A stretch of 64,000 nt of DNA, taken from Acholeplasmataceae bacterium. GTDB taxonomy: Bacteria; Bacillota_I; Bacilli_A; Acholeplasmatales; Acholeplasmataceae. Made by a program: the position numbers and the translations under genes. The notes beneath the pieces were generated by a model. It ran no database searches. It worked only from the letters and a program-made list of their open reading frames with translations, and was not told the DNA's origin. This document shows, piece by piece, positions 1-64,000 of the stretch; position 1 is the stretch's first letter, and each line of letters begins with the position of its first letter. The stretch spans positions 62,001 through 126,000 of the forward strand of contig JAUVXD010000003.1 of the NCBI GenBank assembly GCA_030603805.1, written 5' to 3'.

Positions 1-872
1 TCATGGTTGCTGGTGTTGTTTATCATCATACGAAAGAAAATGACATGTATAAGCTTGGAGGACTTTGGAAGAAGTTACCTCTGACAACCATCGTATGCTT
101 GATTGCAGCCATGGGTATTAGTGGCATTCCTTTCTTTAATGGATTTGTCTCAAAATCATTACTGCATCATGGTATTGTAGAAGCTTATCAGTATGGGCAT
201 GCTTCCTTCTTTTATGCAGAACTTATGTTTATCATAGTTTCAGCTGGAACCGCATGTTCATTCATTAAACTCTTTTATTATGTTTTCTTAAGAAAAACGG
301 ATCAAACTTATCCAAGCTTAAAAAGAGATTACTCGAGTTTGGATGTTGCTTTGGTTGGTATAGCATTATTAATTATATTGATTGGTCTATTTCCTCATTT
401 CATTTTAGATCATTTTATTATTCCACAACTCAACCTCACAACTTATGATCCATATTTCATTAACAAATATATTGTCGATATTAAGTTTTTCACAGGTTCC
501 GAGTTTTTAATGACACTGCTTGTTATTTCCTTAGGTTTTATCATCTTTTTCGTAGGAAAGAAGTTTGATCTTTTTCATCTACATTTACCCAAATGGCTAT
601 CGATTGAGTATTTGTTTTTCTTACCTGCATATATTGTGATGAAAAATGCATGCTGGATGATGTATGGGGATCAATGTCCCATCAATCATGAAGATTTTGC
701 AAAATTATCCAATAAAGATAGTAACCAAATTGGGTTTGTTGATCGTTTCGTCATTACACTTAATGTATTCAATAGAAGATATGAGTCAAGTATCATTAAA
801 AGTGATGCTTTAATCTATACCGGATTTATAACATTTATTTTGGTTTATATGTTTATTGTTAGATTTTTATAA
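1..872 (+). CDS. NuoL/MrpD-family ion-translocating membrane subunit (5' truncated)
   Basis: C-terminal portion of a proton-conducting antiporter subunit of the NuoL/NuoM/MrpA/MrpD superfamily. The reading frame is open to the window edge and the first ATG (3) falls inside a conserved segment, so the true start lies upstream. The stretch GISGIPFFNGFVSKSLL matches the family and closely resembles GAPFFNGFVSKTLV in the MnhD-like protein at 14117-15727. Several hydrophobic helices follow, with a long C-terminal extension ending in a last helix near residues 270-288. nfnA starts 29 bases downstream, so this may be the end of a membrane-bound oxidoreductase or antiporter operon feeding on the same ferredoxin pool. 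Which complex it belongs to cannot be told from the fragment. Confidence 0.8.
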   Translation, partial: MVAGVVYHHTKENDMYKLGGLWKKLPLTTIVCLIAAMGISGIPFFNGFVSKSLLHHGIVEAYQYGHASFFYAELMFIIVSAGTACSFIKLFYYVFLRKTDQTYPSLKRDYSSLDVALVGIALLIILIGLFPHFILDHFIIPQLNLTTYDPYFINKYIVDIKFFTGSEFLMTLLVISLGFIIFFVGKKFDLFHLHLPKWLSIEYLFFLPAYIVMKNACWMMYGDQCPINHEDFAKLSNKDSNQIGFVDRFVITLNVFNRRYESSIIKSDALIYTGFITFILVYMFIVRFL

Positions 873-901
873 TGACGCATGTTTTATAGAAAAGAGGATT
901 C

Positions 902-1744
902 ATGATGTATCCAATCATCGAAAAGAAAATATTAACGCCTTATGTGTCCTTAATGAGGATTTTTGCACCTGAGGTGACCAAACATGCATTGCCTGGGCAA
1001 TTTATCATGCTACGCGTCACAGATGAAGGCGAGCGTATACCTTTGACCATCGCAGATGTCAATCACGAAGACCAAACCATAACCATTATCTTTCAAGTTG
1101 CTGGTGCAACCACCTATCAGTTAAATCAACTTAAAGAAAATGAATCTATAACGGATTTTGTTGGACCCTTAGGAAAACCTACAGATTTAAGTCAAGTACA
1201 TAAAGCTTTAGTCATTGGCGGTGGTGTCGGTTGCGCCATTGCATATCCATTGGTCAAAGCACTATATCAAAAAAAGGTAGTTGTGGATACAATCATTGGA
1301 TTTAGAAGTCAAGAATTTGTTTTTTTAAGTCAAGAATTTAAAAAGGTCAGTCGACATCTTCATTTAGTGACTGATGATGGTTCATTAGGCACAAAGGGAT
1401 TTGTTACAGATGTCTTAAGAGAACTTCTAAAAGTTGAAGATTATGATCATATTTTTTGTATTGGACCACTCCCCATGATGAAGGTTGTTTCTATGATGAC
1501 CAAAGAGAAAAAGATTAAAACCATTGTCAGTATGAACCCCATCATGATTGATGGTACAGGTATGTGTGGCGGATGCCGTGTAACAGTTGATGGAAAGATT
1601 TATTTTGCATGTGTCGATGGTCCTGAGTTTGATGGACATTTGGTGGATTTTGATGAAGCCATCGTACGTAGTAAAATGTATCAATCCTTTGAAAAAGAAG
1701 CTTATCCACATCGATGCAAGTTAAAAGAAGGTGAAAAATCATGA
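902..1744 (+). CDS. nfnA: NADH-dependent ferredoxin:NADP+ oxidoreductase subunit A (NfnA-like)
   Basis: 280 aa, ferredoxin-NADP reductase fold of the SudB/PyrK type. An N-terminal flavin domain has ERIPLTIAD near residue 43, then an NAD-binding loop GGGVGCAIAYP, and a C-terminal [2Fe-2S] site with Cys in MCGGC and FAC near residues 221-240. It overlaps nfnB by 4 bases (ATGA), the classic nfnAB arrangement. In the family, NfnAB bifurcates electrons: two NADPH reduce NAD+ and ferredoxin, or the reverse. ATG 902 follows GAGGATTC; ATG 905 is an equally possible start. The SudB/PyrK/NfnA families are similar, but the GltD-like partner makes Nfn the best call. Confidence 0.85.
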   Translation: MMYPIIEKKILTPYVSLMRIFAPEVTKHALPGQFIMLRVTDEGERIPLTIADVNHEDQTITIIFQVAGATTYQLNQLKENESITDFVGPLGKPTDLSQVHKALVIGGGVGCAIAYPLVKALYQKKVVVDTIIGFRSQEFVFLSQEFKKVSRHLHLVTDDGSLGTKGFVTDVLRELLKVEDYDHIFCIGPLPMMKVVSMMTKEKKIKTIVSMNPIMIDGTGMCGGCRVTVDGKIYFACVDGPEFDGHLVDFDEAIVRSKMYQSFEKEAYPHRCKLKEGEKS

Positions 1745-3141
1745 ACCGTTCTTTGATTCAAGAAGTCATGCCCCTTCAAGATTGTAATCAACGTATCAAA
1801 AATTTTGATGAAGTTGCCTTAGGCTATACCGCTGATCAAGCCATTATGGAAGCGCATCGTTGTTTAGAGTGCAAAACCAAACCTTGCGTCTCAGGATGTC
1901 CTGTAGCGATTGATATACCAGCATTTATCCATGAAATTAAAGCTTCAAGATTTGAAGAAGCCTATCAAATCATTGAAAAATCAAGTTTACTACCTGCAGT
2001 TTGTGGTAGAGTGTGTCCTCAAGAAACACAATGTGAAGCACCTTGTGTTCGAAAAATTAAAGGCGAAAGTGTTGCAATTGGCAGACTTGAACGGTTTGTA
2101 TCAGATTATCATTTTAAAAATTCAAATAAACCATTAGAAAAACCTATAACCAATGGGATAAAAATTGCAGTGGTTGGATCTGGACCTGCTGGGTTATCTT
2201 GTGCTTATGATTTAGCAAAACTAGGGTATCAAGTCACATTATTTGAGGCATTACATATGTTAGGGGGCGTTTTGGTTTATGGGATTCCAGAGTTTAGATT
2301 ACCGAGATTCGTTGTGAATCAAGAAATTGATAAACTTGTTCAACTTGGTGTTGATATCAAAAAAAACATCGTGATTGGAAAAACATTAACCATTGATGAT
2401 CTCTTTAATGATGGATATCAATCCGTTTTTTTAGGAACTGGTGCTGGCTTGCCTAAGTTTTTGGGTATTCCTGGAGAGATGTTAAATGGTGTCTATACTG
2501 CCAATGAATTTTTAACACGCATCAATCTAATGAAAGCCTATAAAAAAGATGCACAAACACCCATGATGATGCCAAATACAGTGGCTGTGATTGGTGGTGG
2601 CAATGTTGCTATGGATGCTGCACGATGTGCGAAGCGTTTAGGTGCTCAAACAGTTTATGTCATCTATAGACGCTCAAAAGCAGAACTTCCTGCAAGACAT
2701 GAAGAAGTCATTCATGCGGAAGAAGAAGGCATTATCTTTAAAATGCTCACTAATCCTAAAGAAATTATTGGAAATGATGCTCATTTTGTAGCATCCATTC
2801 GTTGTTCACATATGACTTTAGGTGAAGTCGATCATACAGGACGTAGAAAGCCTGTAGAAATCAAAGGCACTGAAGAAATGATTTTAACAGATGCGGTGAT
2901 ACTTGCATTAGGAACAACTCCAAACCCACTCATTAAAATGACAACTAAAGGCCTAGAATCGGATAGATATGGCTGTATCATCACCAAGGATTCCTTTGGG
3001 ATGACAACAAAAGACATGGTTTATGCGGGTGGCGATGTGGTCACAGGGTCTGCTACAGTTATTTCAGCCATGGGGGCAGGTAGATTATCAGCTCAAGCAA
3101 TACATGAAAGACTTAAACAAAAAAATGGAAATCTCACTTGA
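1741..3141 (+). CDS. nfnB: NADPH-binding subunit of ferredoxin:NADP+ oxidoreductase (NfnB / GltD-like)
   Basis: 466 aa, glutamate-synthase small-subunit-like flavoprotein. The N-terminal Cys-rich domain (CLECKTKPCVSGCP near 40 and CGRVCPQETQCEAPC near 88) is typical of two [4Fe-4S] clusters. A FAD Rossmann loop VGSGPAGLSC sits near 145 and a second dinucleotide loop GGGNVAMDAAR near 285, with a C-terminal GGDVVTG FAD-binding motif. Coupled to nfnA by ATGA. No glutamate synthase large subunit is present, which favours NfnB over GltD. Its last codons form one arm of the bidirectional hairpin at 3121-3154 and overlap the end of the convergent gene by 8 bases. Confidence 0.87.
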   Translation: MNRSLIQEVMPLQDCNQRIKNFDEVALGYTADQAIMEAHRCLECKTKPCVSGCPVAIDIPAFIHEIKASRFEEAYQIIEKSSLLPAVCGRVCPQETQCEAPCVRKIKGESVAIGRLERFVSDYHFKNSNKPLEKPITNGIKIAVVGSGPAGLSCAYDLAKLGYQVTLFEALHMLGGVLVYGIPEFRLPRFVVNQEIDKLVQLGVDIKKNIVIGKTLTIDDLFNDGYQSVFLGTGAGLPKFLGIPGEMLNGVYTANEFLTRINLMKAYKKDAQTPMMMPNTVAVIGGGNVAMDAARCAKRLGAQTVYVIYRRSKAELPARHEEVIHAEEEGIIFKMLTNPKEIIGNDAHFVASIRCSHMTLGEVDHTGRRKPVEIKGTEEMILTDAVILALGTTPNPLIKMTTKGLESDRYGCIITKDSFGMTTKDMVYAGGDVVTGSATVISAMGAGRLSAQAIHERLKQKNGNLT

Positions 3142-3154
3142 TTTCCATTTTTTT
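3121..3154. terminator. Bidirectional terminator made from two convergent gene ends
   Basis: A perfect 12-bp stem (3121-3132 with 3141-3152) has an 8-base loop and T-runs on both strands. Both stop codons, of nfnB (3139-3141) and of the minus-strand gene (3136-3134), lie in or at the edge of the loop, so each stem arm is coding sequence. Confidence 0.85.
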
Positions 3155-3772
3155 CTGATTGAACTCGAGTTGTTTTAACGCTTCCAAATGATCTTTGAGT
3201 CTTTTTCTCGCCTTATCTTTTCTTAGGAGAACAAAGATTGATTTTGTATCAACATCAACAGCACCAAACCTAATAAAAATAAGGATTGCTTCAAAAAAAC
3301 CGATCATAAAGGTAAACAAAATGAAAGATAAAACATAAGTAGTGTTAACGAAGTACGACAAGATGATCAATATGAAAATAAAGACAGCATTAAGTCTTAA
3401 GAATGTTGTATGCATCATGATTAGTTTTTTAGTGAAGATATAAGAAATGATGAAGTTGCTTAGATAAACAACACTAAATGCGATGAGTAGTGGTACATTA
3501 GGGATGAGATAATTTGGGTAGAGGACATAAAAAAACCAAACACAAGAAAAATAGAAGAATATATCGGCGACCGTATCTAAGACCTTACCCAGTTTAGAGA
3601 CCAAACCCATTTTGCGGGCCAGTAATCCGTCAAAAAAATCAGTCGAAGCAATGATGATAAATGTAATTAAAAAAGCCAAACGTAATTCCAGATGGACAAG
3701 GACATATAAGATGGGTAAGAAAACAACACGGCTTATGGTGAGCATATTGGGGAGTGTCATGATTTTTTTCAT
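3134..3772 (-). CDS. CDP-alcohol phosphatidyltransferase (PgsA-like)
   Basis: 212 aa integral membrane enzyme that would transfer a phosphatidyl group from CDP-diacylglycerol to an alcohol, most likely glycerol 3-phosphate. The full family signature DxxDGxxAR-x8-GxxxDxxxD is visible at residues about 45-70 (DFFDGLLAR, then GKVLDTVAD). About six hydrophobic helices are present and the C-terminal tail of about 35 residues is charged. The start MKKIMTLPNMLTISR is typical of PgsA. The alcohol acceptor cannot be read from the sequence. It overlaps nfnB tail to tail and stands alone. Confidence 0.85.
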   Translation of the reverse strand: MKKIMTLPNMLTISRVVFLPILYVLVHLELRLAFLITFIIIASTDFFDGLLARKMGLVSKLGKVLDTVADIFFYFSCVWFFYVLYPNYLIPNVPLLIAFSVVYLSNFIISYIFTKKLIMMHTTFLRLNAVFIFILIILSYFVNTTYVLSFILFTFMIGFFEAILIFIRFGAVDVDTKSIFVLLRKDKARKRLKDHLEALKQLEFNQKKMEIK

Positions 3773-3846
3773 CGAGGTACCTCTTTTTTAAGATATTCAT
3801 AGAATAACATATTTATAGCAAATTACCAAATGTTTCGTTTTATGCT

Positions 3847-3865
3847 TGATAGATGTTATCTATCA
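3847..3865. promoter_or_regulatory. 19-bp palindrome in promoter region
   Basis: TGATAGATGTTATCTATCA: two perfect 8-bp arms around GTT, 44 bases before the gene at 3909. It overlaps a possible -35 (TTGATA 3846-3851; TATGAT at 3871-3876 with a long 19-bp spacer). This looks like a repressor site; the regulator is unknown. Confidence 0.45.
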
Positions 3866-3908
3866 CATTTTATGATATAGTTAAATTAGAGATGAAGGAA
3901 GTGATTGG

Positions 3909-4370
3909 ATGCACACTGTACTTGCAACTAAATCATACATGCAAATTTTTATTTCTTTTTTGTTTTTAATCTTTGCATCTGTGATTCTTTTAGCCATCCT
4001 TAATTATTATCAATTTGATTTAGAGAATATTGATCGGATTATGGTTGTTTTTGCGTATGTCTTAGTGCTAAGCATTTTAAGTTTACTGGGCTATATCATT
4101 TATATGCTGATGCTACCGCATGCACTCGTATCATTGGATGAGGAAAATCTCTATTTGCATAAAATTGGTAGAAAATATATCAAGTTATCGATGAATGACA
4201 TCGTTTTCGTAAAGGCAAATATTAATATTTGGGCAAAACCATTTTTAGTTTATAGTTCCATAGAAGTTGAAACCAAAGATAAGAAACACTACATTCGTGT
4301 TGCCAAAAACATGGGTGATCTCAAAGACCAATTAGAACTTTTAATTCAAAGGAAAAATCCAACCTATTAA
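3909..4370 (+). CDS. Small membrane protein with PH-like cytoplasmic domain, function unknown
   Basis: 153 aa. Two hydrophobic helices (about residues 12-31 and 45-70) are followed by a roughly 75-residue soluble region rich in beta-type alternation (SLDEENLYLHKIGRKYIKL, then YSSIEVETKDKKHYIRVA). This layout resembles bacterial PH-domain (bPH) membrane proteins, but I do not recognise a specific family. It is monocistronic, with a palindrome-containing promoter upstream and a terminator immediately after. GAAGGAAGTGATT precedes the ATG. Confidence 0.6.
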   Translation: MHTVLATKSYMQIFISFLFLIFASVILLAILNYYQFDLENIDRIMVVFAYVLVLSILSLLGYIIYMLMLPHALVSLDEENLYLHKIGRKYIKLSMNDIVFVKANINIWAKPFLVYSSIEVETKDKKHYIRVAKNMGDLKDQLELLIQRKNPTY

Positions 4371-4374
4371 GACA

Positions 4375-4399
4375 AAAGAAGGGCAACCTTCTTTTTTTT
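4375..4399 (+). terminator. Rho-independent terminator
   Basis: Stem AAAGAAGG / CCTTCTTT with loop GCAA, followed by a T-run, directly after the stop of the small membrane protein. Confidence 0.8.
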
Positions 4400-4473
4400 A
4401 GGGCTGTTTGTCAGTTGAGTCTTGGCTCTTTTTTTTAAGTGTGCTATAATGCTAAAGTATGGATGGTGTACAC

Positions 4474-5868
4474 ATGACAAAAGACGAACGCAAAAGACAT
4501 CTGATTTTATATGACCCCAATATTTATAAGGGGTTGTTTTTGCTTTCACTACCATTAATGATTAACAATTTAATTAAGACCATTCATGATGTCATTGACA
4601 TGTTTTTTGTGAGCAGGATACCTGGATATAGTTCGGATGCTGTGAGTTCAATCTCATTAACTTTTCCCATTGTTTTTACATTCATCTCTTTAGGTATCGG
4701 ACTTTCTGCTGCAGGCACGGCACTGATAAGTCAGCAAGTGGGTTCCAATCAAAAAGAAGCAGCAAAAAAATACGCAACCAATCTCGTCATCATTTCATTA
4801 ATATTAGGTATTTTTCTAAATGTGTTTTCATTTGTTTTAGCTAGACCAATTATGATACTGATGGGTACTGAAGGGTTTGTTCTTGAAAATAGTGTGAATT
4901 ATCTAAAAATTAGATCTTTTGAACTTCCTGTTGTGTTTCTATTCTTCGCATTTACCTCAATCAGGCAATCGAGTGGTGATACGTTTACACCAGTCATTTA
5001 TGGTGTGGTCACTGTGATTTTAAATATTATCTTATCACCTTTAATGATTAGTACTGCAGGACTTGGTGTATCTGGTGCCGCTTATGCTACATTGATTTCC
5101 AATCTTGTCATTATGCCATTTGGTTTAATTCAATTATTTAAATCGAAAACAGGGATTACCATCTCTAAGGATTATTTAATTTTAGACTCTTTAGTTTCAA
5201 GAAAGTTGATTAATACTGCTATTCCAGCTTCCTTAGGGCAAGCATTCACTTCTGTTGGGTTTGCAATTATGAATGGCATTATTGTATCTTATGGTGTTCA
5301 AACGGTTGCTGCATTCTCTGTAGGCAATCGAATTAGTAGTTTGATTTTACATCCAGTGCTGGCTATTGGTGGTGTGCTTTCTGCATATCTTGGCCAAAAT
5401 ATTGGCAACCAAAACATTGAAAGGGCAAGAGCATCTTTTAAAAAAGCAATGATTTTATCAACAGGGTTGATGATTATAGGCAGTGTTGGATTTATGTTTA
5501 TTCGAACTTGGTCTGCTTCATTTTTCATTAAAGATGATCCTGTTGCTTTAGAACTTGCCTCAGATTACATGCTTTTTCTCTTACTGAGTTTACCTTTGAT
5601 GGCAATTTTTCAAACCTATATGGGTGTCTTTAATGGGACAGGCGATACCAAATATACATTTATATTTACCATCACGAGATTGTGGATTTTAAGAATTCCA
5701 CTCATCTACTTATTCAAGCAGTTCACTAATTTTGGAGCATCTGGCATTTGGTACTCCATACTCATCGGTAATTTACTCATCATTCCTGTTGGCATGTATT
5801 TATATAAAAGAGTCAATTATAAACCAAAAGTGAGCATCGAAGCGAATGAAGAACTCGATTTTGCATAA
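4474..5868 (+). CDS. MATE-family multidrug/sodium antiporter
   Basis: About 464 aa with around 12 hydrophobic helices in two related halves (first half begins GLFLLSLPLMINNLIK; second begins RKLINTAIPASLGQAF), as in MatE (NorM/DinF) exporters that expel cationic drugs using a Na+ or H+ gradient. ATG 4474 is preferred because GGATGGTG lies about 7 bases upstream; ATG 4459 lacks a ribosome site. The gene stands alone between terminators. Substrate unknown. Confidence 0.85.
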   Translation: MTKDERKRHLILYDPNIYKGLFLLSLPLMINNLIKTIHDVIDMFFVSRIPGYSSDAVSSISLTFPIVFTFISLGIGLSAAGTALISQQVGSNQKEAAKKYATNLVIISLILGIFLNVFSFVLARPIMILMGTEGFVLENSVNYLKIRSFELPVVFLFFAFTSIRQSSGDTFTPVIYGVVTVILNIILSPLMISTAGLGVSGAAYATLISNLVIMPFGLIQLFKSKTGITISKDYLILDSLVSRKLINTAIPASLGQAFTSVGFAIMNGIIVSYGVQTVAAFSVGNRISSLILHPVLAIGGVLSAYLGQNIGNQNIERARASFKKAMILSTGLMIIGSVGFMFIRTWSASFFIKDDPVALELASDYMLFLLLSLPLMAIFQTYMGVFNGTGDTKYTFIFTITRLWILRIPLIYLFKQFTNFGASGIWYSILIGNLLIIPVGMYLYKRVNYKPKVSIEANEELDFA

Positions 5869-5870
5869 AA

Positions 5871-5893
5871 AAAAGGCGAAAGCCTTTTCTTTT
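5871..5893. terminator. Bidirectional terminator between convergent genes
   Basis: AAAAGGC / GCCTTTT stem with a GAAA loop and T-runs on both strands. It serves the MATE gene (plus) and the ADP-ribosylglycohydrolase-like gene (minus), whose stop codon lies at its edge. Confidence 0.85.
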
Positions 5894-6758
5894 AGAATTT
5901 AGTTTTTTCAATCCAAGATTGTGGAATTTCATATATTTTAGATAGGATTGCACCAAGTAATAAGCCACGATCTGAACTTGCTCCACCAAGTCTTGCATTG
6001 AATTGAATAGCCTCTTCAAATCCATTTGAGTGTGCTAATATATAAAAAATCAAGGGAATTGAATGAGGCAAGTAACAGGCAATGCCCGCATATTTTTTTA
6101 TAAAAACATCAACATCTGTCATGACTAAAGCTTGATTTAAAGCGTTCTGATAATTTTCAGGAGCGAAAGGGATGGCATCTTTTAATACCACTGAAAGCGG
6201 TTTGGATTGAATCTTCTCAAAAATGTAATCAAACATGTGATAAAACTTTGGATAATCATCAAGCGTTGTAAATGCTTGTGCAAGTTCCCATGCTTTGTTT
6301 GATGAAATACCAAGTGCACGACATGCAAGATAAGGCATAAATCCTACCAAATGATGATCGACAAGTTGATCTTCTAGAAAGGGTATATTCAAATCAAGAG
6401 AAAGTTTTTTTATAATCAGTCTTTTTGCATAAGATTCCACGTAACCTTCATAAAACCCTCCAGGCTTGAGTGCTTCAAAGATGAGTTGTTCATAACTATC
6501 TTTTGAAAACTCTGGGTGATTATTAAGCGCTTCATAAAGCCATATTAAGAACATGCCTTGGAGTGTGTGATCACCAACTTCTGCCTTAGGATATACATAA
6601 TATGAGGGCAGTCCTTCTTCATAGATTCTTTTTGATTGTTTTTGAAAAAGTAAGTCTTGTTGTTCAGATAATCGATTTAAGTAGGCAGTATTATAAATCC
6701 AATGTACACCTAAGCTCGCAGCGTTTGCAACTAATGCACCTTTTAAAATTTGATTCAT
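5892..6758 (-). CDS. ADP-ribosylglycohydrolase-family protein (J1-crystallin-like, divergent)
   Basis: 288 aa. Overall fold signals of the DraG/ADP-ribosylglycohydrolase family are visible: GALVANAASLGVHWIYN at the N-terminus and RLGGASSDRGLLLGAIL near residues 255-272. In catalytic members these positions carry metal-binding Asp (GD in the first motif, GGDTD in the second). Here they are Ala/Ser, so the di-magnesium site looks lost or altered, as in J1-crystallin-type members. It follows the ABC ATPase gene by 7 bases and is probably the last gene of that operon. Role unknown; hydrolase activity should not be assumed. Confidence 0.65.
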   Translation of the reverse strand: MNQILKGALVANAASLGVHWIYNTAYLNRLSEQQDLLFQKQSKRIYEEGLPSYYVYPKAEVGDHTLQGMFLIWLYEALNNHPEFSKDSYEQLIFEALKPGGFYEGYVESYAKRLIIKKLSLDLNIPFLEDQLVDHHLVGFMPYLACRALGISSNKAWELAQAFTTLDDYPKFYHMFDYIFEKIQSKPLSVVLKDAIPFAPENYQNALNQALVMTDVDVFIKKYAGIACYLPHSIPLIFYILAHSNGFEEAIQFNARLGGASSDRGLLLGAILSKIYEIPQSWIEKTKF

Positions 6759-6765
6759 AAAGCAT

Positions 6766-7470
6766 TCATCTCACTTTCTGCATAAAAGCCTTTAAAGCAT
6801 CACTTTTTGGGTAATCAAGTATTTCAGGAGAACCCATTTCAATAATGTCACCTTTATCCATGAATATCACATAATCTGCAAAATCTTTCACAAAACTCAT
6901 CACATGGGTAACGAAGATAAAATCTTTACCAAGACCTTTAAGTTCTTCAATGGCTGTCAGCACTTCATGAGTCAAAATAGGATCTAGGGAAGATGTAGGT
7001 TCATCCAAGAAGATTAAATCTGGATTAATACTTAAAGCACGTGCAATCGAAGCTCTTTGTGCTTGTCCACCTGATACATTTTTGGGAAGCTTATCGATTT
7101 GATCATCGAGATGAAGCATTTTTAAATAGTGAGTTGCTGTTTGTTGTGCATCTACTCGACTCATGTTTCTGGTTTTTTCTAAAACAAGTGTAATGTTTTC
7201 TTTTAAGGTTAAATGAGGAAATAGATTATGATTTTGAAAAACAAATCCGATTCTTCTACGATAATATTCATCAGATACATGCATGTCATTGACTTTAATC
7301 AATCCTGAACTCGGACTTTCTAGTCCAGAAAGTAAGCGGATTAATGTGGATTTACCTGATCCAGATACACCAATAATCGCTACAGATTTATAACCATTCA
7401 AACTCAAATTTAGTTGATGCAAAATTTCAACGTCATACGTGTGTGAAACTTGATTTAATAAAATTTTCAT
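6766..7470 (-). CDS. Polar amino acid ABC transporter ATP-binding protein (GlnQ-like)
   Basis: 234 aa ATPase of the polar amino-acid uptake family. Walker A GVSGSGKST, signature VSGGQAQRASIARAL, Walker B LIFLDEPTSSLDP and the switch His in FVTH are all intact. ATG 7470 shares its A with the permease stop (TAATG) and has AAGGAAG about 9 bases upstream, so it is a better start than the GTG at 7479. Member of the SBP-permease-ATPase operon. Confidence 0.9.
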   Translation of the reverse strand: MKILLNQVSHTYDVEILHQLNLSLNGYKSVAIIGVSGSGKSTLIRLLSGLESPSSGLIKVNDMHVSDEYYRRRIGFVFQNHNLFPHLTLKENITLVLEKTRNMSRVDAQQTATHYLKMLHLDDQIDKLPKNVSGGQAQRASIARALSINPDLIFLDEPTSSLDPILTHEVLTAIEELKGLGKDFIFVTHVMSFVKDFADYVIFMDKGDIIEMGSPEILDYPKSDALKAFMQKVR

Positions 7471-8195
7471 TATGCCCACTTCCTTTCAAGCCATTTGGTT
7501 GCTTGAGACAAAGGTATCGTAATAATTAAGTAGAGTAACCACATTAAGACATAACCTTCAACAAATCTAAATGTTTGAGATTGGGCCACGCGAATGGCAT
7601 AATAAAGTTCATTATAGCTTAAGACATTAAGAAGTGCACTTCCTTTAATAATCATTGAAAAGTTATTCATCATCGGCGGCATTAAAATACGTATGACTTG
7701 AGGGATGATGATGTATCGATAACGTTGATAAGGTGTAAAACCAAATAAATCCATGGTCATATATTGTTCTTTAGAGATACTTGAAAAAGCAGATTGATAA
7801 ACATTTTTCATATAAGGGGTCATGTAAATGATGAGTGCAACATACCCTAAAAGATTTCTGTTATAGGAACCAAATGCTGGACCAATCAAAAAAGCAGTGA
7901 TAACGATTAATACAAGTAAAGGTGTCCCATAAATAATTTCAGTAAAAACCACAGTGAGTGCATTTAAATATTTGATTTTAGAAATCGAAAGCAAATACAA
8001 GATGAAACCTAATATTAAACTTCCAATCAAGGAAACTAATGAAACGATAATCGTGTTGATAATCCCTTCTGAAATCATGTTTTGATACGGCGTAAAAGCA
8101 CTTAAAGAGAAGTTTTCAACTTGACGAGAGACAACAAAAAGAACTAACGCAAGGACAGTAATAATGGCAAAAATATAAGCAATAATTTTATTCAT
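7470..8195 (-). CDS. Polar amino acid ABC transporter permease (HisM/GlnP-like)
   Basis: 241 aa inner-membrane permease with about five helices. It carries a recognisable EAA loop (EQYMTMDLFGFTPYQRYRYI, then IIPQV) that docks to the ATPase. A single permease gene implies a homodimeric channel. It overlaps the lipoprotein gene by 8 bases and has almost no Shine-Dalgarno of its own, which suggests translational coupling. Confidence 0.9.
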   Translation of the reverse strand: MNKIIAYIFAIITVLALVLFVVSRQVENFSLSAFTPYQNMISEGIINTIIVSLVSLIGSLILGFILYLLSISKIKYLNALTVVFTEIIYGTPLLVLIVITAFLIGPAFGSYNRNLLGYVALIIYMTPYMKNVYQSAFSSISKEQYMTMDLFGFTPYQRYRYIIIPQVIRILMPPMMNNFSMIIKGSALLNVLSYNELYYAIRVAQSQTFRFVEGYVLMWLLYLIITIPLSQATKWLERKWA

Positions 8196-8997
8196 TGATA
8201 TAAAAACTTAAGCCAAATCTACCAAGACGATCAAGGAGTACAGCATCCCATTTTTCCTCGAGTATTTCATAAAGCCCTCCAGAGGTGTTAAAGGTAGCGA
8301 TAAATGCATTGGCTTTTTCAATGAGTTCAGTATTTCCTTTCTTAACAGCCATACCAATTGGACTAGCAACAAATGGATCCCAAACAATCATGGTTGTGGA
8401 TAGATTCGCCTTATGGCCATCAACAACAGGATTGGCACTCATCAGTAATATATCTGCAGTGCCTTGTGCAACTGATGCGACTGCTGTCCCTAAATCTGTC
8501 GCTTCAATCACAGATTTTCCATAACTTTGAGGAATGGATGCAGATACTTGTGATGCAATACCAACAAAGCGCGCATTTTCTATGGCAAGTAAATCACTGA
8601 CTTTCGAATCTTCAGTTAACCCGTTTGCCGTTGCAAAATTTTGATTAACAAGGGTAATAATCTTAAAGTAAAAATATGGATCAGAAAAATCTACAACCTC
8701 CATGCGTGCAGGAGTAATGCTCATCGATGCAATCGCAATATCGATTTCACCTGATTGTAGTGCTGGAATCAGTGATGAAAAATCAGTGTTGACAATTTCA
8801 ACTTCTACACCTAAATAAGCGCCAAGGGCATAAGCGATGTCAACAGATATACCAACAGGGTTGTTATCAAAATCAACTGTTTCAAAAGGCGGATATTTCA
8901 AATCCATCCCAACCCGTAAAACGGAAACATTTCTCTCACATGATGCAAGGAATAAGGCGCCTAGGATTAAGGTTATTAATAAAAAAAACTTTTTCAT
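8188..8997 (-). CDS. Amino acid ABC transporter solute-binding lipoprotein
   Basis: 269 aa. Lipoprotein signal peptide MKKFFLLITLILGALFLASC with lipobox LASC, then a family-3 periplasmic-binding fold: LRVGMDLKYPPFETVD, GEIDIAIASMSITPARMEVVDFS and a C-terminal helical end (ILEEKWDAVLLDRLG). Substrate is probably a polar amino acid; the exact one cannot be read. ATG 8997 follows TGGAGGATTTACC. The frame is open further upstream but has no signal or ribosome site there. First gene of the transporter operon. Confidence 0.9.
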   Translation of the reverse strand: MKKFFLLITLILGALFLASCERNVSVLRVGMDLKYPPFETVDFDNNPVGISVDIAYALGAYLGVEVEIVNTDFSSLIPALQSGEIDIAIASMSITPARMEVVDFSDPYFYFKIITLVNQNFATANGLTEDSKVSDLLAIENARFVGIASQVSASIPQSYGKSVIEATDLGTAVASVAQGTADILLMSANPVVDGHKANLSTTMIVWDPFVASPIGMAVKKGNTELIEKANAFIATFNTSGGLYEILEEKWDAVLLDRLGRFGLSFYINE

Positions 8998-9096
8998 GGT
9001 AAATCCTCCATATAAATAAAGTATAGTTTTATTATAAATAATCTCTTTGAAATTCCATAACGAGATGCATAAAAAATATTTCGAATTCAAACAAAT

Positions 9097-9124
9097 TTGC
9101 ACAATTAAACAATTTTGGTATAAT
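9097..9124 (+). promoter_or_regulatory. Promoter for InlB-repeat lipoprotein gene
   Basis: TTGCAC (9097-9102), 16-bp spacer, TATAAT (9119-9124) with an upstream TG (extended -10). It lies 28 bases before the lipoprotein start in the divergent region. Confidence 0.65.
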
Positions 9125-9151
9125 AAAAGTATTCTTAATGATGAGGTTTCT

Positions 9152-10378
9152 ATGAAAAAAATTGGATGGAGTATACTCTCTTTAGCATTTGTTTTCTTAC
9201 TTATAGCCTGTGGAAACACAAAATCAAAAGAACCCATCAGCGTTTATCTTTATATTGAAGTAGATGCTCTTTTTGAGCGTATCGAAACGTTGCCAGGTGT
9301 AGATGTTGAGCTTCCAATGCCTAACAAAGAAGGTCATTATTTTGTTGGTTGGTATTTAGATGAACTTTTGACTCAACCTATACCAGCAAGGTTTAGACCA
9401 ACTATAGATACATCTCTTTATGCACATTTTGAGATTAATCAGTATTTAATTCATTTTGAAACATTTGGTGGATTTCCAATCGAATCGATATTAATTGAGT
9501 ATGCATTTGATTTATCACAATTAAATTTCGGCATTAAAACAGCATTTCAAATTGTTGAAGATCGTTATCTAGCACTGGTCTTTTTATCCACATATGATGG
9601 ACTTGTTGAAATGCTTTATTTTGAAGAATATTTTCTACCTATTCTTTTTACTGAACTCCATGATCCTTTAGTATCAGATGAAGACATTGTAGAGATACAC
9701 ACAGTATCTTTGATAGAGGAAGAGACAGTCATCTCTTCTAAGTATTTTGCTAAATATTTCAAAATGCATCATATGCTATTTACCGCTGTCATATTAGGAA
9801 CTTCTCCCATTGATGATCCTGAAAGTGAAGGACAAACCATAGATTATATCAATCAATATGATCAATATTTAAGTGATCTTTTACTCGAAGAAAGTTTCAT
9901 ATACTTTTACAAAGAAAGTATAGTACTCAATGATATTTATCTTTCTGATGCATTTGGAGATTTAAAAGAGTATCCTATAATGTTGGATTATTTTGAATAT
10001 CAGCTCAAGAAATCACATCCAGAGTATTGGGGTCCTTCATCAGACTCGCTCGGCTGGCAAGGTAATATTTCAGCAATCATTCAAGCTTTTAAAGGCACAA
10101 ATATGAATAAAGATGAAACAACCTTTGAACGTGTATTAGTTTCTGATAGACTTTATTGGAAAATGGGTGATATCATCACAGGTGCAACAACCAATCATTT
10201 CATTTCTTATTATGAGCTTGCACAACATGCATATGAAAGCGAAGGTAGAAATATACCTTTTCGAATGGGGTATCAGTTTGTTGGATGGTTTTTAGATGAG
10301 ACATACACACAACCTTTCATTTTGACACATATGCCAAGTCATGATATTACTCTTTATGCCAAATGGATTCCAAATTAA
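9152..10378 (+). CDS. Surface lipoprotein with two InlB-type B-repeats
   Basis: 408 aa. Lipoprotein signal MKKIGWSILSLAFVFLLIAC, so it is anchored on the outer face of the membrane. One InlB B-repeat-like module (about residues 40-85, EGHYFVGWYLDELLTQPI, ending SLYAHFEI) is near the N-terminus and a second at the C-terminus (YQFVGWFLDETYTQPF, ending ITLYAKWIPN). The roughly 270 residues between them match nothing I recognise. ATG 9152 has GATGAGG upstream; the frame is open further up without a signal peptide. Monocistronic. Possibly adhesion or ligand binding (inference). Confidence 0.7.
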   Translation: MKKIGWSILSLAFVFLLIACGNTKSKEPISVYLYIEVDALFERIETLPGVDVELPMPNKEGHYFVGWYLDELLTQPIPARFRPTIDTSLYAHFEINQYLIHFETFGGFPIESILIEYAFDLSQLNFGIKTAFQIVEDRYLALVFLSTYDGLVEMLYFEEYFLPILFTELHDPLVSDEDIVEIHTVSLIEEETVISSKYFAKYFKMHHMLFTAVILGTSPIDDPESEGQTIDYINQYDQYLSDLLLEESFIYFYKESIVLNDIYLSDAFGDLKEYPIMLDYFEYQLKKSHPEYWGPSSDSLGWQGNISAIIQAFKGTNMNKDETTFERVLVSDRLYWKMGDIITGATTNHFISYYELAQHAYESEGRNIPFRMGYQFVGWFLDETYTQPFILTHMPSHDITLYAKWIPN

Positions 10379-10402
10379 GACTCAACCTAGAGTCTTTTTT
10401 TT
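10377..10402 (+). terminator. Rho-independent terminator
   Basis: Stem AAGACTC / GAGTCTT with loop AACCTA, followed by eight T. It begins within the stop codon of the lipoprotein gene. Confidence 0.85.
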
Positions 10403-10410
10403 AAGATTTC

Positions 10411-10439
10411 AGTCAAAATAAGTCAAAATCAGTTACAAT
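10411..10439 (+). repeat. Three tandem 10-bp repeats in promoter region
   Basis: AGTCAAAATA, AGTCAAAATC, AGTTACAATA follow one another with no gap. The third contains a possible -10 (TACAAT 10434-10439). Period of one helical turn, 30 bases before the thioesterase gene; could be a regulator array or chance in AT-rich DNA. Confidence 0.5.
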
Positions 10440-10468
10440 AGAATTAACAATTTGAAGGAGGATTCAAG

Positions 10469-10894
10469 ATGATTTCCACGCTAAAGATTCAACCTAGATA
10501 TGCTGAAACTGACCAAATGGGTATTATCCATCACAGCATCTATGCACAATATTATGAGATGGGCAGAGTTCAGTTTTGTCTCGATATGAAACTCCCTTTT
10601 GATGAAATTGAAAGAAGAGGATTAAGGCTTGCATTAATTGATATTCATAGCGTTTTTAAAAAACCTCTTGTTTTTGGCAAAACATATATACAAGAAACTA
10701 AACTCATTTTTAATTCGCGAATTAAAATGATATTAACTTATGATATCTATGATCAAAACCGGATACTTATGCATCAAGGAACAACAACGCTATGCTGGCT
10801 CGATCAAACACTTAAGCCTGTCAATATTTTAAAGATAAACCCAGAAGTTTATGAGATATTTAATCATCATTTAGAAGGTGAAGTGCATGATTAA
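10469..10894 (+). CDS. Acyl-CoA thioesterase, 4HBT (YbgC/FadM-like) family
   Basis: 141 aa single hot-dog domain. The catalytic motif RYAETDQMGIIHHSIYAQYY (residues 8-27) contains the family Asp and the following helix. Family members hydrolyse acyl- or hydroxybenzoyl-CoA thioesters. Strong ribosome site GAAGGAGGATTCAAG. It overlaps the GH4 gene by 8 bases. The CoA substrate is unknown. Confidence 0.85.
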   Translation: MISTLKIQPRYAETDQMGIIHHSIYAQYYEMGRVQFCLDMKLPFDEIERRGLRLALIDIHSVFKKPLVFGKTYIQETKLIFNSRIKMILTYDIYDQNRILMHQGTTTLCWLDQTLKPVNILKINPEVYEIFNHHLEGEVHD

Positions 10895-12254
10895 AAAAGT
10901 TAAAATCACCTATATTGGTGGGGGATCTCGCCTTTGGGCCAGAAGCTTAATGAGTGATCTTGCGCTTGAATCAGAGATATCTGGTGAAGTTGTGCTTTAT
11001 GACATTGATGTTGAAGCAGCCAAAAATAATGCTATTATCGGTAATATGATGATGGCACTTAAGGATGCCAAAGGTAAATGGCATTTTACAGTTGAATCTA
11101 ACTTAGAGTTCGCACTAAAAGGAGCAGACTTTGTTTTTCTATCCATTCTTCCTGCAACATTTGAAGAAATGGATGCCTATGTGCATCTTTCCGAATCCTA
11201 TGGTATTTATCAACCTGTCGGAGATACCACTGGACCTGCGGGTATTTTTAGATCATTAATCATGATGCCAATCTATGAAAAATTCGCATTGGCAATTAAA
11301 GCACACGCCAAAGATGCATGGGTGATTAATTTTACAAATCCTATGACGATGTGTGTTCAAATGCTTTATCATGTGTTTCCTCAAATTAAAGCTTTTGGCA
11401 ACTGTCATGAAGTCTTTCATGTCCAAGATTTGTTAGCACGTGCACTTTTTGAAGAAAAGAAAATTCAAGCTTCTCGAAAAGAAATATCCATCAATCCTTT
11501 AGGCATTAATCATTTTACATGGATTAATTATGCGAGTTATCAAGACTTAGATTTAATGCCTATCTACCAAAAATTTGCTGAAAAGTACCATAAAACAGGC
11601 AGTGAAGGTGATGCATGGGTCGATTATTATCCATTTGGAAGTGCAAACCGAGTTAAATTTGACCTATACTTAAAATATGGGTGTATTGCAGCTGCAGGTG
11701 ACAGACATTTGGTTGAATTTTTACCTCAGCATTTTTATACAAAAAATCCGGATATCATCAAGTCATGGCGTTACTTTTTAACGCCTGTTGCACATCGTAA
11801 AAATATTAAAGCTGAAGGTAATCGTTTAGCACTTCAGATGATACATCACGAAGCAGATGTCACCATTAAGCCATCTGGAGAAGAAGGTGTGCTTCAGTTA
11901 AAAGCACTTCTTGGTTTACATGATTTAGTCACTAATGTGAATGTGCCCAACCAAGGACAAATTGCAAACCTACCTATAGGTCATGTGGTTGAAACCAATG
12001 CGATGTTTAGAAGAGATGAAATTCGTCCAGTCTTTGCGGGATCGATGCCAGATTTTGCACATCAAATAACGCTGAGACACATCAAAAATCATCAGCTATT
12101 GCTCAAAGCATTTGATGAAAAAGATTTATCTTATGCAAGACTTGCTTTTTCACTGGATCCATCAATTGAACATTTGGAAGAATCTCAAAAAATGGCGCTT
12201 TTTGACGAAATTTATACCAAAGTCAAACCTTATTTGGAGTATTACACAACATGA
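10887..12254 (+). CDS. Glycoside hydrolase family 4 (CHEV-motif, alpha-galacturonidase-like subgroup)
   Basis: 455 aa NAD+- and divalent-metal-dependent glycosidase. N-terminal NAD loop KITYIGGGSRLWARSL; metal-binding Cys in FGNCHEVFH (about residues 171-179) and His in GINHFTWI (about 207). In GH4 the motif around the metal Cys tracks substrate. CHEV was described for alpha-galacturonidases such as LplD of Bacillus, whereas alpha-galactosidases carry CHSV and phospho-beta-glucosidases CNVP. A uronic acid alpha-glycoside is thus the best guess (inference). ATG 10887 chosen over GTG 10878 because GAAGGTG lies just upstream of it. ATGA overlap with the next gene. Confidence 0.82.
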   Translation: MIKKVKITYIGGGSRLWARSLMSDLALESEISGEVVLYDIDVEAAKNNAIIGNMMMALKDAKGKWHFTVESNLEFALKGADFVFLSILPATFEEMDAYVHLSESYGIYQPVGDTTGPAGIFRSLIMMPIYEKFALAIKAHAKDAWVINFTNPMTMCVQMLYHVFPQIKAFGNCHEVFHVQDLLARALFEEKKIQASRKEISINPLGINHFTWINYASYQDLDLMPIYQKFAEKYHKTGSEGDAWVDYYPFGSANRVKFDLYLKYGCIAAAGDRHLVEFLPQHFYTKNPDIIKSWRYFLTPVAHRKNIKAEGNRLALQMIHHEADVTIKPSGEEGVLQLKALLGLHDLVTNVNVPNQGQIANLPIGHVVETNAMFRRDEIRPVFAGSMPDFAHQITLRHIKNHQLLLKAFDEKDLSYARLAFSLDPSIEHLEESQKMALFDEIYTKVKPYLEYYTT

Positions 12255-12985
12255 GTCATGACTTTTCAAAACAAGATGGTCCAATATTTGGTTTTTTAAA
12301 AAAAATTCTTAGATTCTTTTTAAGAAAACCATATATCCTAAACTTAAATGAAGAGATCTCAAATCAAGTGATGTTTATCTCTAATCATAGTGCTGTTTCA
12401 GGGCCTTTGATGCTCTCTCTTTTTTTCCCGTATGCATTCATACCCTGGGGAACTTATGAAATGACTGAAGGATTTAAGGTTAGATTTAAGTATCTTTTTG
12501 TAACACTATATCAACAAAAACTCAAATACCCAAAACCCATCGCTTTTTTTCTCGCATGTTTTTTTGCTTTGCTAGCAAAAATGCTCTACAAAGGTGCGAA
12601 ACTTATTCCAACCTATCCAGATGTTCGCTTAATGAAAACATTTAGAAAAAGTGAGAAAGAATTAGTCAATCTCAAGCGAAGTTTACTTATTTTTCCTGAA
12701 GATTCTGAACAAGGCTATCATGACATCATGGAAAACTATCACCCTGGATTTATCGCGTTTTCACTTTATTTTTATCAAAAACATGGGATAGACTTACCCA
12801 TTTATCCTGTTTACTACAGTAAAAAAATGAACGGCATCGTCATAGGAAAACCACTTTTTGTTCAATCCATGAGAGATCAAGGCTTGTCAAGAAAAGAAAT
12901 AGCATCCATTTGTCTTACTGAAACCAACGATTTAAGACAGGAACTCATCAATCGGTACAATCCGAAGAAAAAAACATTCACATGA
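12251..12985 (+). CDS. PlsC-like acyltransferase, divergent
   Basis: 244 aa. A PlsC-type architecture is suggested by VMFISNHSAVSGPL near residue 38 (block I) and LLIFPEDSEQGYHD near 139 (block III, FPE plus acidic residues). Block I lacks the Asp of the usual H-x4-D pair (NHSAVSG), so catalysis is uncertain. One long hydrophobic patch near residues 96-112 probably touches the membrane. ATGA overlap with GH4. Possible glycolipid acylation partner of its operon neighbours (inference). Confidence 0.6.
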   Translation: MSHDFSKQDGPIFGFLKKILRFFLRKPYILNLNEEISNQVMFISNHSAVSGPLMLSLFFPYAFIPWGTYEMTEGFKVRFKYLFVTLYQQKLKYPKPIAFFLACFFALLAKMLYKGAKLIPTYPDVRLMKTFRKSEKELVNLKRSLLIFPEDSEQGYHDIMENYHPGFIAFSLYFYQKHGIDLPIYPVYYSKKMNGIVIGKPLFVQSMRDQGLSRKEIASICLTETNDLRQELINRYNPKKKTFT

Positions 12986-13005
12986 ATCTAAAAATGTGAT
13001 ATGAT
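12977..13005 (+). promoter_or_regulatory. Promoter for the threonylcarbamoyl-AMP synthase gene
   Basis: TTCACA (12977-12982), exactly 17 bp, TATGAT (13000-13005), 20 bases before ATG 13026. The -35 overlaps the end of the preceding coding sequence. Confidence 0.55.
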
Positions 13006-13025
13006 GTTCATGTTGAAAGAGAAGT

Positions 13026-14069
13026 ATGATACATATGAACACGAAAATATACCATAAAGAAGACTTAAGAAATGATCAAGTGAAAACTCATATTAAATCA
13101 GTACTCCATCAAGGAGGACTCGTTGTTTTTCCTACGGAAACAGTTTATGGTATTGGGGCAAATGCACTCAATCCTCAAGCTGTTTTAAGTATTTATCAAG
13201 CCAAAGGAAGACCTTCTGATAATCCTTTAATTGTCCATATTGCCCATAAAAAAGATTTATACCAATATATTGATGATATTCCAAGAGTTGCAACGAAACT
13301 CATGGATGCTTATTGGCCAGGTCCTCTAACCTTGATATTTGATAAAAGCTCAAAAATTCCATTTGAAGTTACTGGAGGTTTAAATACAGTTGCTATAAGA
13401 ATGCCCAATCACCCAATTGCCTTAGATGTGATTGGACTATCAGAACTTCCTATTTGTGCACCTAGTGCGAATCTTTCCGGTAGACCATCCTCCACTTTAT
13501 TTGAGCATGTCTACGAAGATTTTAATGGAAAAGTTGATATCATCATTGATGGTGGAAAAGCGAAAATCGGTTTAGAATCAACAGTACTTGATGTGACAAC
13601 ACCCATTCCAACTTTACTTAGACCAGGTGCAATCACGAAAGAAATGATTGAAAAGACTTTGGAATTAGGCATTATAGATGGTACAGACAAAAAGGTAAGC
13701 GACATTCCTAAATCACCTGGAATGAAATATAAACATTATGCACCTAAAGGACAAATGACGCTGGTTGATGGAAAAATCGAAAATGTGATTACTTATATCA
13801 ATCAAATCGTCAAATCCCTAGATATTTCAAAAACTGCTGTCATTGGTGCTGATGAGGTGACCTCAAACATCGATCTCAAATATAAAGTTTCATTAGGGCA
13901 TCTGAGTAACCTAGATGAAATTGCATCTAATTTATTTATTGCATTAAGACAAATGGACGATTTAGGGATTGAGCATATCTTTATTCATTCACTACCAGAA
14001 TCAGATCTCGGACAAGCCATCATGAATCGATTATCCAAAGCATCAGGCTATAACACTATCCACGTTTAA
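13026..14069 (+). CDS. L-threonylcarbamoyladenylate synthase (Sua5/YwlC type)
   Basis: 347 aa. The N-terminal YrdC domain shows VVFPTETVYGIGANA and KGRPSDNPLIVHI (about residues 35-75), then PICAPSANLSGRPS and LLRPGAI. The C-terminal Sua5 domain of about 130 residues separates this long form from the short TsaC. It makes threonylcarbamoyl-AMP from threonine, bicarbonate and ATP for tRNA t6A37 modification. ATG 13026 and 13035 are both plausible starts; GAAAGAGAAG precedes them. Confidence 0.93.
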   Translation: MIHMNTKIYHKEDLRNDQVKTHIKSVLHQGGLVVFPTETVYGIGANALNPQAVLSIYQAKGRPSDNPLIVHIAHKKDLYQYIDDIPRVATKLMDAYWPGPLTLIFDKSSKIPFEVTGGLNTVAIRMPNHPIALDVIGLSELPICAPSANLSGRPSSTLFEHVYEDFNGKVDIIIDGGKAKIGLESTVLDVTTPIPTLLRPGAITKEMIEKTLELGIIDGTDKKVSDIPKSPGMKYKHYAPKGQMTLVDGKIENVITYINQIVKSLDISKTAVIGADEVTSNIDLKYKVSLGHLSNLDEIASNLFIALRQMDDLGIEHIFIHSLPESDLGQAIMNRLSKASGYNTIHV

Positions 14070-14073
14070 GAAA

Positions 14074-14105
14074 AAAAGGTTCTACACTCAGAACCTTTTA
14101 TTTTT
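14074..14105. terminator. Bidirectional terminator
   Basis: Perfect 10-bp stem AAAAGGTTCT / AGAACCTTTT with loop ACACTC and T-rich tails both ways. It lies between the Sua5-type gene (plus) and the mnh operon end (minus). Confidence 0.85.
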
Positions 14106-14116
14106 TACTGACTAAA

Positions 14117-15727
14117 TCATCTAAAGAACATAAAAAATGAAATCATCACCATATACAATATAAACATATAATTCGCATTTTCAAATGTGATTTTAAACTC
14201 TCTAATCCATTTGAGTGGTTTGAAATCTTTGGCAATCACATAGCGATAGAAAATCATACCAATCATCACATAAGTTAAATAGTCAATCCATTGTCTAGGA
14301 TCTAAATGATTGACATAACTTAAGTTCTTATCAAAGATAAACTCACCAATCGGGATATAAAATAATCCAATCGCTAAGCAACCAAGGCCAATAATAACCA
14401 TTGAAATCATTTGCTTGATATCATGTCTTTTTTCAATATCCACACGATGTCCAAATAAGATTTGTGAAAACTTAATGAAGGAAGTAATGGTACCAATATT
14501 GATTAAAGTGAAAATCAACATTTTAAACAAATCACCTTTGAAATCATATTTAACTAGTGTTTTAGAAACGAATCCATTAAAGAAAGGTGCACCACTAATC
14601 GATAACATCCCAACAATGAGTAAGATTGCTGTTAGCGGCATACTTTTTAAGACGCCTCTAATTTCATAAACTTTTTTAGTCTGATAGGCATGGATGACGA
14701 GACCAGCCCCTAGGAACAAGAGGGATTTAAAGAGTGCATGATTTAAAATATGCAATAAACCACCCACATAGCTTAATTCAGCAACTGACGATAATCCCAT
14801 CATCATAATGCCAATTTGCGAGACAGTATGATAGGCTAGAATTTGTTTTAAATCTTTTTGAGTTAATGCGAAGATAACTCCAGTTAATGCAGTTAGTGCA
14901 CCAATATAGAAGAAGACTTCAGTCATTTGATAAGGTGCAGAACTAAACATGTTTAAGTTGATTCTAATATACATGTATAATGCGCCTTTAACAACCAAAC
15001 CAGAAAGGAGCGCTGAAATCGATGTTTGTGCAACACCATGTGCCATCGGTAACCATGTAAATAGTGGGAAGAATGCAGCCTTTACACTAATTCCAGAAAG
15101 CATCATCACATACGCAAGTCGAATCAGTTTTTCATCTGCATAAAGATGCATGTTCTCAATTAAGTATTGAATATTAATTGTGCCATACACATAGTAAATC
15201 ATGATGATTCCAATTAAGAAAAACATCGCTCCTATCGTGTTCAGTAATAAATAATATATACCCGCACGAAAGGATGGACCTGTTTTCTTATAGGCAATTA
15301 GGATGGTGATTAATACCGTCATGAGCTCTAAGAAGACAAAGAGGTTAAATAAGTCATTGGTTTGAATCAAGCCTAAGAATATACCTTGTAAAAACATTAA
15401 GAAGAATAAGAATTTGTTTTCATCTTGATTGGTTTTAAAGGTGTAAAGTAGAAGCATGGTCCACATAAAAATGGTTAAACCAACAAAAGTTAAAGATAGT
15501 CTGTCATTGTGAAAACTAATCGCAAAAAGTTCATCCCATCCACCAAAGACAACTAATGAGATATTTGGATTACTGCCTAATGCTAGAAGATAAGATACAT
15601 ATAAGCCAATCAACACTGCTTGACATAAGAAAAGCAAGTAAGCAGGGAATCGACCTTTAAACAAATAAACGATTAAGGCTCCAATAATGGGAATAAAGAC
15701 GAAGAACACAGGAATAAGATGCATCAT
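14117..15727 (-). CDS. mnhD: Mrp-type Na+/H+ antiporter subunit D (MnhD/MbhH-like)
   Basis: 536 aa, about 14 hydrophobic helices, a proton-conducting subunit homologous to NuoM/NuoN. Family segments include LMTVLITILIAYKKTG, LTQKDLKQILAYHTVSQIG, HILNHALFKSLLFLGAG and SGAPFFNGFVSKTLV, with the buried Lys and Glu residues of the ion path. ATG 15727 overlaps the mnhC stop as ATGA and has GGGAGGAG upstream; the frame is open further but without support. Last gene of the seven-gene minus-strand operon, ending at the bidirectional terminator. Confidence 0.9.
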   Translation of the reverse strand: MMHLIPVFFVFIPIIGALIVYLFKGRFPAYLLFLCQAVLIGLYVSYLLALGSNPNISLVVFGGWDELFAISFHNDRLSLTFVGLTIFMWTMLLLYTFKTNQDENKFLFFLMFLQGIFLGLIQTNDLFNLFVFLELMTVLITILIAYKKTGPSFRAGIYYLLLNTIGAMFFLIGIIMIYYVYGTINIQYLIENMHLYADEKLIRLAYVMMLSGISVKAAFFPLFTWLPMAHGVAQTSISALLSGLVVKGALYMYIRINLNMFSSAPYQMTEVFFYIGALTALTGVIFALTQKDLKQILAYHTVSQIGIMMMGLSSVAELSYVGGLLHILNHALFKSLLFLGAGLVIHAYQTKKVYEIRGVLKSMPLTAILLIVGMLSISGAPFFNGFVSKTLVKYDFKGDLFKMLIFTLINIGTITSFIKFSQILFGHRVDIEKRHDIKQMISMVIIGLGCLAIGLFYIPIGEFIFDKNLSYVNHLDPRQWIDYLTYVMIGMIFYRYVIAKDFKPLKWIREFKITFENANYMFILYMVMISFFMFFR

Positions 15728-16062
15728 TTGAGATCGTCTCCTCCCTTCAACACAACTTTCCATTCGATACTTCCGTAATGATGGAAAATCTTAATGCAAA
15801 GCATTAAAGCAAGTGAGGTAATCGTTGAGCCAATGACAATTGTTGTAATCATCAAAGCTTGGGGTAGGGGATCTACAATCTCTATACCAATAGCATTTAA
15901 AATCGGAATAAGTCCACCTTCATAAACACCGAGATTTAAAAATAGTAAAATCGTTCCAGCTTCGATAATGGTGACACAGAAAACAGATTTAATAATATTT
16001 TTACTTGTTGCAAGTCCGTAGACGCCAACTAAGATGACCATAAAAGATAGTATAGGATTCAT
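15724..16062 (-). CDS. mnhC: Mrp-type antiporter subunit C (MnhC, NuoK-like)
   Basis: 112 aa, three hydrophobic helices, homologue of NuoK. It ends with ALMITTIVIGSTITSLALML, a typical MnhC/NuoK third-helix segment that follows the loop PLPQ. It shares its first base with the last base of mnhB and overlaps mnhD by ATGA. It belongs to the membrane arm, next to the MnhD channel. Confidence 0.9.
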   Translation of the reverse strand: MNPILSFMVILVGVYGLATSKNIIKSVFCVTIIEAGTILLFLNLGVYEGGLIPILNAIGIEIVDPLPQALMITTIVIGSTITSLALMLCIKIFHHYGSIEWKVVLKGGDDLK

Positions 16063-16763
16063 TAGCGTCCCTCCTTAAGAAATGCGGTAAAGATTGCAAT
16101 AAGACCTAAAGCAACTTTTGCACCAATAATGATATTAAGTAAGATTAAATAAATCGATTTGAGTTCAAAAGAACCATCCAAAGGAATAAAGTTCGTGAAA
16201 ACTTCATTTCTTGTAAAAAAACTCATAAAAGCAATCGATAATAAACCAATGAACAAAAATTTCTCAATGGTTAATATTTTATTCACATCGATTGTTTTTG
16301 AAATGTCAATATAATACAAGATTAATATTGCTGTAGCAACAATGGCACCACCTTGGAACCCACCACCAGGAGAGATGTGTCCATTAATGATCACATACAT
16401 TCCAAACAGTAACATGATGGGGTATAGTAGTCTTGAAAACGTAATAAAAAGTTCTGGTGTTTTTTGCTTATCCAGCATAAAGGTTGCATTTTTTTCTGCA
16501 ATCGTATGCTGTGATATCCACATCACTCCTGAGACTGCAATCAGTAATATGCCTGCTTCAAACAAACTATCAAAAAGTCGGTAGTCCAAATAAATCGCAG
16601 AAACTAAGTTCATACTTCCGGTATCATACAAACCATTTTCTCTAAAAAAATCTTTACCAGCTGAATTGTAAATGTCACTTAGATTTTCGATTGACCCAAT
16701 AAATAAGTACAAAATGAATCCAAGGAGAAGAACTAAAGATAATCGTTTAATCAATGGAGTCAC
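16062..16763 (-). CDS. mnhB: MbhE-MnhB fusion-type antiporter subunit
   Basis: 233 aa. The C-terminal half is classical MnhB (YVIINGHISPGGGFQGG near residues 127-143, then helices). The first about 85 residues carry one helix, a loop (YDTGSMNLVSAIYLDYRLFD) and another helix that match the MbhE module or the last part of a long MrpA. Two subunits of the archaeal Mbh set are thus joined here. The start is weak: GTG 16763 lies directly on AGAAGG, and TTG 16754 is better spaced from the same AAGAAGGTGA; the protein would lose three residues. Overlaps the preceding gene. Confidence 0.8.
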   Translation of the reverse strand: MTPLIKRLSLVLLLGFILYLFIGSIENLSDIYNSAGKDFFRENGLYDTGSMNLVSAIYLDYRLFDSLFEAGILLIAVSGVMWISQHTIAEKNATFMLDKQKTPELFITFSRLLYPIMLLFGMYVIINGHISPGGGFQGGAIVATAILILYYIDISKTIDVNKILTIEKFLFIGLLSIAFMSFFTRNEVFTNFIPLDGSFELKSIYLILLNIIIGAKVALGLIAIFTAFLKEGR

Positions 16764-17292
16764 CTTCTTTCATGGTGACAACACGAATAAAACTAATCTC
16801 AGAAGTGAGATCTCTAAGTCTTGTCATCAAAACAGAAGTTGATTTTCCTTTGAGTTCAAATCGCTTTCTCTCATCGTTATAAGAAATAATTAAATCTACA
16901 TTCAGTTCTTTAGTCAGTTCTTCATCGGTTCCTTTAATATCAGAACAAACATTCATTCTTAAATCATAGGTATTGACAAACTCAGATAAGATCTCATAAA
17001 CTTTAATATTCATTTCATCTAAATCGAAGCGGTCATGATCGACACGATCTAAGACGATGAACTCTCTTTGTCTCGATATTGAAATCACATATATTAAAGG
17101 AATAATTGCTGAACCGATGGCCACTTCTGCAATGGCAACATCTGGCGCTTGATTAAGTGCATAAAGCGTTGCTGCAATCAAACCAAATGAGGCAATTAAG
17201 ATAATGATCGTAAAATTTTCTTTATGCAATACGATCGCGATTGCAATAATAATTAGTAAAATCTGAAGTATCGTAGGAATCCAATCCGTCAT
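16747..17292 (-). CDS. MbhD-like antiporter subunit (DUF4040-type) with soluble tail
   Basis: 181 aa. Three N-terminal helices (ILQILLIIIAIAIVL, then AATLYALNQAPDVAIAEVAIG) form the MbhD/DUF4040 unit, which in bacterial Mrp is buried inside MrpA. Unlike archaeal MbhD of about 90 residues, a roughly 90-residue soluble tail follows (from about residue 85, VLDRVDHDRFDLDEMNI). Its function is unknown. ATG 17292 follows AGGAGGATAAGTAAT and starts just after the mnhG stop. Confidence 0.78.
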   Translation of the reverse strand: MTDWIPTILQILLIIIAIAIVLHKENFTIIILIASFGLIAATLYALNQAPDVAIAEVAIGSAIIPLIYVISISRQREFIVLDRVDHDRFDLDEMNIKVYEILSEFVNTYDLRMNVCSDIKGTDEELTKELNVDLIISYNDERKRFELKGKSTSVLMTRLRDLTSEISFIRVVTMKEGDSID

Positions 17293-17293
17293 A

Positions 17294-17593
17294 TTACTTA
17301 TCCTCCTGTGTTGAAATGGGTATACCAATTAAGTAAGCAGAGCGGATATTCACGTGTGAACTAATTGGATTGGTAATCAGCAGGAATAAAATAAGTAAAG
17401 CTAATCTTATACCATAATCAAATCGTGCAGATACAATGATGAGCGCAATGAGCATTAAAAAACTTGCAACGGTATCAATGGTTGCAGCTGTTAGGATTCT
17501 AGTATAAAGGTTTTTTAATCCAAAAATAGCAATCATACCAAATATGACGAATAGCCAGGATAAAACGAGCAAGATGTAGACAATAATATTCAC
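17294..17593 (-). CDS. mnhG: Mrp-type antiporter subunit G (MnhG)
   Basis: 99 aa, three hydrophobic helices. The family segment GMIAIFGLKNLYTRILTAAT and the later LFLLITNPISSHVN (TNP-SSH) are diagnostic for MnhG/PhaG. It overlaps mnhF by 4 bases. Part of the operon mnhE-F-G-mbhD-B-C-D. Confidence 0.9.
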   Translation of the reverse strand: MNIIVYILLVLSWLFVIFGMIAIFGLKNLYTRILTAATIDTVASFLMLIALIIVSARFDYGIRLALLILFLLITNPISSHVNIRSAYLIGIPISTQEDK

Positions 17594-17865
17594 TTTTCTC
17601 TACCTCCGGCCATGATAAATTTAGAAAGTAGCGTCATAGTTAAAAACCCGATGATGCCATATGATATAGCAATATCTAATAAAACTAGACGATCTACATA
17701 AATCGCATAAACTGCAATAAATAAAACGACTTTAGCCGACATCAAATTTAACATTAAAATCCGATCCCACAAAGTCTTCCCTTGAAGAAGTCTTATAAAA
17801 GATAAAATCATCGCTAATACTAAAACCAGGAGCGTAATGAGCAGAAAAAGGTTCATAGTTGTCAT
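17590..17865 (-). CDS. mnhF: Mrp-type antiporter subunit F (MnhF)
   Basis: 91 aa with three helices. The RLLQGKTLWDRILMLNLMSA segment (about residues 25-44) is the MnhF hallmark (GPTxxDRxxALD in most members). ATGA overlaps on both sides. Confidence 0.88.
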   Translation of the reverse strand: MTTMNLFLLITLLVLVLAMILSFIRLLQGKTLWDRILMLNLMSAKVVLFIAVYAIYVDRLVLLDIAISYGIIGFLTMTLLSKFIMAGGREK

Positions 17866-18359
17866 GATGTTTTATCCTCCTGCAAGAGTAATTTTTCAAA
17901 CTTACTTCTAATGGGTCTTTCCAGTTCTTCATGAGGTGTTTTTGGATCCGCAAGAACCATGACATAAATCGTTTGATTCACGATATCAACAGTAATCGTT
18001 CCAGGTGTTAAAGTAATCGAATTTGCAACAATAGCAACCTTGACAGGATCAAGCTTATCTAATGTAATTTTAAAGACAACAGGGACGTAAGTTCTTTTGA
18101 ACAAATTGATAGTATAAAGGATAGATGCTTTAAAAATCTCAATAAACAAAACAAAAAGATAAATGATTAATCGATGGATTTTAATACCTTTAAATCTAAA
18201 TCCTTTATCATCATGAAGGACTTCATAAGCAAAAAGAGAAACGAAAAAAGATATTGCGATACCAAAGAGTATTGTGGTCAGTTCAAAGTTGAAATTAAGT
18301 AAAAACCACAAGGCGAGCATCACAATAAAGAATTTGATTCTCGGGATGATGTTTTTCAT
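17862..18359 (-). CDS. mnhE: Mrp-type antiporter subunit E (MnhE)
   Basis: 165 aa; two N-terminal helices followed by the conserved MnhE region with LTPGTITVDI near residue 117 and a VMVLADP segment. First gene of the antiporter operon. AGGAGAATACGT precedes the ATG. Starting an Mrp operon with E-F-G is the order of archaeal Mbh/Mbs modules, not of Bacillus mrpABCDEFG. Confidence 0.9.
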   Translation of the reverse strand: MKNIIPRIKFFIVMLALWFLLNFNFELTTILFGIAISFFVSLFAYEVLHDDKGFRFKGIKIHRLIIYLFVLFIEIFKASILYTINLFKRTYVPVVFKITLDKLDPVKVAIVANSITLTPGTITVDIVNQTIYVMVLADPKTPHEELERPIRSKFEKLLLQEDKTS

Positions 18360-18388
18360 ACGTATTCTCCTAAAAAAAATCTAAAATC

Positions 18389-18397
18389 ATTATAGCA
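18389..18397 (-). promoter_or_regulatory. Extended -10 promoter for the mnh operon
   Basis: On the minus strand TGCTATAAT (18397-18389), an extended -10, about 30 bases upstream of mnhE. No good -35 is visible. Confidence 0.55.
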
Positions 18398-18535
18398 TAT
18401 TTTGAACATAAAAACATTAAAAAACTGAAGAAGAAGATTATGCCTTTAATTATTAAAAATTAAAGCACATGATACGTCCACATGAAGTTATGTTAAAATG
18501 AGAGTAGTCATTTATTAACGAAGGAGGCAGCAAAC

Positions 18536-20668
18536 ATGAAAAAAGCATGGATATTTCTTCTTGTTTTTTTATGTCTACCTCTTTTTTTACTTCCAGCAAA
18601 AGAAGTGGATGCTCAAGTTGTTACACAATTATCATCACTCAATCCTGAACTTTCACATCGCGGAGGTTTCTATGATTCAGGTTTTTACCTTGAGATTACT
18701 CCAAAACCTGGCACTACGGTTTACTATACGTTGGATTCTTCTGACCCCAATCAACATTCAATGAAGTACACAGAGCCTATTTGGATTGATGAAAAATGGA
18801 TAGAAGCTACAGGAGAAATGGTTGAGATTGAACGAAAAGCTGGTGGATTCATTCCAACACCAACTTACCCCATTTCATTGATTAAGACAGGCTCTCAAAA
18901 ATGGCAATCCCCAAGAGAAGATGTCTTTGCGGCAACTGTTGTTAAAGTCATTGCCTATGATACAACAACGAATCATCATAGTAAGATTTTAACAAATACG
19001 TATTTTGTTCATGAAAATATGTCAAACAAGTATAGTTTTAATGTGATGTCGATCACAACAGATATCCATAACCTTTATGATTATTATGAAGGTATCAACA
19101 TTCCGGGTTATTATTACGATAATCGGATATCTGAAACAGGAAATTCGAATCGCACAGGCAATTATTTTCAACGAGGCGATGAATGGGAAAAACCTATTTA
19201 TCTTGAATATTTTGACACTTCTGGAGAGTTACTTTTAGCTCAACAAGCAGGCATTAGAATTCATGGGGGACTATCAAGAAAATACCCAGTGAAGTCTTAC
19301 CGCCTTTATGCAAGAGCATCTTATGATAATCAAAGTACATTCAATTATCAATTTTTTGAAGACAAAAATATTGATAAATTCAAACGACTGATCTTAAGAG
19401 GTGGTGGACAAACCTTTGAATATACTATTATGGGAGATGTTGCAGCACAAGAAGTCATTAAACCCTTGACAATTGATAAGCAATATTCAACACCGATTAT
19501 ATTATTTCTTAATGGAGAGTATTTTGGGATAAGAAATATTAGAGACCGGTTTGATGTTCATTACTTAGCGTCGCATTACGATCTTAATGTCGATGATGTT
19601 ACCATCCTCTCTGGACATGCTTATTTAGACGATGGAGATCCTAAAGGCGCTAATCATTATCAACTTTTATATCAATACATCACGCGATTTGATATGTCAT
19701 CTAAAAAGCATTTTGATTACGTTGAAAAGCGCATGGATATCGATAATTTTATTGATTATAATATCGCACAACTTTATTTTTCTAATATCGACTGGCCTCA
19801 AAATAATGTTTTATATTGGAGAAAAAACGTCAGTTACACTCCTGATGCGCCATATGGCCATGATGGCAGATGGCGATGGATGATCTATGATCTTGATGCA
19901 GGATTTGGTGCTTCATGGGGTGGTTATTATCCTGAATACAATAGTTTTTCTAGGATCACAGGTGAAACATGGAAAACGGGACGTATGTTTATTAAATTAT
20001 TGGAGAACGAATATTTTAGAGGACGATTTATCTACCGCTCACTTGATTTGATGGAAACAGTTTTTGAAAAAAATCGTGTCATGAATATTGTTGATGACAT
20101 GATTGCACGCTATGCTCCAGAAATAATTGAACATACAGATCGTTATGGATATCCATCATCATATGAGACATGGTATAACTATAGTCTTCGAATGAAAACT
20201 TTTGCAAGATATCGACCTCAAATTTATATAAGTCAAATGGAAAGTTTTTTAAATCTTGGATCTAAATATGAACTAAGTATTTTACACGATGCATCAATGG
20301 GGAATATCCAATTTAACTCATTTATTCAAGATGAGCAACAAGATGTCATACTCAAACAAGTTTATGCACAAACAGCATTTAAGATGTATGCGATACCAAC
20401 AGAAGGTCATCGCTTTGTTGGGTGGTACAATCAAAATGGACATCTTATTTCTGGCCAAAAAACGTTGACCATGTCATTACAAAATGATTATCAAATTGAA
20501 GCAAGATTTGAAGTTGGTGAGGAATTACTTCCTGATGTTCAAAGTCAACTTTGGAAAGAAATATTGACGTATGGGTCACTATTCATCATCACCACAACAG
20601 GGACAGTGCTTTATTTGTGGATTCAGCATCGTAAAAGACAAAAAACAGAGTCAAAATTAGCGTCTTAG
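18536..20668 (+). CDS. CotH-kinase-family surface protein with chitobiase-like and InlB-like modules
   Basis: 710 aa. Signal peptide (about residues 1-26, MKKAWIFLLVFLCLPLFLL). Then a chitobiase/FN3-like beta module (LEITPKPGTTVYYTLDSSDP) and a CotH kinase domain (about 230-560) with IRIHGGLSRKYPVKSYRLYA, FGIRNIRDRFDVHYL and WRWMIYDLDAGFGA, the last carrying metal-binding acidic residues. An InlB-like repeat (EGHRFVGWYNQNG) near 615-655 and a C-terminal helix with a basic tail follow, so the protein is exported and membrane-anchored. CotH is an atypical kinase that phosphorylates spore-coat proteins; here the target is presumably another surface protein. Ribosome site GAAGGAGGCAGCAAAC; extended -10 TGTTAAAAT at 18491-18499. 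Confidence 0.85.
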   Translation: MKKAWIFLLVFLCLPLFLLPAKEVDAQVVTQLSSLNPELSHRGGFYDSGFYLEITPKPGTTVYYTLDSSDPNQHSMKYTEPIWIDEKWIEATGEMVEIERKAGGFIPTPTYPISLIKTGSQKWQSPREDVFAATVVKVIAYDTTTNHHSKILTNTYFVHENMSNKYSFNVMSITTDIHNLYDYYEGINIPGYYYDNRISETGNSNRTGNYFQRGDEWEKPIYLEYFDTSGELLLAQQAGIRIHGGLSRKYPVKSYRLYARASYDNQSTFNYQFFEDKNIDKFKRLILRGGGQTFEYTIMGDVAAQEVIKPLTIDKQYSTPIILFLNGEYFGIRNIRDRFDVHYLASHYDLNVDDVTILSGHAYLDDGDPKGANHYQLLYQYITRFDMSSKKHFDYVEKRMDIDNFIDYNIAQLYFSNIDWPQNNVLYWRKNVSYTPDAPYGHDGRWRWMIYDLDAGFGASWGGYYPEYNSFSRITGETWKTGRMFIKLLENEYFRGRFIYRSLDLMETVFEKNRVMNIVDDMIARYAPEIIEHTDRYGYPSSYETWYNYSLRMKTFARYRPQIYISQMESFLNLGSKYELSILHDASMGNIQFNSFIQDEQQDVILKQVYAQTAFKMYAIPTEGHRFVGWYNQNGHLISGQKTLTMSLQNDYQIEARFEVGEELLPDVQSQLWKEILTYGSLFIITTTGTVLYLWIQHRKRQKTESKLAS

Positions 20669-20711
20669 TTTTAGTTTTTCGTTATAATATCAGTAAATAG
20701 AGGTGATTTTG

Positions 20712-22526
20712 GTGAGTAAGATTAAAGACAAAATTGCACGCGCGAAAAGTCTGATTTCGATTAAGACCTACAAGCGTCCCTTGGTGTATGTCATTTTAAC
20801 GATGGTCATGATCAATCTTTTAATTCTAACGGTTGCAGCTTTTGTTGCGCTTTGGATTGATGAGGATTATCAGACCTTTATTGATGCATTTGCTAATGGT
20901 AGCGTCAAATGGATGCTGACACCTAATGCCATACTGACCATAACAAACCCTCAAACCCTCGCACTGGCAGTTGTTGTTCTAATTACCGGTCTTGTCCTTT
21001 TTTCAGGGACAATCATTGCCTTGACCACCAATGCGATTAAAGACTATATACAAAAGAAGAATTCTGGCTCAGGAAAAATTCATTTGGATCAACACATTGT
21101 TATCTTAAATTGGAACTCAAAAGTTCCAGAACTTGTCAGTGATTTACTTTATCTCGAATCCAAAGAAGTGACAGTCATGATTTTAGCAGATGTCGATAAA
21201 GTATTAGCAGAAAAAATGATTGTGAATGCCATTGATAAAGCAAAAAGAGAAACAGATTTTATTAAAATGAATGTCCTAGTCAAAAAAGGAGACCCCCTAC
21301 TCAAATCAGATTTAGATGATATTACGATTAGTCATGCGAAGACGATTTTAATAATGAATCCTGACCAGCATCAAGAAATTGCTCACGACATGTCTAAAAG
21401 TGATCTTTCGGTTATAAAGATTATTTTATCGTTGGGACCGATTCAATTTTTGTACCAACCACCGATTGTTGTTGAAATTAAACATTACGAAACAAAAGAG
21501 AAAATCATGACTTTGAGTCGTGTCGTTAAATCACTATCTGAGCACAAAATTATGCCGATTTGTTTTGATAAAAGGCTCGGACAAATTATTGCACAAACGA
21601 TTATTGAACACAAGATCGAAGACGTTTATCTTTCAATGTTTTCATTTCAAGGCTCTGAAGTCTATATGCTGAAGAATAAAACCTTTGAGGAATGCTTAAA
21701 ATCGCATCCTTACGCCATTCCGCTTTCCCAAAACGGTAATAATCTATATGTGCTTGGCTTGAATCATGAGGTGATTCATAAGCGTAGCAATCACACAGTA
21801 GAACCTAAAAAACTTCAAATGAAATCGTTAAAGTCAAAAGTTTATTTAGATGTTTATATTTTAGGGAAAAATAACAAGCTAAAATTCATTTTAGATGCAT
21901 TTAAACAGTATGAAATGATGCATGGCAGTCATTTTTCGGCTCATTGGATTGAAGAGGAAAATCTAGAGCATCTTGTCAATGAACTCAATCAAAGTGAAAA
22001 ACAATCCACGATATTGCTCTTAAGTGATGAACATCAAGACGATGATGCACTTGATGCCAATGTGATCAATCACTTAATTTATATTGAAGGACATTTAACC
22101 AATAGAAACACACACATCATCGTTGAACTACTTAATCCTAAAAATGATCCGATTGTTAAAGGCTTTTCGATTCAAAATACCATTATTTCAAACAAGATCA
22201 TTTCACTTTTACTGAGTAAACTTGCATTATATAAAGAAACTGCACCATTTTACGAAAATTTACTTACCATTACGCCTAATGATTATAATGAAGATACACA
22301 ATCTGTCTCCATACAACTTGCAAGTGACTTATTAAAAGAAAAGTTTCCCATATCTTTTGATTCTAAAAAACAACTCGTTGAATCTATATATTTAGCACTT
22401 CACTCCAAAATGATTACGATTGGTTTATATAGACACGGTCAATTAGAAATATTTGAAGGCGATATGCATCGCTTAGAAAAGGTAACGATTCAATCCGATG
22501 ATCAACTCGTCTTAATTCAAATCTAA
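20712..22526 (+). CDS. CASTOR/POLLUX-like ion channel with RCK-type domains
   Basis: 604 aa. Two membrane segments (about residues 24-48 and 75-102) are followed by a regulatory Rossmann domain beginning HIVILNWNSKVPELVSDLL (about 127), the segment typical of the CASTOR/POLLUX channel family. A second nucleotide-binding-like region begins near 378 (SKVYLDVYILGKNNKLKFIL). Family members are ligand-gated cation channels. GTG 20712 is preferred: GAGGTG ends 6 bases before it. TATAAT at 20682-20687 is a likely -10. Confidence 0.75.
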   Translation: MSKIKDKIARAKSLISIKTYKRPLVYVILTMVMINLLILTVAAFVALWIDEDYQTFIDAFANGSVKWMLTPNAILTITNPQTLALAVVVLITGLVLFSGTIIALTTNAIKDYIQKKNSGSGKIHLDQHIVILNWNSKVPELVSDLLYLESKEVTVMILADVDKVLAEKMIVNAIDKAKRETDFIKMNVLVKKGDPLLKSDLDDITISHAKTILIMNPDQHQEIAHDMSKSDLSVIKIILSLGPIQFLYQPPIVVEIKHYETKEKIMTLSRVVKSLSEHKIMPICFDKRLGQIIAQTIIEHKIEDVYLSMFSFQGSEVYMLKNKTFEECLKSHPYAIPLSQNGNNLYVLGLNHEVIHKRSNHTVEPKKLQMKSLKSKVYLDVYILGKNNKLKFILDAFKQYEMMHGSHFSAHWIEEENLEHLVNELNQSEKQSTILLLSDEHQDDDALDANVINHLIYIEGHLTNRNTHIIVELLNPKNDPIVKGFSIQNTIISNKIISLLLSKLALYKETAPFYENLLTITPNDYNEDTQSVSIQLASDLLKEKFPISFDSKKQLVESIYLALHSKMITIGLYRHGQLEIFEGDMHRLEKVTIQSDDQLVLIQI

Positions 22527-22551
22527 TATGCACGCATTGTGCATATTTTTT
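22526..22551 (+). terminator. Rho-independent terminator
   Basis: Stem ATATGCAC / GTGCATAT with loop GCATT, then a T-run. It begins at the last base of the channel gene stop codon. Confidence 0.8.
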
Positions 22552-22579
22552 ACAAAAAATAAATGATAAAGAGGTTACC

Positions 22580-23800
22580 ATGCGTTGGTTGATGTTCATA
22601 AAACTTTTTAAAATGATTTTTGGAAAAGAACTACCAGATTTGGCTTATATCCAAAAACAAGGACTACTTGCAGTTAAAATTGCACAGACTTTTGCTTTGC
22701 GAATAGATTTTTTAAGTGAAAAGACGTGTACACATTTAGCAAAACTTTATACGCATACAACACCGATTGAAGCTGAAGATTTTATGCAGTTACTCAAAGG
22801 GTATACAAGCCAATCTTTTCTTGATCAATTTGAATGGATTGATCCAAAACCCATAGGGTCTGCTTCGGTAGGTCAAGTACATCGCGCAAGATTAATCAAC
22901 CAAGATGAAGTTGTCATCAAAGTCATTAAAAAAGATTTTAAGAAGAAGTTCGAAAAAGATGTGAGATCCTTAAGAAGACTCATTAAGTTTGTCATATTTT
23001 TCTATCCTAAACTATCAAAAGTCGCAGATCCAGTGGGTATTTTAGAGCACATCGAGTCCTACACACTTTCAGAATTAGATCTTCAAAACGAGATTGCTCA
23101 TGGGAACATACTTAAGGAAATCTTTTTAAAAAATCATGTTCATTTTGATTTATCTCGGCTTAAATTTCCAAAAATTTATGAGTCATTGTCAAACACACAT
23201 GTATTAGTTTCAGAATTCATCGATGGACCTACCGTCGATGATTTACTCTCACAAAAGAAAATGAACTTTAACGACATCTTAGAGATTTTTCATATTCATG
23301 GATTTTATATCTTTATTATTGGAACATTCCATGGAGATTTACATCCTGGAAATTTAATCGTTAAAGATCATAATTTCTATTTCATTGATACAGGTGCAAT
23401 CAGTCAAGTAGGTAAAAAAATACAACAAGGACTCTTTGAATTCATGGAGCATTTGTCTAACTATCATTTTGAAGGCTGTGCACATGCACTTAATCATATG
23501 GCTGAAAAAGAGATTTCTGGACAAGCTTTTGAAAAGTATCGAGTTAAACTCTTAGATTTGTATCAAGATTTTGAAGGAAAATCAGTTAGCGAGATTTCTC
23601 TGACAAGAAAGATGATGGAAACCATTAAACTTGGTGTTAATTCTGGGATGGTTTTTGAAAAAGGGATGTTTCCTATCATAAAAAGTATGATGTATTTAGA
23701 TGGCATGGTATTAAAAGGTGCACCTGATACAGTATTAATGGTTGAAATGAGACGCTTCATTCAAGAATTTAAGGAAGCTAATCTGAAGGTGAATTTATGA
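22580..23800 (+). CDS. ABC1/UbiB-family atypical kinase
   Basis: 406 aa. Family motifs: KIAQTFALRID near residue 34 (the KxGQ motif with Ala for Gly), PIGSASVGQVHRARL near 91, VVIKVIKK (ATP-binding Lys), FHGDLHPGN near 250 and FIDTGAI (DFG equivalent DTG). UbiB-type proteins are ATPases that support isoprenoid-lipid synthesis or transport at membranes. It overlaps a CrtI-like desaturase gene by ATGA, which fits an isoprenoid lipid role (inference). AGAGGTTACC precedes the ATG. Confidence 0.88.
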   Translation: MRWLMFIKLFKMIFGKELPDLAYIQKQGLLAVKIAQTFALRIDFLSEKTCTHLAKLYTHTTPIEAEDFMQLLKGYTSQSFLDQFEWIDPKPIGSASVGQVHRARLINQDEVVIKVIKKDFKKKFEKDVRSLRRLIKFVIFFYPKLSKVADPVGILEHIESYTLSELDLQNEIAHGNILKEIFLKNHVHFDLSRLKFPKIYESLSNTHVLVSEFIDGPTVDDLLSQKKMNFNDILEIFHIHGFYIFIIGTFHGDLHPGNLIVKDHNFYFIDTGAISQVGKKIQQGLFEFMEHLSNYHFEGCAHALNHMAEKEISGQAFEKYRVKLLDLYQDFEGKSVSEISLTRKMMETIKLGVNSGMVFEKGMFPIIKSMMYLDGMVLKGAPDTVLMVEMRRFIQEFKEANLKVNL

Positions 23801-25251
23801 AAAAAGTCATCATTATTGGTGCTGGACCCGGAGGTCTTGCCTGTGCGATGTTGTTAGCAAAGAAAGGTTACAACGTGCATGTTTATGAGAAACATAGTAA
23901 ACCAGGGGGAAGATCTAAAGCTTTAGAACTGGGTGATTATCGATTTGATTTAGGACCGACATTTCTCATGTATATCGATATTTTAAAAGAAGTATTTACA
24001 AAGTCAGGGTTTGATTTAAGTCAAGAACTTGAACTCATTCGTTTAGACCCTTTGTATAAACTTACCTTTAAAGACTATATTTTCGAACTTAAAGCAAATC
24101 CTGATGATAACGAAGCACTTTTTGAAAAGTATCAACCTGGATTAGGTCTTGCGTATAGAAGGTGGCTTCATGATCAACACATCAAACTTAAAGCCATCAA
24201 ACCTATTTTAGAAAAACCATTTTCATCGAACAAAGATTATTTTAGAAAAGATGTCTTAAAAGCTTTACCTGTCTTACATCCTTTAAAATCAGTTTATCAA
24301 GAGCTTAGAGGTTATTCAAAATCAGCCTATTTTATACATGCACTTTCCTTCCAAGCAAAGTATTTAGGCATGGCTTCTTACCAAGCACCTTCTATATTTA
24401 CCTTTTTGCCTTATTTAGAGCATGAACTCGGTTTGTATCATGTTCGAGGAGGTATACATCAAATACACGAAAAAATGATGAGACTTGCACAATCACTAGG
24501 TGCAACCTTTCATATGAATAAATCAGTTAGAAAAGTCTTAGTATCTAAAGGACAAGCTTATGGCGTCATCCTAGAAAATGGAGAAAAGGTAGAGGCTGAT
24601 GACATCATCATCAACGCTGATTTTGGATATGCAGTCCATCATCTTTTCGATGAAAGTGATTTAAAAAAGTGGACACCTAAACGACTTGATCAAAAGAAGT
24701 TTTCAGTTTCGACTTTAATGATTTATTTAGGCTTAAATCAAACCTATGATTTTTCTCATCATGAAATTATCTTCTCCAAAGATTATAATCAATACTTAAA
24801 GGACTTGATGCAAAATCACGTTTCAAACGATTTTAGCTATTATTTACATCATCCATCTAAACTCGATTCAAGTCTGGCACCCAAAGGATGCTCAAGTCTC
24901 TATATATTAATTCCGGTACCTAATCTCAAGGCAGACGTTGATTGGGAGATTCAAGCAAAAGTGATGAGAAATCAAGTGATTAAAGACATTGAAGACAGAT
25001 ATCAGGTACAATTAACCCCTTATATTCAAGTTGAAAAAATCATCACACCAACAGATTGGAAGCAAGATGAACATGTTCACTTGGGGGCTGTATTTAACTT
25101 ATCTCATCGATTGAGTCAAATGCTAAATCATCGACCACACAATGCATTTGAAGATATCAAAAAAGTTTATTTAGTTGGAGGTGGCACACACCCAGGTAGT
25201 GGTCTACCGACCATCTATCAATCTGCGCTGATTGTCTCAAGTTTAGTTTAA
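23797..25251 (+). CDS. Phytoene-desaturase-family FAD oxidoreductase (CrtI/CrtN-like)
   Basis: 484 aa. N-terminal FAD loop IIGAGPGGLACAMLLAKKGY, then KPGGRSKALELGDYRFDLGP, and the C-terminal carotenoid-desaturase signature VGGGTHPGSGLPTIYQSAL, in the usual length range of CrtI/CrtN. It would desaturate a C30 or C40 isoprenoid. No phytoene or dehydrosqualene synthase lies in the window, so the carotenoid substrate is unproven; related FAD oxidoreductases of lipids are an alternative. Translationally coupled to the UbiB-like kinase. Confidence 0.82.
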   Translation: MKKVIIIGAGPGGLACAMLLAKKGYNVHVYEKHSKPGGRSKALELGDYRFDLGPTFLMYIDILKEVFTKSGFDLSQELELIRLDPLYKLTFKDYIFELKANPDDNEALFEKYQPGLGLAYRRWLHDQHIKLKAIKPILEKPFSSNKDYFRKDVLKALPVLHPLKSVYQELRGYSKSAYFIHALSFQAKYLGMASYQAPSIFTFLPYLEHELGLYHVRGGIHQIHEKMMRLAQSLGATFHMNKSVRKVLVSKGQAYGVILENGEKVEADDIIINADFGYAVHHLFDESDLKKWTPKRLDQKKFSVSTLMIYLGLNQTYDFSHHEIIFSKDYNQYLKDLMQNHVSNDFSYYLHHPSKLDSSLAPKGCSSLYILIPVPNLKADVDWEIQAKVMRNQVIKDIEDRYQVQLTPYIQVEKIITPTDWKQDEHVHLGAVFNLSHRLSQMLNHRPHNAFEDIKKVYLVGGGTHPGSGLPTIYQSALIVSSLV

Positions 25252-25255
25252 ATAG

Positions 25256-25283
25256 ATGCACCTTGAGTTTGGGTGCATTTTAT
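25256..25283 (+). terminator. Rho-independent terminator
   Basis: Stem ATGCACC / GGTGCAT with a 9-base loop, then TTTATTT, immediately after the desaturase gene. Confidence 0.75.
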
Positions 25284-25305
25284 TTGCTTATAAAAATAGA
25301 TTTGA

Positions 25306-25320
25306 TAAAATTGAATTGTA
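25306..25320. promoter_or_regulatory. OhrR-box-like operator upstream of gpx-ohrR
   Basis: TAAAATTGAATTGTA: arms TAAAATT and AATTGTA around one base match a TACAATT-n-AATTGTA type site at 13 of 14 arm positions. It sits among candidate promoter hexamers (TTGATA 25302-25307; TATAAA 25319-25324; TATAAT 25326-25331), 24 bases before the gpx start. Confidence 0.5.
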
Positions 25321-25344
25321 TAAAATATAATAGGAGAAAATCAA

Positions 25345-25860
25345 ATGAACATCTACCAATTTAAAGTATTAGATACAAAGAAAAATGAAGTCTCATTGGA
25401 TAAGTATCGTAATAAAGTGCTTCTAATTGTTAATACAGCAACCAAATGTGGTCTAACACCACAATATGAAGGTCTAGAAGATTTATATGAAGACTATCAA
25501 GATCAAGGTTTTGAGATTTTAGATTTTCCTTGTAATCAATTTATGAATCAAGCACCAGGAACAGATGAAGAGCTCGCATCATTTTGCCAACTAAAGTTTA
25601 ATACAAAATTTCAAACATTTGCCAAAATTGATGTCAACGGTAAGAACGCTTCACCTTTATATAAGTATTTAAAACAAGAGCAAAAGAAAGATTTAATTCA
25701 TGAAGAGAAGACTAGTCTATTATCCAATGTTACTGCATCTAGTGCAATCAAATGGAATTTCACAAAGTTTCTTGTGGATAAAAATGGCAAAGTTGTGTAT
25801 CGCTTCGCACCCTCTTATCAGCCTGAAGCATTAAGAGCATTTATTGAAAGGTTATTATAA
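25345..25860 (+). CDS. Glutathione peroxidase-family thiol peroxidase
   Basis: 171 aa. Peroxidatic Cys in NTATKCGLTPQY (Cys35, codon TGT, so not selenocysteine), FPCNQF near residue 72 and WNFTKFLVDKNG near 138 give the GPx tetrad. The second Cys in FPCNQF suits a thioredoxin-dependent mechanism, as in most bacterial GPx. It reduces organic and lipid hydroperoxides in the cytosol. TAATG coupling to the OhrR-like gene. AATAGGAGAAAATCAA precedes the ATG. Confidence 0.92.
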   Translation: MNIYQFKVLDTKKNEVSLDKYRNKVLLIVNTATKCGLTPQYEGLEDLYEDYQDQGFEILDFPCNQFMNQAPGTDEELASFCQLKFNTKFQTFAKIDVNGKNASPLYKYLKQEQKKDLIHEEKTSLLSNVTASSAIKWNFTKFLVDKNGKVVYRFAPSYQPEALRAFIERLL

Positions 25861-26306
25861 TGGAATGGAAACTTGGAGAGCAGCTTTGTTTTCTGCTCTA
25901 TGCCAATTCTCGGCATGTCATAAAACTTTATAAAGATTTACTAGACCCCTTAAATCTAACCTATACACAGTACATCACCATGATTGCTCTTTGGGAAGAA
26001 GATCATCAAACCGTGAGCACCCTGGGAGAAAAACTTGCCCTTGATTCAGGCACATTGACACCACTGCTTAAAAAACTTGAACAAGACGGTAAAATCACTC
26101 GGACAAGAGATCAAAAAGATGAAAGACGTGTTTGGATTGACTTAACGGATGCAGGAAAAAAACTTTCTAAAGATGCAGAACGTGTACCACAAGAACTGGT
26201 TAAATGTGTGGATTTGCCTTACAGTGACGCAATGAAACTCTTTGACATACTCACTAAACTGCATGCATCACAAAAATCATGTGATTCAGGGGTTCAAGAT
26301 GAATAA
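25860..26306 (+). CDS. ohrR: OhrR-type MarR-family organic peroxide sensor
   Basis: 148 aa winged-helix regulator. The N-terminal EQLCFLLYANSRHVIKLYK with the reactive Cys10, followed by LTYTQYITMIALWEE, is the OhrR signature. TLGEKLALDSGTLTPLLKKL is the recognition helix region and RTRDQKDERRVWI the wing. In OhrR, oxidation of the N-terminal Cys releases the operator. Here the controlled gene appears to be gpx instead of ohr, and ribD overlaps its end by 8 bases, so riboflavin genes may be co-regulated. Confidence 0.85.
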   Translation: MEWKLGEQLCFLLYANSRHVIKLYKDLLDPLNLTYTQYITMIALWEEDHQTVSTLGEKLALDSGTLTPLLKKLEQDGKITRTRDQKDERRVWIDLTDAGKKLSKDAERVPQELVKCVDLPYSDAMKLFDILTKLHASQKSCDSGVQDE

Positions 26307-27411
26307 ACAAGCTTACATGAAACGTGCGATTGATTTAGCCAATCAAGGGATTGGATTTGTCAATCCTAATCCCTTAGTCGGTGCAGTTATTGTTAAAAAT
26401 GGCAAAATTATAGGCGAAGGCTATCACATGTGCTTTGGTGAAGCCCATGCAGAGGTGAACGCTTTTTTGAATGCGACTGAAGATGTTGAAGGTGCAGAAA
26501 TGTATGTGACCTTAGAACCTTGTTCACATTACGGTAAAACACCACCCTGTGCACTCAAAATTATTGAAAAGAAAATAAAAAAAGTCTATGTGAGTTCAAA
26601 AGATCCTAATCCACTGGTTGCAGGTCGTGGCATTGAATTACTTAAACATGCTGGCATTGAAGTTGAATCAGGTTTACTTGAAGATGTTTCAAAGAAACAA
26701 AACGAAGTATTTTTTAAATATATTCAAGAAAAAGTACCGTTTGTTGCCATGAAGTACGCCATGACTTTGGATGGTAAAATTGCAACATCAACTAAAGACT
26801 CAAAATGGATTACCAATGAGAAATCTAGAGCCTTTGTCCATGATTTGAGAAATCAATATATGGGAATTATGGTGGGAATCAACACTGTGGTTTTTGATGA
26901 TCCGATGCTAGATGTCAGAAGATTGATACCTTCAAGAAATCCAGTACGCTTTATCGTAGATCCCCATTTAAGAATTCCTGAATCATCAAAAATTTTGCAA
27001 ACTGCTCATGAGCAAAAGACATATATCATCACAGATTTAAATGCAGATAAAACAAAAATAAATCAGTTAGAAAAACGAGGGTTAAAGATTTTACTTACAT
27101 CAACCAAACCTAATCTAGATATGCAGCATTTAATGAAAGAAATTGGTTCATTAGGCATAGATTCACTACTCATAGAAGGTGGCAGTTATCTTCATGCTAA
27201 GGCATTAGAAGCAGGGATAGTCGATAAAGCATATGTCTTTATTGCTCCTAAAATAATCGGTGGATTAGAAGCACCTTCACCTGTAGGTGGCACAGGGATT
27301 CAACTCATGAAAGATGCCATCAAGCTAAATAACATCACATACCAAGTATTCGATCAAGATATCATGATCGAAGGCTATATCTCAAAAGAAAAGGACACTC
27401 AAAACATATGA
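26299..27411 (+). CDS. ribD: Bifunctional riboflavin deaminase/reductase RibD
   Basis: 370 aa. N-terminal deaminase with zinc motif HAEVNAF and [14 protein letters not shown] (about residues 48-85), preceded by [11 protein letters not shown]. The C-terminal reductase starts [18 protein letters not shown] near 148 and ends [10 protein letters not shown] and FIAPKIIGG. It converts the GTP cyclohydrolase II product to 5-amino-6-ribitylamino-uracil phosphate. ATG 26299 follows CAGGGGTTCAAG; the open frame further upstream is inside ohrR. ATGA overlap with ribBA. No FMN riboswitch precedes it. Confidence 0.92.
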
Positions 27412-28607
27412 AATTTAACACAATCGACGAAGCTTTAATAGAATTAAAAGAAGGGCGTCTCATCGTGGTTGTTGACGATGATGATCTAGATAATGTTGGG
27501 CAAATGATTGGTGCTGCTGAAAAAATGACTGAATCAAGTCTTCAGTTCATCATGGATTTTGCGCGTGGTACCATCGGGTTTGCGGCTGAAAAATCACTTT
27601 TTGAATCCATGAATCTCTCAGCACTCTATGAGCGTGGAATCATCAATGACCAGGCACTTAGACAAACCTCAGTGGGTCTAAAAAACTTAAATGAAAAAAC
27701 TGCAGCAAATTATCTTGAAATCATTCAAAAATTAATCTCAAAAACAACTAAAAAAGATGCATTTGTACAACCAGGTATTTTAAATACGATATTATACCGT
27801 CAAGGTGGCGTCTTAAAACGTGCCGGCCATCCTGAAGCAAGTGTTGATCTTGCGCGTCGTGCAGGGTTATTTCCTGCTGGTATTGTCGCAGACATTTTAA
27901 ATGATACATGCCGTATGGTTAAGCTCTATGATTTAATTGATTTTGCAAAACTTCACAATCTTAAGATTGTAACTATAGCTTCATTAATTGAGTATCAGAA
28001 AAAAGATGCATCTTTAATTAAGCGTGCTGCAGAAGCAAACCTCCCAACTTCTCATGGAGAATTTAGAATGGTCGGATTTGAAAATGCGTTAAACGGAGAA
28101 CATCACGTGGCCTTAGTTAAGGGGAAAATCGAACCAGGTGATGAGGTTTTAGTCCGTGTTCACTCTGAATGTTTGACAGGTGATGCGTTTGGATCTCTCA
28201 AATGTGATTGTGGCGAACAACTCGATGCTGCACTTGATAAAATCGAGGCTGCAGGCAAAGGTATTTTACTGTACATGAGACAAGAAGGTCGCGGTATTGG
28301 TTTAATTAACAAAATTAAAGCTTATGCATTGCAAGATCAAGGCATGGATACCGTTGAAGCTAATCTTGCTTTAGGTTTTGATGAAGATTTGCGTGATTAT
28401 GGGATTGGTGCTCAAATATTAGCAGATTTAGGTGTGACAAAAGTTAAATTGATGACCAATAATCCATTAAAAATCAATGGATTATCAGGTCATGGTATTG
28501 AAATATCAAGTAGAGAACCCATTCAACTTAATCATAATGAACGTAATGAATTTTACATGAAAACCAAAAAAGATAAAATGGGTCACATGCTTAAATTCAA
28601 AGAATAG
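27408..28607 (+). CDS. ribBA: RibBA: intact GTP cyclohydrolase II with degenerate DHBP synthase domain
   Basis: 399 aa. The C-terminal half (about 200-399) is canonical GTP cyclohydrolase [22 protein letters not shown] with the three zinc Cys, RQEGRGIGL and DYGIGAQIL. The N-terminal half aligns along its whole length with RibB, but the active-site blocks are lost. DDEDRENEGD is [10 protein letters not shown] (positions about 22-31), the LIC-LT block is [11 protein letters not shown], and the TGISAxDR block is [10 protein letters not shown]. Only the [12 protein letters not shown] block with its His remains recognisable. This half is therefore probably not a 3,4-dihydroxybutanone phosphate synthase; a separate RibB would be needed. 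Follows ribD by ATGA. Confidence 0.9.
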
Positions 28608-28618
28608 AGTTGATTGAA

Positions 28619-29278
28619 ATGAGTCATTTCAAAGAAATCCAAACGATTGTCTTTGACTGGGATGGAACCCTTCATGAAAGCATGCATATTTATAAACCTG
28701 CATTTCTAAAAGCATATCAATCGTTAGTTGACCTCAACGCAGTACCATATAAAGCATGGTCAGATGATGAAATCAAATCGTTTTTAGGTATGAATCCTAA
28801 AGACATGTGGGCTAAAGCTACACCAAATTTAAGTACAAAGCTGATGGAACAGGCGAGTCTAATGATTTCTGAATCGATGTTAGAAAGCATCAAAAAAGGT
28901 CAAGCTGTTTTATATCCACATGCTTTAGAAATTTTAGAGTATTTAAAATCAAAAGGATACCACTTAGTTTATTTGAGTAATTCAAAACTTTATTACATGA
29001 ACGCAATGGAACAAGCTTTTAATCTTTGCAAGTATTTTGACATCATGATTTGTTCAGAAATGTATCAGTTTTTACCTAAAAAAATCATACTTGAAAGAAT
29101 CATGAGTTCGATCAAAAAACCATTTGTTGTGATTGGAGATCGAAAACTAGACATTGAAACAGGCGTTTACAATCATGGAAGTACCATCGGATGTCTTTAC
29201 GGCTATGGGAGTGAAGAAGAACTCAAAGATGCTACTATAAACATTCATAATCTTAAAGAATTACACCAAATCTTTTAA
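28619..29278 (+). CDS. HAD-superfamily phosphatase
   Basis: 219 aa. Motif I TIVFDWDGTLHES, motif II YLSNSKL and motif IV VVIGDRKLDIETG define a HAD hydrolase with an alpha-helical cap. It starts 11 bases after ribBA, so it is probably in the same operon. HAD phosphatases perform the otherwise missing dephosphorylation of the RibD product in several bacteria (YcsE, YigB), and this gene is a candidate for that step (inference from position). ATG 28619 is chosen; TTG 28610 is possible. Operon ends at the terminator just downstream. Confidence 0.8.
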   Translation: MSHFKEIQTIVFDWDGTLHESMHIYKPAFLKAYQSLVDLNAVPYKAWSDDEIKSFLGMNPKDMWAKATPNLSTKLMEQASLMISESMLESIKKGQAVLYPHALEILEYLKSKGYHLVYLSNSKLYYMNAMEQAFNLCKYFDIMICSEMYQFLPKKIILERIMSSIKKPFVVIGDRKLDIETGVYNHGSTIGCLYGYGSEEELKDATINIHNLKELHQIF

Positions 29279-29301
29279 TCTCATCGTGACTTAAACAAAG
29301 A

Positions 29302-29330
29302 GAAATCTGAAACATCAGGTTTCCTTTTTT
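29302..29330 (+). terminator. Rho-independent terminator
   Basis: Stem GAAATCTGA / TCAGGTTTC (one G-T pair), loop AACA, then CTTTTTT. It ends the gpx-ohrR-ribD-ribBA-HAD operon. Confidence 0.75.
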
Positions 29331-29356
29331 GTAAAAAAAATCGAGTATAAAAAAAA

Positions 29357-29370
29357 TGTAAGCGTTTTTT
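29357..29370 (+). promoter_or_regulatory. cre-like catabolite-control box (proline operon)
   Basis: TGTAAGCGTTTTTT fits the CcpA consensus TGWAARCGYTWN at its first 12 positions. It lies just upstream of the -35 of the proline-catabolic operon. The same core occurs at 43807-43820 and 47147-47160. Confidence 0.6.
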
Positions 29371-29379
29371 TAAAGAGTC

Positions 29380-29408
29380 TTGGTATATCACATTACATGT
29401 GATAAAAT
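29380..29408 (+). promoter_or_regulatory. Promoter of proline-catabolic operon with palindrome filling the spacer
   Basis: TTGGTA (29380-29385), 17-bp spacer, TAAAAT (29403-29408). The perfect palindrome TATCACATTACATGTGATA (29386-29404, 8-bp arms, 3-bp centre) occupies the spacer, an ideal repressor or activator position. The leader would start near 29415. Confidence 0.65.
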
Positions 29409-29443
29409 AGAAGTAACATTTCAGAATTGTGAAGGACTCAGCT

Positions 29444-29749
29444 ATGCGCATAGAGAAGCACCCCATTTTAAAATTTGAGAAAAAAGAAGAGATTTTTTTT
29501 ACGTTTGAGGGCGAACGTGTCCAAGGGTATCAAGGTGATACCATTGCATCTGCATTGCATGCTCTTGGTATTAAGACTTTGAGCTTTAGTATTAAAAGAC
29601 ATCGTCCACGTGGCTTTTATTGTGCAATTGGCAACTGTGCTTCCTGTAACATGATTGTCAATGGTACGCCTAATGTTAGAACATGTATCACTATGTTAGA
29701 GAAAGACATGGTTGTCGAGAGACAACAAGATAAGGGGGTTGTCCGATGA
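29444..29749 (+). CDS. [2Fe-2S] subunit of dye-linked proline/amino-acid dehydrogenase (HcnA-like)
   Basis: 101 aa. A plant-ferredoxin-type [2Fe-2S] domain with Cys in CAIGNCASC and a fourth in RTCIT (residues about 59-85). Small proteins like this are the N-terminal module of the alpha subunit in archaeal proline dehydrogenase and of HcnA or sarcosine-oxidase-alpha proteins. First gene of a six-gene operon. ATG 29444 has GAAGGACTCAGCT upstream; GTG 29429 is less likely. It passes electrons from the catalytic flavin subunit (family inference). Confidence 0.82.
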   Translation: MRIEKHPILKFEKKEEIFFTFEGERVQGYQGDTIASALHALGIKTLSFSIKRHRPRGFYCAIGNCASCNMIVNGTPNVRTCITMLEKDMVVERQQDKGVVR

Positions 29750-30837
29750 TTCAAAAAGAACTTATTATCATTGGTGGCGGACCTTCAGGCCTTTGTGCTG
29801 CAAAAACTGCCGCACAAGCTGGTCTTGATGTTTTAATCATTGAAAGAAGTCCATCTTTAGGTGGACAATTAGTCAAGCAGACACATAAATTTTTCGGATC
29901 TAAAAGTCAGTATGCAAAAACAAGAGGTTTCAATATTGCAAAAATTTTGATTGATGACTTAGAAGGTCTAGATCATATTGAGATTATGAAAGATGCAACA
30001 GTTGTTGGTCTTTATCCAGACCATGTGGTCACGGTTTATCATCAAGAACGCTATATGAAGTACCAAAGCAAAGCAGTTATTGTTGCTACAGGGGCAAGTG
30101 AAAAATTTCTAGCGTTTGAAAACAATGATTTACCTGGCATCTATGGTGCAGGCGCTGTTCAAACGTTAATGAATATGTATGGTGTACTACCAGGACATGA
30201 AATCATTATGGTTGGCAGCGGAAATATTGGTTTAATCGTTTCGTATCAGTTATTACAAGCGGGTGTTAAAGTCAAAGCTGTCGTTGAAGCAGCACCGACC
30301 ATCGGTGGCTATAAAGTACATGCATCTAAACTTAGCAGACTTGGCATTCCAATCATGACATCCACAACGGTTAAAAAAGCAATTGGAACCACTGAATTAG
30401 AAGCTGTAGAACTCGTCAAATTAGATGAAAAATGGCAAATGATTGAGGGCACAGAGACAGTGATTTCTGCGGATGCACTCTGTATCTCAGTAGGGCTATC
30501 CCCAATGCATCAACTTTTATCCATGGTCAACACAAAAACAAAGTTTATTCCTGAGCTGGGAGGATTTGTTCCGGTCATTGATCACCATCACCAAACGTCT
30601 GTGCCAGGCATTTATGTTTGTGGCGATGCTGTTGGTATTGAAGAAGCAAGTTCAGCGATGATGGAAGGTTATTTGACGGGCTTATATATTGCCAAGGACT
30701 TAGGGAAGAGCCATCCCGATGAAACATCACTAATCGAGCATTATGAAATGCAGCTTGGGATGTTAAGAGATGGTCCCTTTGGCATTAAAACTAAGATTGG
30801 TCTAGAAAAACTTAGAAAGGATGAAAGCAATGCTTAA
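29746..30837 (+). CDS. FAD/NAD(P)-binding subunit of proline dehydrogenase-type complex (HcnB-like)
   Basis: 363 aa pyridine-nucleotide-disulfide-reductase-like flavoprotein. FAD loop IIIGGGPSGLCAAKTAAQ (residue about 7), central dinucleotide loop MVGSGNIGLIVSYQLL near 155 and C-terminal YVCGDAVGIEEASSAMMEG. It matches the HcnB/SoxA/PDH-alpha core. Coupled by ATGA to the [2Fe-2S] subunit and overlapping the next gene by 8 bases. In archaeal PDH1 this unit has NADH-dye activity next to the beta subunit. Confidence 0.83.
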   Translation: MIQKELIIIGGGPSGLCAAKTAAQAGLDVLIIERSPSLGGQLVKQTHKFFGSKSQYAKTRGFNIAKILIDDLEGLDHIEIMKDATVVGLYPDHVVTVYHQERYMKYQSKAVIVATGASEKFLAFENNDLPGIYGAGAVQTLMNMYGVLPGHEIIMVGSGNIGLIVSYQLLQAGVKVKAVVEAAPTIGGYKVHASKLSRLGIPIMTSTTVKKAIGTTELEAVELVKLDEKWQMIEGTETVISADALCISVGLSPMHQLLSMVNTKTKFIPELGGFVPVIDHHHQTSVPGIYVCGDAVGIEEASSAMMEGYLTGLYIAKDLGKSHPDETSLIEHYEMQLGMLRDGPFGIKTKIGLEKLRKDESNA

Positions 30838-31312
30838 TAAAACTGGTGTTCCACAACTTGAGCAAGTATTATCTGTCTTTCCAGATCGTAAAGCTTTGCT
30901 GAAGCCAAAAGCTATTTTGGAATGTTACGAAGATATTCCGTGTAATCCATGCTCAACATCATGTCCTTTTGATGCCATAGAAATTGGACCAAATATCAAT
31001 AAACAACCGAAACTTAAAGTTGATCTTTGTACAGGATGCGGACTTTGTGTACCTTCTTGTCCAGGTCTCGCAATCGTGATTGCTCAACTTAAAGATCATG
31101 AAGCGATTTTTAAAATTCCGTATGAGTTTTTACCTTTACCTGAAAAAAATACGATTTGGCATGGTGTAAATCGCAGTGGTGATGTCATCTGCGATGCCAG
31201 AATTGACCATGTGCTTATGAGTCCTAAAAACGATAACACAGCGATCATCACAGTTTCAGTGCCAGAAGTCTTTTTACATGATTTTGTAACCATTCGTGAG
31301 AAAAATGAATAA
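30830..31312 (+). CDS. Ferredoxin-like [4Fe-4S] subunit of the dehydrogenase complex
   Basis: 160 aa. Two [4Fe-4S] Cys sets: CNPCSTSCP (about 39-47) and CTGCGLCVPSCPG (about 64-76). The roughly 75-residue C-terminal region has no further Cys. Comparable ferredoxin-like genes sit in archaeal proline dehydrogenase (PDH gamma/pdhF) clusters. ATG 30830 is preferred because AAAGGATGAAAG precedes it; ATG 30821 lies directly on the ribosome site. Overlaps both neighbours. Confidence 0.8.
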   Translation: MLNKTGVPQLEQVLSVFPDRKALLKPKAILECYEDIPCNPCSTSCPFDAIEIGPNINKQPKLKVDLCTGCGLCVPSCPGLAIVIAQLKDHEAIFKIPYEFLPLPEKNTIWHGVNRSGDVICDARIDHVLMSPKNDNTAIITVSVPEVFLHDFVTIREKNE

Positions 31313-31586
31313 AAAAGACATTATCATTTGCCGTTGCGAAGACATCACCTTGCAACAAATAGAAGATAAATTGAATGAAGGATATACAACCTTTGAAGAT
31401 TTAAAGAGACTCCTACGTGTTGGGATGGGACCATGCCAAGCAAACACCTGTGGCCATCTCATTCAAAGAATCATTGCTAACCATCTGGGTGTTAAAGTTG
31501 AAGAAGTTCCTGTACATAAAGTGAGACCACTCGTTATGGGTGTACCTCTTGGAAAGATTGCTGAGGATGCTGAAGATGAAAGTTAA
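31305..31586 (+). CDS. BFD-like [2Fe-2S] small subunit (PDH delta type)
   Basis: 93 aa BFD-like [2Fe-2S] domain. ICRCEDIT (Cys near 9 and 11) and GMGPCQANTCGHLI (Cys near 44 and 49) provide the four ligands. In archaeal PDH and HcnB proteins this domain is either a separate small subunit or fused to the alpha subunit. It overlaps upstream by 8 and downstream by 11 bases, so translation is tightly coupled and equal stoichiometry is likely. Confidence 0.82.
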   Translation: MNKKDIIICRCEDITLQQIEDKLNEGYTTFEDLKRLLRVGMGPCQANTCGHLIQRIIANHLGVKVEEVPVHKVRPLVMGVPLGKIAEDAEDES

Positions 31587-32721
31587 TTTGCTGATTATCG
31601 GTGCTGGCATTAGCGGTGTAAGTATTGCATATAATCTCGCTAAAAAAGGACTCAAAGGCATTCATGTCATCGATAAAGGTTATTTCACAAGTGGTGCCAC
31701 AGGTCGTTGTGGTGCTGGTGTCAGAATGCAGTGGGCAACAGAAATGAACTGTTTACTCGCTAAAAAGAGTATCGAGTTCTTTGAAAATGCTGCACAAATT
31801 CTTGAGTATCAAGGAAACTTGGAGTTTAAACAAGAAGGCTATTTAATGCTTGCTACAACAGAGGCAGAGGAAAGACAATTTGACTTAAATGTTAAACTTC
31901 AGAATCGCTTAGGTATACCTTCAAAAAGACTCTCTAAAGAAGAAGCTTTAAAGATTGTACCGCATTTGAATCCTGATGCTTTCTTAAGTGCCACGTTTTG
32001 TCAAAAAGATGGTCACTTAAATCCATTTAAGATGACTGAAGCATATTTTCTTGCTGCTCAAAAATTAGGTGTGACCTTTTCCTTTTTTGAAGAAGCTTTG
32101 ACAATTGAAAAAGAGGGAAATAAAATCACTAAAGTTATTACCAATAAAGCAACATATGAGACTAATCAAGTTGTAAATGCTGCTGGAGCGTTTGCGAAAG
32201 AAATTGGTGCTATGGTTGGTGTTGAAATTCCTATATATGCTGAAAATCATGAAATTTTAGCAACAGAACCTGTTGAAAAAATGCAAGGACCCATGGTCAT
32301 GTCATTTTCTAAGAATATTTATTGTCAACAAGTCCCTCATGGTGCATTTTTAATGGGCAGAAGTAATCCCAATCAACCCCATAATCACTCGGTTGAATCT
32401 TCATGGGAGTTTTTGGATGAAATGGCGAAAACAGCTGTTCATATCATGCCTATTTTAGGTAAACTTAGGGTTGTTAGACAATGGGGAGGATCCTATGATA
32501 TGTCACCTGATCGACAACCTATCTTAAGTGGATGTGATGAAGTTGAAGGATTTTATATCGTGACAGGATTTTCGGGACATGGATTTATGCTCGCACCTAT
32601 GACTGGTATACTGATGAGTGAACTTATTTTAAATGAAAAACCTTCGATGGATATGAGTTCGTTACATTTAAATAGATTCAAAGATATGGATACGTTCCAT
32701 GTTGAAAAATCCGTCGTATAA
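31576..32721 (+). CDS. Catalytic FAD subunit of proline dehydrogenase-type complex (PDH beta / DadA-like)
   Basis: 381 aa DAO-fold amine oxidoreductase. FAD loop LLIIGAGISGVSIAYNLAKK (residues 5-24), TSGATGRCGAGVRMQW near 44 (sarcosine-oxidase/PDH-beta type) and C-terminal GFSGHGFMLAPMTG, with DRQPILSG before it. It would oxidise a secondary or alpha amine. Because P5C dehydrogenase follows directly, L-proline is the most economical substrate; sarcosine, D-amino acids or hydroxyproline are alternatives. ATG 31576 chosen: GAGGATGCTGAAG precedes it. Confidence 0.82.
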   Translation: MKVNLLIIGAGISGVSIAYNLAKKGLKGIHVIDKGYFTSGATGRCGAGVRMQWATEMNCLLAKKSIEFFENAAQILEYQGNLEFKQEGYLMLATTEAEERQFDLNVKLQNRLGIPSKRLSKEEALKIVPHLNPDAFLSATFCQKDGHLNPFKMTEAYFLAAQKLGVTFSFFEEALTIEKEGNKITKVITNKATYETNQVVNAAGAFAKEIGAMVGVEIPIYAENHEILATEPVEKMQGPMVMSFSKNIYCQQVPHGAFLMGRSNPNQPHNHSVESSWEFLDEMAKTAVHIMPILGKLRVVRQWGGSYDMSPDRQPILSGCDEVEGFYIVTGFSGHGFMLAPMTGILMSELILNEKPSMDMSSLHLNRFKDMDTFHVEKSVV

Positions 32722-32745
32722 AAAAAATAAAAGGAGAGAATCATT

Positions 32746-34302
32746 ATGGCGATTTACCCCTATCAAACAGAACCATTATTAGATTTTTCTAAACCAGAAA
32801 ATATCAAGAAGTATGAAGAAGGACTTAAAACGGTCGAATCTTATCTCGGACAATCCTATGATTTGATTATCAATGGCAAACGTATTAAAACAGAAAAGCA
32901 AATGAAATCTATCAATCCTTCTAACCACAAAGAAGTGATTGGTATCATTTCACAAGCATCGATTAAGCATGCAGATGAAGCACTTCAAGTCGCACTTCGA
33001 ACCTTTGAAACATGGAAAAAGGTTAAACCAGAGGTAAGAGCTGATGTTTTATTTCGCTCTGCAGGTATTTTGAGAAGAAGAAAATTTGAATTTGCTGCAC
33101 TCATGACATATGAAGCAGGTAAACCATGGGCTGAAGCTGATGCTGATGTTGCTGAAGCAATTGACTTTTTAGAGTATTATGGGCGTCAAATGCTAAGTCT
33201 TACACGCATCGATGATGCTATCTTAAGTCGAAGAGATTTAGAACGCAATAGTTATCAATATATTCCTCTTGGTGTTGGCGCGATTATTTCACCTTGGAAT
33301 TTTCCTCTCGCTATTTTTGTTGGCATGACTACTGCTGCGATTGTATCTGGTAATACAGTACTTGTTAAACCAGCAAGTACGACACAAGTGATTGCTTATA
33401 AGTTTATTGAAATTCTTGAAGAAGCGGGTTTACCTAACGGTGTTGTTAATTTTATTCCAGGTAGCGGTGCAGAAATTGGAGATTATATCGTTGATCATCC
33501 AAAAATTAGATTCATCTCATTTACAGGATCCAAAGATGTCGGTATTCGCATTTATGAACGTGCAGCAAAAGTACATCCTGGACAATTATGGCTTAAACGC
33601 GTCATTGCTGAAATGGGTGGAAAAGATGCCATTATCGTTGATAGCGAAGCAAATTTAGATCTTGCAGCGGATGCAATTGTCAAATCTGCATTTGGATTTT
33701 CTGGTCAAAAATGTAGTGCATGTTCAAGAGCAATCATTCATGAAGCAGTCTATGACACTGTTGTTCAAAAAATGATTGAAATAACAAAGACGCTTAAAGT
33801 CGGTGATCCTACATTAAAAGAATCATTTATGGGACCAGTCAATGATAAAAAAGCATTCGATAAGATTACCTCCTATTTTGAAATTGGCAAACAAGAAGGT
33901 AAACTGGTTACTGGCGGACATGCATCAGATGAAAAAGGTTATTTTATTGAACCAACCATTTTCATCGATGTAAAACCAGATTCAAAATTGATGCAAGAAG
34001 AAATATTTGGACCGATATTAGCCGTTTGCAAAGTCAAGAGTTTTGATGAAGCAATTGAAGTTGCCAACAACACAGAATATGGTTTAACAGGTGCAGTCAT
34101 TTCAAATAACCGAATGCATTTAGAAAGAGCAAGAGAAGATTTTCACGTCGGAAATCTTTACTTAAACCGCAAATGTACAGGTGCTATCGTAGGTTATCAA
34201 CCTTTTGGGGGATTTAACATGAGTGGCACGGATTCAAAAGCTGGAGGACCAGATTACTTGGTACTTCATATGCAAGGAAAAACTGTTTCTGAAACATTTT
34301 AA
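32746..34302 (+). CDS. rocA: 1-pyrroline-5-carboxylate dehydrogenase (RocA/PruA type)
   Basis: 518 aa aldehyde dehydrogenase. Catalytic Glu in [12 protein letters not shown] (about 289), catalytic Cys in [11 protein letters not shown] (about 323), Rossmann region [16 protein letters not shown] and C-terminal [20 protein letters not shown], all characteristic of P5CDH. It oxidises glutamate semialdehyde (from P5C) to glutamate with NAD+. AAAGGAGAGAATCATT precedes the ATG. Last gene of the proline operon, followed by a terminator. Its product, glutamate, is the substrate of the neighbouring glutamate-mutase operon. Confidence 0.93.
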
Positions 34303-34306
34303 ATCA

Positions 34307-34336
34307 AAAAGGGTCGATTTGACCCTTTTATTTTTT
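34307..34336. terminator. Terminator between convergent proline and methylaspartate operons
   Basis: Perfect stem AAAAGGGTC / GACCCTTTT with loop GATTT and ATTTTTT after it. A T-rich tail on the minus strand suggests it also ends the citXG transcript. Confidence 0.85.
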
Positions 34337-35606
34337 AGAAAAGAATAGGTTTCACGGCATTTAAGAAAAGTGTGGTAACAAGTAAATCTGCAGAACCACC
34401 AAGTGATAATTGATGTGTGATACAAAAGTTTGTAAGATTGATAGCATCCTGTTCTGTTTTAAGTGGATGATCTTTAAATTTTCTTTGTATTTGTTCAAAG
34501 AATTCAGGGTTTTTAGAACGCTTAAGCATCACTGTATCTTCAGTATTTAAGAAGATATCTTTGAGTAATCGTCTTAAATCGGATGCTGCTAACGCCTTTT
34601 TTGATTCAATCGACTTGAGTGCCATCTGTACAGAAGGCAATCCTTTCATAGCTTCACCACGCGCACCTAAGATGCCATATAACTGAAATGCTTGTTCACC
34701 AAAGGTTTGTTTTGAATGGCCAAGTTCTTGTTTCAAATCTCTGGTCATATAAGAGACTTTTTTAAACAAATCATTAAACTCTTGACCTTCTGCCAATGTA
34801 TATCCAAGTGCAACAATTGTTAACCCTAAAATAAAGATTAATCCTTTATAGCAGTTGATGCCATTCGTTTTTTCCTTCATTTTCTCTTCTGCAATCATGC
34901 CTATGATTCTTGAGCTTTGAAAAAGTTCATCTAAATCGTGTGCTTGATAAGCTTTTTCAAAAAGGATACCAAAAAAAGGTAGAATGGCGTGCATTGCTTT
35001 TTGCATTAAAGTGTAGTTCATATCTGGATGTGAACCAGAAGAAGATGGGGTAACAAGTCCAAACTTATGTTCTAAATTGAGTTCTTGTTCCATCGCAAAT
35101 TGAGCATGTGACATCACTAAGTTTTTTAAATAATGTATGACTTTTTGATGAATAAACTCTAAAAGTTCATAAGTTTCATGTGTTTGATTTCTCGAACAAA
35201 TTCTAGCATCTTCCTCGCACATGAAACATCGTCTCGAGGTCAAAGAAAGGTTAACTCTAGAAATCGAGTACGTAGCATCCATGTAAAGATCTAAATCAAT
35301 TAATCTGCCTAACTCATGCGTCTCTTCAATGTCGACAAGCATCTTTTTAGTAGAAATTAAATCTGTAGCATGGATACTTAATAATGCATAAGGGCCATCT
35401 TTACTATCGAGCATGACAGAGGAAGCAACCTCTATATGTTTTTTAAGTTCAAGTAAAAAAAGCCTAACGAGCACATAGGCATCTTTGGTATTTTTATTAG
35501 ATCCTGGTGTATTACTTTTAATCACAACGACAGGTCGTCCTGAGCTTTTGATCAGTTCATGGATATATCTGAGTCGCATTTCTCTTGCATCTAGGAGTTC
35601 ATTCAT
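34335..35606 (-). CDS. citXG: CitX-CitG fusion: citrate/citramalate lyase prosthetic-group maturation
   Basis: 423 aa. Residues 1 to about 165 are CitX (apo-ACP phosphoribosyl-dephospho-CoA transferase): ELGRLIDLDLY and RRCFMCEEDARICSRNQTH. The rest is CitG (triphosphoribosyl-dephospho-CoA synthase): GLVTPSSSGSHPDMNY, GARGEAMKGLPSV and LGGSADLLVTTLFL. Together they make and attach the CoA-like cofactor to CitD. The fused form is known in some Gram-positive and enteric bacteria. Overlaps citC by 4 bases; last gene of the operon. Confidence 0.9.
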   Translation of the reverse strand: MNELLDAREMRLRYIHELIKSSGRPVVVIKSNTPGSNKNTKDAYVLVRLFLLELKKHIEVASSVMLDSKDGPYALLSIHATDLISTKKMLVDIEETHELGRLIDLDLYMDATYSISRVNLSLTSRRCFMCEEDARICSRNQTHETYELLEFIHQKVIHYLKNLVMSHAQFAMEQELNLEHKFGLVTPSSSGSHPDMNYTLMQKAMHAILPFFGILFEKAYQAHDLDELFQSSRIIGMIAEEKMKEKTNGINCYKGLIFILGLTIVALGYTLAEGQEFNDLFKKVSYMTRDLKQELGHSKQTFGEQAFQLYGILGARGEAMKGLPSVQMALKSIESKKALAASDLRRLLKDIFLNTEDTVMLKRSKNPEFFEQIQRKFKDHPLKTEQDAINLTNFCITHQLSLGGSADLLVTTLFLNAVKPILF

Positions 35607-36613
35607 TTAAACAGTGCTCTCCCTTGCTTAGATTTTAAAAATTGATAGGTTGCTGTAGGCACTAAATTTTTAATCTCTTCAAAAGCATTGTCTTTAACGA
35701 GTTTTCTCACTAAAGATGCACTAATGACTTGTTGATCCTTTTTAAGACGATCGATGATGACCAGTTGTTCATTCAACAGTGATTTCATGGTTTGATTATA
35801 AGATGAAGTCATGGGATCTAAGGGTTCATTACCGACATATCTAAAATCGATTTCTAAAATATCCATAAAATATATTTTGAAGATTAAAAGGTCTAAATTC
35901 ATATATAGATTAGAAAAATCACTGAGTTCTTTTAAGAAATAAGTTGGGAATGTAGCTGCAGAAATAATGTAAGGTGTTGATGGGACAACATGGACATTTT
36001 TTAAATATTTTGTTGCTTTTTTTACAAGATTTAGTCGTATATCAAAAGGAAAAACAGACTGATCTTCTTCAACTAAAAAGATAATGACATGATCAGAACG
36101 TTTCGCACAGGTTTCAATCAAATAGAGATGTCCATTGGTGATAGGATTGCAGTTCATCACAATCGCAGAAGTTATACCTTTGGATAGATTCAATTCTCTT
36201 TTCATTTCTATGAGTCTTTCTCTGATTGGAAAAGTCTTGTTTTCAAACATAACAATATCCTGATAAGAGACGACTAGTTGGAAATTGAAGTCCAAAAAAA
36301 ACTTCTGATTTGCTGAAGTCGTGAATAAGAAGTACTTATTAATGTTTTTCTCAGAAAGTATTTGAGTCAAACGACTTAAAATAAGTGCAGTCAGATTTTC
36401 TCCTTGATAAGACTGATCAACTGCAATCATTTTGATGACATTATGATAAAGAGAACCAGTTGCAATAATCTTTTGATCATCATAAATGGCTATCGTTTGG
36501 GTCACTTTGTCATCAATCCGTAATCCCTCACGGATGACTAACTCTTGGGCAGACTTGATTTCATGATCTAAGATGCAGTCCACAATACGTCGTGCCATCT
36601 GATCACTCCTCAA
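35603..36613 (-). CDS. citC: [Citrate/citramalate (pro-3S)-lyase] ligase CitC
   Basis: 336 aa. An N-terminal GNAT-like region is followed by a nucleotidyltransferase domain with IVMNCNPITNGHLYLIE (about 153-169), the HxGH-type ATP site of CitC. It acetylates the thiol of the CitD prosthetic group with acetate and ATP, activating the lyase. It overlaps citF by 11 bases. Confidence 0.92.
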   Translation of the reverse strand: MRSDQMARRIVDCILDHEIKSAQELVIREGLRIDDKVTQTIAIYDDQKIIATGSLYHNVIKMIAVDQSYQGENLTALILSRLTQILSEKNINKYFLFTTSANQKFFLDFNFQLVVSYQDIVMFENKTFPIRERLIEMKRELNLSKGITSAIVMNCNPITNGHLYLIETCAKRSDHVIIFLVEEDQSVFPFDIRLNLVKKATKYLKNVHVVPSTPYIISAATFPTYFLKELSDFSNLYMNLDLLIFKIYFMDILEIDFRYVGNEPLDPMTSSYNQTMKSLLNEQLVIIDRLKKDQQVISASLVRKLVKDNAFEEIKNLVPTATYQFLKSKQGRALFK

Positions 36614-38117
36614 CTTGATATAAAGTATCTATGATCGAACCATCACGGTATCTCACTAAACCAATGACGTGCTCCGATAGGTTTGTTTTCTCAGGAGATC
36701 CTGCTATTTCAAGAGCTTTATGATAGAGTTCTTGAATCGTGACAATAGGAAGCCTAGAGTTTTTTAATCTTTCAATCAAATCAGTGCGTCTTGGGTGAAT
36801 GGCTATCCCACGTTCTGTGACTAAAACATCTACGGTTTCACCAGGAGTCGTTATGGTTTGAATTTGCTCTTTAACGATGGATAATCTAGATTTCAAAAGG
36901 TTCGTCGTTATGATGGTAAGTTTGGCACCAGCAGCAGTATCAGAATGACCACCACTACCACCCATCAGCAACCCGTGAGAATCTGTTGTCACATTCACAT
37001 TAAAGTCAAGATCGATTTCAGTTGCACCTAAAATAACGACATCAAGGTCGTTTACAATAGGATTCTCTTCAAAGGGATTACCATATTTGGAAGCACTCAT
37101 GAAGAGGTGGTTTGGGTTCTTTTTATAGGACTCAACGGCGACTAAGTCAAAACACTGCACATCATAAAGACGCTCAAATAAGCCATCTTTGAGCATATCA
37201 ACTAAGAAATTAGTGATACCACCTGATGCAAATGAACCTTTGATCTTTTCTTTTTTCATCATATACTCAACTTCTTTAGCAACAGCAAGTGATGTTCCAC
37301 CTGCACCTGTTTGAAAACTCATCTTTGGTTTGATAAAACCGAGTTCATGAATCAACCGTGCGGTATCTTTAGCGATTTTAATTTGAACTGGATCTTTGGT
37401 GGGTTTAGTTGTTCCAGAGACAATGCCTTTTGCATCACCAATTTTAGGAACTTTGATGACATAATCAACATATGTTTCATCGATTTCGATGCGTTCAATT
37501 TTGTCAACAAGATGATCAGTGATCACCACTTTAGTTTTTGCGTAAAGAAGATCAGAAATTGCATAGCCTAACGCACCACATGCACTAGGACCCTCTATAC
37601 CATTTCCATTACCTTTTACATCAGCACATGGCACTGCAATAAACGCAACATCAATCTTAAGTTCTCCAGATTCAATAGCCCTTGGACGTCCACCATGGGT
37701 ATCCATGATTAAAAGATCTTTAAGATAACCTTTGCTAATTGCTTCAGCAACTGGTCCGTTAATGTAATTGGTGTATATTTTGGTCACATGACCTGCTTTA
37801 ATTAAATCAACTAAAGGTTCATGAACAGGAAAAATCGCACTCGGTGCAAGGATCATGTTTTTTAAATTTCGTTTTTTGATTTCATCTAAAACCATGTTTA
37901 AAACACCATCACCATTTCTAAGATGATGGTGAAATGAAAGCGTCATACCGTCTGTAATTGGAAGTATATCAAAAATTTTTCCAATCGAATCGATTTTTTT
38001 ATCATCATTATTTGAGATGACAACAGGAATCAACACTCTTTTTTGATTTTTAATTAAATGAAATGCACCTTGATAAGGTTTATACCCTTGGGGTATCCAT
38101 CGCTTTAGACTATTCAT
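36603..38117 (-). CDS. citF: Citrate/citramalate lyase alpha subunit CitF (acyl-transferase)
   Basis: 504 aa. CitF features: SFQTGAGGTSLAVAKEVEYM, GGSGGHSDTAAGAKL and a C-terminal VTERGIAIHPRRTDL. It moves the substrate onto the acyl-carrier thiol in exchange for acetate. In a methylaspartate operon the likely substrate is (S)-citramalate instead of citrate (context inference; the two cannot be told apart by eye). It is followed by citC with an 11-base overlap. Confidence 0.92.
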   Translation of the reverse strand: MNSLKRWIPQGYKPYQGAFHLIKNQKRVLIPVVISNNDDKKIDSIGKIFDILPITDGMTLSFHHHLRNGDGVLNMVLDEIKKRNLKNMILAPSAIFPVHEPLVDLIKAGHVTKIYTNYINGPVAEAISKGYLKDLLIMDTHGGRPRAIESGELKIDVAFIAVPCADVKGNGNGIEGPSACGALGYAISDLLYAKTKVVITDHLVDKIERIEIDETYVDYVIKVPKIGDAKGIVSGTTKPTKDPVQIKIAKDTARLIHELGFIKPKMSFQTGAGGTSLAVAKEVEYMMKKEKIKGSFASGGITNFLVDMLKDGLFERLYDVQCFDLVAVESYKKNPNHLFMSASKYGNPFEENPIVNDLDVVILGATEIDLDFNVNVTTDSHGLLMGGSGGHSDTAAGAKLTIITTNLLKSRLSIVKEQIQTITTPGETVDVLVTERGIAIHPRRTDLIERLKNSRLPIVTIQELYHKALEIAGSPEKTNLSEHVIGLVRYRDGSIIDTLYQVEE

Positions 38118-38124
38118 AGGATAC

Positions 38125-38985
38125 CTACAAAATCTGCCATTTTTTGGCTTTTTCTATGGTTTTTTGAGCACGTTCAATAATGGGTTTATCAATCATTTTA
38201 CCATCAACTGAAAAAGCTCCTTTTTGGTCATGTTTAGATTGCTCATACGCAAGTAGAATTTTTTGAGCATGAGAGATTTCAGATTCGCTTGGTGAAAATA
38301 TGGTATTGACGATTTCGATTTGATTGGGATGAATACATGCTTTGCCAGTCATACCAAGTGATTTTGCAAAACTGGCATCCGATTTGAGTCCTTCCGAATC
38401 TTGTGTTTGGGTAAATGGTGTATCAATGGCTTCTAAACCATGAGCTTTTGCAGCTAATACCACCATACTACGAGCAAGAAGAATTTCCATACCTAAACTG
38501 GTGCGTTCAATTTCAAGATCTGTTGCTAAATCTTCAGCACCTAAAAGAAGACCCGTTACACGCTTGCATGCTGCAATCTGATTGATTTCAATTAAGGATT
38601 GCGCTTTTTCGATGATGGGTATCATGCCAATTTTTTTCAATAATTTCTTTTTCTTTTCTATTTTTTCTAAATGTTGATCTAAATGCTTCAGAGTTTCAAG
38701 ATTAGCCTTTGGGAGCATAATTGTATCGATATGATCTGAGACTATTAGACTGAGATCATCAAGTCCTAATCTCGTATCGATTGCATTAATGCGAACGATA
38801 ACTTCAATGTTTTTGAGTTTGAAATGCTCAAGATAAGATTTTAGCAATTGTCTTGCCGCATCTTTTTCTGATAAAAAAACAGCATCCTCTAAGTCAAAGA
38901 TTACAGCATCTGCACTAAAAACATCTGCGTTTTGCAGCATCGCTGGTGTATTTGAAGGTATAAAAAGTAGACTACGGTTCATCAA
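38125..38985 (-). CDS. citE: Citrate/citramalate lyase beta subunit CitE
   Basis: 286 aa HpcH/HpaI-type TIM barrel. RSLLFIPSNTPAML at the N-terminus, DAVIFDLEDAVFLSEKDAAR near 25 (acidic metal ligands), VIVRINAIDT and GLLLGAEDLATDL near 146. It cleaves the citramalyl- or citryl-ACP thioester, giving pyruvate (from citramalate) and acetyl-ACP. ATGA overlap with citD. Confidence 0.93.
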   Translation of the reverse strand: MMNRSLLFIPSNTPAMLQNADVFSADAVIFDLEDAVFLSEKDAARQLLKSYLEHFKLKNIEVIVRINAIDTRLGLDDLSLIVSDHIDTIMLPKANLETLKHLDQHLEKIEKKKKLLKKIGMIPIIEKAQSLIEINQIAACKRVTGLLLGAEDLATDLEIERTSLGMEILLARSMVVLAAKAHGLEAIDTPFTQTQDSEGLKSDASFAKSLGMTGKACIHPNQIEIVNTIFSPSESEISHAQKILLAYEQSKHDQKGAFSVDGKMIDKPIIERAQKTIEKAKKWQIL

Positions 38986-39236
38986 CTATTCTCCAATCTT
39001 GATAAAGCAGTCAGTAAGCGTGCTTTAATCGTATAATCGAGTGCACCTTTGTCTTGGATGTGCACATGGATTAATTCGATTTTTGAAGCTAAAAGCGTCT
39101 CACGAATCACTTTTTCGATTTGATTTTTAAACTGTTTGTAAACGATGCTTTCAATCAAAATTTCCATGTGATCATGGGGTTTAACCGTAATCAAACAGTC
39201 ATTTGATTCCATCGTACCAGCAGTAGCAAACTTCAT
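38982..39236 (-). CDS. citD: Citrate/citramalate lyase acyl carrier protein CitD
   Basis: 84 aa gamma subunit. The prosthetic-group Ser is in FATAGTMESNDCLITV (Ser11), matching the AGTLESSD pattern of CitD. It carries the phosphoribosyl-dephospho-CoA arm installed by CitXG and acetylated by CitC. It lies 8 bases after the mal gene. Confidence 0.92.
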   Translation of the reverse strand: MKFATAGTMESNDCLITVKPHDHMEILIESIVYKQFKNQIEKVIRETLLASKIELIHVHIQDKGALDYTIKARLLTALSRLENS

Positions 39237-39244
39237 GAATCCAC

Positions 39245-40489
39245 CTATTTTCTAGAGTTAGCCAGATGAATGACACGCTCCATCATATTGTTAACAATCA
39301 TATAACCCCCATCAACATCCATGCCAGGTTTTGCTAAACAAATATCCGCTTGACAGGCAATAGCAACACTTGTGGTTGCTTCAGCTGAAAGATTAGTTTC
39401 ATTACATGTGCCACCAGAATAAGCACCAATACCTGCTTTCTTACAATACAAAATCGCTTCAGCAATATTATTTAAACCACCAAGATCAGGTGTTTTTATT
39501 TGCAATATATGACCCGCCTTATTGTCTGCAAAATAGGCTATGTCTTCTAAGGTGTTACACCATTCATCAGCAACGATTTCTATACCAATCATGGCTTCAT
39601 CTAGACGTCTTCTAATCTCCTTTAGGGCCAGCATCGTTCCTTCACGATTACCGGAATCTATGGGTCCCTCTAATCTAAGTTTAAAAGGGCTTGCTGCAAG
39701 TTCTAATTGTCTGCAGTATTCGACAATCCGGTCATAGTCATCGTTAAACGCAATACCAATGGTTCCATAGACATCAACATGCAAAATGGGTTGATAATCT
39801 GCTCTATGTCTTTTTTCAATAATTCTATTTTTGAGCCAAGTGATATAGTCTAAAAGGATTTCTCCATTATAACCAAGTTTTTCTTTAACGTTATTGATGA
39901 GTGCATGCGGTAAGGAATCGACTTCCTTTAAAATCATCTTATCAACATTGATATATCTGTCGTCTCCAGATTGTGCAAAAATAGGCACACGAGCAAGGAT
40001 TTGATGAAGAGGGTTATATTCATCGCGAATGACTTCAGCCATGGTTTTCTTGTTCGCTTGAGCAGTTGCTGAAAGTAATGCTTGTGTGATGCCATATCGT
40101 ATGGCTGTATGCAAATGTTTTCCATCTATTTTAAGTCTGTCATATTTTTCTGCGACTTTTTTAAACGTTGTCACATCTTCACCAATCAGCATTGGTTTAA
40201 TATGTTTTTCAATAAAGGGCAAATATTCATCAGCTAAGAAAAGTGGATCTCTACCACCAGCACCGGAGTATTGAACTGCTGCACAATCACCCATGCCAAC
40301 AGCACCATTTTCTAAAACTAGTTGAACAGAGATAGCTTCTCCTGGAACCCGAACTTCCTTGAAACCCTCTGTTAAAGGCTCACCAACATACATAAAACCA
40401 TCTTTTTGTGCATCTTTTTTAATGGCCTTTTGGTCATCAAAGTAAAACCCTGTATAACTTTTTGTCAAAATGACATCGATAATCTTCAT
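39245..40489 (-). CDS. mal: Methylaspartate ammonia-lyase
   Basis: 414 aa enolase-superfamily enzyme, the usual family length. Catalytic Lys in HILQIKTPDLGGLNNI (about 331), metal ligands in LHVDVYG, LRLEGP and EIVADEW, and GAYSGGTCNETNLSAEA near the C-terminus. It removes ammonia from (2S,3S)-3-methylaspartate to give mesaconate. It sits between glmE and citD. Confidence 0.95.
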   Translation of the reverse strand: MKIIDVILTKSYTGFYFDDQKAIKKDAQKDGFMYVGEPLTEGFKEVRVPGEAISVQLVLENGAVGMGDCAAVQYSGAGGRDPLFLADEYLPFIEKHIKPMLIGEDVTTFKKVAEKYDRLKIDGKHLHTAIRYGITQALLSATAQANKKTMAEVIRDEYNPLHQILARVPIFAQSGDDRYINVDKMILKEVDSLPHALINNVKEKLGYNGEILLDYITWLKNRIIEKRHRADYQPILHVDVYGTIGIAFNDDYDRIVEYCRQLELAASPFKLRLEGPIDSGNREGTMLALKEIRRRLDEAMIGIEIVADEWCNTLEDIAYFADNKAGHILQIKTPDLGGLNNIAEAILYCKKAGIGAYSGGTCNETNLSAEATTSVAIACQADICLAKPGMDVDGGYMIVNNMMERVIHLANSRK

Positions 40490-40492
40490 GAG

Positions 40493-41959
40493 TTATTTCT
40501 TTCCTTTTGCTGGTCTACCAATCAGTTGTCCGTAACTGACTGCATAAATATCATCTACAGTCATTTGGAAGGTAATCGGACGTCCTTCAGCTTTTGCCCT
40601 TTCGTCTAATTTTCCTTTATGGAAATCTTTAATATCTTGTGTCATGGCTAAATGACCGAATTCTAGGATTCGTACACAGCCATCGTTATCTCTTGCAGGT
40701 AAAACTTTGTTTTGATTTTGTTTACTTGGAGCAAATGGGACATCAATTGCACCCAGTTCAAAAGCTTTAATCGTTCCAACAGCTAAGTCGCCATCACCAA
40801 GCTCATAAACTGCATTCATTAAACAAGAAACTTCCTTACGAATTTGTTCCTTTTCAATATTCAATAGTGAAGAATTTGGCATTTTTTGATCTTGCAATAA
40901 TGATACAACCATTTTTGATTCCCTAATGCCAAAAGCGTTGATTTCTTTGGTTGGAACACCAATCGACTCATATGGTGTTTTGGTAATCATTTTGGTCGCA
41001 CCAGCTAAAGATGCAACCGTTGAAGCCATTGCAATTAATCCAGCAGCTTTCGCTTCATCTTGAGGGAATCCCCCCATCCACTGATGAAATACGGTTGTAA
41101 TAAACATGTCATGATAGCCATGTTTTCTCAAGTATTCATCGGTGAGTTCTTGAAGCATCACAATGGATGCAACATCTTGAATCACATTGCCACATTGACC
41201 ATAGCCGACAGTTATATTTTTAACACCTTGCTCAGCTGCAAGAAGTGCTTCAATAATGCCTATGCTAATTGCAATCGAAGGTGGAACAAGTGTGCCAGTC
41301 AGTGGACCAAAAGGTTCACGGTTGATGCTAATCCCATGCTCTTCGTAATAACCGACAAGTCGATCACAATATTGCCAGTAGTAAATCGAATCTGCGAGTG
41401 AAATGCTTTTTGCATAAGGTAGATTATAAGAAATGCCACCACCTTCATTTGATGTCCATCCTGCGGCATGAATTATTTCTGCTAAAAGTCTACCATCGGG
41501 TGTGCCATGTCTTGCTTGCATAGGAACATTGACTGAATCTAATACCTCACGACATGCCTTGACGCCGTGATTAACAGCAGGAAAACCGTTAAGCATGGAT
41601 CTACCTTCGCTTTGGCTGACACGAATGCCTTCCTCAGCTTCTGTGTACCTGTTATGTCTTGTATAAGAATCGATGGTCGCAGGTAAAAAATCAGCACCAG
41701 CAGCCTCTAGGTGACGCATTAAATCAATATGCTCACTCACGAGGGCAACACCAGCTCTAGGCTGAATATAGGTTCTTCCCTGAGCTTTAGCTTCTTTGAG
41801 TTTTAATGCGAAATTTTTGTGAGCTGGTAGTTTTTTTAAATTGTCTACAGCTACATCTAAGTCTAACATTGGGTCACTACCTGTTGGCCAGGTTGCTAGA
41901 ACTTCTTTTCTGACTTCTAAAAATTTTTCAAGTGACCATTTTTTATTGACAACTTGCAT
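40493..41959 (-). CDS. glmE: Glutamate mutase epsilon (catalytic) subunit
   Basis: 488 aa, full family length. [19 protein letters not shown] near residue 61, [30 protein letters not shown] and [20 protein letters not shown] mark the substrate-binding TIM barrel. With GlmS and coenzyme B12 it rearranges L-glutamate to (2S,3S)-3-methylaspartate. Follows mutL by 13 bases. Confidence 0.95.
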
Positions 41960-41972
41960 GAGGATCTCTCTC

Positions 41973-43355
41973 CTATATCTTGATGATACGTTTCTTCATT
42001 ATTTTTAAAGCAATTTCAGGGTAATCCATCGAAAGAAGACCCATAGCAGATAGGATATAATCCTTATCGAGTAAAAATTCTGGTTTTACAGGTCTAAGTT
42101 CCATAGGTCTTGATTCCATTTTGGTCGCTTGTTTAAGCAGTGACACTGGATTCTTACTTGTAATGACAACACCACCAGTACCGATGAAATATTTGGTTTG
42201 TGTTAAATCCTTACCTTGTTGATGATACATCATACCCATAGGTGTATAAACACCTTTGAGTGTGCCGACATGTCTGCTGGTTGCAACTTCAATACACTTA
42301 CCAGCAATGATATCATCGATATGACTATCTTCATCTGTTTCGGATAAGAATTCAATGTCTTGATTTCTCATGGTGCATGCTTGAACAATATCAATTTGAT
42401 TTTTCATGTAGTGGTTGAGTTCAGATGATGTAAAAGCATTCAAGACACCTAAAGCTGAATATCTCATGCCTAAATCACCCTCAACCGTGCGTTTAGCATA
42501 AGGTTCTTCAAGTCCAGTGAGTAGTGCATTCATTTGTGTGGGCAGTCCTAAAGACATGGAATAAAGGTCCGTGGTGGCACCACCGACATCTGCAAGCATC
42601 AATTCTCCTAAACCAGAGTCATCTTCAAATCCTTTAGATAAAAGCTCTGCAGCCATTAAAACAGCATTAGGTGTTGGAAGAATGACTTGATCGATTTCCT
42701 GTTCGATTTTTTTGATGCCTTTAGCTTCGATAATATTTTTGACAAATATCTCCTTTATCTTATTTTTAGCACTTTCAATGTTTAACACATTGAGTTTAGG
42801 CATGACATTCTCACAAATAAAAAACGGTTTTTGACCTTTCGATAAAATCACTTCAATTTGATCAATGGCATCTTTATTACCTGCAAAAACAATAGGTGCT
42901 GTTACATTGGACTCAGAAAGCATTGTTGCATTATGAATAACAACCTCTGAATTGCCACCATTGGCTCCACCAGCAAGTAAGATGATATCAATCTTTTGAT
43001 CGATGATCTGTTGAACTTCACTTTTATTGATGTTATGAGATAAGACAAGCTCGACTTTCGCTCCCGCACCTAAGCATACACGCTTCGCAGCTTCAGTCGT
43101 TAAATCTTCAACTAAACCGATGGCAGCCATTTTTAGACCACCAGCAGCCGATGAACAAGCAACGATTTTATCAAACTTAATGGGGAAATCAAGTTTTGCT
43201 TTAAGTTTAGTTAATGCTTTTTCATAGCCTTCAATAATGTTGGTCTCCACAGTCGTGATGGCTTTTGAAGTAGCTAAAATATCTACTTTTTCTAGATCGA
43301 CTGCTGTAAGCTTAGTAAACGTCGATCCAAAATCTACCAGCAAGTAAAACCTCAT
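41973..43355 (-). CDS. mutL: Glutamate mutase reactivation protein MutL/GlmL
   Basis: 460 aa ASKHA-fold ATPase. [16 protein letters not shown] at the N-terminus (phosphate-1 loop), [14 protein letters not shown] near 129 and [15 protein letters not shown] near 252. Usually placed between the two mutase subunit genes, as here; thought to replace damaged B12 on the mutase. Not the DNA-repair MutL. It shares one base with the end of glmS. Confidence 0.92.
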
Positions 43356-43762
43356 TATAAGTCTCCTAAATCTGATTTGATAATATCTAGAACATCCTCA
43401 ATATTCGTTCCTGGTGGGAAAACTCGATTAAAGCCCATGTCTTTAAATCTTTTCTCTACATCATTAAAATCTTGTTTCCCTACAACAATATTGCCCCCAA
43501 CATACAGGAGCACATCATCTAAACCAGCTTCTATACATTTGTCTCTCATGCCTCGGCAATCAAGTTCTCCATGACCATATAGTGATGATACTAAAATTAA
43601 ACGAGCCGATGTTTCAATGGCGGCGTTGATAAAATCTTCTTGAGTGGATAACACACCAACATTGACAACATTGTATCCTTCTTGGGTGAGTGTATACTCA
43701 ATAATTCGATTTCCAACGGCATGAACATCAGCCCCTATTACACCAATTACAATTGACTTCAT
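43355..43762 (-). CDS. glmS: Glutamate mutase sigma (B12-binding) subunit
   Basis: 135 aa. The base-off/His-on B12 motif is complete: GADVHAVGN (DxHxxG), SSLYGHGE (SxL) and YVGGNIVVG (GG). First gene of the nine-gene operon glmS-mutL-glmE-mal-citDEF-citC-citXG. GGAGGATATA precedes the ATG. No B12 riboswitch fits the roughly 60-base leader predicted from the promoter. Confidence 0.95.
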
Positions 43763-43806
43763 TATATCCTCCAGTAGTCGCGCAAGTTACCATTTCTACA
43801 AAAAAA

Positions 43807-43820
43807 ATAAAACGCTTACA
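43807..43820 (-). promoter_or_regulatory. cre-like catabolite-control box (methylaspartate operon)
   Basis: On the minus strand TGTAAGCGTTTTAT. With the predicted start near 43823 it falls at about +4 to +17, a road-block position. It shares its first 12 bases with the box at 29357. Confidence 0.62.
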
Positions 43821-43825
43821 TACAC

Positions 43826-43841
43826 TTGTATTGTAATACAA
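43826..43841. promoter_or_regulatory. 16-bp palindrome over the methylaspartate -10
   Basis: TTGTATTGTAATACAA: 7-bp perfect arms around GT. It covers the minus-strand -10 (TACAAT) of the glm operon and lies in the 155-base region shared with the divergent hydratase genes. Confidence 0.5.
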
Positions 43842-43858
43842 AGATATTAAAAAAACAA
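43830..43858 (-). promoter_or_regulatory. Promoter of glmS-citXG operon
   Basis: Minus strand: TTGTTT (43858-43853), 17-bp spacer, TACAAT (43835-43830). Predicted start near 43823. Confidence 0.6.
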
Positions 43859-43872
43859 CAGTTTATGTCGAT

Positions 43873-43900
43873 TTGCGTTTAACTTTTTTTAGTGTATAAT
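43873..43900 (+). promoter_or_regulatory. Promoter of the two-subunit hydratase genes
   Basis: TTGCGT (43873-43878), 16-bp spacer, TATAAT (43895-43900) with TG immediately before it. Start near 43907 leaves a leader of only about 11 bases before ATG 43918. Confidence 0.6.
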
Positions 43901-43917
43901 GGGATTGGGTGAAAACT

Positions 43918-44760
43918 ATGCGAAATATAGATGTCAAGGTCATCACTGATGCCGTTAAGGCACTTGCAATCGATGCAAACTCCAATATTGGGAAATCATT
44001 TATTGATGAACTAAGAGAGGCTTTAAAGAAAGAAAAATCTGAAATTGGGAAAAATGTTTTAGAGCAAATCATTGAAAATGATACCATTGCTATGGAGAAC
44101 AAAGAGCCGATGTGTCAAGATACAGGCATGGTCGTTGTTTTTGTTGAATTAGGTTATGATGTGCATATCACAGGTGGTGATTTATATGATGCCATTAATC
44201 AGGGTATCAGAGAAGCATATCATGAAGGTTTGCTTAGAAAAAGTGTTGCAAAGCATCCCATCACCAGAGGTAATACCAATGATAATACGCCAGGTGTCAT
44301 TCATGTGAAGCTTGTGCCTGGAAATCACATAAAAATCACACTTGCACCCAAAGGTGGAGGCAGTGAAAATATGAGTTTAGTCAAGATGTTAGTGCCTTCA
44401 GATGGGGTTGAAGGCATTAAAAAACTTGTGCTTCATACCATTTTTTATGCAGGGGGTAAACCATGTCCACCACTAGTCGTTGGTATTGGTTTAGGAGGCA
44501 ATTTAGAAAAGTCAGCGTTGCTCGCTAAAGAAGCTATCATGAGAGATCTTAAAGATGAAAGTCCAGATCCTGTTATAGCAAAACTTGAAAAAGAGTTGCT
44601 TGATGAAATTAATCAACTTGGAGTTGGTCCAATGGGATTTGGTGGTACCACAACTGCACTTGCTGTCAAGATCAATAGTTACCCATGCCATATTGCATCA
44701 CTTCCTGTTGCTATTAATCTTCAATGTCATGCATCAAGACATAAAGATATTACAATTTAG
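43918..44760 (+). CDS. Class I fumarase-type hydratase alpha subunit (probable mesaconase)
   Basis: 280 aa. The [4Fe-4S]-binding Cys are in EPMCQDTGM (about 62), GKPCPPLVVGIG (about 183) and the third region near LQCHASRHKD. NDNTPGVIH and LAPKGGGSEN are family marks (FumA N-terminal/TtdA). As a two-subunit enzyme divergent from mal and the lyase genes, it fits mesaconase, hydrating mesaconate to (S)-citramalate, the only step missing from the opposite operon. Fumarase or tartrate dehydratase are alternatives. ATG 43918 preferred to GTG 43909 since GGGTGA lies between. Confidence 0.85.
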   Translation: MRNIDVKVITDAVKALAIDANSNIGKSFIDELREALKKEKSEIGKNVLEQIIENDTIAMENKEPMCQDTGMVVVFVELGYDVHITGGDLYDAINQGIREAYHEGLLRKSVAKHPITRGNTNDNTPGVIHVKLVPGNHIKITLAPKGGGSENMSLVKMLVPSDGVEGIKKLVLHTIFYAGGKPCPPLVVGIGLGGNLEKSALLAKEAIMRDLKDESPDPVIAKLEKELLDEINQLGVGPMGFGGTTTALAVKINSYPCHIASLPVAINLQCHASRHKDITI

Positions 44761-44772
44761 GGGGAGATTATC

Positions 44773-45327
44773 ATGAAACTTAGAACACCAATTAGAGATC
44801 AAGATATCCAATCTTTAAGAGCAGGTCAAATCGTCTATTTTTCAGGTATTATATATACAGGAAGAGATGCTGCACATAAAAGATTAGTTGAAACACTTGA
44901 AAAAGAAGGGAAACTACCCATAGATTTTCATGGTCAAGTGATTTATTATGTCGGTCCTACTCCTGCAAAAGAAGGTAGACCGATTGGCTCTTGTGGCCCA
45001 ACTTCAAGTTACCGGATGGATGCTTATTCAACTGTTTTAATGAAAGAAGGACTAAAAGTCATGATTGGAAAAGGGGATCGAAGCGATCAGTTTATTTCTG
45101 ATATGATTCAAGAACAAGGGGTTTATTTACAAGCTGTTGGTGGTGCAGGTGCCTTGCTCTCTAGAAAAGTTAAGAAAAGTGAAGTTGTTCTATATGAAGA
45201 TTTAGGTGCAGAGGCAATTTATAAGCTAGAAGTTGAAGATTTTCCAGCGATTGTAACCTATGATATTTATGGTGGGAACATGATTAATGATGAAGTAAAA
45301 AAATATCAAAAAATCAACATTGAATAA
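44773..45327 (+). CDS. Class I fumarase-type hydratase beta subunit
   Basis: 184 aa. VYFSGIIYTGRDAAHKR near residue 21, YYVGPTPAKEGRPIGSCGPT and SSYRMD near 58-78, and MIGKGDRSD near 97 are the FumA C-terminal/TtdB signature. It pairs with the alpha gene 12 bases upstream; GGGGGAGATTATC is its ribosome site. In single-chain fumarase these two parts are fused. Confidence 0.88.
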   Translation: MKLRTPIRDQDIQSLRAGQIVYFSGIIYTGRDAAHKRLVETLEKEGKLPIDFHGQVIYYVGPTPAKEGRPIGSCGPTSSYRMDAYSTVLMKEGLKVMIGKGDRSDQFISDMIQEQGVYLQAVGGAGALLSRKVKKSEVVLYEDLGAEAIYKLEVEDFPAIVTYDIYGGNMINDEVKKYQKINIE

Positions 45328-45347
45328 GGTGATTTATCACCTTTTTT
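45326..45347 (+). terminator. Rho-independent terminator
   Basis: Stem AAGGTGAT / ATCACCTT with a 2-base gap between arms (so the closing pairs form the loop) and TTTT after it. It overlaps the hydratase stop codon. Confidence 0.75.
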
Positions 45348-45412
45348 GATTAAAAGTATTCATTAAGATGCATATTTATGTTATTTTTCATGAATGAATG
45401 CATGTTATAATA

Positions 45413-45421
45413 AATTGAAAT
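45413..45421 (+). promoter_or_regulatory. Extended -10 promoter for the Nudix gene
   Basis: TGTTATAAT, 20 bases before ATG 45442; no convincing -35. Confidence 0.5.
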
Positions 45422-45441
45422 CTATAAATTTGAGGCAACCT

Positions 45442-45978
45442 ATGAACGAGAAAACAATTAAAAGTACAAAAAAGTATGCATGTTCTTTTTTAGAACTTTA
45501 TGAAGATGAAGTGATTTTAAGTAATGATAGACACGCATCCCGTGTTGTCATCAAACATCCAGGAGGTGCTTCTGTTCTTCCCATTACCATAGATCAAAAG
45601 ATTATTTTAACCAAACAGCATCGATATCCAATCGGACAAAATACGATTGAAATACCAGCTGGAAAGAAGGATTTTCTTGGAGAAGACGGTTTATCCTGTG
45701 CGATAAGAGAACTTGAAGAAGAAACAGGTTATATATCATCAAATATAAAACCAATTTATGCACTTCATCCGTGCTTAGGGTATTCGAATGAATTATTAGA
45801 TATTTTTATAGCTTTTGATTGCGTCAAAAAAGAACATCCAAAAGCCATGGATGAAGATGAACATATCGAAGTTATCTTAATCGATAAACAAGATATCTTA
45901 CCATTGCTTGAATCTGGACAAATTACAGACGGGAAGACAATTATCGCACTGCAATACTTTTTGATATATCATACTTGA
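45442..45978 (+). CDS. Nudix hydrolase, ADP-ribose pyrophosphatase type
   Basis: 178 aa. Nudix box EIPAGKKDFLGEDGLS then CAIRELEEETGYI (about residues 73-100), with one residue more than usual between the first Gly and the catalytic block. Layout and the following HPCLGYSNELLDIFIA fit ADP-ribose pyrophosphatases (NudF/YqkG). It hydrolyses ADP-ribose to AMP and ribose 5-phosphate. ATG 45442 follows TGAGGCAACCT. The next gene starts 7 bases on. Confidence 0.87.
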   Translation: MNEKTIKSTKKYACSFLELYEDEVILSNDRHASRVVIKHPGGASVLPITIDQKIILTKQHRYPIGQNTIEIPAGKKDFLGEDGLSCAIRELEEETGYISSNIKPIYALHPCLGYSNELLDIFIAFDCVKKEHPKAMDEDEHIEVILIDKQDILPLLESGQITDGKTIIALQYFLIYHT

Positions 45979-45985
45979 GGTTACC

Positions 45986-47134
45986 ATGGAAAAAAGAAAG
46001 ATTGATAAACAACAAGATTTGATTATGAATTTACTTAGACCTTTGGTCTATTTATGGATGCGTATAGATGCAAAAAGAAAAGTCATTCGGGGAGAAGGTG
46101 TTTCTTTTAGGAGAAAAGAGCCTTTTATTATGCTAGCAAATCACACATTTATGTTTGATGTTATTCATGTGCCATTACGTTTTAAAAATGTACCTTTTAT
46201 CGTTGCTAACCAAACATTATTTAAAAAACCTTCCACCAAATTTTTAGTTACACAAGTTGCTCATGTAATTGCTAAGCAAAAAGGACAAAGCGATACTGCA
46301 ACTGTTAGAGATTTGATAGGTGCCGTTAAAAGAGGGTATCCTATATTAATATTTCCTGAAGGGGATACAACGTTTTACGGAGAAACAAATTACATTGAAG
46401 AATCAACGATGAAGTTAATCAAAAAACTCGAAATTGATGTCATCACATGTAATGTTAGAGGGGGTTACTTATCGAAACCAAGATGGGCTATATCAAAACG
46501 TAAAAAAAGATATGCAGAATTTTACTATGAACTGACAATTCCAAAAGAAGAGATTAAGAATTTATCAGTCGATGAAATCAATGAAAAGATTAAAAAAGCA
46601 CTTTATCACAATGCCTATGACTATCAAAGAGTTCATCGGATTGCACATCCTGGAAAAAGACTTGCTGAAGGACTTGAAAATGTGGTTTATGTCTGTCCGG
46701 AATGTGAAGCAATTCATTCAATTCAAACAGAAAAAAATAGAATTTGGTGCACATCTTGTCATACAGAAGGTTTGATGGATAAATTTGGATTTATTCAAGG
46801 ATTTAAGTATGATAATTTAATTGAATGGAATCAGTTTCAAAGACAGTATCAAACAGAATTGAAGAAATCAATTGTTTCTAGCAAAGCCATGCTATATTAT
46901 CTCAACGAAGAAAACCAAGAACTTACACCTGTAGGCGATGTCTTATTGACATATAAAGATTATCATCTAAATTTTGAAGGTGCTTTGAATGAATCCATTC
47001 CTATTGATCAAATCATCAATCCGACCATCACATTTAGAAGAGATTTAGGGTTTATTTATCAGGACCGAAGCTTTTTAATCATCTTAGAAAAATCAACAGC
47101 AGGATTCCTTCGAATTCTTCAAAATAAGTATTAA
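45986..47134 (+). CDS. PlsC-type acyltransferase with C-terminal zinc ribbon
   Basis: 382 aa. PlsC block I is complete (MLANHTFMFD, H-x4-D, near residue 50) and block III is ILIFPEGDTTF near 116. After residue 225 a zinc-ribbon-like pair CPEC and CTSC is separated by 14 residues, followed by about 130 residues of mixed sequence. The whole layout repeats in the protein at 55326-56567, so they are paralogues. Transfer of a fatty acid to a glycerol or glycolipid at the membrane is likely; the ribbon's role is unknown. Confidence 0.78.
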   Translation: MEKRKIDKQQDLIMNLLRPLVYLWMRIDAKRKVIRGEGVSFRRKEPFIMLANHTFMFDVIHVPLRFKNVPFIVANQTLFKKPSTKFLVTQVAHVIAKQKGQSDTATVRDLIGAVKRGYPILIFPEGDTTFYGETNYIEESTMKLIKKLEIDVITCNVRGGYLSKPRWAISKRKKRYAEFYYELTIPKEEIKNLSVDEINEKIKKALYHNAYDYQRVHRIAHPGKRLAEGLENVVYVCPECEAIHSIQTEKNRIWCTSCHTEGLMDKFGFIQGFKYDNLIEWNQFQRQYQTELKKSIVSSKAMLYYLNEENQELTPVGDVLLTYKDYHLNFEGALNESIPIDQIINPTITFRRDLGFIYQDRSFLIILEKSTAGFLRILQNKY

Positions 47135-47140
47135 AATCAT

Positions 47141-47168
47141 TTTACATGTAAGCGCTTTAGCGTATAAT
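47141..47168 (+). promoter_or_regulatory. tdh-kbl promoter with cre-like box in the spacer
   Basis: TTTACA (47141-47146), 16-bp spacer, TATAAT (47163-47168). The cre-like box TGTAAGCGCTTTAG (47147-47160) fills the spacer, so binding would block RNA polymerase. Confidence 0.65.
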
Positions 47169-47213
47169 AGAAGTAAAGACACGTAACAATTAATTAAGGA
47201 GAATTTAAAAACA

Positions 47214-48251
47214 ATGGAAATGACAGCTTTCATTAAGGAAACACGAGGACCAGGCTTCAAGATGACGAAAAAGAAGGTTCCTAATGAGCTCAAGCCGGAT
47301 GAAGTTTTCATTCAGGTTTTAGCCACGTCAATTTGTGGAACAGATGTACATATTTATAAATGGGATCGCTGGAGTCAAGGTAGAATTAAACCACCTCTCA
47401 CTGTTGGCCATGAATTTTGTGGTAAAGTTTTAGCGATTGGTGATCAAGTGACCAATGTAAGAGTTGGTGATGTCGTTTCAGCGGAAACACATATCGTTTG
47501 TGGCACATGTGAATTTTGCCAAAGAGGCGAATATCACATTTGTGAAAACACGAAGATTATTGGTGTAGATACAGATGGTTGTTTTGCTGAATATGCAAAG
47601 ATGCCAGCTTATAATTTGATTGTCAATAACTCAAATATCGAACCTAAATATTTATCTATTCAAGAGCCACTTGGCAACGCAGTTCATACGATGCTTCATT
47701 TTGATATCACTGATAAAACCGTAGCAGTTGTTGGATGTGGTCCTATTGGATTAATGGGTGTGAATATTGCAAAAGCAGTGGGTGCTAAAAAAATCATTGC
47801 TATTGAAATTAATGAATATCGAATCCAATTAGCCAAAGAACTCGGGGCACATGTTGTGATTAATCCAATGAAAGAAAATGTAATTGATCGCGTATTAGAA
47901 GAAACTGGTGGCAAAGGTGTCGATGTTGTTACAGAGTTTTCTGGCAATAAAATGGCGATTGAACAAGCATTTAAATATATTAAACCTGGTGGTAAAATGT
48001 CGATGCTTGGTATCGTCGATTCGAATATTGAAATCGATTTATCCAATGATATCGTCTTTAAAGGTATTACCATTTATGGTGTTGTCGGTCGTAAAATGTT
48101 TCAAACTTGGGACCAAGTAACATTACTTGTTCAAAGTGGGAAACTAGATTTGAATAAAATTGTGACACATACATTTAGACTCACAGAAATGGAAGAGGCA
48201 ATGAAAGTGATGATGTCCGGAAACAGTGGAAAAGTCGTACTCATTCCATAA
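47214..48251 (+). CDS. tdh: L-threonine 3-dehydrogenase
   Basis: 345 aa zinc alcohol-dehydrogenase-family enzyme. Catalytic zinc Cys in TSICGTDVHIYKWD (about 42), GHEFCGKV, structural zinc CGTCEFCQRGEYHIC (about 97-111), NAD loop VVGCGPIGLMGV near 174. The ICGTDxHIYxWDxW pattern is specific to Tdh. It oxidises threonine to 2-amino-3-oxobutyrate. It pairs with kbl, 12 bases downstream. Confidence 0.95.
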   Translation: MEMTAFIKETRGPGFKMTKKKVPNELKPDEVFIQVLATSICGTDVHIYKWDRWSQGRIKPPLTVGHEFCGKVLAIGDQVTNVRVGDVVSAETHIVCGTCEFCQRGEYHICENTKIIGVDTDGCFAEYAKMPAYNLIVNNSNIEPKYLSIQEPLGNAVHTMLHFDITDKTVAVVGCGPIGLMGVNIAKAVGAKKIIAIEINEYRIQLAKELGAHVVINPMKENVIDRVLEETGGKGVDVVTEFSGNKMAIEQAFKYIKPGGKMSMLGIVDSNIEIDLSNDIVFKGITIYGVVGRKMFQTWDQVTLLVQSGKLDLNKIVTHTFRLTEMEEAMKVMMSGNSGKVVLIP

Positions 48252-48263
48252 AAGGGGCGTAAG

Positions 48264-49433
48264 ATGTCAAATTTAGAACAAAAGGTTAATGAGCTAAAAA
48301 CAACAGGAGTTTATCGTGAACTACCTGTCAATGAAGGGCCATGTGAAGCGATTATCAGGCTTAATGGTCATGATGTTATCAACTTATCATCTAACAATTA
48401 TCTTGGGTTTTCAAACCATCCAAGAATTAAAAAAGCAGCACAAAATGCCATTGAAAAGTATGGTGTCGGTGCAGGCGCAGTCAGAACAATAGTAGGTAAT
48501 ATGGACATCCATGAAGAACTTGATAGAGTCATTGCTAAGTTCAAACATGAGGAGGCTTGTATTGTCTTTCAATCTGGATTTGCATGCAATGCAGGTGTGA
48601 TTCAAGCCATCACAGATAAAGGTGATTTAATTATCTCTGATGAACTCAATCATGCTTCCATCATTGACGGTGTGAGACTTTCTAAGGCCGATCGTGCGGT
48701 TTATAAGCACTCAGACATGGATGATTTGAAACGTGTTTTAGAAGAAAAAAGAACGCAATACAATCAAGTGTTAATCATCACAGATGGGGTATTCTCTATG
48801 GATGGTGATATTGCAAAACTACCTGAGATTGTCAAGCTTGCGAAAGCATATAATGCCATGACTTATGTGGATGATGCTCATGGATCAGGTGTACTGGGTC
48901 GCTCAGGTAGAGGCACAGTTGACCATTTTGGTCTTCATGGACAAGTCGATTTCATTATTGGAACACTATCTAAAGCCATTGGTGTTGTTGGTGGTTATGT
49001 CTGTGGCTCAAAGGTGACACGTGAATGGTTGCTTCATCGAGGTAGACCCCTATTATTTTCGACTGCAATGATGCCAGCTGCAGCAGCAGCCATCATCGAA
49101 GCTTTTAAAATGCTTGAAGAAACAGAAGCATTCACAAATCAACTTTGGGATAATGCAAAGTATTTCAAGTCTAGGCTTAAAAACTTAGGTTTCGATATTG
49201 GAAAGAGTGAAACACCCATCACACCGATTATGGTTGGTGATGAAGCTAAAACAATTGCATTTTCAAAAGAACTTCTCAAACGTGGTGTTTATGTTTCAGG
49301 TATTGTTTTTCCGACAGTTCAAAGAGGTATGGGTAGAATTAGATGTATGGTTTCCGCATTACATCAAAAAAGTGATTTAGATCGTGCTGTGGATATTCTC
49401 TATCAAACAGCAAAAGACATGCAAATTTTATAG
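48264..49433 (+). CDS. kbl: Glycine C-acetyltransferase (2-amino-3-ketobutyrate CoA ligase)
   Basis: 389 aa PLP enzyme of the alpha-oxoamine synthase family. PLP Lys in [16 protein letters not shown] (about 236), [12 protein letters not shown] near 208, [13 protein letters not shown] at the N-terminus. It cleaves 2-amino-3-oxobutyrate with CoA to glycine and acetyl-CoA. Position after tdh fixes Kbl against BioF. AAAGGGGCGTAAG precedes the ATG. No clear terminator follows. Confidence 0.94.
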
Positions 49434-49465
49434 AAAAATGATGAACTTCAAAGCATCTCATAAAA

Positions 49466-49502
49466 ATATATGATAATATAGTTTTATAAATATGTCATAT
49501 AT
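49466..49502. repeat. Spaced inverted repeat before the pseudo-ODP/HEAT-GT2 operon
   Basis: ATATATGA (49466-49473) and TCATATAT (49495-49502), 21 bases apart, directly before the ribosome site of the operon. AT-rich, so chance is possible. Confidence 0.35.
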
Positions 49503-49518
49503 TTAAGGGGTGTTTGTC

Positions 49519-51546
49519 ATGAATCAAGAAAAAAATATAAGCAATTCAATCGATAAGGTCCTACCTTTAGGACCTTTTATTGTCGATGAAAAGCATGCAT
49601 ATAACAGTTACTTAATTCAGGGGAAATCACTCAATATCTTGGTTGATGTCATGCCTATCCAAGTATTAGATTTGCAAAAAACTGCCATTCAAAAGACAAT
49701 TGAAATCAATCTATTAACACATATCATCATTCATGGGATGCATATGAGTTCCATTAATACCATGATTGAACTGATTGACGAAGGATTTAAAGGCATCATC
49801 ATCACTAATGCCTTTTTTGCTAGACAAATTAAAAATGCCCAACTACCTGTAGAGATTTTAACCATTGAATCTATGAATTATAAATGGGTTTTTGATAAAA
49901 AAGTCATCATGAATTTCATACCGATGGTTTTTCTACCTTATCCAGAGATGTTTATGACCTATCTTCAACCACTAGAAACTCTTTTTTCATCTAAACTTTA
50001 TTCCAATTATTATGAAGATTCGAAAAACATCACCCTAGATTATTTGAAACAAAGCATCTTTGATTATCATAAAGATAACATGCCAACCACTGAGTTTGTC
50101 AGGATCCCCTTAAGAGTTATTGATAAATTTGAAATCTCTCATATTTATCCACTCATGGGGCACATAATTCCCGAAAATGACATCGATCAAATCACGGACT
50201 ACTTACTTAAAATGGATTTTTATAATACCTATGTTGTTTACAAATTCAACGAAGCGCATGAAAAAGAAATCAATTTTATTGAAGTCATTAATCATATGAT
50301 TTTAAAATTAGAGCAGTATATTCCAAGAATCGAGATACTCAATACACTGATAGGAACACCTTTTTCACTGGATTCTAACACCTTACAACTCAAGAAATCC
50401 ACGTTATCCGGATACAAATTATGGCATGGATTTTTCGAACACATCTATATTAAGAAAGGCATTTCATGGTTATCTATTTTAGAACCGATGGTCAACCGGT
50501 ACGCAGAGCATCACTCCATTGAACTTCCCAATATTTTTCAGTCTCAAATCTTAGGTTTGACTGAGACACAAAAGAAACTTGAACTTGAAAAAGCCGATCT
50601 AGAGATCAAACTCAAAGAACTTAAAGATCAAGCAGATCAAGCAAGAGATGAAATACTCAAGTGTCCCATTACCCATCTTTATTACACTGAGGTACTCAAA
50701 AGAATGTTATCTCATGATATGACAGAATCTAAATCAGATCATGTAGCTTTGGGTTTAGCACTCGTTCAGCTCGATAATTTAAATGAAATTAACCGGAAAT
50801 ATGGTAAAGAAACTGGAGATGAAGCGATTCGAAATTTAGCGTATCAAATCGCACAGATTAAAAAAGATGAGAGTCTTATTTTTAAGCAAAATGGTCCAGG
50901 AATCTATATATATCTTCCAGAAACGAGTATCACAGAGCTGCAAGCTTGTTCTCTTGAACTTAGAAATAGCATCATGAAGTCCGATGTATTTTTAGAGGAC
51001 ACTTCAGTATCGATTGCGATTGTGACTCAAGATGAAATCATCAAGGATCAACCTGTTGAAGATCAAATCAAAGATCTATTTTCACTTCTAGAACGGCGGA
51101 TGATGCTTGCTAAAACTCAAGGTAAAGCATCTATTATAGATCAAACCTTTCAACTTCCTCAAATGGATGAAGGCTCAATTTTACTTGTCGATGAAGATGA
51201 AGTAAGCAGAAATATGCTCTATCGTATTTTTAATCGCATCCATTTTAGAGTGATGCTCGCAACCTCAGTTAAAGAAGCAATAGAGATTGTTAATAAGTCA
51301 CAAATCGATGTCATCATATCAGAAATTAATCTTTCAAAAATTGATGGGTTTACACTTAAGCAAATGCTTAATGAAACCAAAGCATATAAAGAAATTCCAT
51401 TCATCATGGTATCCCACAATAAGACTTTAGATAATATCAAACGGGGAAATACTTTGGATGTTGATCTTATATTAGAAAAACCTATTGTTCCTGATGAACT
51501 GATTGGGCATGTGAAACGTTTCAAGGATCGGAAGACGATGCTATGA
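49519..51546 (+). CDS. Pseudo-ODP beta-lactamase-fold / degenerate GGDEF / receiver-like protein
   Basis: 675 aa, three regions. (1) About 15-235: a flavodiiron (ODP) beta-lactamase fold traceable from AYNSYLIQGKSLNILVDV, LTHIIIHGMHMSS and PYPEMFMTYLQPLETLFSS. The usual H-x-E-x-D-H is HGMHMSS and later His/Asp ligands are absent, so no di-iron site. (2) A coiled coil near 345-380, then a GGDEF-like domain starting ILKCPITHLYYTEVLKR with GKETGDEAI, lacking a GG(D/E)EF active loop. (3) About 553-675: a receiver domain ILLVDEDEVSRNMLYRIF whose phospho-acceptor is Glu (VIISEINLSKIDG). All enzymatic sites look lost: a scaffold or ligand sensor (inference). ATG 49519 has AAGGGGTG upstream. ATGA overlap with the next gene. 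Confidence 0.75.
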   Translation: MNQEKNISNSIDKVLPLGPFIVDEKHAYNSYLIQGKSLNILVDVMPIQVLDLQKTAIQKTIEINLLTHIIIHGMHMSSINTMIELIDEGFKGIIITNAFFARQIKNAQLPVEILTIESMNYKWVFDKKVIMNFIPMVFLPYPEMFMTYLQPLETLFSSKLYSNYYEDSKNITLDYLKQSIFDYHKDNMPTTEFVRIPLRVIDKFEISHIYPLMGHIIPENDIDQITDYLLKMDFYNTYVVYKFNEAHEKEINFIEVINHMILKLEQYIPRIEILNTLIGTPFSLDSNTLQLKKSTLSGYKLWHGFFEHIYIKKGISWLSILEPMVNRYAEHHSIELPNIFQSQILGLTETQKKLELEKADLEIKLKELKDQADQARDEILKCPITHLYYTEVLKRMLSHDMTESKSDHVALGLALVQLDNLNEINRKYGKETGDEAIRNLAYQIAQIKKDESLIFKQNGPGIYIYLPETSITELQACSLELRNSIMKSDVFLEDTSVSIAIVTQDEIIKDQPVEDQIKDLFSLLERRMMLAKTQGKASIIDQTFQLPQMDEGSILLVDEDEVSRNMLYRIFNRIHFRVMLATSVKEAIEIVNKSQIDVIISEINLSKIDGFTLKQMLNETKAYKEIPFIMVSHNKTLDNIKRGNTLDVDLILEKPIVPDELIGHVKRFKDRKTML

Positions 51547-54374
51547 CAGAACGACATGCACTCATCATTTTAATAGGTTTTGTCTTGGTTGCACTTTTTT
51601 TGGTCATCTTAATCATTTATCAAAAATGGATTAACCAAAGACAAATTCAATTACAAGGTCTTGCAAGGGATTATTTATTTAAGAAATACTTCGATTCAGA
51701 AGATGTTTTTATGCCTTTTTCTGGCAAGTTCTTTTTTGATGCCTATATTGATATTGAAACACAAATTCAAATCGAACCTTCTGTTAGAGAACGTGTGATT
51801 ACAGATTTATTGATGACAAGATTTTGCAAAAATCAGTTCAAAAAGTTGTCGAGCATAAGTCCAAACAAACGGAAAATAGCAGCGTTTTACATTGGAGCAT
51901 TGGAATCAAAACTGGCAATTGATGCTTTGAAGTCTAGGATACTTATAGAAAAAAACGATAGTGTTCGGTTTTATTTAATCTATCAACTGAAAAAGCACAT
52001 GTCTAAAGTTGTTTTTGATTCAGTTATGGAATCGCTTGTTGGTTCAAGTGTTATCTATCAACGTTGGATTCGCACATTACTAAACAATGAATACATCAAT
52101 ATTAAAAACTATCTACACACTTATATGAATCGAAATGAAAAAGAGATAGTTTTATGCTTACTTGAACTTTCCTCAAAACATTCTGATTTACAACTAATGC
52201 AGTATGCTTTAGATATTTTTAATCAACTAAATCATAGTTTAGATATTAGACAAAATGCACTCAATGCAGTTTCAAAAATGCACCCTGATCAAGTTTTTAA
52301 GGAAGATTATTATCGACATGAACTTGAAGAGGTTAGAAGTATCGCTATCAAAGCTGGCGCTGAAGTCGTTAGGAAAGAGACATTAAACACCCTAGTTTCA
52401 CTCGTGAGCGGAGAATCATTAGATGATGACATCGTCGAATCACTTTCAAAAATCACCTATGAATCTAAAAATTTACTACTCTATCTTGTAGAATCCTATC
52501 AAAAAGTTACCAATCTTAATCAAAGAAGAGTTTATGCAAAAGTATTAGCACATCGCATCGATTATTTGGTTCTGAAACTGAAAAGTGATGGATTAACTTA
52601 TGTCAAACAAATTCTTGATGATATCTTAGCACTTCATATCGTCGAAGATTTCATTGATTTTGTGAATAAGAATAAAGATTTACTTGTAGAGAAAGATTTG
52701 CTTGGTCTAATTAAAAAACATATGGTTAAAGATGATTACTTATTAAATCAATTTTCGATTTATTTAGATCAAACGATTCTATCAAAATTAGGAATGATGA
52801 AAATGGCTCAACCCATCATTCCTAGAGAAAAAGCACCTGTAGAAAAGAATAAAATTGTTTTCATCATCTCTTGGATTACATTTGCATGCCTCATTTTTCC
52901 TTTGATATTCTTCCTTTCTAATTTCAATGATATTTTTTCTGGAAATATCCCTGTTTTTACATCTTTAGTAGTTCATGTCAATAGGTACTTAGTTATATAC
53001 TTTTTAAGTGTGAACTCAATATATCTCTTATTACTACTGCTCTCCATCAAAGGATCTAAGGATAGGCTTGATTTATGGCAAATCAAAAAACAAACCTTGC
53101 TTTTTGAGCATGATTTGTTGCCTTCCATCTCAATTATTGCACCTGCTTACAATGAAGAGCTTTCAATCATAGAAAGTATTACATCACTCCTCAATTTGAA
53201 ATATCCAAAATATGAAGTGATTGTCGTTAATGATGGTTCGAAAGATCATACCATCGATGTTTTAATTGAACACTTTAAGTTAGAAAGAAAACATCCATTT
53301 TTTAAGGAACGTATTAAAACAAGACCACTTCGTGGGGTTTATGTGAATAAATTAATTCCGAATCTCATCGTCATTGATAAAGTCAATGGTGGTAAAGCTG
53401 ATGCATTAAATTTAGGCATCAATGCAGCTAAAAATGATTATATTTGTGGGATTGATGCAGATTCACTTCTTGAAGAAGATGCACTTCTAAAATTGACCAG
53501 TATCACTTTAGACAGTACAGTTGAACATATTGCATTAGGTGGTAATATTGTTCCTGTCAATGGTTGTGTGGTTGATAAAGGTAAAATTGATCACCAAGGA
53601 CTTGGAAAAAAAGAAATCGTTAGATTTCAAACGCTTGAATACTTAAGAGCTTTTACAACAGGTCGTATTGGATGGGCAAAGCTTAGAAGTTTGATGATCA
53701 TCTCAGGCGCTTTTGGTCTTTTTAATCGAAAGTCTTTAATTGATACAGGGGGTTATTTAACCATTAGTGGGCAGCTTAAAAAAGACACAGTGGGAGAAGA
53801 TATGGAACTTGTGGTTAGACTCACTCACCAAGCCCTCTTAAAGAAGAAAAAATATCGTGTTGAATATGTTCATCATGCAAATTGCTATACTGAACTTCCT
53901 TCAGATTTAAAAACTTTACTTAAGCAGCGTAATAGATGGCAACGTGGATTACTAGATATCTTAAGTTATCATAGAAGTATGCTCTTTAATCCTAGATACA
54001 AGCAACCAGGACTCATTGCTTTCCCCTATTTTTTCATTTATGAAATGATTGGACCTTTCTTGGAAATGATTGGGTATCTCGCATTAATTGCAGGCTTACT
54101 CTTAGGTATATTAAATACAGGGCTTGTGTTATTACTCATAGCAGTGACCATAGGTTATGGTATGGTGATTTCGCTTTTCTCCCTTTGGATTGCAGAACGT
54201 AAAAACCAATTTTATAGCAACAAAGAAACGATGATTTTAATCTTTACAGCTATACTTGAGAACTTTGGCTATAGACAATTGATGAGTTTGCATCGTGTGG
54301 CATCCACGTTTTCAGCGATTCGAGAAAAAGGTGCATGGGGCACACAAAAAAGACAAGGCTTTGTCAAACAATAG
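51543..54374 (+). CDS. HEAT-repeat / processive family-2 glycosyltransferase fusion
   Basis: 943 aa. Helix 1 (about 6-28), then a roughly 400-residue helical HEAT-like region (for example SVRFYLIYQLKKHMSK and LEEVRSIAIKAGAEVVRKE), two helices (about 436-500), a GT2 catalytic domain and C-terminal helices. GT motifs: SIIAPAYNEE (about 529), VVNDGS (561), DAD (637), VGEDMEL (751) and QRNRW (794), the D, DxD, ED and QxxRW set of processive synthases such as PgaC, HasA and BcsA. It should polymerise and export a polysaccharide. No PilZ domain is visible, so control may pass through the HEAT region and the neighbours. Sugar unknown. Confidence 0.85.
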   Translation: MTERHALIILIGFVLVALFLVILIIYQKWINQRQIQLQGLARDYLFKKYFDSEDVFMPFSGKFFFDAYIDIETQIQIEPSVRERVITDLLMTRFCKNQFKKLSSISPNKRKIAAFYIGALESKLAIDALKSRILIEKNDSVRFYLIYQLKKHMSKVVFDSVMESLVGSSVIYQRWIRTLLNNEYINIKNYLHTYMNRNEKEIVLCLLELSSKHSDLQLMQYALDIFNQLNHSLDIRQNALNAVSKMHPDQVFKEDYYRHELEEVRSIAIKAGAEVVRKETLNTLVSLVSGESLDDDIVESLSKITYESKNLLLYLVESYQKVTNLNQRRVYAKVLAHRIDYLVLKLKSDGLTYVKQILDDILALHIVEDFIDFVNKNKDLLVEKDLLGLIKKHMVKDDYLLNQFSIYLDQTILSKLGMMKMAQPIIPREKAPVEKNKIVFIISWITFACLIFPLIFFLSNFNDIFSGNIPVFTSLVVHVNRYLVIYFLSVNSIYLLLLLLSIKGSKDRLDLWQIKKQTLLFEHDLLPSISIIAPAYNEELSIIESITSLLNLKYPKYEVIVVNDGSKDHTIDVLIEHFKLERKHPFFKERIKTRPLRGVYVNKLIPNLIVIDKVNGGKADALNLGINAAKNDYICGIDADSLLEEDALLKLTSITLDSTVEHIALGGNIVPVNGCVVDKGKIDHQGLGKKEIVRFQTLEYLRAFTTGRIGWAKLRSLMIISGAFGLFNRKSLIDTGGYLTISGQLKKDTVGEDMELVVRLTHQALLKKKKYRVEYVHHANCYTELPSDLKTLLKQRNRWQRGLLDILSYHRSMLFNPRYKQPGLIAFPYFFIYEMIGPFLEMIGYLALIAGLLLGILNTGLVLLLIAVTIGYGMVISLFSLWIAERKNQFYSNKETMILIFTAILENFGYRQLMSLHRVASTFSAIREKGAWGTQKRQGFVKQ

Positions 54375-54382
54375 GAGCATAT

Positions 54383-55279
54383 ATGAAATCACTACCTTTA
54401 ATGAAACAACTCTTTGAATCATTTCATGAGGCGATCTATATCGTTGATTCACAAAGAAGAATTCTTTATTTTAATCCGGTTGCAACAGAGATATCAGGGT
54501 TTTCTCAGGGAGAAACCGAAGGATTTTTCTGTTTTGATAATATGTTAAATCATATTGATCAAGCGGGTAAAAATTTATGTATTGATGGATGCCCTTTAGT
54601 CGATGCTATTTATCATAATCGAGTTGAGGATCATATGGTATTTCTTCATCATAAAGCAGGACACCGTGTTAAGGTTCATGTTAGAGCTATTCCAATTGTT
54701 GAAGAGGATCAAGTTGTCGGCGCAATTGAAGTATTTACCAATGAATCAGCAAAGAATCTGATTGAAGAAGAATTAAACATTAAAGATCGACTTTTGATGA
54801 TAGATCCTTTAACATCACTGTTTAATCGCCGGTTTCTAGATGAAAGATTAACTCATATCATTGATGAATCAAATGATAAGACGTATGGTGTATTATTTTT
54901 TGATATTGATAATTTTAAATCAATTAATGATGTTTTTGGTCATCTTTATGGAGATGAAATCTTAAAAGTCGTTGCAAAAACAATTCAGTTAAATTTAAAA
55001 GATACAGATTTTGTGATTAGATTTGGTGGAGAAGAAATGATTGCTATATTGCCAGATGTGACGCAAATCACATTATTTCAAATTGCTGAGGTTTTAAGAC
55101 AACTCATTCATCAAACCAAACCAAGACTGCCAGAGCATGATTATCAAATGAGTGTCTCTATTGGCGCAACAATACTTAAAAACGATGAATCTTTAACCGA
55201 TGCGATTCATCGCGCGGATCAAGCGATGTATCAGGCTAAAAAAACAGGAAAAGATCGAACCATTTATTTAGAGTCATAA
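54383..55279 (+). CDS. PAS-GGDEF diguanylate cyclase
   Basis: 298 aa, soluble. PAS domain (about 8-120) with LFESFHEAIYIVDSQRRILY; it contains three Cys (CFDN, CIDGC) that could bind metal or sense redox (inference). The linker leads to a GGDEF domain with DPLTSLFNRRFLDERL (about 140), FFDIDNFKSINDVFGH and active loop RFGGEEM, so catalysis is likely. The inhibitory RxxD site is absent. ATG 54383 has TAGGAGCATAT upstream and lies 8 bases after the HEAT-GT2 gene. It likely makes c-di-GMP for this locus. Confidence 0.88.
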   Translation: MKSLPLMKQLFESFHEAIYIVDSQRRILYFNPVATEISGFSQGETEGFFCFDNMLNHIDQAGKNLCIDGCPLVDAIYHNRVEDHMVFLHHKAGHRVKVHVRAIPIVEEDQVVGAIEVFTNESAKNLIEEELNIKDRLLMIDPLTSLFNRRFLDERLTHIIDESNDKTYGVLFFDIDNFKSINDVFGHLYGDEILKVVAKTIQLNLKDTDFVIRFGGEEMIAILPDVTQITLFQIAEVLRQLIHQTKPRLPEHDYQMSVSIGATILKNDESLTDAIHRADQAMYQAKKTGKDRTIYLES

Positions 55280-55325
55280 AATATTTGATATGATGAATAT
55301 GAGAGTATAGAAAAGGTGACATGAC

Positions 55326-56567
55326 ATGGACCAAATTAAGCGATTTGATTTAGATAAAAAACCTTTGAAGGAAAAGTTTTTTTTAACACCATTAGCTTAT
55401 TTGTTAAGCTTTCCCTCGGTTTGGAAACGAAAACTTAAAATTAATAAAGTGAGTATGAAAGGCTTAAAGCCCCCTTATATATTACTTTGTACACATCACG
55501 CTTTCATCGATTTTAAAGTCACAACCGCTGCCATTTTTCCAAATCGCGCGAATTATATTGTTGCAATCGATGGTTTTATTGGTCGAGAGTGGTTACTCAG
55601 AAATGTAGGTGGCATTTGTAAACGAAAATTTACCAATGACATAAAACTATTTAAACAAATCAAATATGCTTTAGAAGAACTTAAATATATCGTTGCCATA
55701 TATCCTGAAGCAAGATATTCACTGTGTGGAACAACAGCCATTTTGCCTGAATCACTTGGAAAAATGGTGAAGGTATTAAAGCATCCAGTTGTTGTCTTAA
55801 ATATGCATGGTGACTACTTAACGCAACCTGTATGGAATCTATCCATGAGAAGAGTACCACTTGCTGCAGATATGACACAAATCATCACCAAAGATGAAAT
55901 AAACTTTCTTTCTGTTGATGAAATCAATAGAAGAATCAATCAAGCATTCATCTATGATGAATATCAGTGGCAAAAAGACAATCAAATCAAGATTGATTTT
56001 AAACATCGTGCAAAAGGACTGCATCAAGTTTTATATCAATGTCCAAGTTGCAAGACTGAACATCAAATGAATTCTGATTTAGATAAAATTTGGTGTGATT
56101 CTTGCGGTAAAACCTATCATATGGACGTTTATGGAGAACTACACGCTGAACAAGGGGTTACTGAATTTAGTCATATTCCTGATTGGTATGAGTTTGAAAG
56201 AGCTTGGGTCAAAGATGAGATTTTGTCTGGAAAGTACTATTTTGAAGATGAAGTTTATATTGAAACTCTGCCCAATAGTCAAGGCTATATCCCGCTTGGA
56301 AATGGGAAACTCATTCATAACAATCAAGGATTTGTTCTTACAGGTGATGAACTTGGAAAACCTTTGAACTTAGTTAAGGAACCCTTATCTTTATATTCAC
56401 TTCATATCGAATATAATTATTTAGGGAAAAAAGGGGATTGTATTGATTTATCAACCTTAAATGATACCTATTATATCTACCCTTTAAACAAGAAAAACGT
56501 GGTTACAAAGCTTCATTTTGCAGTAGAAGAACTCTATAAAATCGAAAAAGGAAAAGTTAAGAATTAA
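55326..56567 (+). CDS. PlsC-type acyltransferase with zinc ribbon (paralogue of 45986-47134)
   Basis: 413 aa. Block I LCTHHAFIDFK (H-x4-D near residue 60), block III VAIYPEARYSLCG near 122, zinc-ribbon pair CPSC and CDSC near 240-262, then about 150 residues. The middle FLSVDEINRRINQAFIYDEYQ matches LSVDEINEKIKKALYHNAYDY in its paralogue, so the two arose by duplication. Starts 46 bases after the diguanylate cyclase gene and could be part of that operon. Acyl acceptor unknown. Confidence 0.75.
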   Translation: MDQIKRFDLDKKPLKEKFFLTPLAYLLSFPSVWKRKLKINKVSMKGLKPPYILLCTHHAFIDFKVTTAAIFPNRANYIVAIDGFIGREWLLRNVGGICKRKFTNDIKLFKQIKYALEELKYIVAIYPEARYSLCGTTAILPESLGKMVKVLKHPVVVLNMHGDYLTQPVWNLSMRRVPLAADMTQIITKDEINFLSVDEINRRINQAFIYDEYQWQKDNQIKIDFKHRAKGLHQVLYQCPSCKTEHQMNSDLDKIWCDSCGKTYHMDVYGELHAEQGVTEFSHIPDWYEFERAWVKDEILSGKYYFEDEVYIETLPNSQGYIPLGNGKLIHNNQGFVLTGDELGKPLNLVKEPLSLYSLHIEYNYLGKKGDCIDLSTLNDTYYIYPLNKKNVVTKLHFAVEELYKIEKGKVKN

Positions 56568-56581
56568 GCAATATTTTCATC

Positions 56582-56605
56582 AAGGGCACATGCCCTTTTC
56601 TTTTT
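56582..56605 (+). terminator. Rho-independent terminator
   Basis: Stem AAGGGCA / TGCCCTT with loop CA, then TTCTTTTT, 14 bases after the acyltransferase stop. A TATAAT at 56612-56617 just after it is the likely -10 of the next gene. Confidence 0.75.
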
Positions 56606-56632
56606 ACATGATATAATATTTAAGAGGTGTCT

Positions 56633-57928
56633 ATGGAAATTACTTGTTTAAAAATGAAAGATTTAACTGTTGCAATTGCAGATAACAATAAAGAGTATCG
56701 GTATGTATTACCTGGTGAGACTTTTAAGATTAAAGATGCTTCTCATACCAAAATTGAAGCTTCTGATATCATCAAGGCATCACCAGATCGAGTTAAGGTC
56801 ATTTGTCCTATTTTTTATGCTTGCGGGGGTTGTGACTATTTGCATATGAGCTATGATGCTCAACTCAAACTCAAAGAATCCCACGTTAAAAATCTTTATG
56901 AGCAAGAAAAATTAGGATCAACTTTTTTACCGATAATCAAAAATGAGGAACCTTTATATTATCGTCATAAAATTGTTGCAAGTGCAACAATACACAAACT
57001 TAAACTCAGATTAGGTTTATATCAAGAAGGCTCTAAAAAAGTTATTCCATTTACAAGATGTTTTATTCAGGATCAAGATGCAAATCAGGTTTTAGAGACA
57101 CTTGAAATTTTATTTAATACCTATAAAATTCCTGCATATGATATTGATTCAGGTAAAGGTATTGTTAAACATGTATTAATTCGAAAATCATATCACTATC
57201 AAAAGATGCTTGTAACCATAGTGACTCAAGGTCATTTATTACCGAATGCAAAAAAGATTGCACAAGATTTAATTAAAAAACATCATCAAGTTGAAACTGT
57301 CGTTCAAAATATACATAACAAGAAGACACATCTTGTACTTCTTGATGATGAAAAGGTTGTTTATGGCAAAGGATATATCGAAGACAAAATTGATGACATG
57401 ACATTTAGACTATCCTCTAAATCCTTTTTCCAAGTCAATCCAGTGCAGATGGTTAAACTCTATCAGGTTGCATTAGATCAAGCAAATATCAAAAAAACAG
57501 ATGTGGTACTAGATACTTATTCAGGGATTGGAACAATCTCACTTTTAGCTGCAAAACGTGCAAAACATGTGATTGCTATAGAAACCAATCAAGCATCACA
57601 TCTAGATGCTTTAAACAATAAGAGAGTCAATCAAGTGACAAATCTAACATGTATCCATGATGATGTATCATCATTTCTGAGACACTATCAAGAAAAAGTC
57701 GATGTTTTAATCATGGATCCAACGAGAGATGGCACATCTAAGGAGTTTTTGGATATAATCATAAAAGTTAAGCCCAAAAAGATCATCTATATATCATGTG
57801 AACCAAAAACACAAGTTCGAGATATTAAAACTTTAGCGAAAAATTATAAGGTTAACTTAGTTCAAGCAGTCGATATGTTTTCACAAACACAACATGTAGA
57901 GTCTATCACGTTGCTTTCATTAAAATAA
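56633..57928 (+). CDS. 23S rRNA (uracil-5)-methyltransferase, RlmCD/RumA type
   Basis: 431 aa. A short TRAM-like N-terminus, then [4Fe-4S] Cys in CPIFYACGGCDYLHM (about 62-72) with a fourth near FTRCF (143). SAM site VLDTYSGIGTISLLAAK near 299, DPTRDG near 362 and catalytic Cys in IYISCEPKTQVRD near 391. It methylates uridine C5 in 23S rRNA. ATG 56633 chosen over GTG 56627 since GAGGTG lies just upstream. Confidence 0.92.
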   Translation: MEITCLKMKDLTVAIADNNKEYRYVLPGETFKIKDASHTKIEASDIIKASPDRVKVICPIFYACGGCDYLHMSYDAQLKLKESHVKNLYEQEKLGSTFLPIIKNEEPLYYRHKIVASATIHKLKLRLGLYQEGSKKVIPFTRCFIQDQDANQVLETLEILFNTYKIPAYDIDSGKGIVKHVLIRKSYHYQKMLVTIVTQGHLLPNAKKIAQDLIKKHHQVETVVQNIHNKKTHLVLLDDEKVVYGKGYIEDKIDDMTFRLSSKSFFQVNPVQMVKLYQVALDQANIKKTDVVLDTYSGIGTISLLAAKRAKHVIAIETNQASHLDALNNKRVNQVTNLTCIHDDVSSFLRHYQEKVDVLIMDPTRDGTSKEFLDIIIKVKPKKIIYISCEPKTQVRDIKTLAKNYKVNLVQAVDMFSQTQHVESITLLSLK

Positions 57929-57992
57929 CACTTGTTATATACTTGACACATACTTGACAACACTCTATTTTTAACTCAAATTTATAAAAATC

Positions 57993-58033
57993 AGCCATCA
58001 GATGACCTTCATAGGTATCCGATGGCTTTTTTT
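57993..58033 (+). terminator. Large rho-independent terminator
   Basis: Outer stem AGCCATCAGAT / ATCCGATGGCT (one mismatch), inner stem ACCT / AGGT with loop TCAT, then seven T. It ends the methyltransferase transcript. Confidence 0.8.
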
Positions 58034-58200
58034 GTCTATATGTGCAAATTTCGTCCATTGTGGGAACATATTTTTTGTTAAAAAATGGCCTTTTTTGTCT
58101 GAATGGTTGTCTTACGCAACATATTTTTCTTGAAAAAGTACTTAAAAATTCAAGTATACAATAAAAAAAACGGCAAAAAATGTAACAATTGTATAAAGTG

Positions 58201-58229
58201 TTGCAAATGTAACATGTCAGTGCTATAAT
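58201..58229 (+). promoter_or_regulatory. Promoter of the ABC/HAD/DegV/TetR operon
   Basis: TTGCAA (58201-58206), 17-bp spacer, TATAAT (58224-58229) with TG one base before it. Three half-site-like words TGTAACA, TGTTGCA and TGTAACA lie at about 58180-58216 and could be TetR targets (inference). Confidence 0.65.
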
Positions 58230-58296
58230 TGAAATTAATGATATGACAACATCCAGTTGTGTTCAGATAATAATATGACGATAGGAGAATATGCTT

Positions 58297-59196
58297 ATGA
58301 TAGAAGTGAAAAATCTGACAAAAGATTTCGGATATAATCGGGGGGTTTTTGATATATCCTTTGAAGTTAAAGAGGGTGAAGTATTCGGTTTTCTTGGTCC
58401 CAATGGTGCGGGGAAAACCACGACAATAAGAATGCTCATGGGTTTTTCTCAACCCGATAAAGGAACTGTATCCATTAACAGCAATGATTGTTGGAAAGAT
58501 TACTCTTCGATATTGGGCGAAGTCGGTTATATTCCTGGTGAGGTTGCACTACCAGACGGACTGAGTGGACTTGAGTTCATCGATATGATGAAAAAAATGC
58601 GGCATGCAGAAGAGTCTAGGGTTACTTACTTACTGGATTTATTTGAATTGAATCCAAATCAGAGCATGAAAAAGATGTCCATAGGGGATAAGAGAAAGCT
58701 GGCAATTGTATCAGCCTTCATGTCGGATCCCAAAATTTTGATACTCGATGAACCAACCAGCGGCTTAGATCCTATCATGCAAAATAAATTTATCGAGTTA
58801 ATCAAAACCGAGAAGAAAAGAGGGAAAACAATCCTTCTTTCAACTCATATATTTGAGGAAGTGGATGCCTGTTGTGATCGATTGTCGATTATCAAGGAAG
58901 GTAAAATCATTTCAACGATTGAGACTGATATCATCAGAAATAACGAAAACAAAGTCTTTAAAATTGAGTTTTTGGAAGATAAAGGATATGAGCAATTTAT
59001 GAAATCGGATTTGAACATTATCTATAGCGATAAAACTAAAAAGAAGGTGAGAGTAGCAATCAACGATAAAGAGATAAATCGTTTGATTAAGGAAGTCTCT
59101 GACAATCAGGTGAAATATTTTTCAGAGTCACAATTTACGCTCGAAGACTATTTCCTAAATTACTATAAAGATAGCGAGGTTGAGTCATTCCTATGA
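58297..59196 (+). CDS. ABC-2-type exporter ATPase 1
   Basis: 299 aa. Walker A LGPNGAGKTTT, a non-standard signature MSIGDKRKLAIVSAF in place of LSGGQ, Walker B ILILDEPTSGLDP, switch His in LSTHIFEE. The C-terminal 80 residues form the usual extra domain of drug-export ATPases. ATG 58297 is spaced 9 from AGGAG; ATG 58291 only 3. It is a paralogue of the next gene and probably forms a heterodimer with it. Confidence 0.9.
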   Translation: MIEVKNLTKDFGYNRGVFDISFEVKEGEVFGFLGPNGAGKTTTIRMLMGFSQPDKGTVSINSNDCWKDYSSILGEVGYIPGEVALPDGLSGLEFIDMMKKMRHAEESRVTYLLDLFELNPNQSMKKMSIGDKRKLAIVSAFMSDPKILILDEPTSGLDPIMQNKFIELIKTEKKRGKTILLSTHIFEEVDACCDRLSIIKEGKIISTIETDIIRNNENKVFKIEFLEDKGYEQFMKSDLNIIYSDKTKKKVRVAINDKEINRLIKEVSDNQVKYFSESQFTLEDYFLNYYKDSEVESFL

Positions 59197-60092
59197 GCAT
59201 GATTGAAATTAGAAACCTGACAAAAGATTATGGATTATCACGAGGTATTTTCAACATCGATCTTGAAGTGAAAAAAGGTGAAATCTTTGGTTTTGTTGGA
59301 ACTAACGGAAGTGGTAAAACAACAACGATCAGAAACATGATGGGTTTTATCAGACCGGATAGCGGAAGTGTCTACATAATGGATCATGAGGTGAACTATG
59401 ACACAACTCAAATCATGAGACATATTGGATATGTGCCAGGCGAAATAGCTTTTCCCGACATAGGTGATGGGGATGCGTTCTTGAAGAGTCAAGCAGAAAT
59501 GATGGGATTAAAAACCATGGAATACGCCAAGTATTTAATCAATAAATTTAAGCTAGACACCACAGCAAATCTAAAGCATATGAGCAAAGGCATGAAGCAA
59601 AAAACGGCCATCGTACAAGCGTTTATGGCTGAACCGGATATTTTAATCCTGGATGAGCCTTCAACCGGACTTGATCCACTCATGCGAGAAACATTCGTAG
59701 ATGTATTGATGGAGGCAAGACAGAGAGGTGCTACCATATTTATGAGCAGTCATGTGTTTGAAGAGGTAGAAAAAACATGTGATCGTGTCGCACTTTTGCA
59801 TAACGGGAAAGTATTAGATATCGTGGATATGAAAAAGATTCGTCACAACGAAGTAAAGACATACAAAGTTGGATTTGAAGACGAAAGAGATTATCAAAAT
59901 TATGTGAATTTGAATCTCTACATAACGTCAAAAAATGATAAATATATGCAAGTAACCGTCGACATCAAAGACGCTCAAGTAAACGAATTTATGAAGGTAT
60001 TAGCGCAATTCAATTTAAAATATATCAAAGAAGTAAAATACACGCTCAAAAAGTATTTTTTAAAAAAAATAAGTGAGGACAACGAAAAATGA
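59193..60092 (+). CDS. ABC-2-type exporter ATPase 2
   Basis: 299 aa. Walker A VGTNGSGKTTT, signature HMSKGMKQKTAIVQAF, Walker B ILILDEPSTGLDP, switch His replaced in context MSSHVFEE (His kept). It follows ATPase 1 by ATGA and shares its order of motifs (MIEIRNLTKDYGLSRG versus MIEVKNLTKDFGYNRG), so the pair comes from a tandem duplication. Confidence 0.9.
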   Translation: MSMIEIRNLTKDYGLSRGIFNIDLEVKKGEIFGFVGTNGSGKTTTIRNMMGFIRPDSGSVYIMDHEVNYDTTQIMRHIGYVPGEIAFPDIGDGDAFLKSQAEMMGLKTMEYAKYLINKFKLDTTANLKHMSKGMKQKTAIVQAFMAEPDILILDEPSTGLDPLMRETFVDVLMEARQRGATIFMSSHVFEEVEKTCDRVALLHNGKVLDIVDMKKIRHNEVKTYKVGFEDERDYQNYVNLNLYITSKNDKYMQVTVDIKDAQVNEFMKVLAQFNLKYIKEVKYTLKKYFLKKISEDNEK

Positions 60093-60976
60093 TCAGTATA
60101 CCATTATTGAAACAATCCATCAAAGCGAATTGGGGTCTTTGGACAGCAACAACCCTGACATTGATTTTGCTTTACGTCGTTATCAAATTTGCTATGGGGT
60201 TAGTCACGGTTTCAGGTGATGCAGACCCAAACATATTGATCCCATATATCATCGCCTTAGAATCCGCAGGGCTGTCACTCGACGGACTCTTTACTGCGAT
60301 CGGTTTGAATCCTGACATCTTGACAGGCATTGCATCGATGGATTCAAATGTTCTGGTTAGCTCAATTTTTTATCCTGTTGTGTCGGTGCTGATGCCCTTG
60401 GTCTACACGGTTATAGTTGGGAATAAATTGTTTGCCAGTCAAATTGATCGAGGATCCATGGCGTTTGTTTTATCCACTTCGATCAAGCGATCCAAGATAG
60501 CGTTCACGCAAATGTTCTTTTTCATCATGTCTTTAGTAGCGATGTTTATCTTAACAACCATCGTGGATGTTATCTTAGCATTAACCATCGAAAATTCATT
60601 AGCGATTGACCACGTTCTGTTGCTCAACCTAGGTCTATTCATATTCACGGTTGCCATGGGATCGATTACGTTCATGTTTTCTGCGGTTTTCAACTATACG
60701 AAGCATTCGATCTCTTTAGGTGGAGGTGTAGCGTTAGTATTTTTCATATCTAAAATATTAGGGTTGTTTGGTTCTGATCTCTTCATGAACATGGGGATTG
60801 GTATCGAGCCCATGGGATACTTTAATAACATCACGATGATCACGCTGTTCAATACGACCTCAATCTTGGATGGGTCATCCACCTACATCATGCACTTTGC
60901 AATTCTGTTACTCATTTCAGCGATGTGCTTTACAGTAGGCACGCTTTGGTTTACAAAAAAAGATATTCCAGTTTAA
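60089..60976 (+). CDS. ABC-2-type permease
   Basis: 295 aa with about six hydrophobic helices (first LWTATTLTLILLYVVIKFA; others near 95, 140, 170, 210 and 270). An ABC-2 membrane component for two ATPases, most likely exporting a drug, peptide or lipid. Coupled by ATGA. Substrate not readable. Confidence 0.85.
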   Translation: MISIPLLKQSIKANWGLWTATTLTLILLYVVIKFAMGLVTVSGDADPNILIPYIIALESAGLSLDGLFTAIGLNPDILTGIASMDSNVLVSSIFYPVVSVLMPLVYTVIVGNKLFASQIDRGSMAFVLSTSIKRSKIAFTQMFFFIMSLVAMFILTTIVDVILALTIENSLAIDHVLLLNLGLFIFTVAMGSITFMFSAVFNYTKHSISLGGGVALVFFISKILGLFGSDLFMNMGIGIEPMGYFNNITMITLFNTTSILDGSSTYIMHFAILLLISAMCFTVGTLWFTKKDIPV

Positions 60977-61018
60977 GGATCGTGCATAGTAGGATATCAT
61001 GAAGGAGGGATGCAATCA

Positions 61019-61699
61019 GTGAAAAAAATAATTATCTTTGATTTGGATGGAACTTTGAGCAACAATGTCGATCAGTCTGAACTCATATATGAACGAATTT
61101 CAAAACGATACAAACTAAAACAACTATCCAAAGATGGAATTCGAGAATTAAAAACGAAGCCAGGTTTAAAGCGGTTGTTCGATTTAGGTGTTCCGATATA
61201 TAAATTGCCTAAATTGTACAGAGAATCGCGTGATATTGCATCTGAATTTGTCGATGATTGCACGATCATCTCAGGAATGAAAGAGCTCTTAGTGAACCTG
61301 AATGAAAGCAAGGTTAAATTAGCCATCGTTTCTTCAAATAGTGTTTCAAATATCAATAAAATATTATCAAATAATGATATCAACACATTCTCCTTCATTG
61401 AGGGGAAGGCTAGCATGAAAGGAAAAAAACGCAAGATTAAGAAACTGCTTCGAAAACATGGATATGATCCCGAGGACGCCATTTACGTCGGTGATGAAAT
61501 TCGAGATGTCTTGGCTTGCCGATCAATTCCCATCGAAGTGATCGCGGTGACATGGGGATTTGAGACGAAAAACGCTCTGGCAAACTCAAATCCCGATTAC
61601 ATTGTCGAGACGATTGAAGAATTATCCAGTTTGCTGATGAATAAAACTGGTGGTCATCGAATCATTAAGAATCGCAGTAGAAAGGTAGAGAAACCATGA
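61019..61699 (+). CDS. HAD-superfamily hydrolase (phosphatase)
   Basis: 226 aa. IIIFDLDGTLSNN (motif I), LAIVSSNSVSNINKIL (motif II), AIYVGDEIRDVLACR (motif IV) resemble phosphoglycolate-phosphatase-type HAD proteins. GTG 61019 preferred: AAGGAGG ends 10 bases before it, whereas ATG 61010 lies one base after it. ATGA overlap with degV. Role in the exporter operon unknown. Confidence 0.83.
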   Translation: MKKIIIFDLDGTLSNNVDQSELIYERISKRYKLKQLSKDGIRELKTKPGLKRLFDLGVPIYKLPKLYRESRDIASEFVDDCTIISGMKELLVNLNESKVKLAIVSSNSVSNINKILSNNDINTFSFIEGKASMKGKKRKIKKLLRKHGYDPEDAIYVGDEIRDVLACRSIPIEVIAVTWGFETKNALANSNPDYIVETIEELSSLLMNKTGGHRIIKNRSRKVEKP

Positions 61700-62574
61700 G
61701 AAAAAGAATCGTGATTGACACTTCAACAGGCGGATTAGATTATTATCCATTTGAACATGGCATTGAGATATTGCGTATTAAGATCAATATCAAAGGTCAA
61801 GAGTATGAGGACGGATTAACACTAAAGGCAGATCAATTTTATGATATGCTTAAAAACGATAAAGAACTATTACCAAAGACCAGCCAACCATCTGTTGGCG
61901 ATGTGATGAACATCTTTCAAAAATTCTTAGATGAAGGTGTTGAAGAGATTTTTGTAGTGACCATATCGGCTAAGATGAGCGGAACTTATAACTCATGCAT
62001 CATGGCTGCTAAGGAGTTCGAAGGGAAAATAAAGATTAAGGTCTTTGATACGAAGACGGTCTGCTTTTCGGAAGGTATTTTCGCTTTGGAAGCTAAAAAG
62101 ATGATCGACAAAGATTTTTCATTAGAAGAAATCGAAAACAAACTCAGTGACATGAGACATTTGAACACCATCTATTTTGCAGTAAACTCTTTAACCTATC
62201 TGGTTAAAAATGGACGCTTGAGCAATGCGAAGGGCTACATAGGCAAACTTTTAGATATCAAACCGGTGTTACAGGTGCAAGAATCTGGGGAAATCGTTTC
62301 AATTGGCAACAAACGAACCATCAAATCCGTCCTATCTTCAATCACATCGTTGGTCGAAGAATATGTCGATCATCGTCCATATCAGGCATATTTAATCTAT
62401 ACAGCGAACCCTAACCTGAAAGCTCATTTCGTTAGTATGATTAAAGAAAATCTCGGATTAGAAAACCTGTATGAATCACCGTCGACTCCGGTGGTTGGTG
62501 CACATGTCGGTCCTGACGTGATAGGCATTGGGATTTTTATTGGTGATCATTTAGAGGTAGGTAGGAAAAATTGA
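61696..62574 (+). CDS. DegV-family fatty-acid-binding protein
   Basis: 292 aa. IVIDTSTGGLDYYPFE at the N-terminus, LPKTSQPSVGDVMN, TISAKMSGTYNSC and the family VFDTKTVCFSEG. DegV/FakB proteins bind a fatty acid and may hand it to a fatty-acid kinase. TGATG junction with the TetR gene. Presence in an exporter operon hints at a lipid link (inference). Confidence 0.88.
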   Translation: MRKRIVIDTSTGGLDYYPFEHGIEILRIKINIKGQEYEDGLTLKADQFYDMLKNDKELLPKTSQPSVGDVMNIFQKFLDEGVEEIFVVTISAKMSGTYNSCIMAAKEFEGKIKIKVFDTKTVCFSEGIFALEAKKMIDKDFSLEEIENKLSDMRHLNTIYFAVNSLTYLVKNGRLSNAKGYIGKLLDIKPVLQVQESGEIVSIGNKRTIKSVLSSITSLVEEYVDHRPYQAYLIYTANPNLKAHFVSMIKENLGLENLYESPSTPVVGAHVGPDVIGIGIFIGDHLEVGRKN

Positions 62575-63110
62575 TGAAAGAAAACATACAGGTTACTAGA
62601 AGCAAAGAGTGGATATATAATGCACTCATGTTCTTACTTAAAAAAAATGCTTTTAGAAAGATATCTATTGATGATATTACAAAAGAAGCAGGTGTTGCAA
62701 GACCGACATTTTACCGCAACTTTGATTCGAAAGAAGATATATTGCTCGATCAAGGACGAAAAATATATGAATGTTTAATGTTGGATCTTGAAACGGACAT
62801 GAATAATGACAATCCAATTTTCCATTCGATTAAGAAAATGGTCATAGTTTTCAATGAGTATTCCGATTTATTCGAAGTACTCATCACCAACAGCCTAGAA
62901 TATCTTATCTTCCAGTCCTTTGAAGCTGAAATTTCAAAATTATTGAAAAAAGTATTTGAAATTGAAAAGGAAGATAAATATAAAGCACGGTTTTTTGAAG
63001 GTGCACTGTTTTCTGTTGTGGTTGAATGGATTAAAAATTCAAAGTCTGAATCCGTTGACGAAATGACTGAGATTATATATAATCTTGTCACATTTAATAA
63101 CACCTTGTAA
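62574..63110 (+). CDS. TetR-family transcriptional regulator
   Basis: 178 aa. HTH KNAFRKISIDDITKEAGVA then RPTFYRNFDSKEDIL (about 22-58) is a clear TetR_N domain; the C-terminal ligand domain is unassigned (DhaS-like length). ATG 62574 follows TAGGAAAAATTG. Last gene of the operon; likely autoregulates the promoter at 58201-58229. Confidence 0.87.
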   Translation: MKENIQVTRSKEWIYNALMFLLKKNAFRKISIDDITKEAGVARPTFYRNFDSKEDILLDQGRKIYECLMLDLETDMNNDNPIFHSIKKMVIVFNEYSDLFEVLITNSLEYLIFQSFEAEISKLLKKVFEIEKEDKYKARFFEGALFSVVVEWIKNSKSESVDEMTEIIYNLVTFNNTL

Positions 63111-63297
63111 TGAATTGACCAGTAGATCGACGGCGGATTATAGATCAATCGTACAATTTTTAGTGGGATCAGCACTAATATTTAATAGCTATACTGACTT
63201 CAATTATTGATTACTTCAATCCATTTTGATAAACAAACTCGCAAGAAGTTGTATAGATTTTGAGATGAAAACCTATTGTTTGTGAAAGGAAAAAAAT

Positions 63298-64000
63298 GTG
63301 AATAAATTAGGAATTTGTTTATCTGGTGGAGGCGCAAGAGGAGCATATCAAATCGGTGCGCTAAAAGCGCTTGAAGAACTGGGCATTTTACAAAAAGCGA
63401 GTGCGTTTTCTGGAGCTTCGATTGGAGCGGTTAATGTTACTTTTGCAGCCATTGGTTCACTTGATTTAGCAATGGATATTTGGTTCAACGTTCCAGAAGC
63501 GCCACTGGGAGAAAAAACTGCAATTATAAAGACCATCAAGAACGAGAGATTAAGATTAATTGATAATGGTTTGTTATCAATTAATAAGTTGAATGAGTAT
63601 TTAAATGAGTATTTGAATTTTGAACTATTGACAAATAAAGATATCTATATTGCAGTCTCTGAAACCGGTGATACTGATAAAGGATTTACTGACTTGTTGA
63701 AGTCTACCATTAAGCATTACGTTCATAGAGAATCACAAGTATCGTATGTACCACTTAAAGAGCTAGATAAAAATATGCAAATCAATACGCTTGTTGCCTC
63801 GTGCTCAATACCCATAGTGTTTCCACCTGTTATCACTAACAATAAAAAATATAGGGATGGAGGGTATTTCGATAACACCCCAGTTCAACCACTAATTGAT
63901 ATCGGTTGTGATGAAATCATCTGTGTCACTGTTTCAGCATTATCCTCATTGCGATCGAAAAAAAAGAAGTATAAGAATGTTAGAATACATGATATACGAT
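63298..64000 (+). CDS. Patatin-like phospholipase (3' truncated by window)
   Basis: At least 234 aa, running off the end. Oxyanion-hole GGGARGAYQIG (residues 10-20), nucleophile elbow GASIGAV (Ser about 41) and Asp in YRDGGYFDNTP (about 183) form the complete patatin dyad. A lipid acyl hydrolase. GTG 63298 has AAAGGA 7 bases upstream; no ATG is available in frame. 187 noncoding bases separate it from the TetR gene, with no clear terminator. Confidence 0.88.
   Translation, partial: MNKLGICLSGGGARGAYQIGALKALEELGILQKASAFSGASIGAVNVTFAAIGSLDLAMDIWFNVPEAPLGEKTAIIKTIKNERLRLIDNGLLSINKLNEYLNEYLNFELLTNKDIYIAVSETGDTDKGFTDLLKSTIKHYVHRESQVSYVPLKELDKNMQINTLVASCSIPIVFPPVITNNKKYRDGGYFDNTPVQPLIDIGCDEIICVTVSALSSLRSKKKKYKNVRIHDIR

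Follow-up and report, generated by a model that had tools for sequence, protein, structure and literature searches.

A pseudo-ODP/pseudo-GGDEF/receiver regulator and a HEAT-repeat GT2 synthase as a candidate polysaccharide-synthase unit in an Acholeplasmataceae genome

Processive GT2 synthases are known to be controlled mainly by c-di-GMP, together with PilZ or I-site receptors. In the c-di-GMP-dependent exopolysaccharide machinery of Bacillus subtilis, the degenerate-GGDEF protein YdaK is a receptor for the GT2 synthase of its own operon, YdaK-YdaMN, and depends on its I-site for this role (PMC7064775). The two genes described here, A and B, likewise place a degenerate GGDEF protein in one operon with the GT2 synthase that it would control. 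However, YdaK is membrane-bound with an intact I-site, whereas A has neither a membrane helix nor an I-site and carries an ODP domain and a receiver. Aspartate-less receivers (ALRs) such as RitR and ChxR (PMC4395418) share with A the receiver fold and the replacement of the phospho-Asp, in A by Glu; their output is DNA binding while that of A would be a membrane enzyme, reached through a HEAT arm. The ODP proteins of Thermotoga maritima and Treponema denticola (6qrq, 6qnm; PMC7666581) have the same fold as a domain of A (Foldseek TMt ~0.7; Pfam ODP), but they serve chemoreceptors, and in the chemotaxis of T. denticola ODP senses oxygen, whereas A is coupled to a polysaccharide synthase. On the synthase side, B shares with hyaluronan, cellulose, chitin and PNAG synthases the DxD, GED and QxxRW motifs and the membrane helices that flank the GT domain, with hyaluronan synthase as its best PDB fold match, and differs from all of them by a HEAT solenoid of ~360 residues in front. 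YdaM is not known to have a HEAT region.

Genes A and B lie in a 64-kb window, the whole stretch of DNA that was analysed, from a 2.06 Mb genome (99.9% complete) whose nearest named relatives are Acholeplasmataceae MAGs. Their features and those of the downstream genes C and D are collected in Table 1. The start codon of gene A is the ATG at 49519, shortly after a Shine-Dalgarno-like AAGGGG, and the stop of the gene, ending at 51546, overlaps the start of gene B in an ATGA at 51543. This overlap and the recurrence of the pair in ~20 relatives bear out the close coupling of the two genes. No Rfam match and no tRNA were found in the 64-kb window, and the scan for promoters and terminators gave counts no higher than chance.

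Table 1. Features of the A-B locus and of its downstream neighbours (positions of the window)
Feature	Position	Strand	Evidence
Shine-Dalgarno-like AAGGGG ahead of gene A	49506..49511	+	sequence
Gene A: pseudo-ODP / pseudo-GGDEF / aspartate-less receiver regulator, 675 aa	49519..51546	+	Pfam, AlphaFold2, alignments
ODP (MBL-fold) domain of A, residues 28-211	49600..50151	+	Pfam PF19583 1.7e-10; Foldseek 6qrq, 6qwo, 6r9n
Long helix of A, residues 343-380, probable coiled-coil linker to GGDEF fold	50545..50658	+	AlphaFold2 model
Degenerate GGDEF domain of A, residues 383-536; signature now (F)KQxGPG; no I-site	50665..51126	+	Pfam 1.2e-12; alignments
Receiver domain of A, residues 554-665; phospho-Asp replaced by Glu602 (codon 51322-51324)	51178..51513	+	Pfam Response_reg 2.5e-18
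Gene B: HEAT-repeat / processive GT2 membrane synthase, 943 aa	51543..54374	+	Pfam, AlphaFold2, motifs
N-terminal transmembrane helix of B, residues 7-25	51561..51617	+	hydropathy scan; model helix 3-50
HEAT-like alpha-solenoid of B, residues ~61-415	51723..52787	+	AlphaFold2; HEAT_2 in 13/17 homologues
GT2 catalytic domain of B, residues 527-802	53121..53948	+	Pfam PF00535 1.2e-22, PF13641 2.1e-18; motifs; fold
Gene C: PAS-GGDEF diguanylate cyclase, GGEEM; facultative neighbour	54383..55279	+	Pfam; gene context
Gene D: acyltransferase-like, zinc ribbon; tdh-kbl context	55326..56567	+	Pfam; gene context

The ODP, GGDEF and Response_reg matches in A all exceed the Pfam cut-offs. Its AlphaFold2 model (pLDDT 83.8) matches crystal structures of diguanylate cyclases and of the ODP oxygen sensor, the ODP fold giving Foldseek TMt values of 0.70-0.75 to 6qrq, 6qwo and 6r9n; the pTM of only 0.42 makes the arrangement of the domains unsure. 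A reading made from the sequence only had assigned this region to a flavodiiron-type fold deprived of its ligands. Both the fold and the loss stand, but the nearest family is ODP, with the motif HxDxD, rather than flavodiiron with HxExDH. None of the six iron ligands is kept, the equivalent ODP/flavodiiron positions being G, H, S, P, K and M. The fusion of a degenerate GGDEF to a receiver, also proposed in that reading, agrees with the Pfam matches of both domains and with the signature NGPGI; Gln takes the place of the first metal Asp. GPG is invariant in the alignment of close relatives, and none of 32 A proteins has an intact cyclase signature with the first metal Asp. The I-site RxxD is K...S in the window protein and is present in a single one of the 32 (locus L053). 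Judged by its residues, the receiver belongs with the ALRs: the fold is kept, the phospho-Asp is substituted and the remaining pocket residues are mostly retained. All three domains of A lack their catalytic residues and are apparently inactive as sensors.

B is laid out as a transmembrane helix, the alpha-solenoid, two membrane helices, the GT2 domain and C-terminal membrane helices. The HEAT profile is weak by sequence in the window protein (E=0.04) and HEAT_2 is matched by 13 of 17 homologues (Pfam). In the AlphaFold2 model of B (pLDDT 87.4, pTM 0.84) the HEAT region forms ~20 consecutive paired helices with pLDDT mostly of 86-96, and the repeats read earlier from the letters are thus found again on structure prediction. 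The motifs D638xD640, GED751-753 and QxxRW795-799 are intact and invariant in the homologue alignment. By these motifs, the flanking membrane helices and the fold, B is a processive GT2 polysaccharide synthase with HEAT-like repeats in front, as first described. Foldseek ranks hyaluronan synthases closest to its synthase part, followed by a mannosyltransferase, cellulose synthase and chitin synthases. Identity as the PNAG synthase PgaC/IcaA was rejected, at 111 bits against a cut-off of 422 for NCBIfam TIGR03937, and Pfam finds no PilZ on B. The protein would make a sugar polymer and thread it through its own membrane channel.

The A-B pair, its genes overlapping or almost so, occurs in two major lineages, Acholeplasmatales and Spirochaetota, and in several unrelated gene contexts. 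Within the window genus it lies mostly downstream of tdh-kbl; in the rest of the order and beyond it the contexts are quite different, and the large spirochaete neighbour has no Pfam match. Wherever the contig permits, the order is A then B. Broken or split copies are found in A (L024, L033) and in B (L031). Comparison of A with its L040 counterpart gives 71% for the receiver and 47% and 40% for the other domains, and the best conservation of the receiver is what would be expected of a partner-binding part.

Gene C has a Pfam PAS match (E=6.6e-7) and an intact GGEEM loop, in keeping with its first assignment as a PAS-GGDEF protein, but KxxD replaces its I-site and the I-site Arg is missing. 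ATG 54383 is its more likely start, rather than 54335, because it follows a Shine-Dalgarno AGGAG, lies 8 nt past the stop of gene B and is where homologues begin to align. Gene D encodes a CxxC...CxxC ribbon and has an acyltransferase match under the cut-off (E=0.001). The sequence-only reading had treated A, B and C as one three-gene architecture that might be met again in other genomes. Its domain calls are upheld by Pfam and by the models, but the trio is not: C is the gene after B in the window and four same-genus loci (L022-L025), D comes directly after B without C in three other loci of the genus (L029, L030, L032), and neither is present in the other A-B contexts. Since relatives retain A-B without C or D, these two genes were left out of the core, and the unit is the A-B pair.

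The window genome has 22 GGDEF, 7 EAL and 1 HD-GYP matches. PilZ, which the sequence-only reading did not see at the locus, was found neither in this whole genome nor in 60 relatives (61 genomes of the order). Such a GGDEF-rich genome without PilZ would be expected to use another effector, and A could be a c-di-GMP receptor that switches B on through its degenerate GGDEF in the manner of YdaK, with C as a dedicated cyclase. The vicinity of a degenerate GGDEF and a GT2 synthase is indeed the YdaK arrangement (PMC7064775) and C directly follows B in one clade. Genomes with A also have more GGDEF genes (median 15.5, the one of A excluded, versus 7), a comparison confounded by relatedness as most A carriers belong to one genus. 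However, YdaK requires the I-site arginine (PMC7064775), whereas 31 of the 32 A proteins have no RxxD, with the cyclase active site lost as well; most A-B loci, moreover, are without C. A direct c-di-GMP receptor role of A, through the I-site or as the sensor imagined at first, is not supported, and we hold this explanation to be rather unlikely. c-di-GMP may still feed into A-B indirectly.

An alignment of B used to search 84,980 named genomes led to 80 loci. The first ~17 are fused A-B pairs or remnants, from Acholeplasmatales-like MAGs and Spirochaetota (Sphaerochaeta, Rectinema), while the remaining ones match the GT2 part of B only. The 62 split loci are the best GT2 matches to B, and their figures describe that GT2 subfamily and not GT2 at large. 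They cover ~13 phyla, among them Bacillota, Bacteroidota, Acidobacteriota, Myxococcota, Gemmatimonadota, Balneolota, Deinococcota, Verrucomicrobiota, Pseudomonadota, Nitrospirota and Actinomycetota. A HEAT gene is found at position -1 of the GT2 gene in 57 of 61 loci and at no other place within eight genes, according to a profile derived from these same -1 genes; as an independent check, Pfam HEAT_2 is matched by 46 of 47 tested -1 proteins. Position -2 is taken by a receiver protein in 36 loci, position -3 in 20 and position +1 in 9. HEAT and receiver, the latter within three genes of GT2, are both present in 46 of the 62 split loci, and some split loci have no receiver nearby. Split clusters of Bacillota, Bacteroidota, Acidobacteriota and others have thus the same three parts as A-B, usually in the same order. 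They differ from the pair in having HEAT and GT2 on two distinct proteins and, in most cases, an Asp in the receiver; no ODP domain was seen in them. In a quick GT2 tree the fused GT2s occupy one side of a branch with SH-aLRT of 100, consistent with one fusion event. These comparisons present A-B as the fused form of a wider receiver-HEAT-GT2 module. No description of a HEAT-GT2-receiver operon was found in the open-licence literature that was searched, in line with the novelty first proposed for the locus. The stalk cluster of Zetaproteobacteria was rejected as a precedent: its Sfz2 is an EpsE-like/GT2 fusion for which HEAT is not mentioned.

Several split loci carry other genes of interest. 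UDP-glucose dehydrogenase and GlmS-like genes are found in the Pontibacillus locus, with homologues in that of Brevibacillus, pointing to uronic acid and hexosamine precursors. Bacteroidota loci have a YaiO barrel and a sulfatase-family protein. None of these genes adjoins A-B in the window.

The module bears on whether A and B belong together at all. HEAT regions can be intramolecular, and A and B might be mere neighbours with no functional system between them, the HEAT region of B working within the synthase. Yet the A-B coupling holds across phyla and gene contexts, and receiver, HEAT and GT2 are repeatedly found side by side when each has its own gene, which makes this very improbable. The same recurrence in many phyla favours the earlier idea that the regulator would act through the HEAT region. 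The docking of the receiver on the HEAT arm and the direction of control are what we infer from it. Against docking, HEAT repeats have a wide range of possible binding partners, lipid and the GT2 itself among them, and the receiver of split systems could have other targets.

The phospho-site of the receiver largely separates the two forms of the module. It is Glu in all 32 A proteins, in Acholeplasmatales and Spirochaetota alike, and Asp in most split-locus receivers; in Bacteroidota the gene of the short receiver is often preceded by that of a larger protein, which also contains a receiver and has the size of a histidine kinase. Neither this Asp to Glu change nor the module itself was part of the sequence-only reading. 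The contrast is not absolute, as some Paenibacillaceae split receivers have Glu. The exceptions are the Paenibacillus/Pontibacillus regulator encoded downstream of GT2 and a Myxococcota protein (L060), and both have a degenerate GGDEF-like stretch ahead of the receiver. The Paenibacillus/Pontibacillus regulator aligns to the GGDEF-receiver half of A with a probability of 99.5. The pairing of a degenerate GGDEF with a Glu receiver is thus met more than once next to HEAT and GT2. Among aspartate-less receivers Glu is the residue that most often replaces the Asp, and it sometimes mimics phosphorylation, but the change from Asp to Glu alone often fails to activate a receiver (PMC4395418).

The ODP domain gives a hint on the ancestral input. 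All six iron-ligand positions (HxDxD, H, D, H), absent from the window protein, are present in spirochaete-type A proteins: those of L048 and L049, which are MAGs labelled Bacillota, of L051 (Sphaerochaeta) and of L056 (Spirochaetia). The L048 protein matches the solved T. maritima ODP with E=2e-30. From these ligands, this match and the role of ODP in T. denticola (PMC7666581) we infer an oxygen or redox input to polymer synthesis that Acholeplasmatales and the Rectinema group would have lost. The indication of an oxygen role comes only from ligand conservation in relatives, and not from window A. A could otherwise be a structural scaffold or obligate assembly partner with no sensory role, all of whose domains survive as relics that serve dimerisation and docking. 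This would fit the loss of catalytic residues from all three domains in the window lineage and the annotated A of L046 and L053, reduced to GGDEF-receiver. The complete iron site of four relatives and the persistence of the ODP fold in the window lineage despite ligand loss argue against it, and we regard a pure scaffold as unlikely.

We privilege the hypothesis, to which we give a probability of about 55%, that A and B together form a single regulated polysaccharide-synthase unit in which the receiver docks on the HEAT arm and sets the activity of the synthase, ancestrally under oxygen or redox control. The HEAT solenoid would be cytosolic, because an even number of membrane helices separates it from the catalytic domain, and could adjoin this domain as the docking arm of the receiver. 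In split systems a kinase can presumably switch the synthase through the retained phospho-Asp. The A-B lineage would have fused HEAT and GT2 once and fixed the receiver Glu; kinase control would then be gone, the receiver being probably held permanently in an on-like, docking shape. Control would have moved to the domains ahead of it, namely the ODP, the coiled coil and the inactive GGDEF as a dimerisation module. The ODP of some Spirochaetota, with all iron ligands, probably senses oxygen or redox state. As the iron site is lost in the window lineage, A would there sense another input or be an obligate activator or scaffold.

More broadly, and as a tentative proposal, receiver-HEAT-GT2 could represent an undescribed synthase class of more than a dozen phyla, in which the receiver switches the synthase by HEAT docking and not by transcription or PilZ. 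Its A-B branch would have frozen the receiver by the change from Asp to Glu and taken an ODP oxygen sensor instead, later blinded in Acholeplasmatales. If this is true, the receiver acting via HEAT is a second, widespread route by which two-component signalling reaches the production of surface polymers. The so far unexplained receivers and HEAT proteins beside GT2 genes in many phyla would then be accounted for, and oxygen-controlled polymer synthesis would become directly testable in Spirochaetota. The finding also bears on the use of c-di-GMP by an order rich in c-di-GMP enzymes and devoid of PilZ. The recurring receiver, HEAT and synthase parts suggest a widespread and little-studied switch of polysaccharide production.

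A perfect 9-bp hairpin (AAGGTCCTA...TAGGACCTT, positions 49555-49576), followed by a T-rich stretch, lies within the first codons of gene A, the pseudo-ODP/pseudo-GGDEF regulator; a terminator scan gave terminator-like counts around it at chance level. Two related zinc-ribbon acyltransferase-like genes (45986-47134 and 55326-56567) are found on either side of tdh-kbl and the pair formed by A and the HEAT-GT2 synthase gene B. In three loci of relatives (L024, L033, L031) stops or frameshifts break the A or B copy, reflecting either assembly errors or genes in decay.

GGDEF genes reach up to 28 per genome in the whole genome of the bacterium and 60 relatives of its order, and no PilZ domain is detectable in any of them.

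A protein of 1050-1130 residues adjoins A-B in four other loci (Table), with no Pfam match for the L048 or L051 copy. The carboxyl-terminal half of the L052 copy is homologous to a ~740-residue protein of Paenibacillus and relatives, which adjoins genes encoding HEAT and GT2 separately (split HEAT-GT2).

Table. Genes near A-B or split HEAT-GT2 genes in other loci.
Feature	Locus	Coordinates
1050-1130 aa protein	L048 (Bacillota-labelled MAG)	12160-15324
1050-1130 aa protein	L050	6733-10128
1050-1130 aa protein	L051 (Sphaerochaeta)	4349-7588
1050-1130 aa protein	L052	12094-15393
UDP-glucose dehydrogenase, GlmS-like	L118	12499-15766
UDP-glucose dehydrogenase, GlmS-like	L083	12269-15508
YaiO barrel, TPR repeats; sulfatase-family protein	L077 (Maribacter)	11422-15011
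YaiO barrel, TPR repeats	L057	11415-12767

In L077 and L057 the split HEAT-GT2 genes adjoin one for a YaiO outer-membrane barrel that carries TPR repeats; L077, from Maribacter, also has a sulfatase-family protein. Genes for UDP-glucose dehydrogenase and a GlmS-like protein lie 3' of the split HEAT-GT2-receiver clusters of L118 and L083, hinting at a uronic acid/hexosamine polymer as their product.
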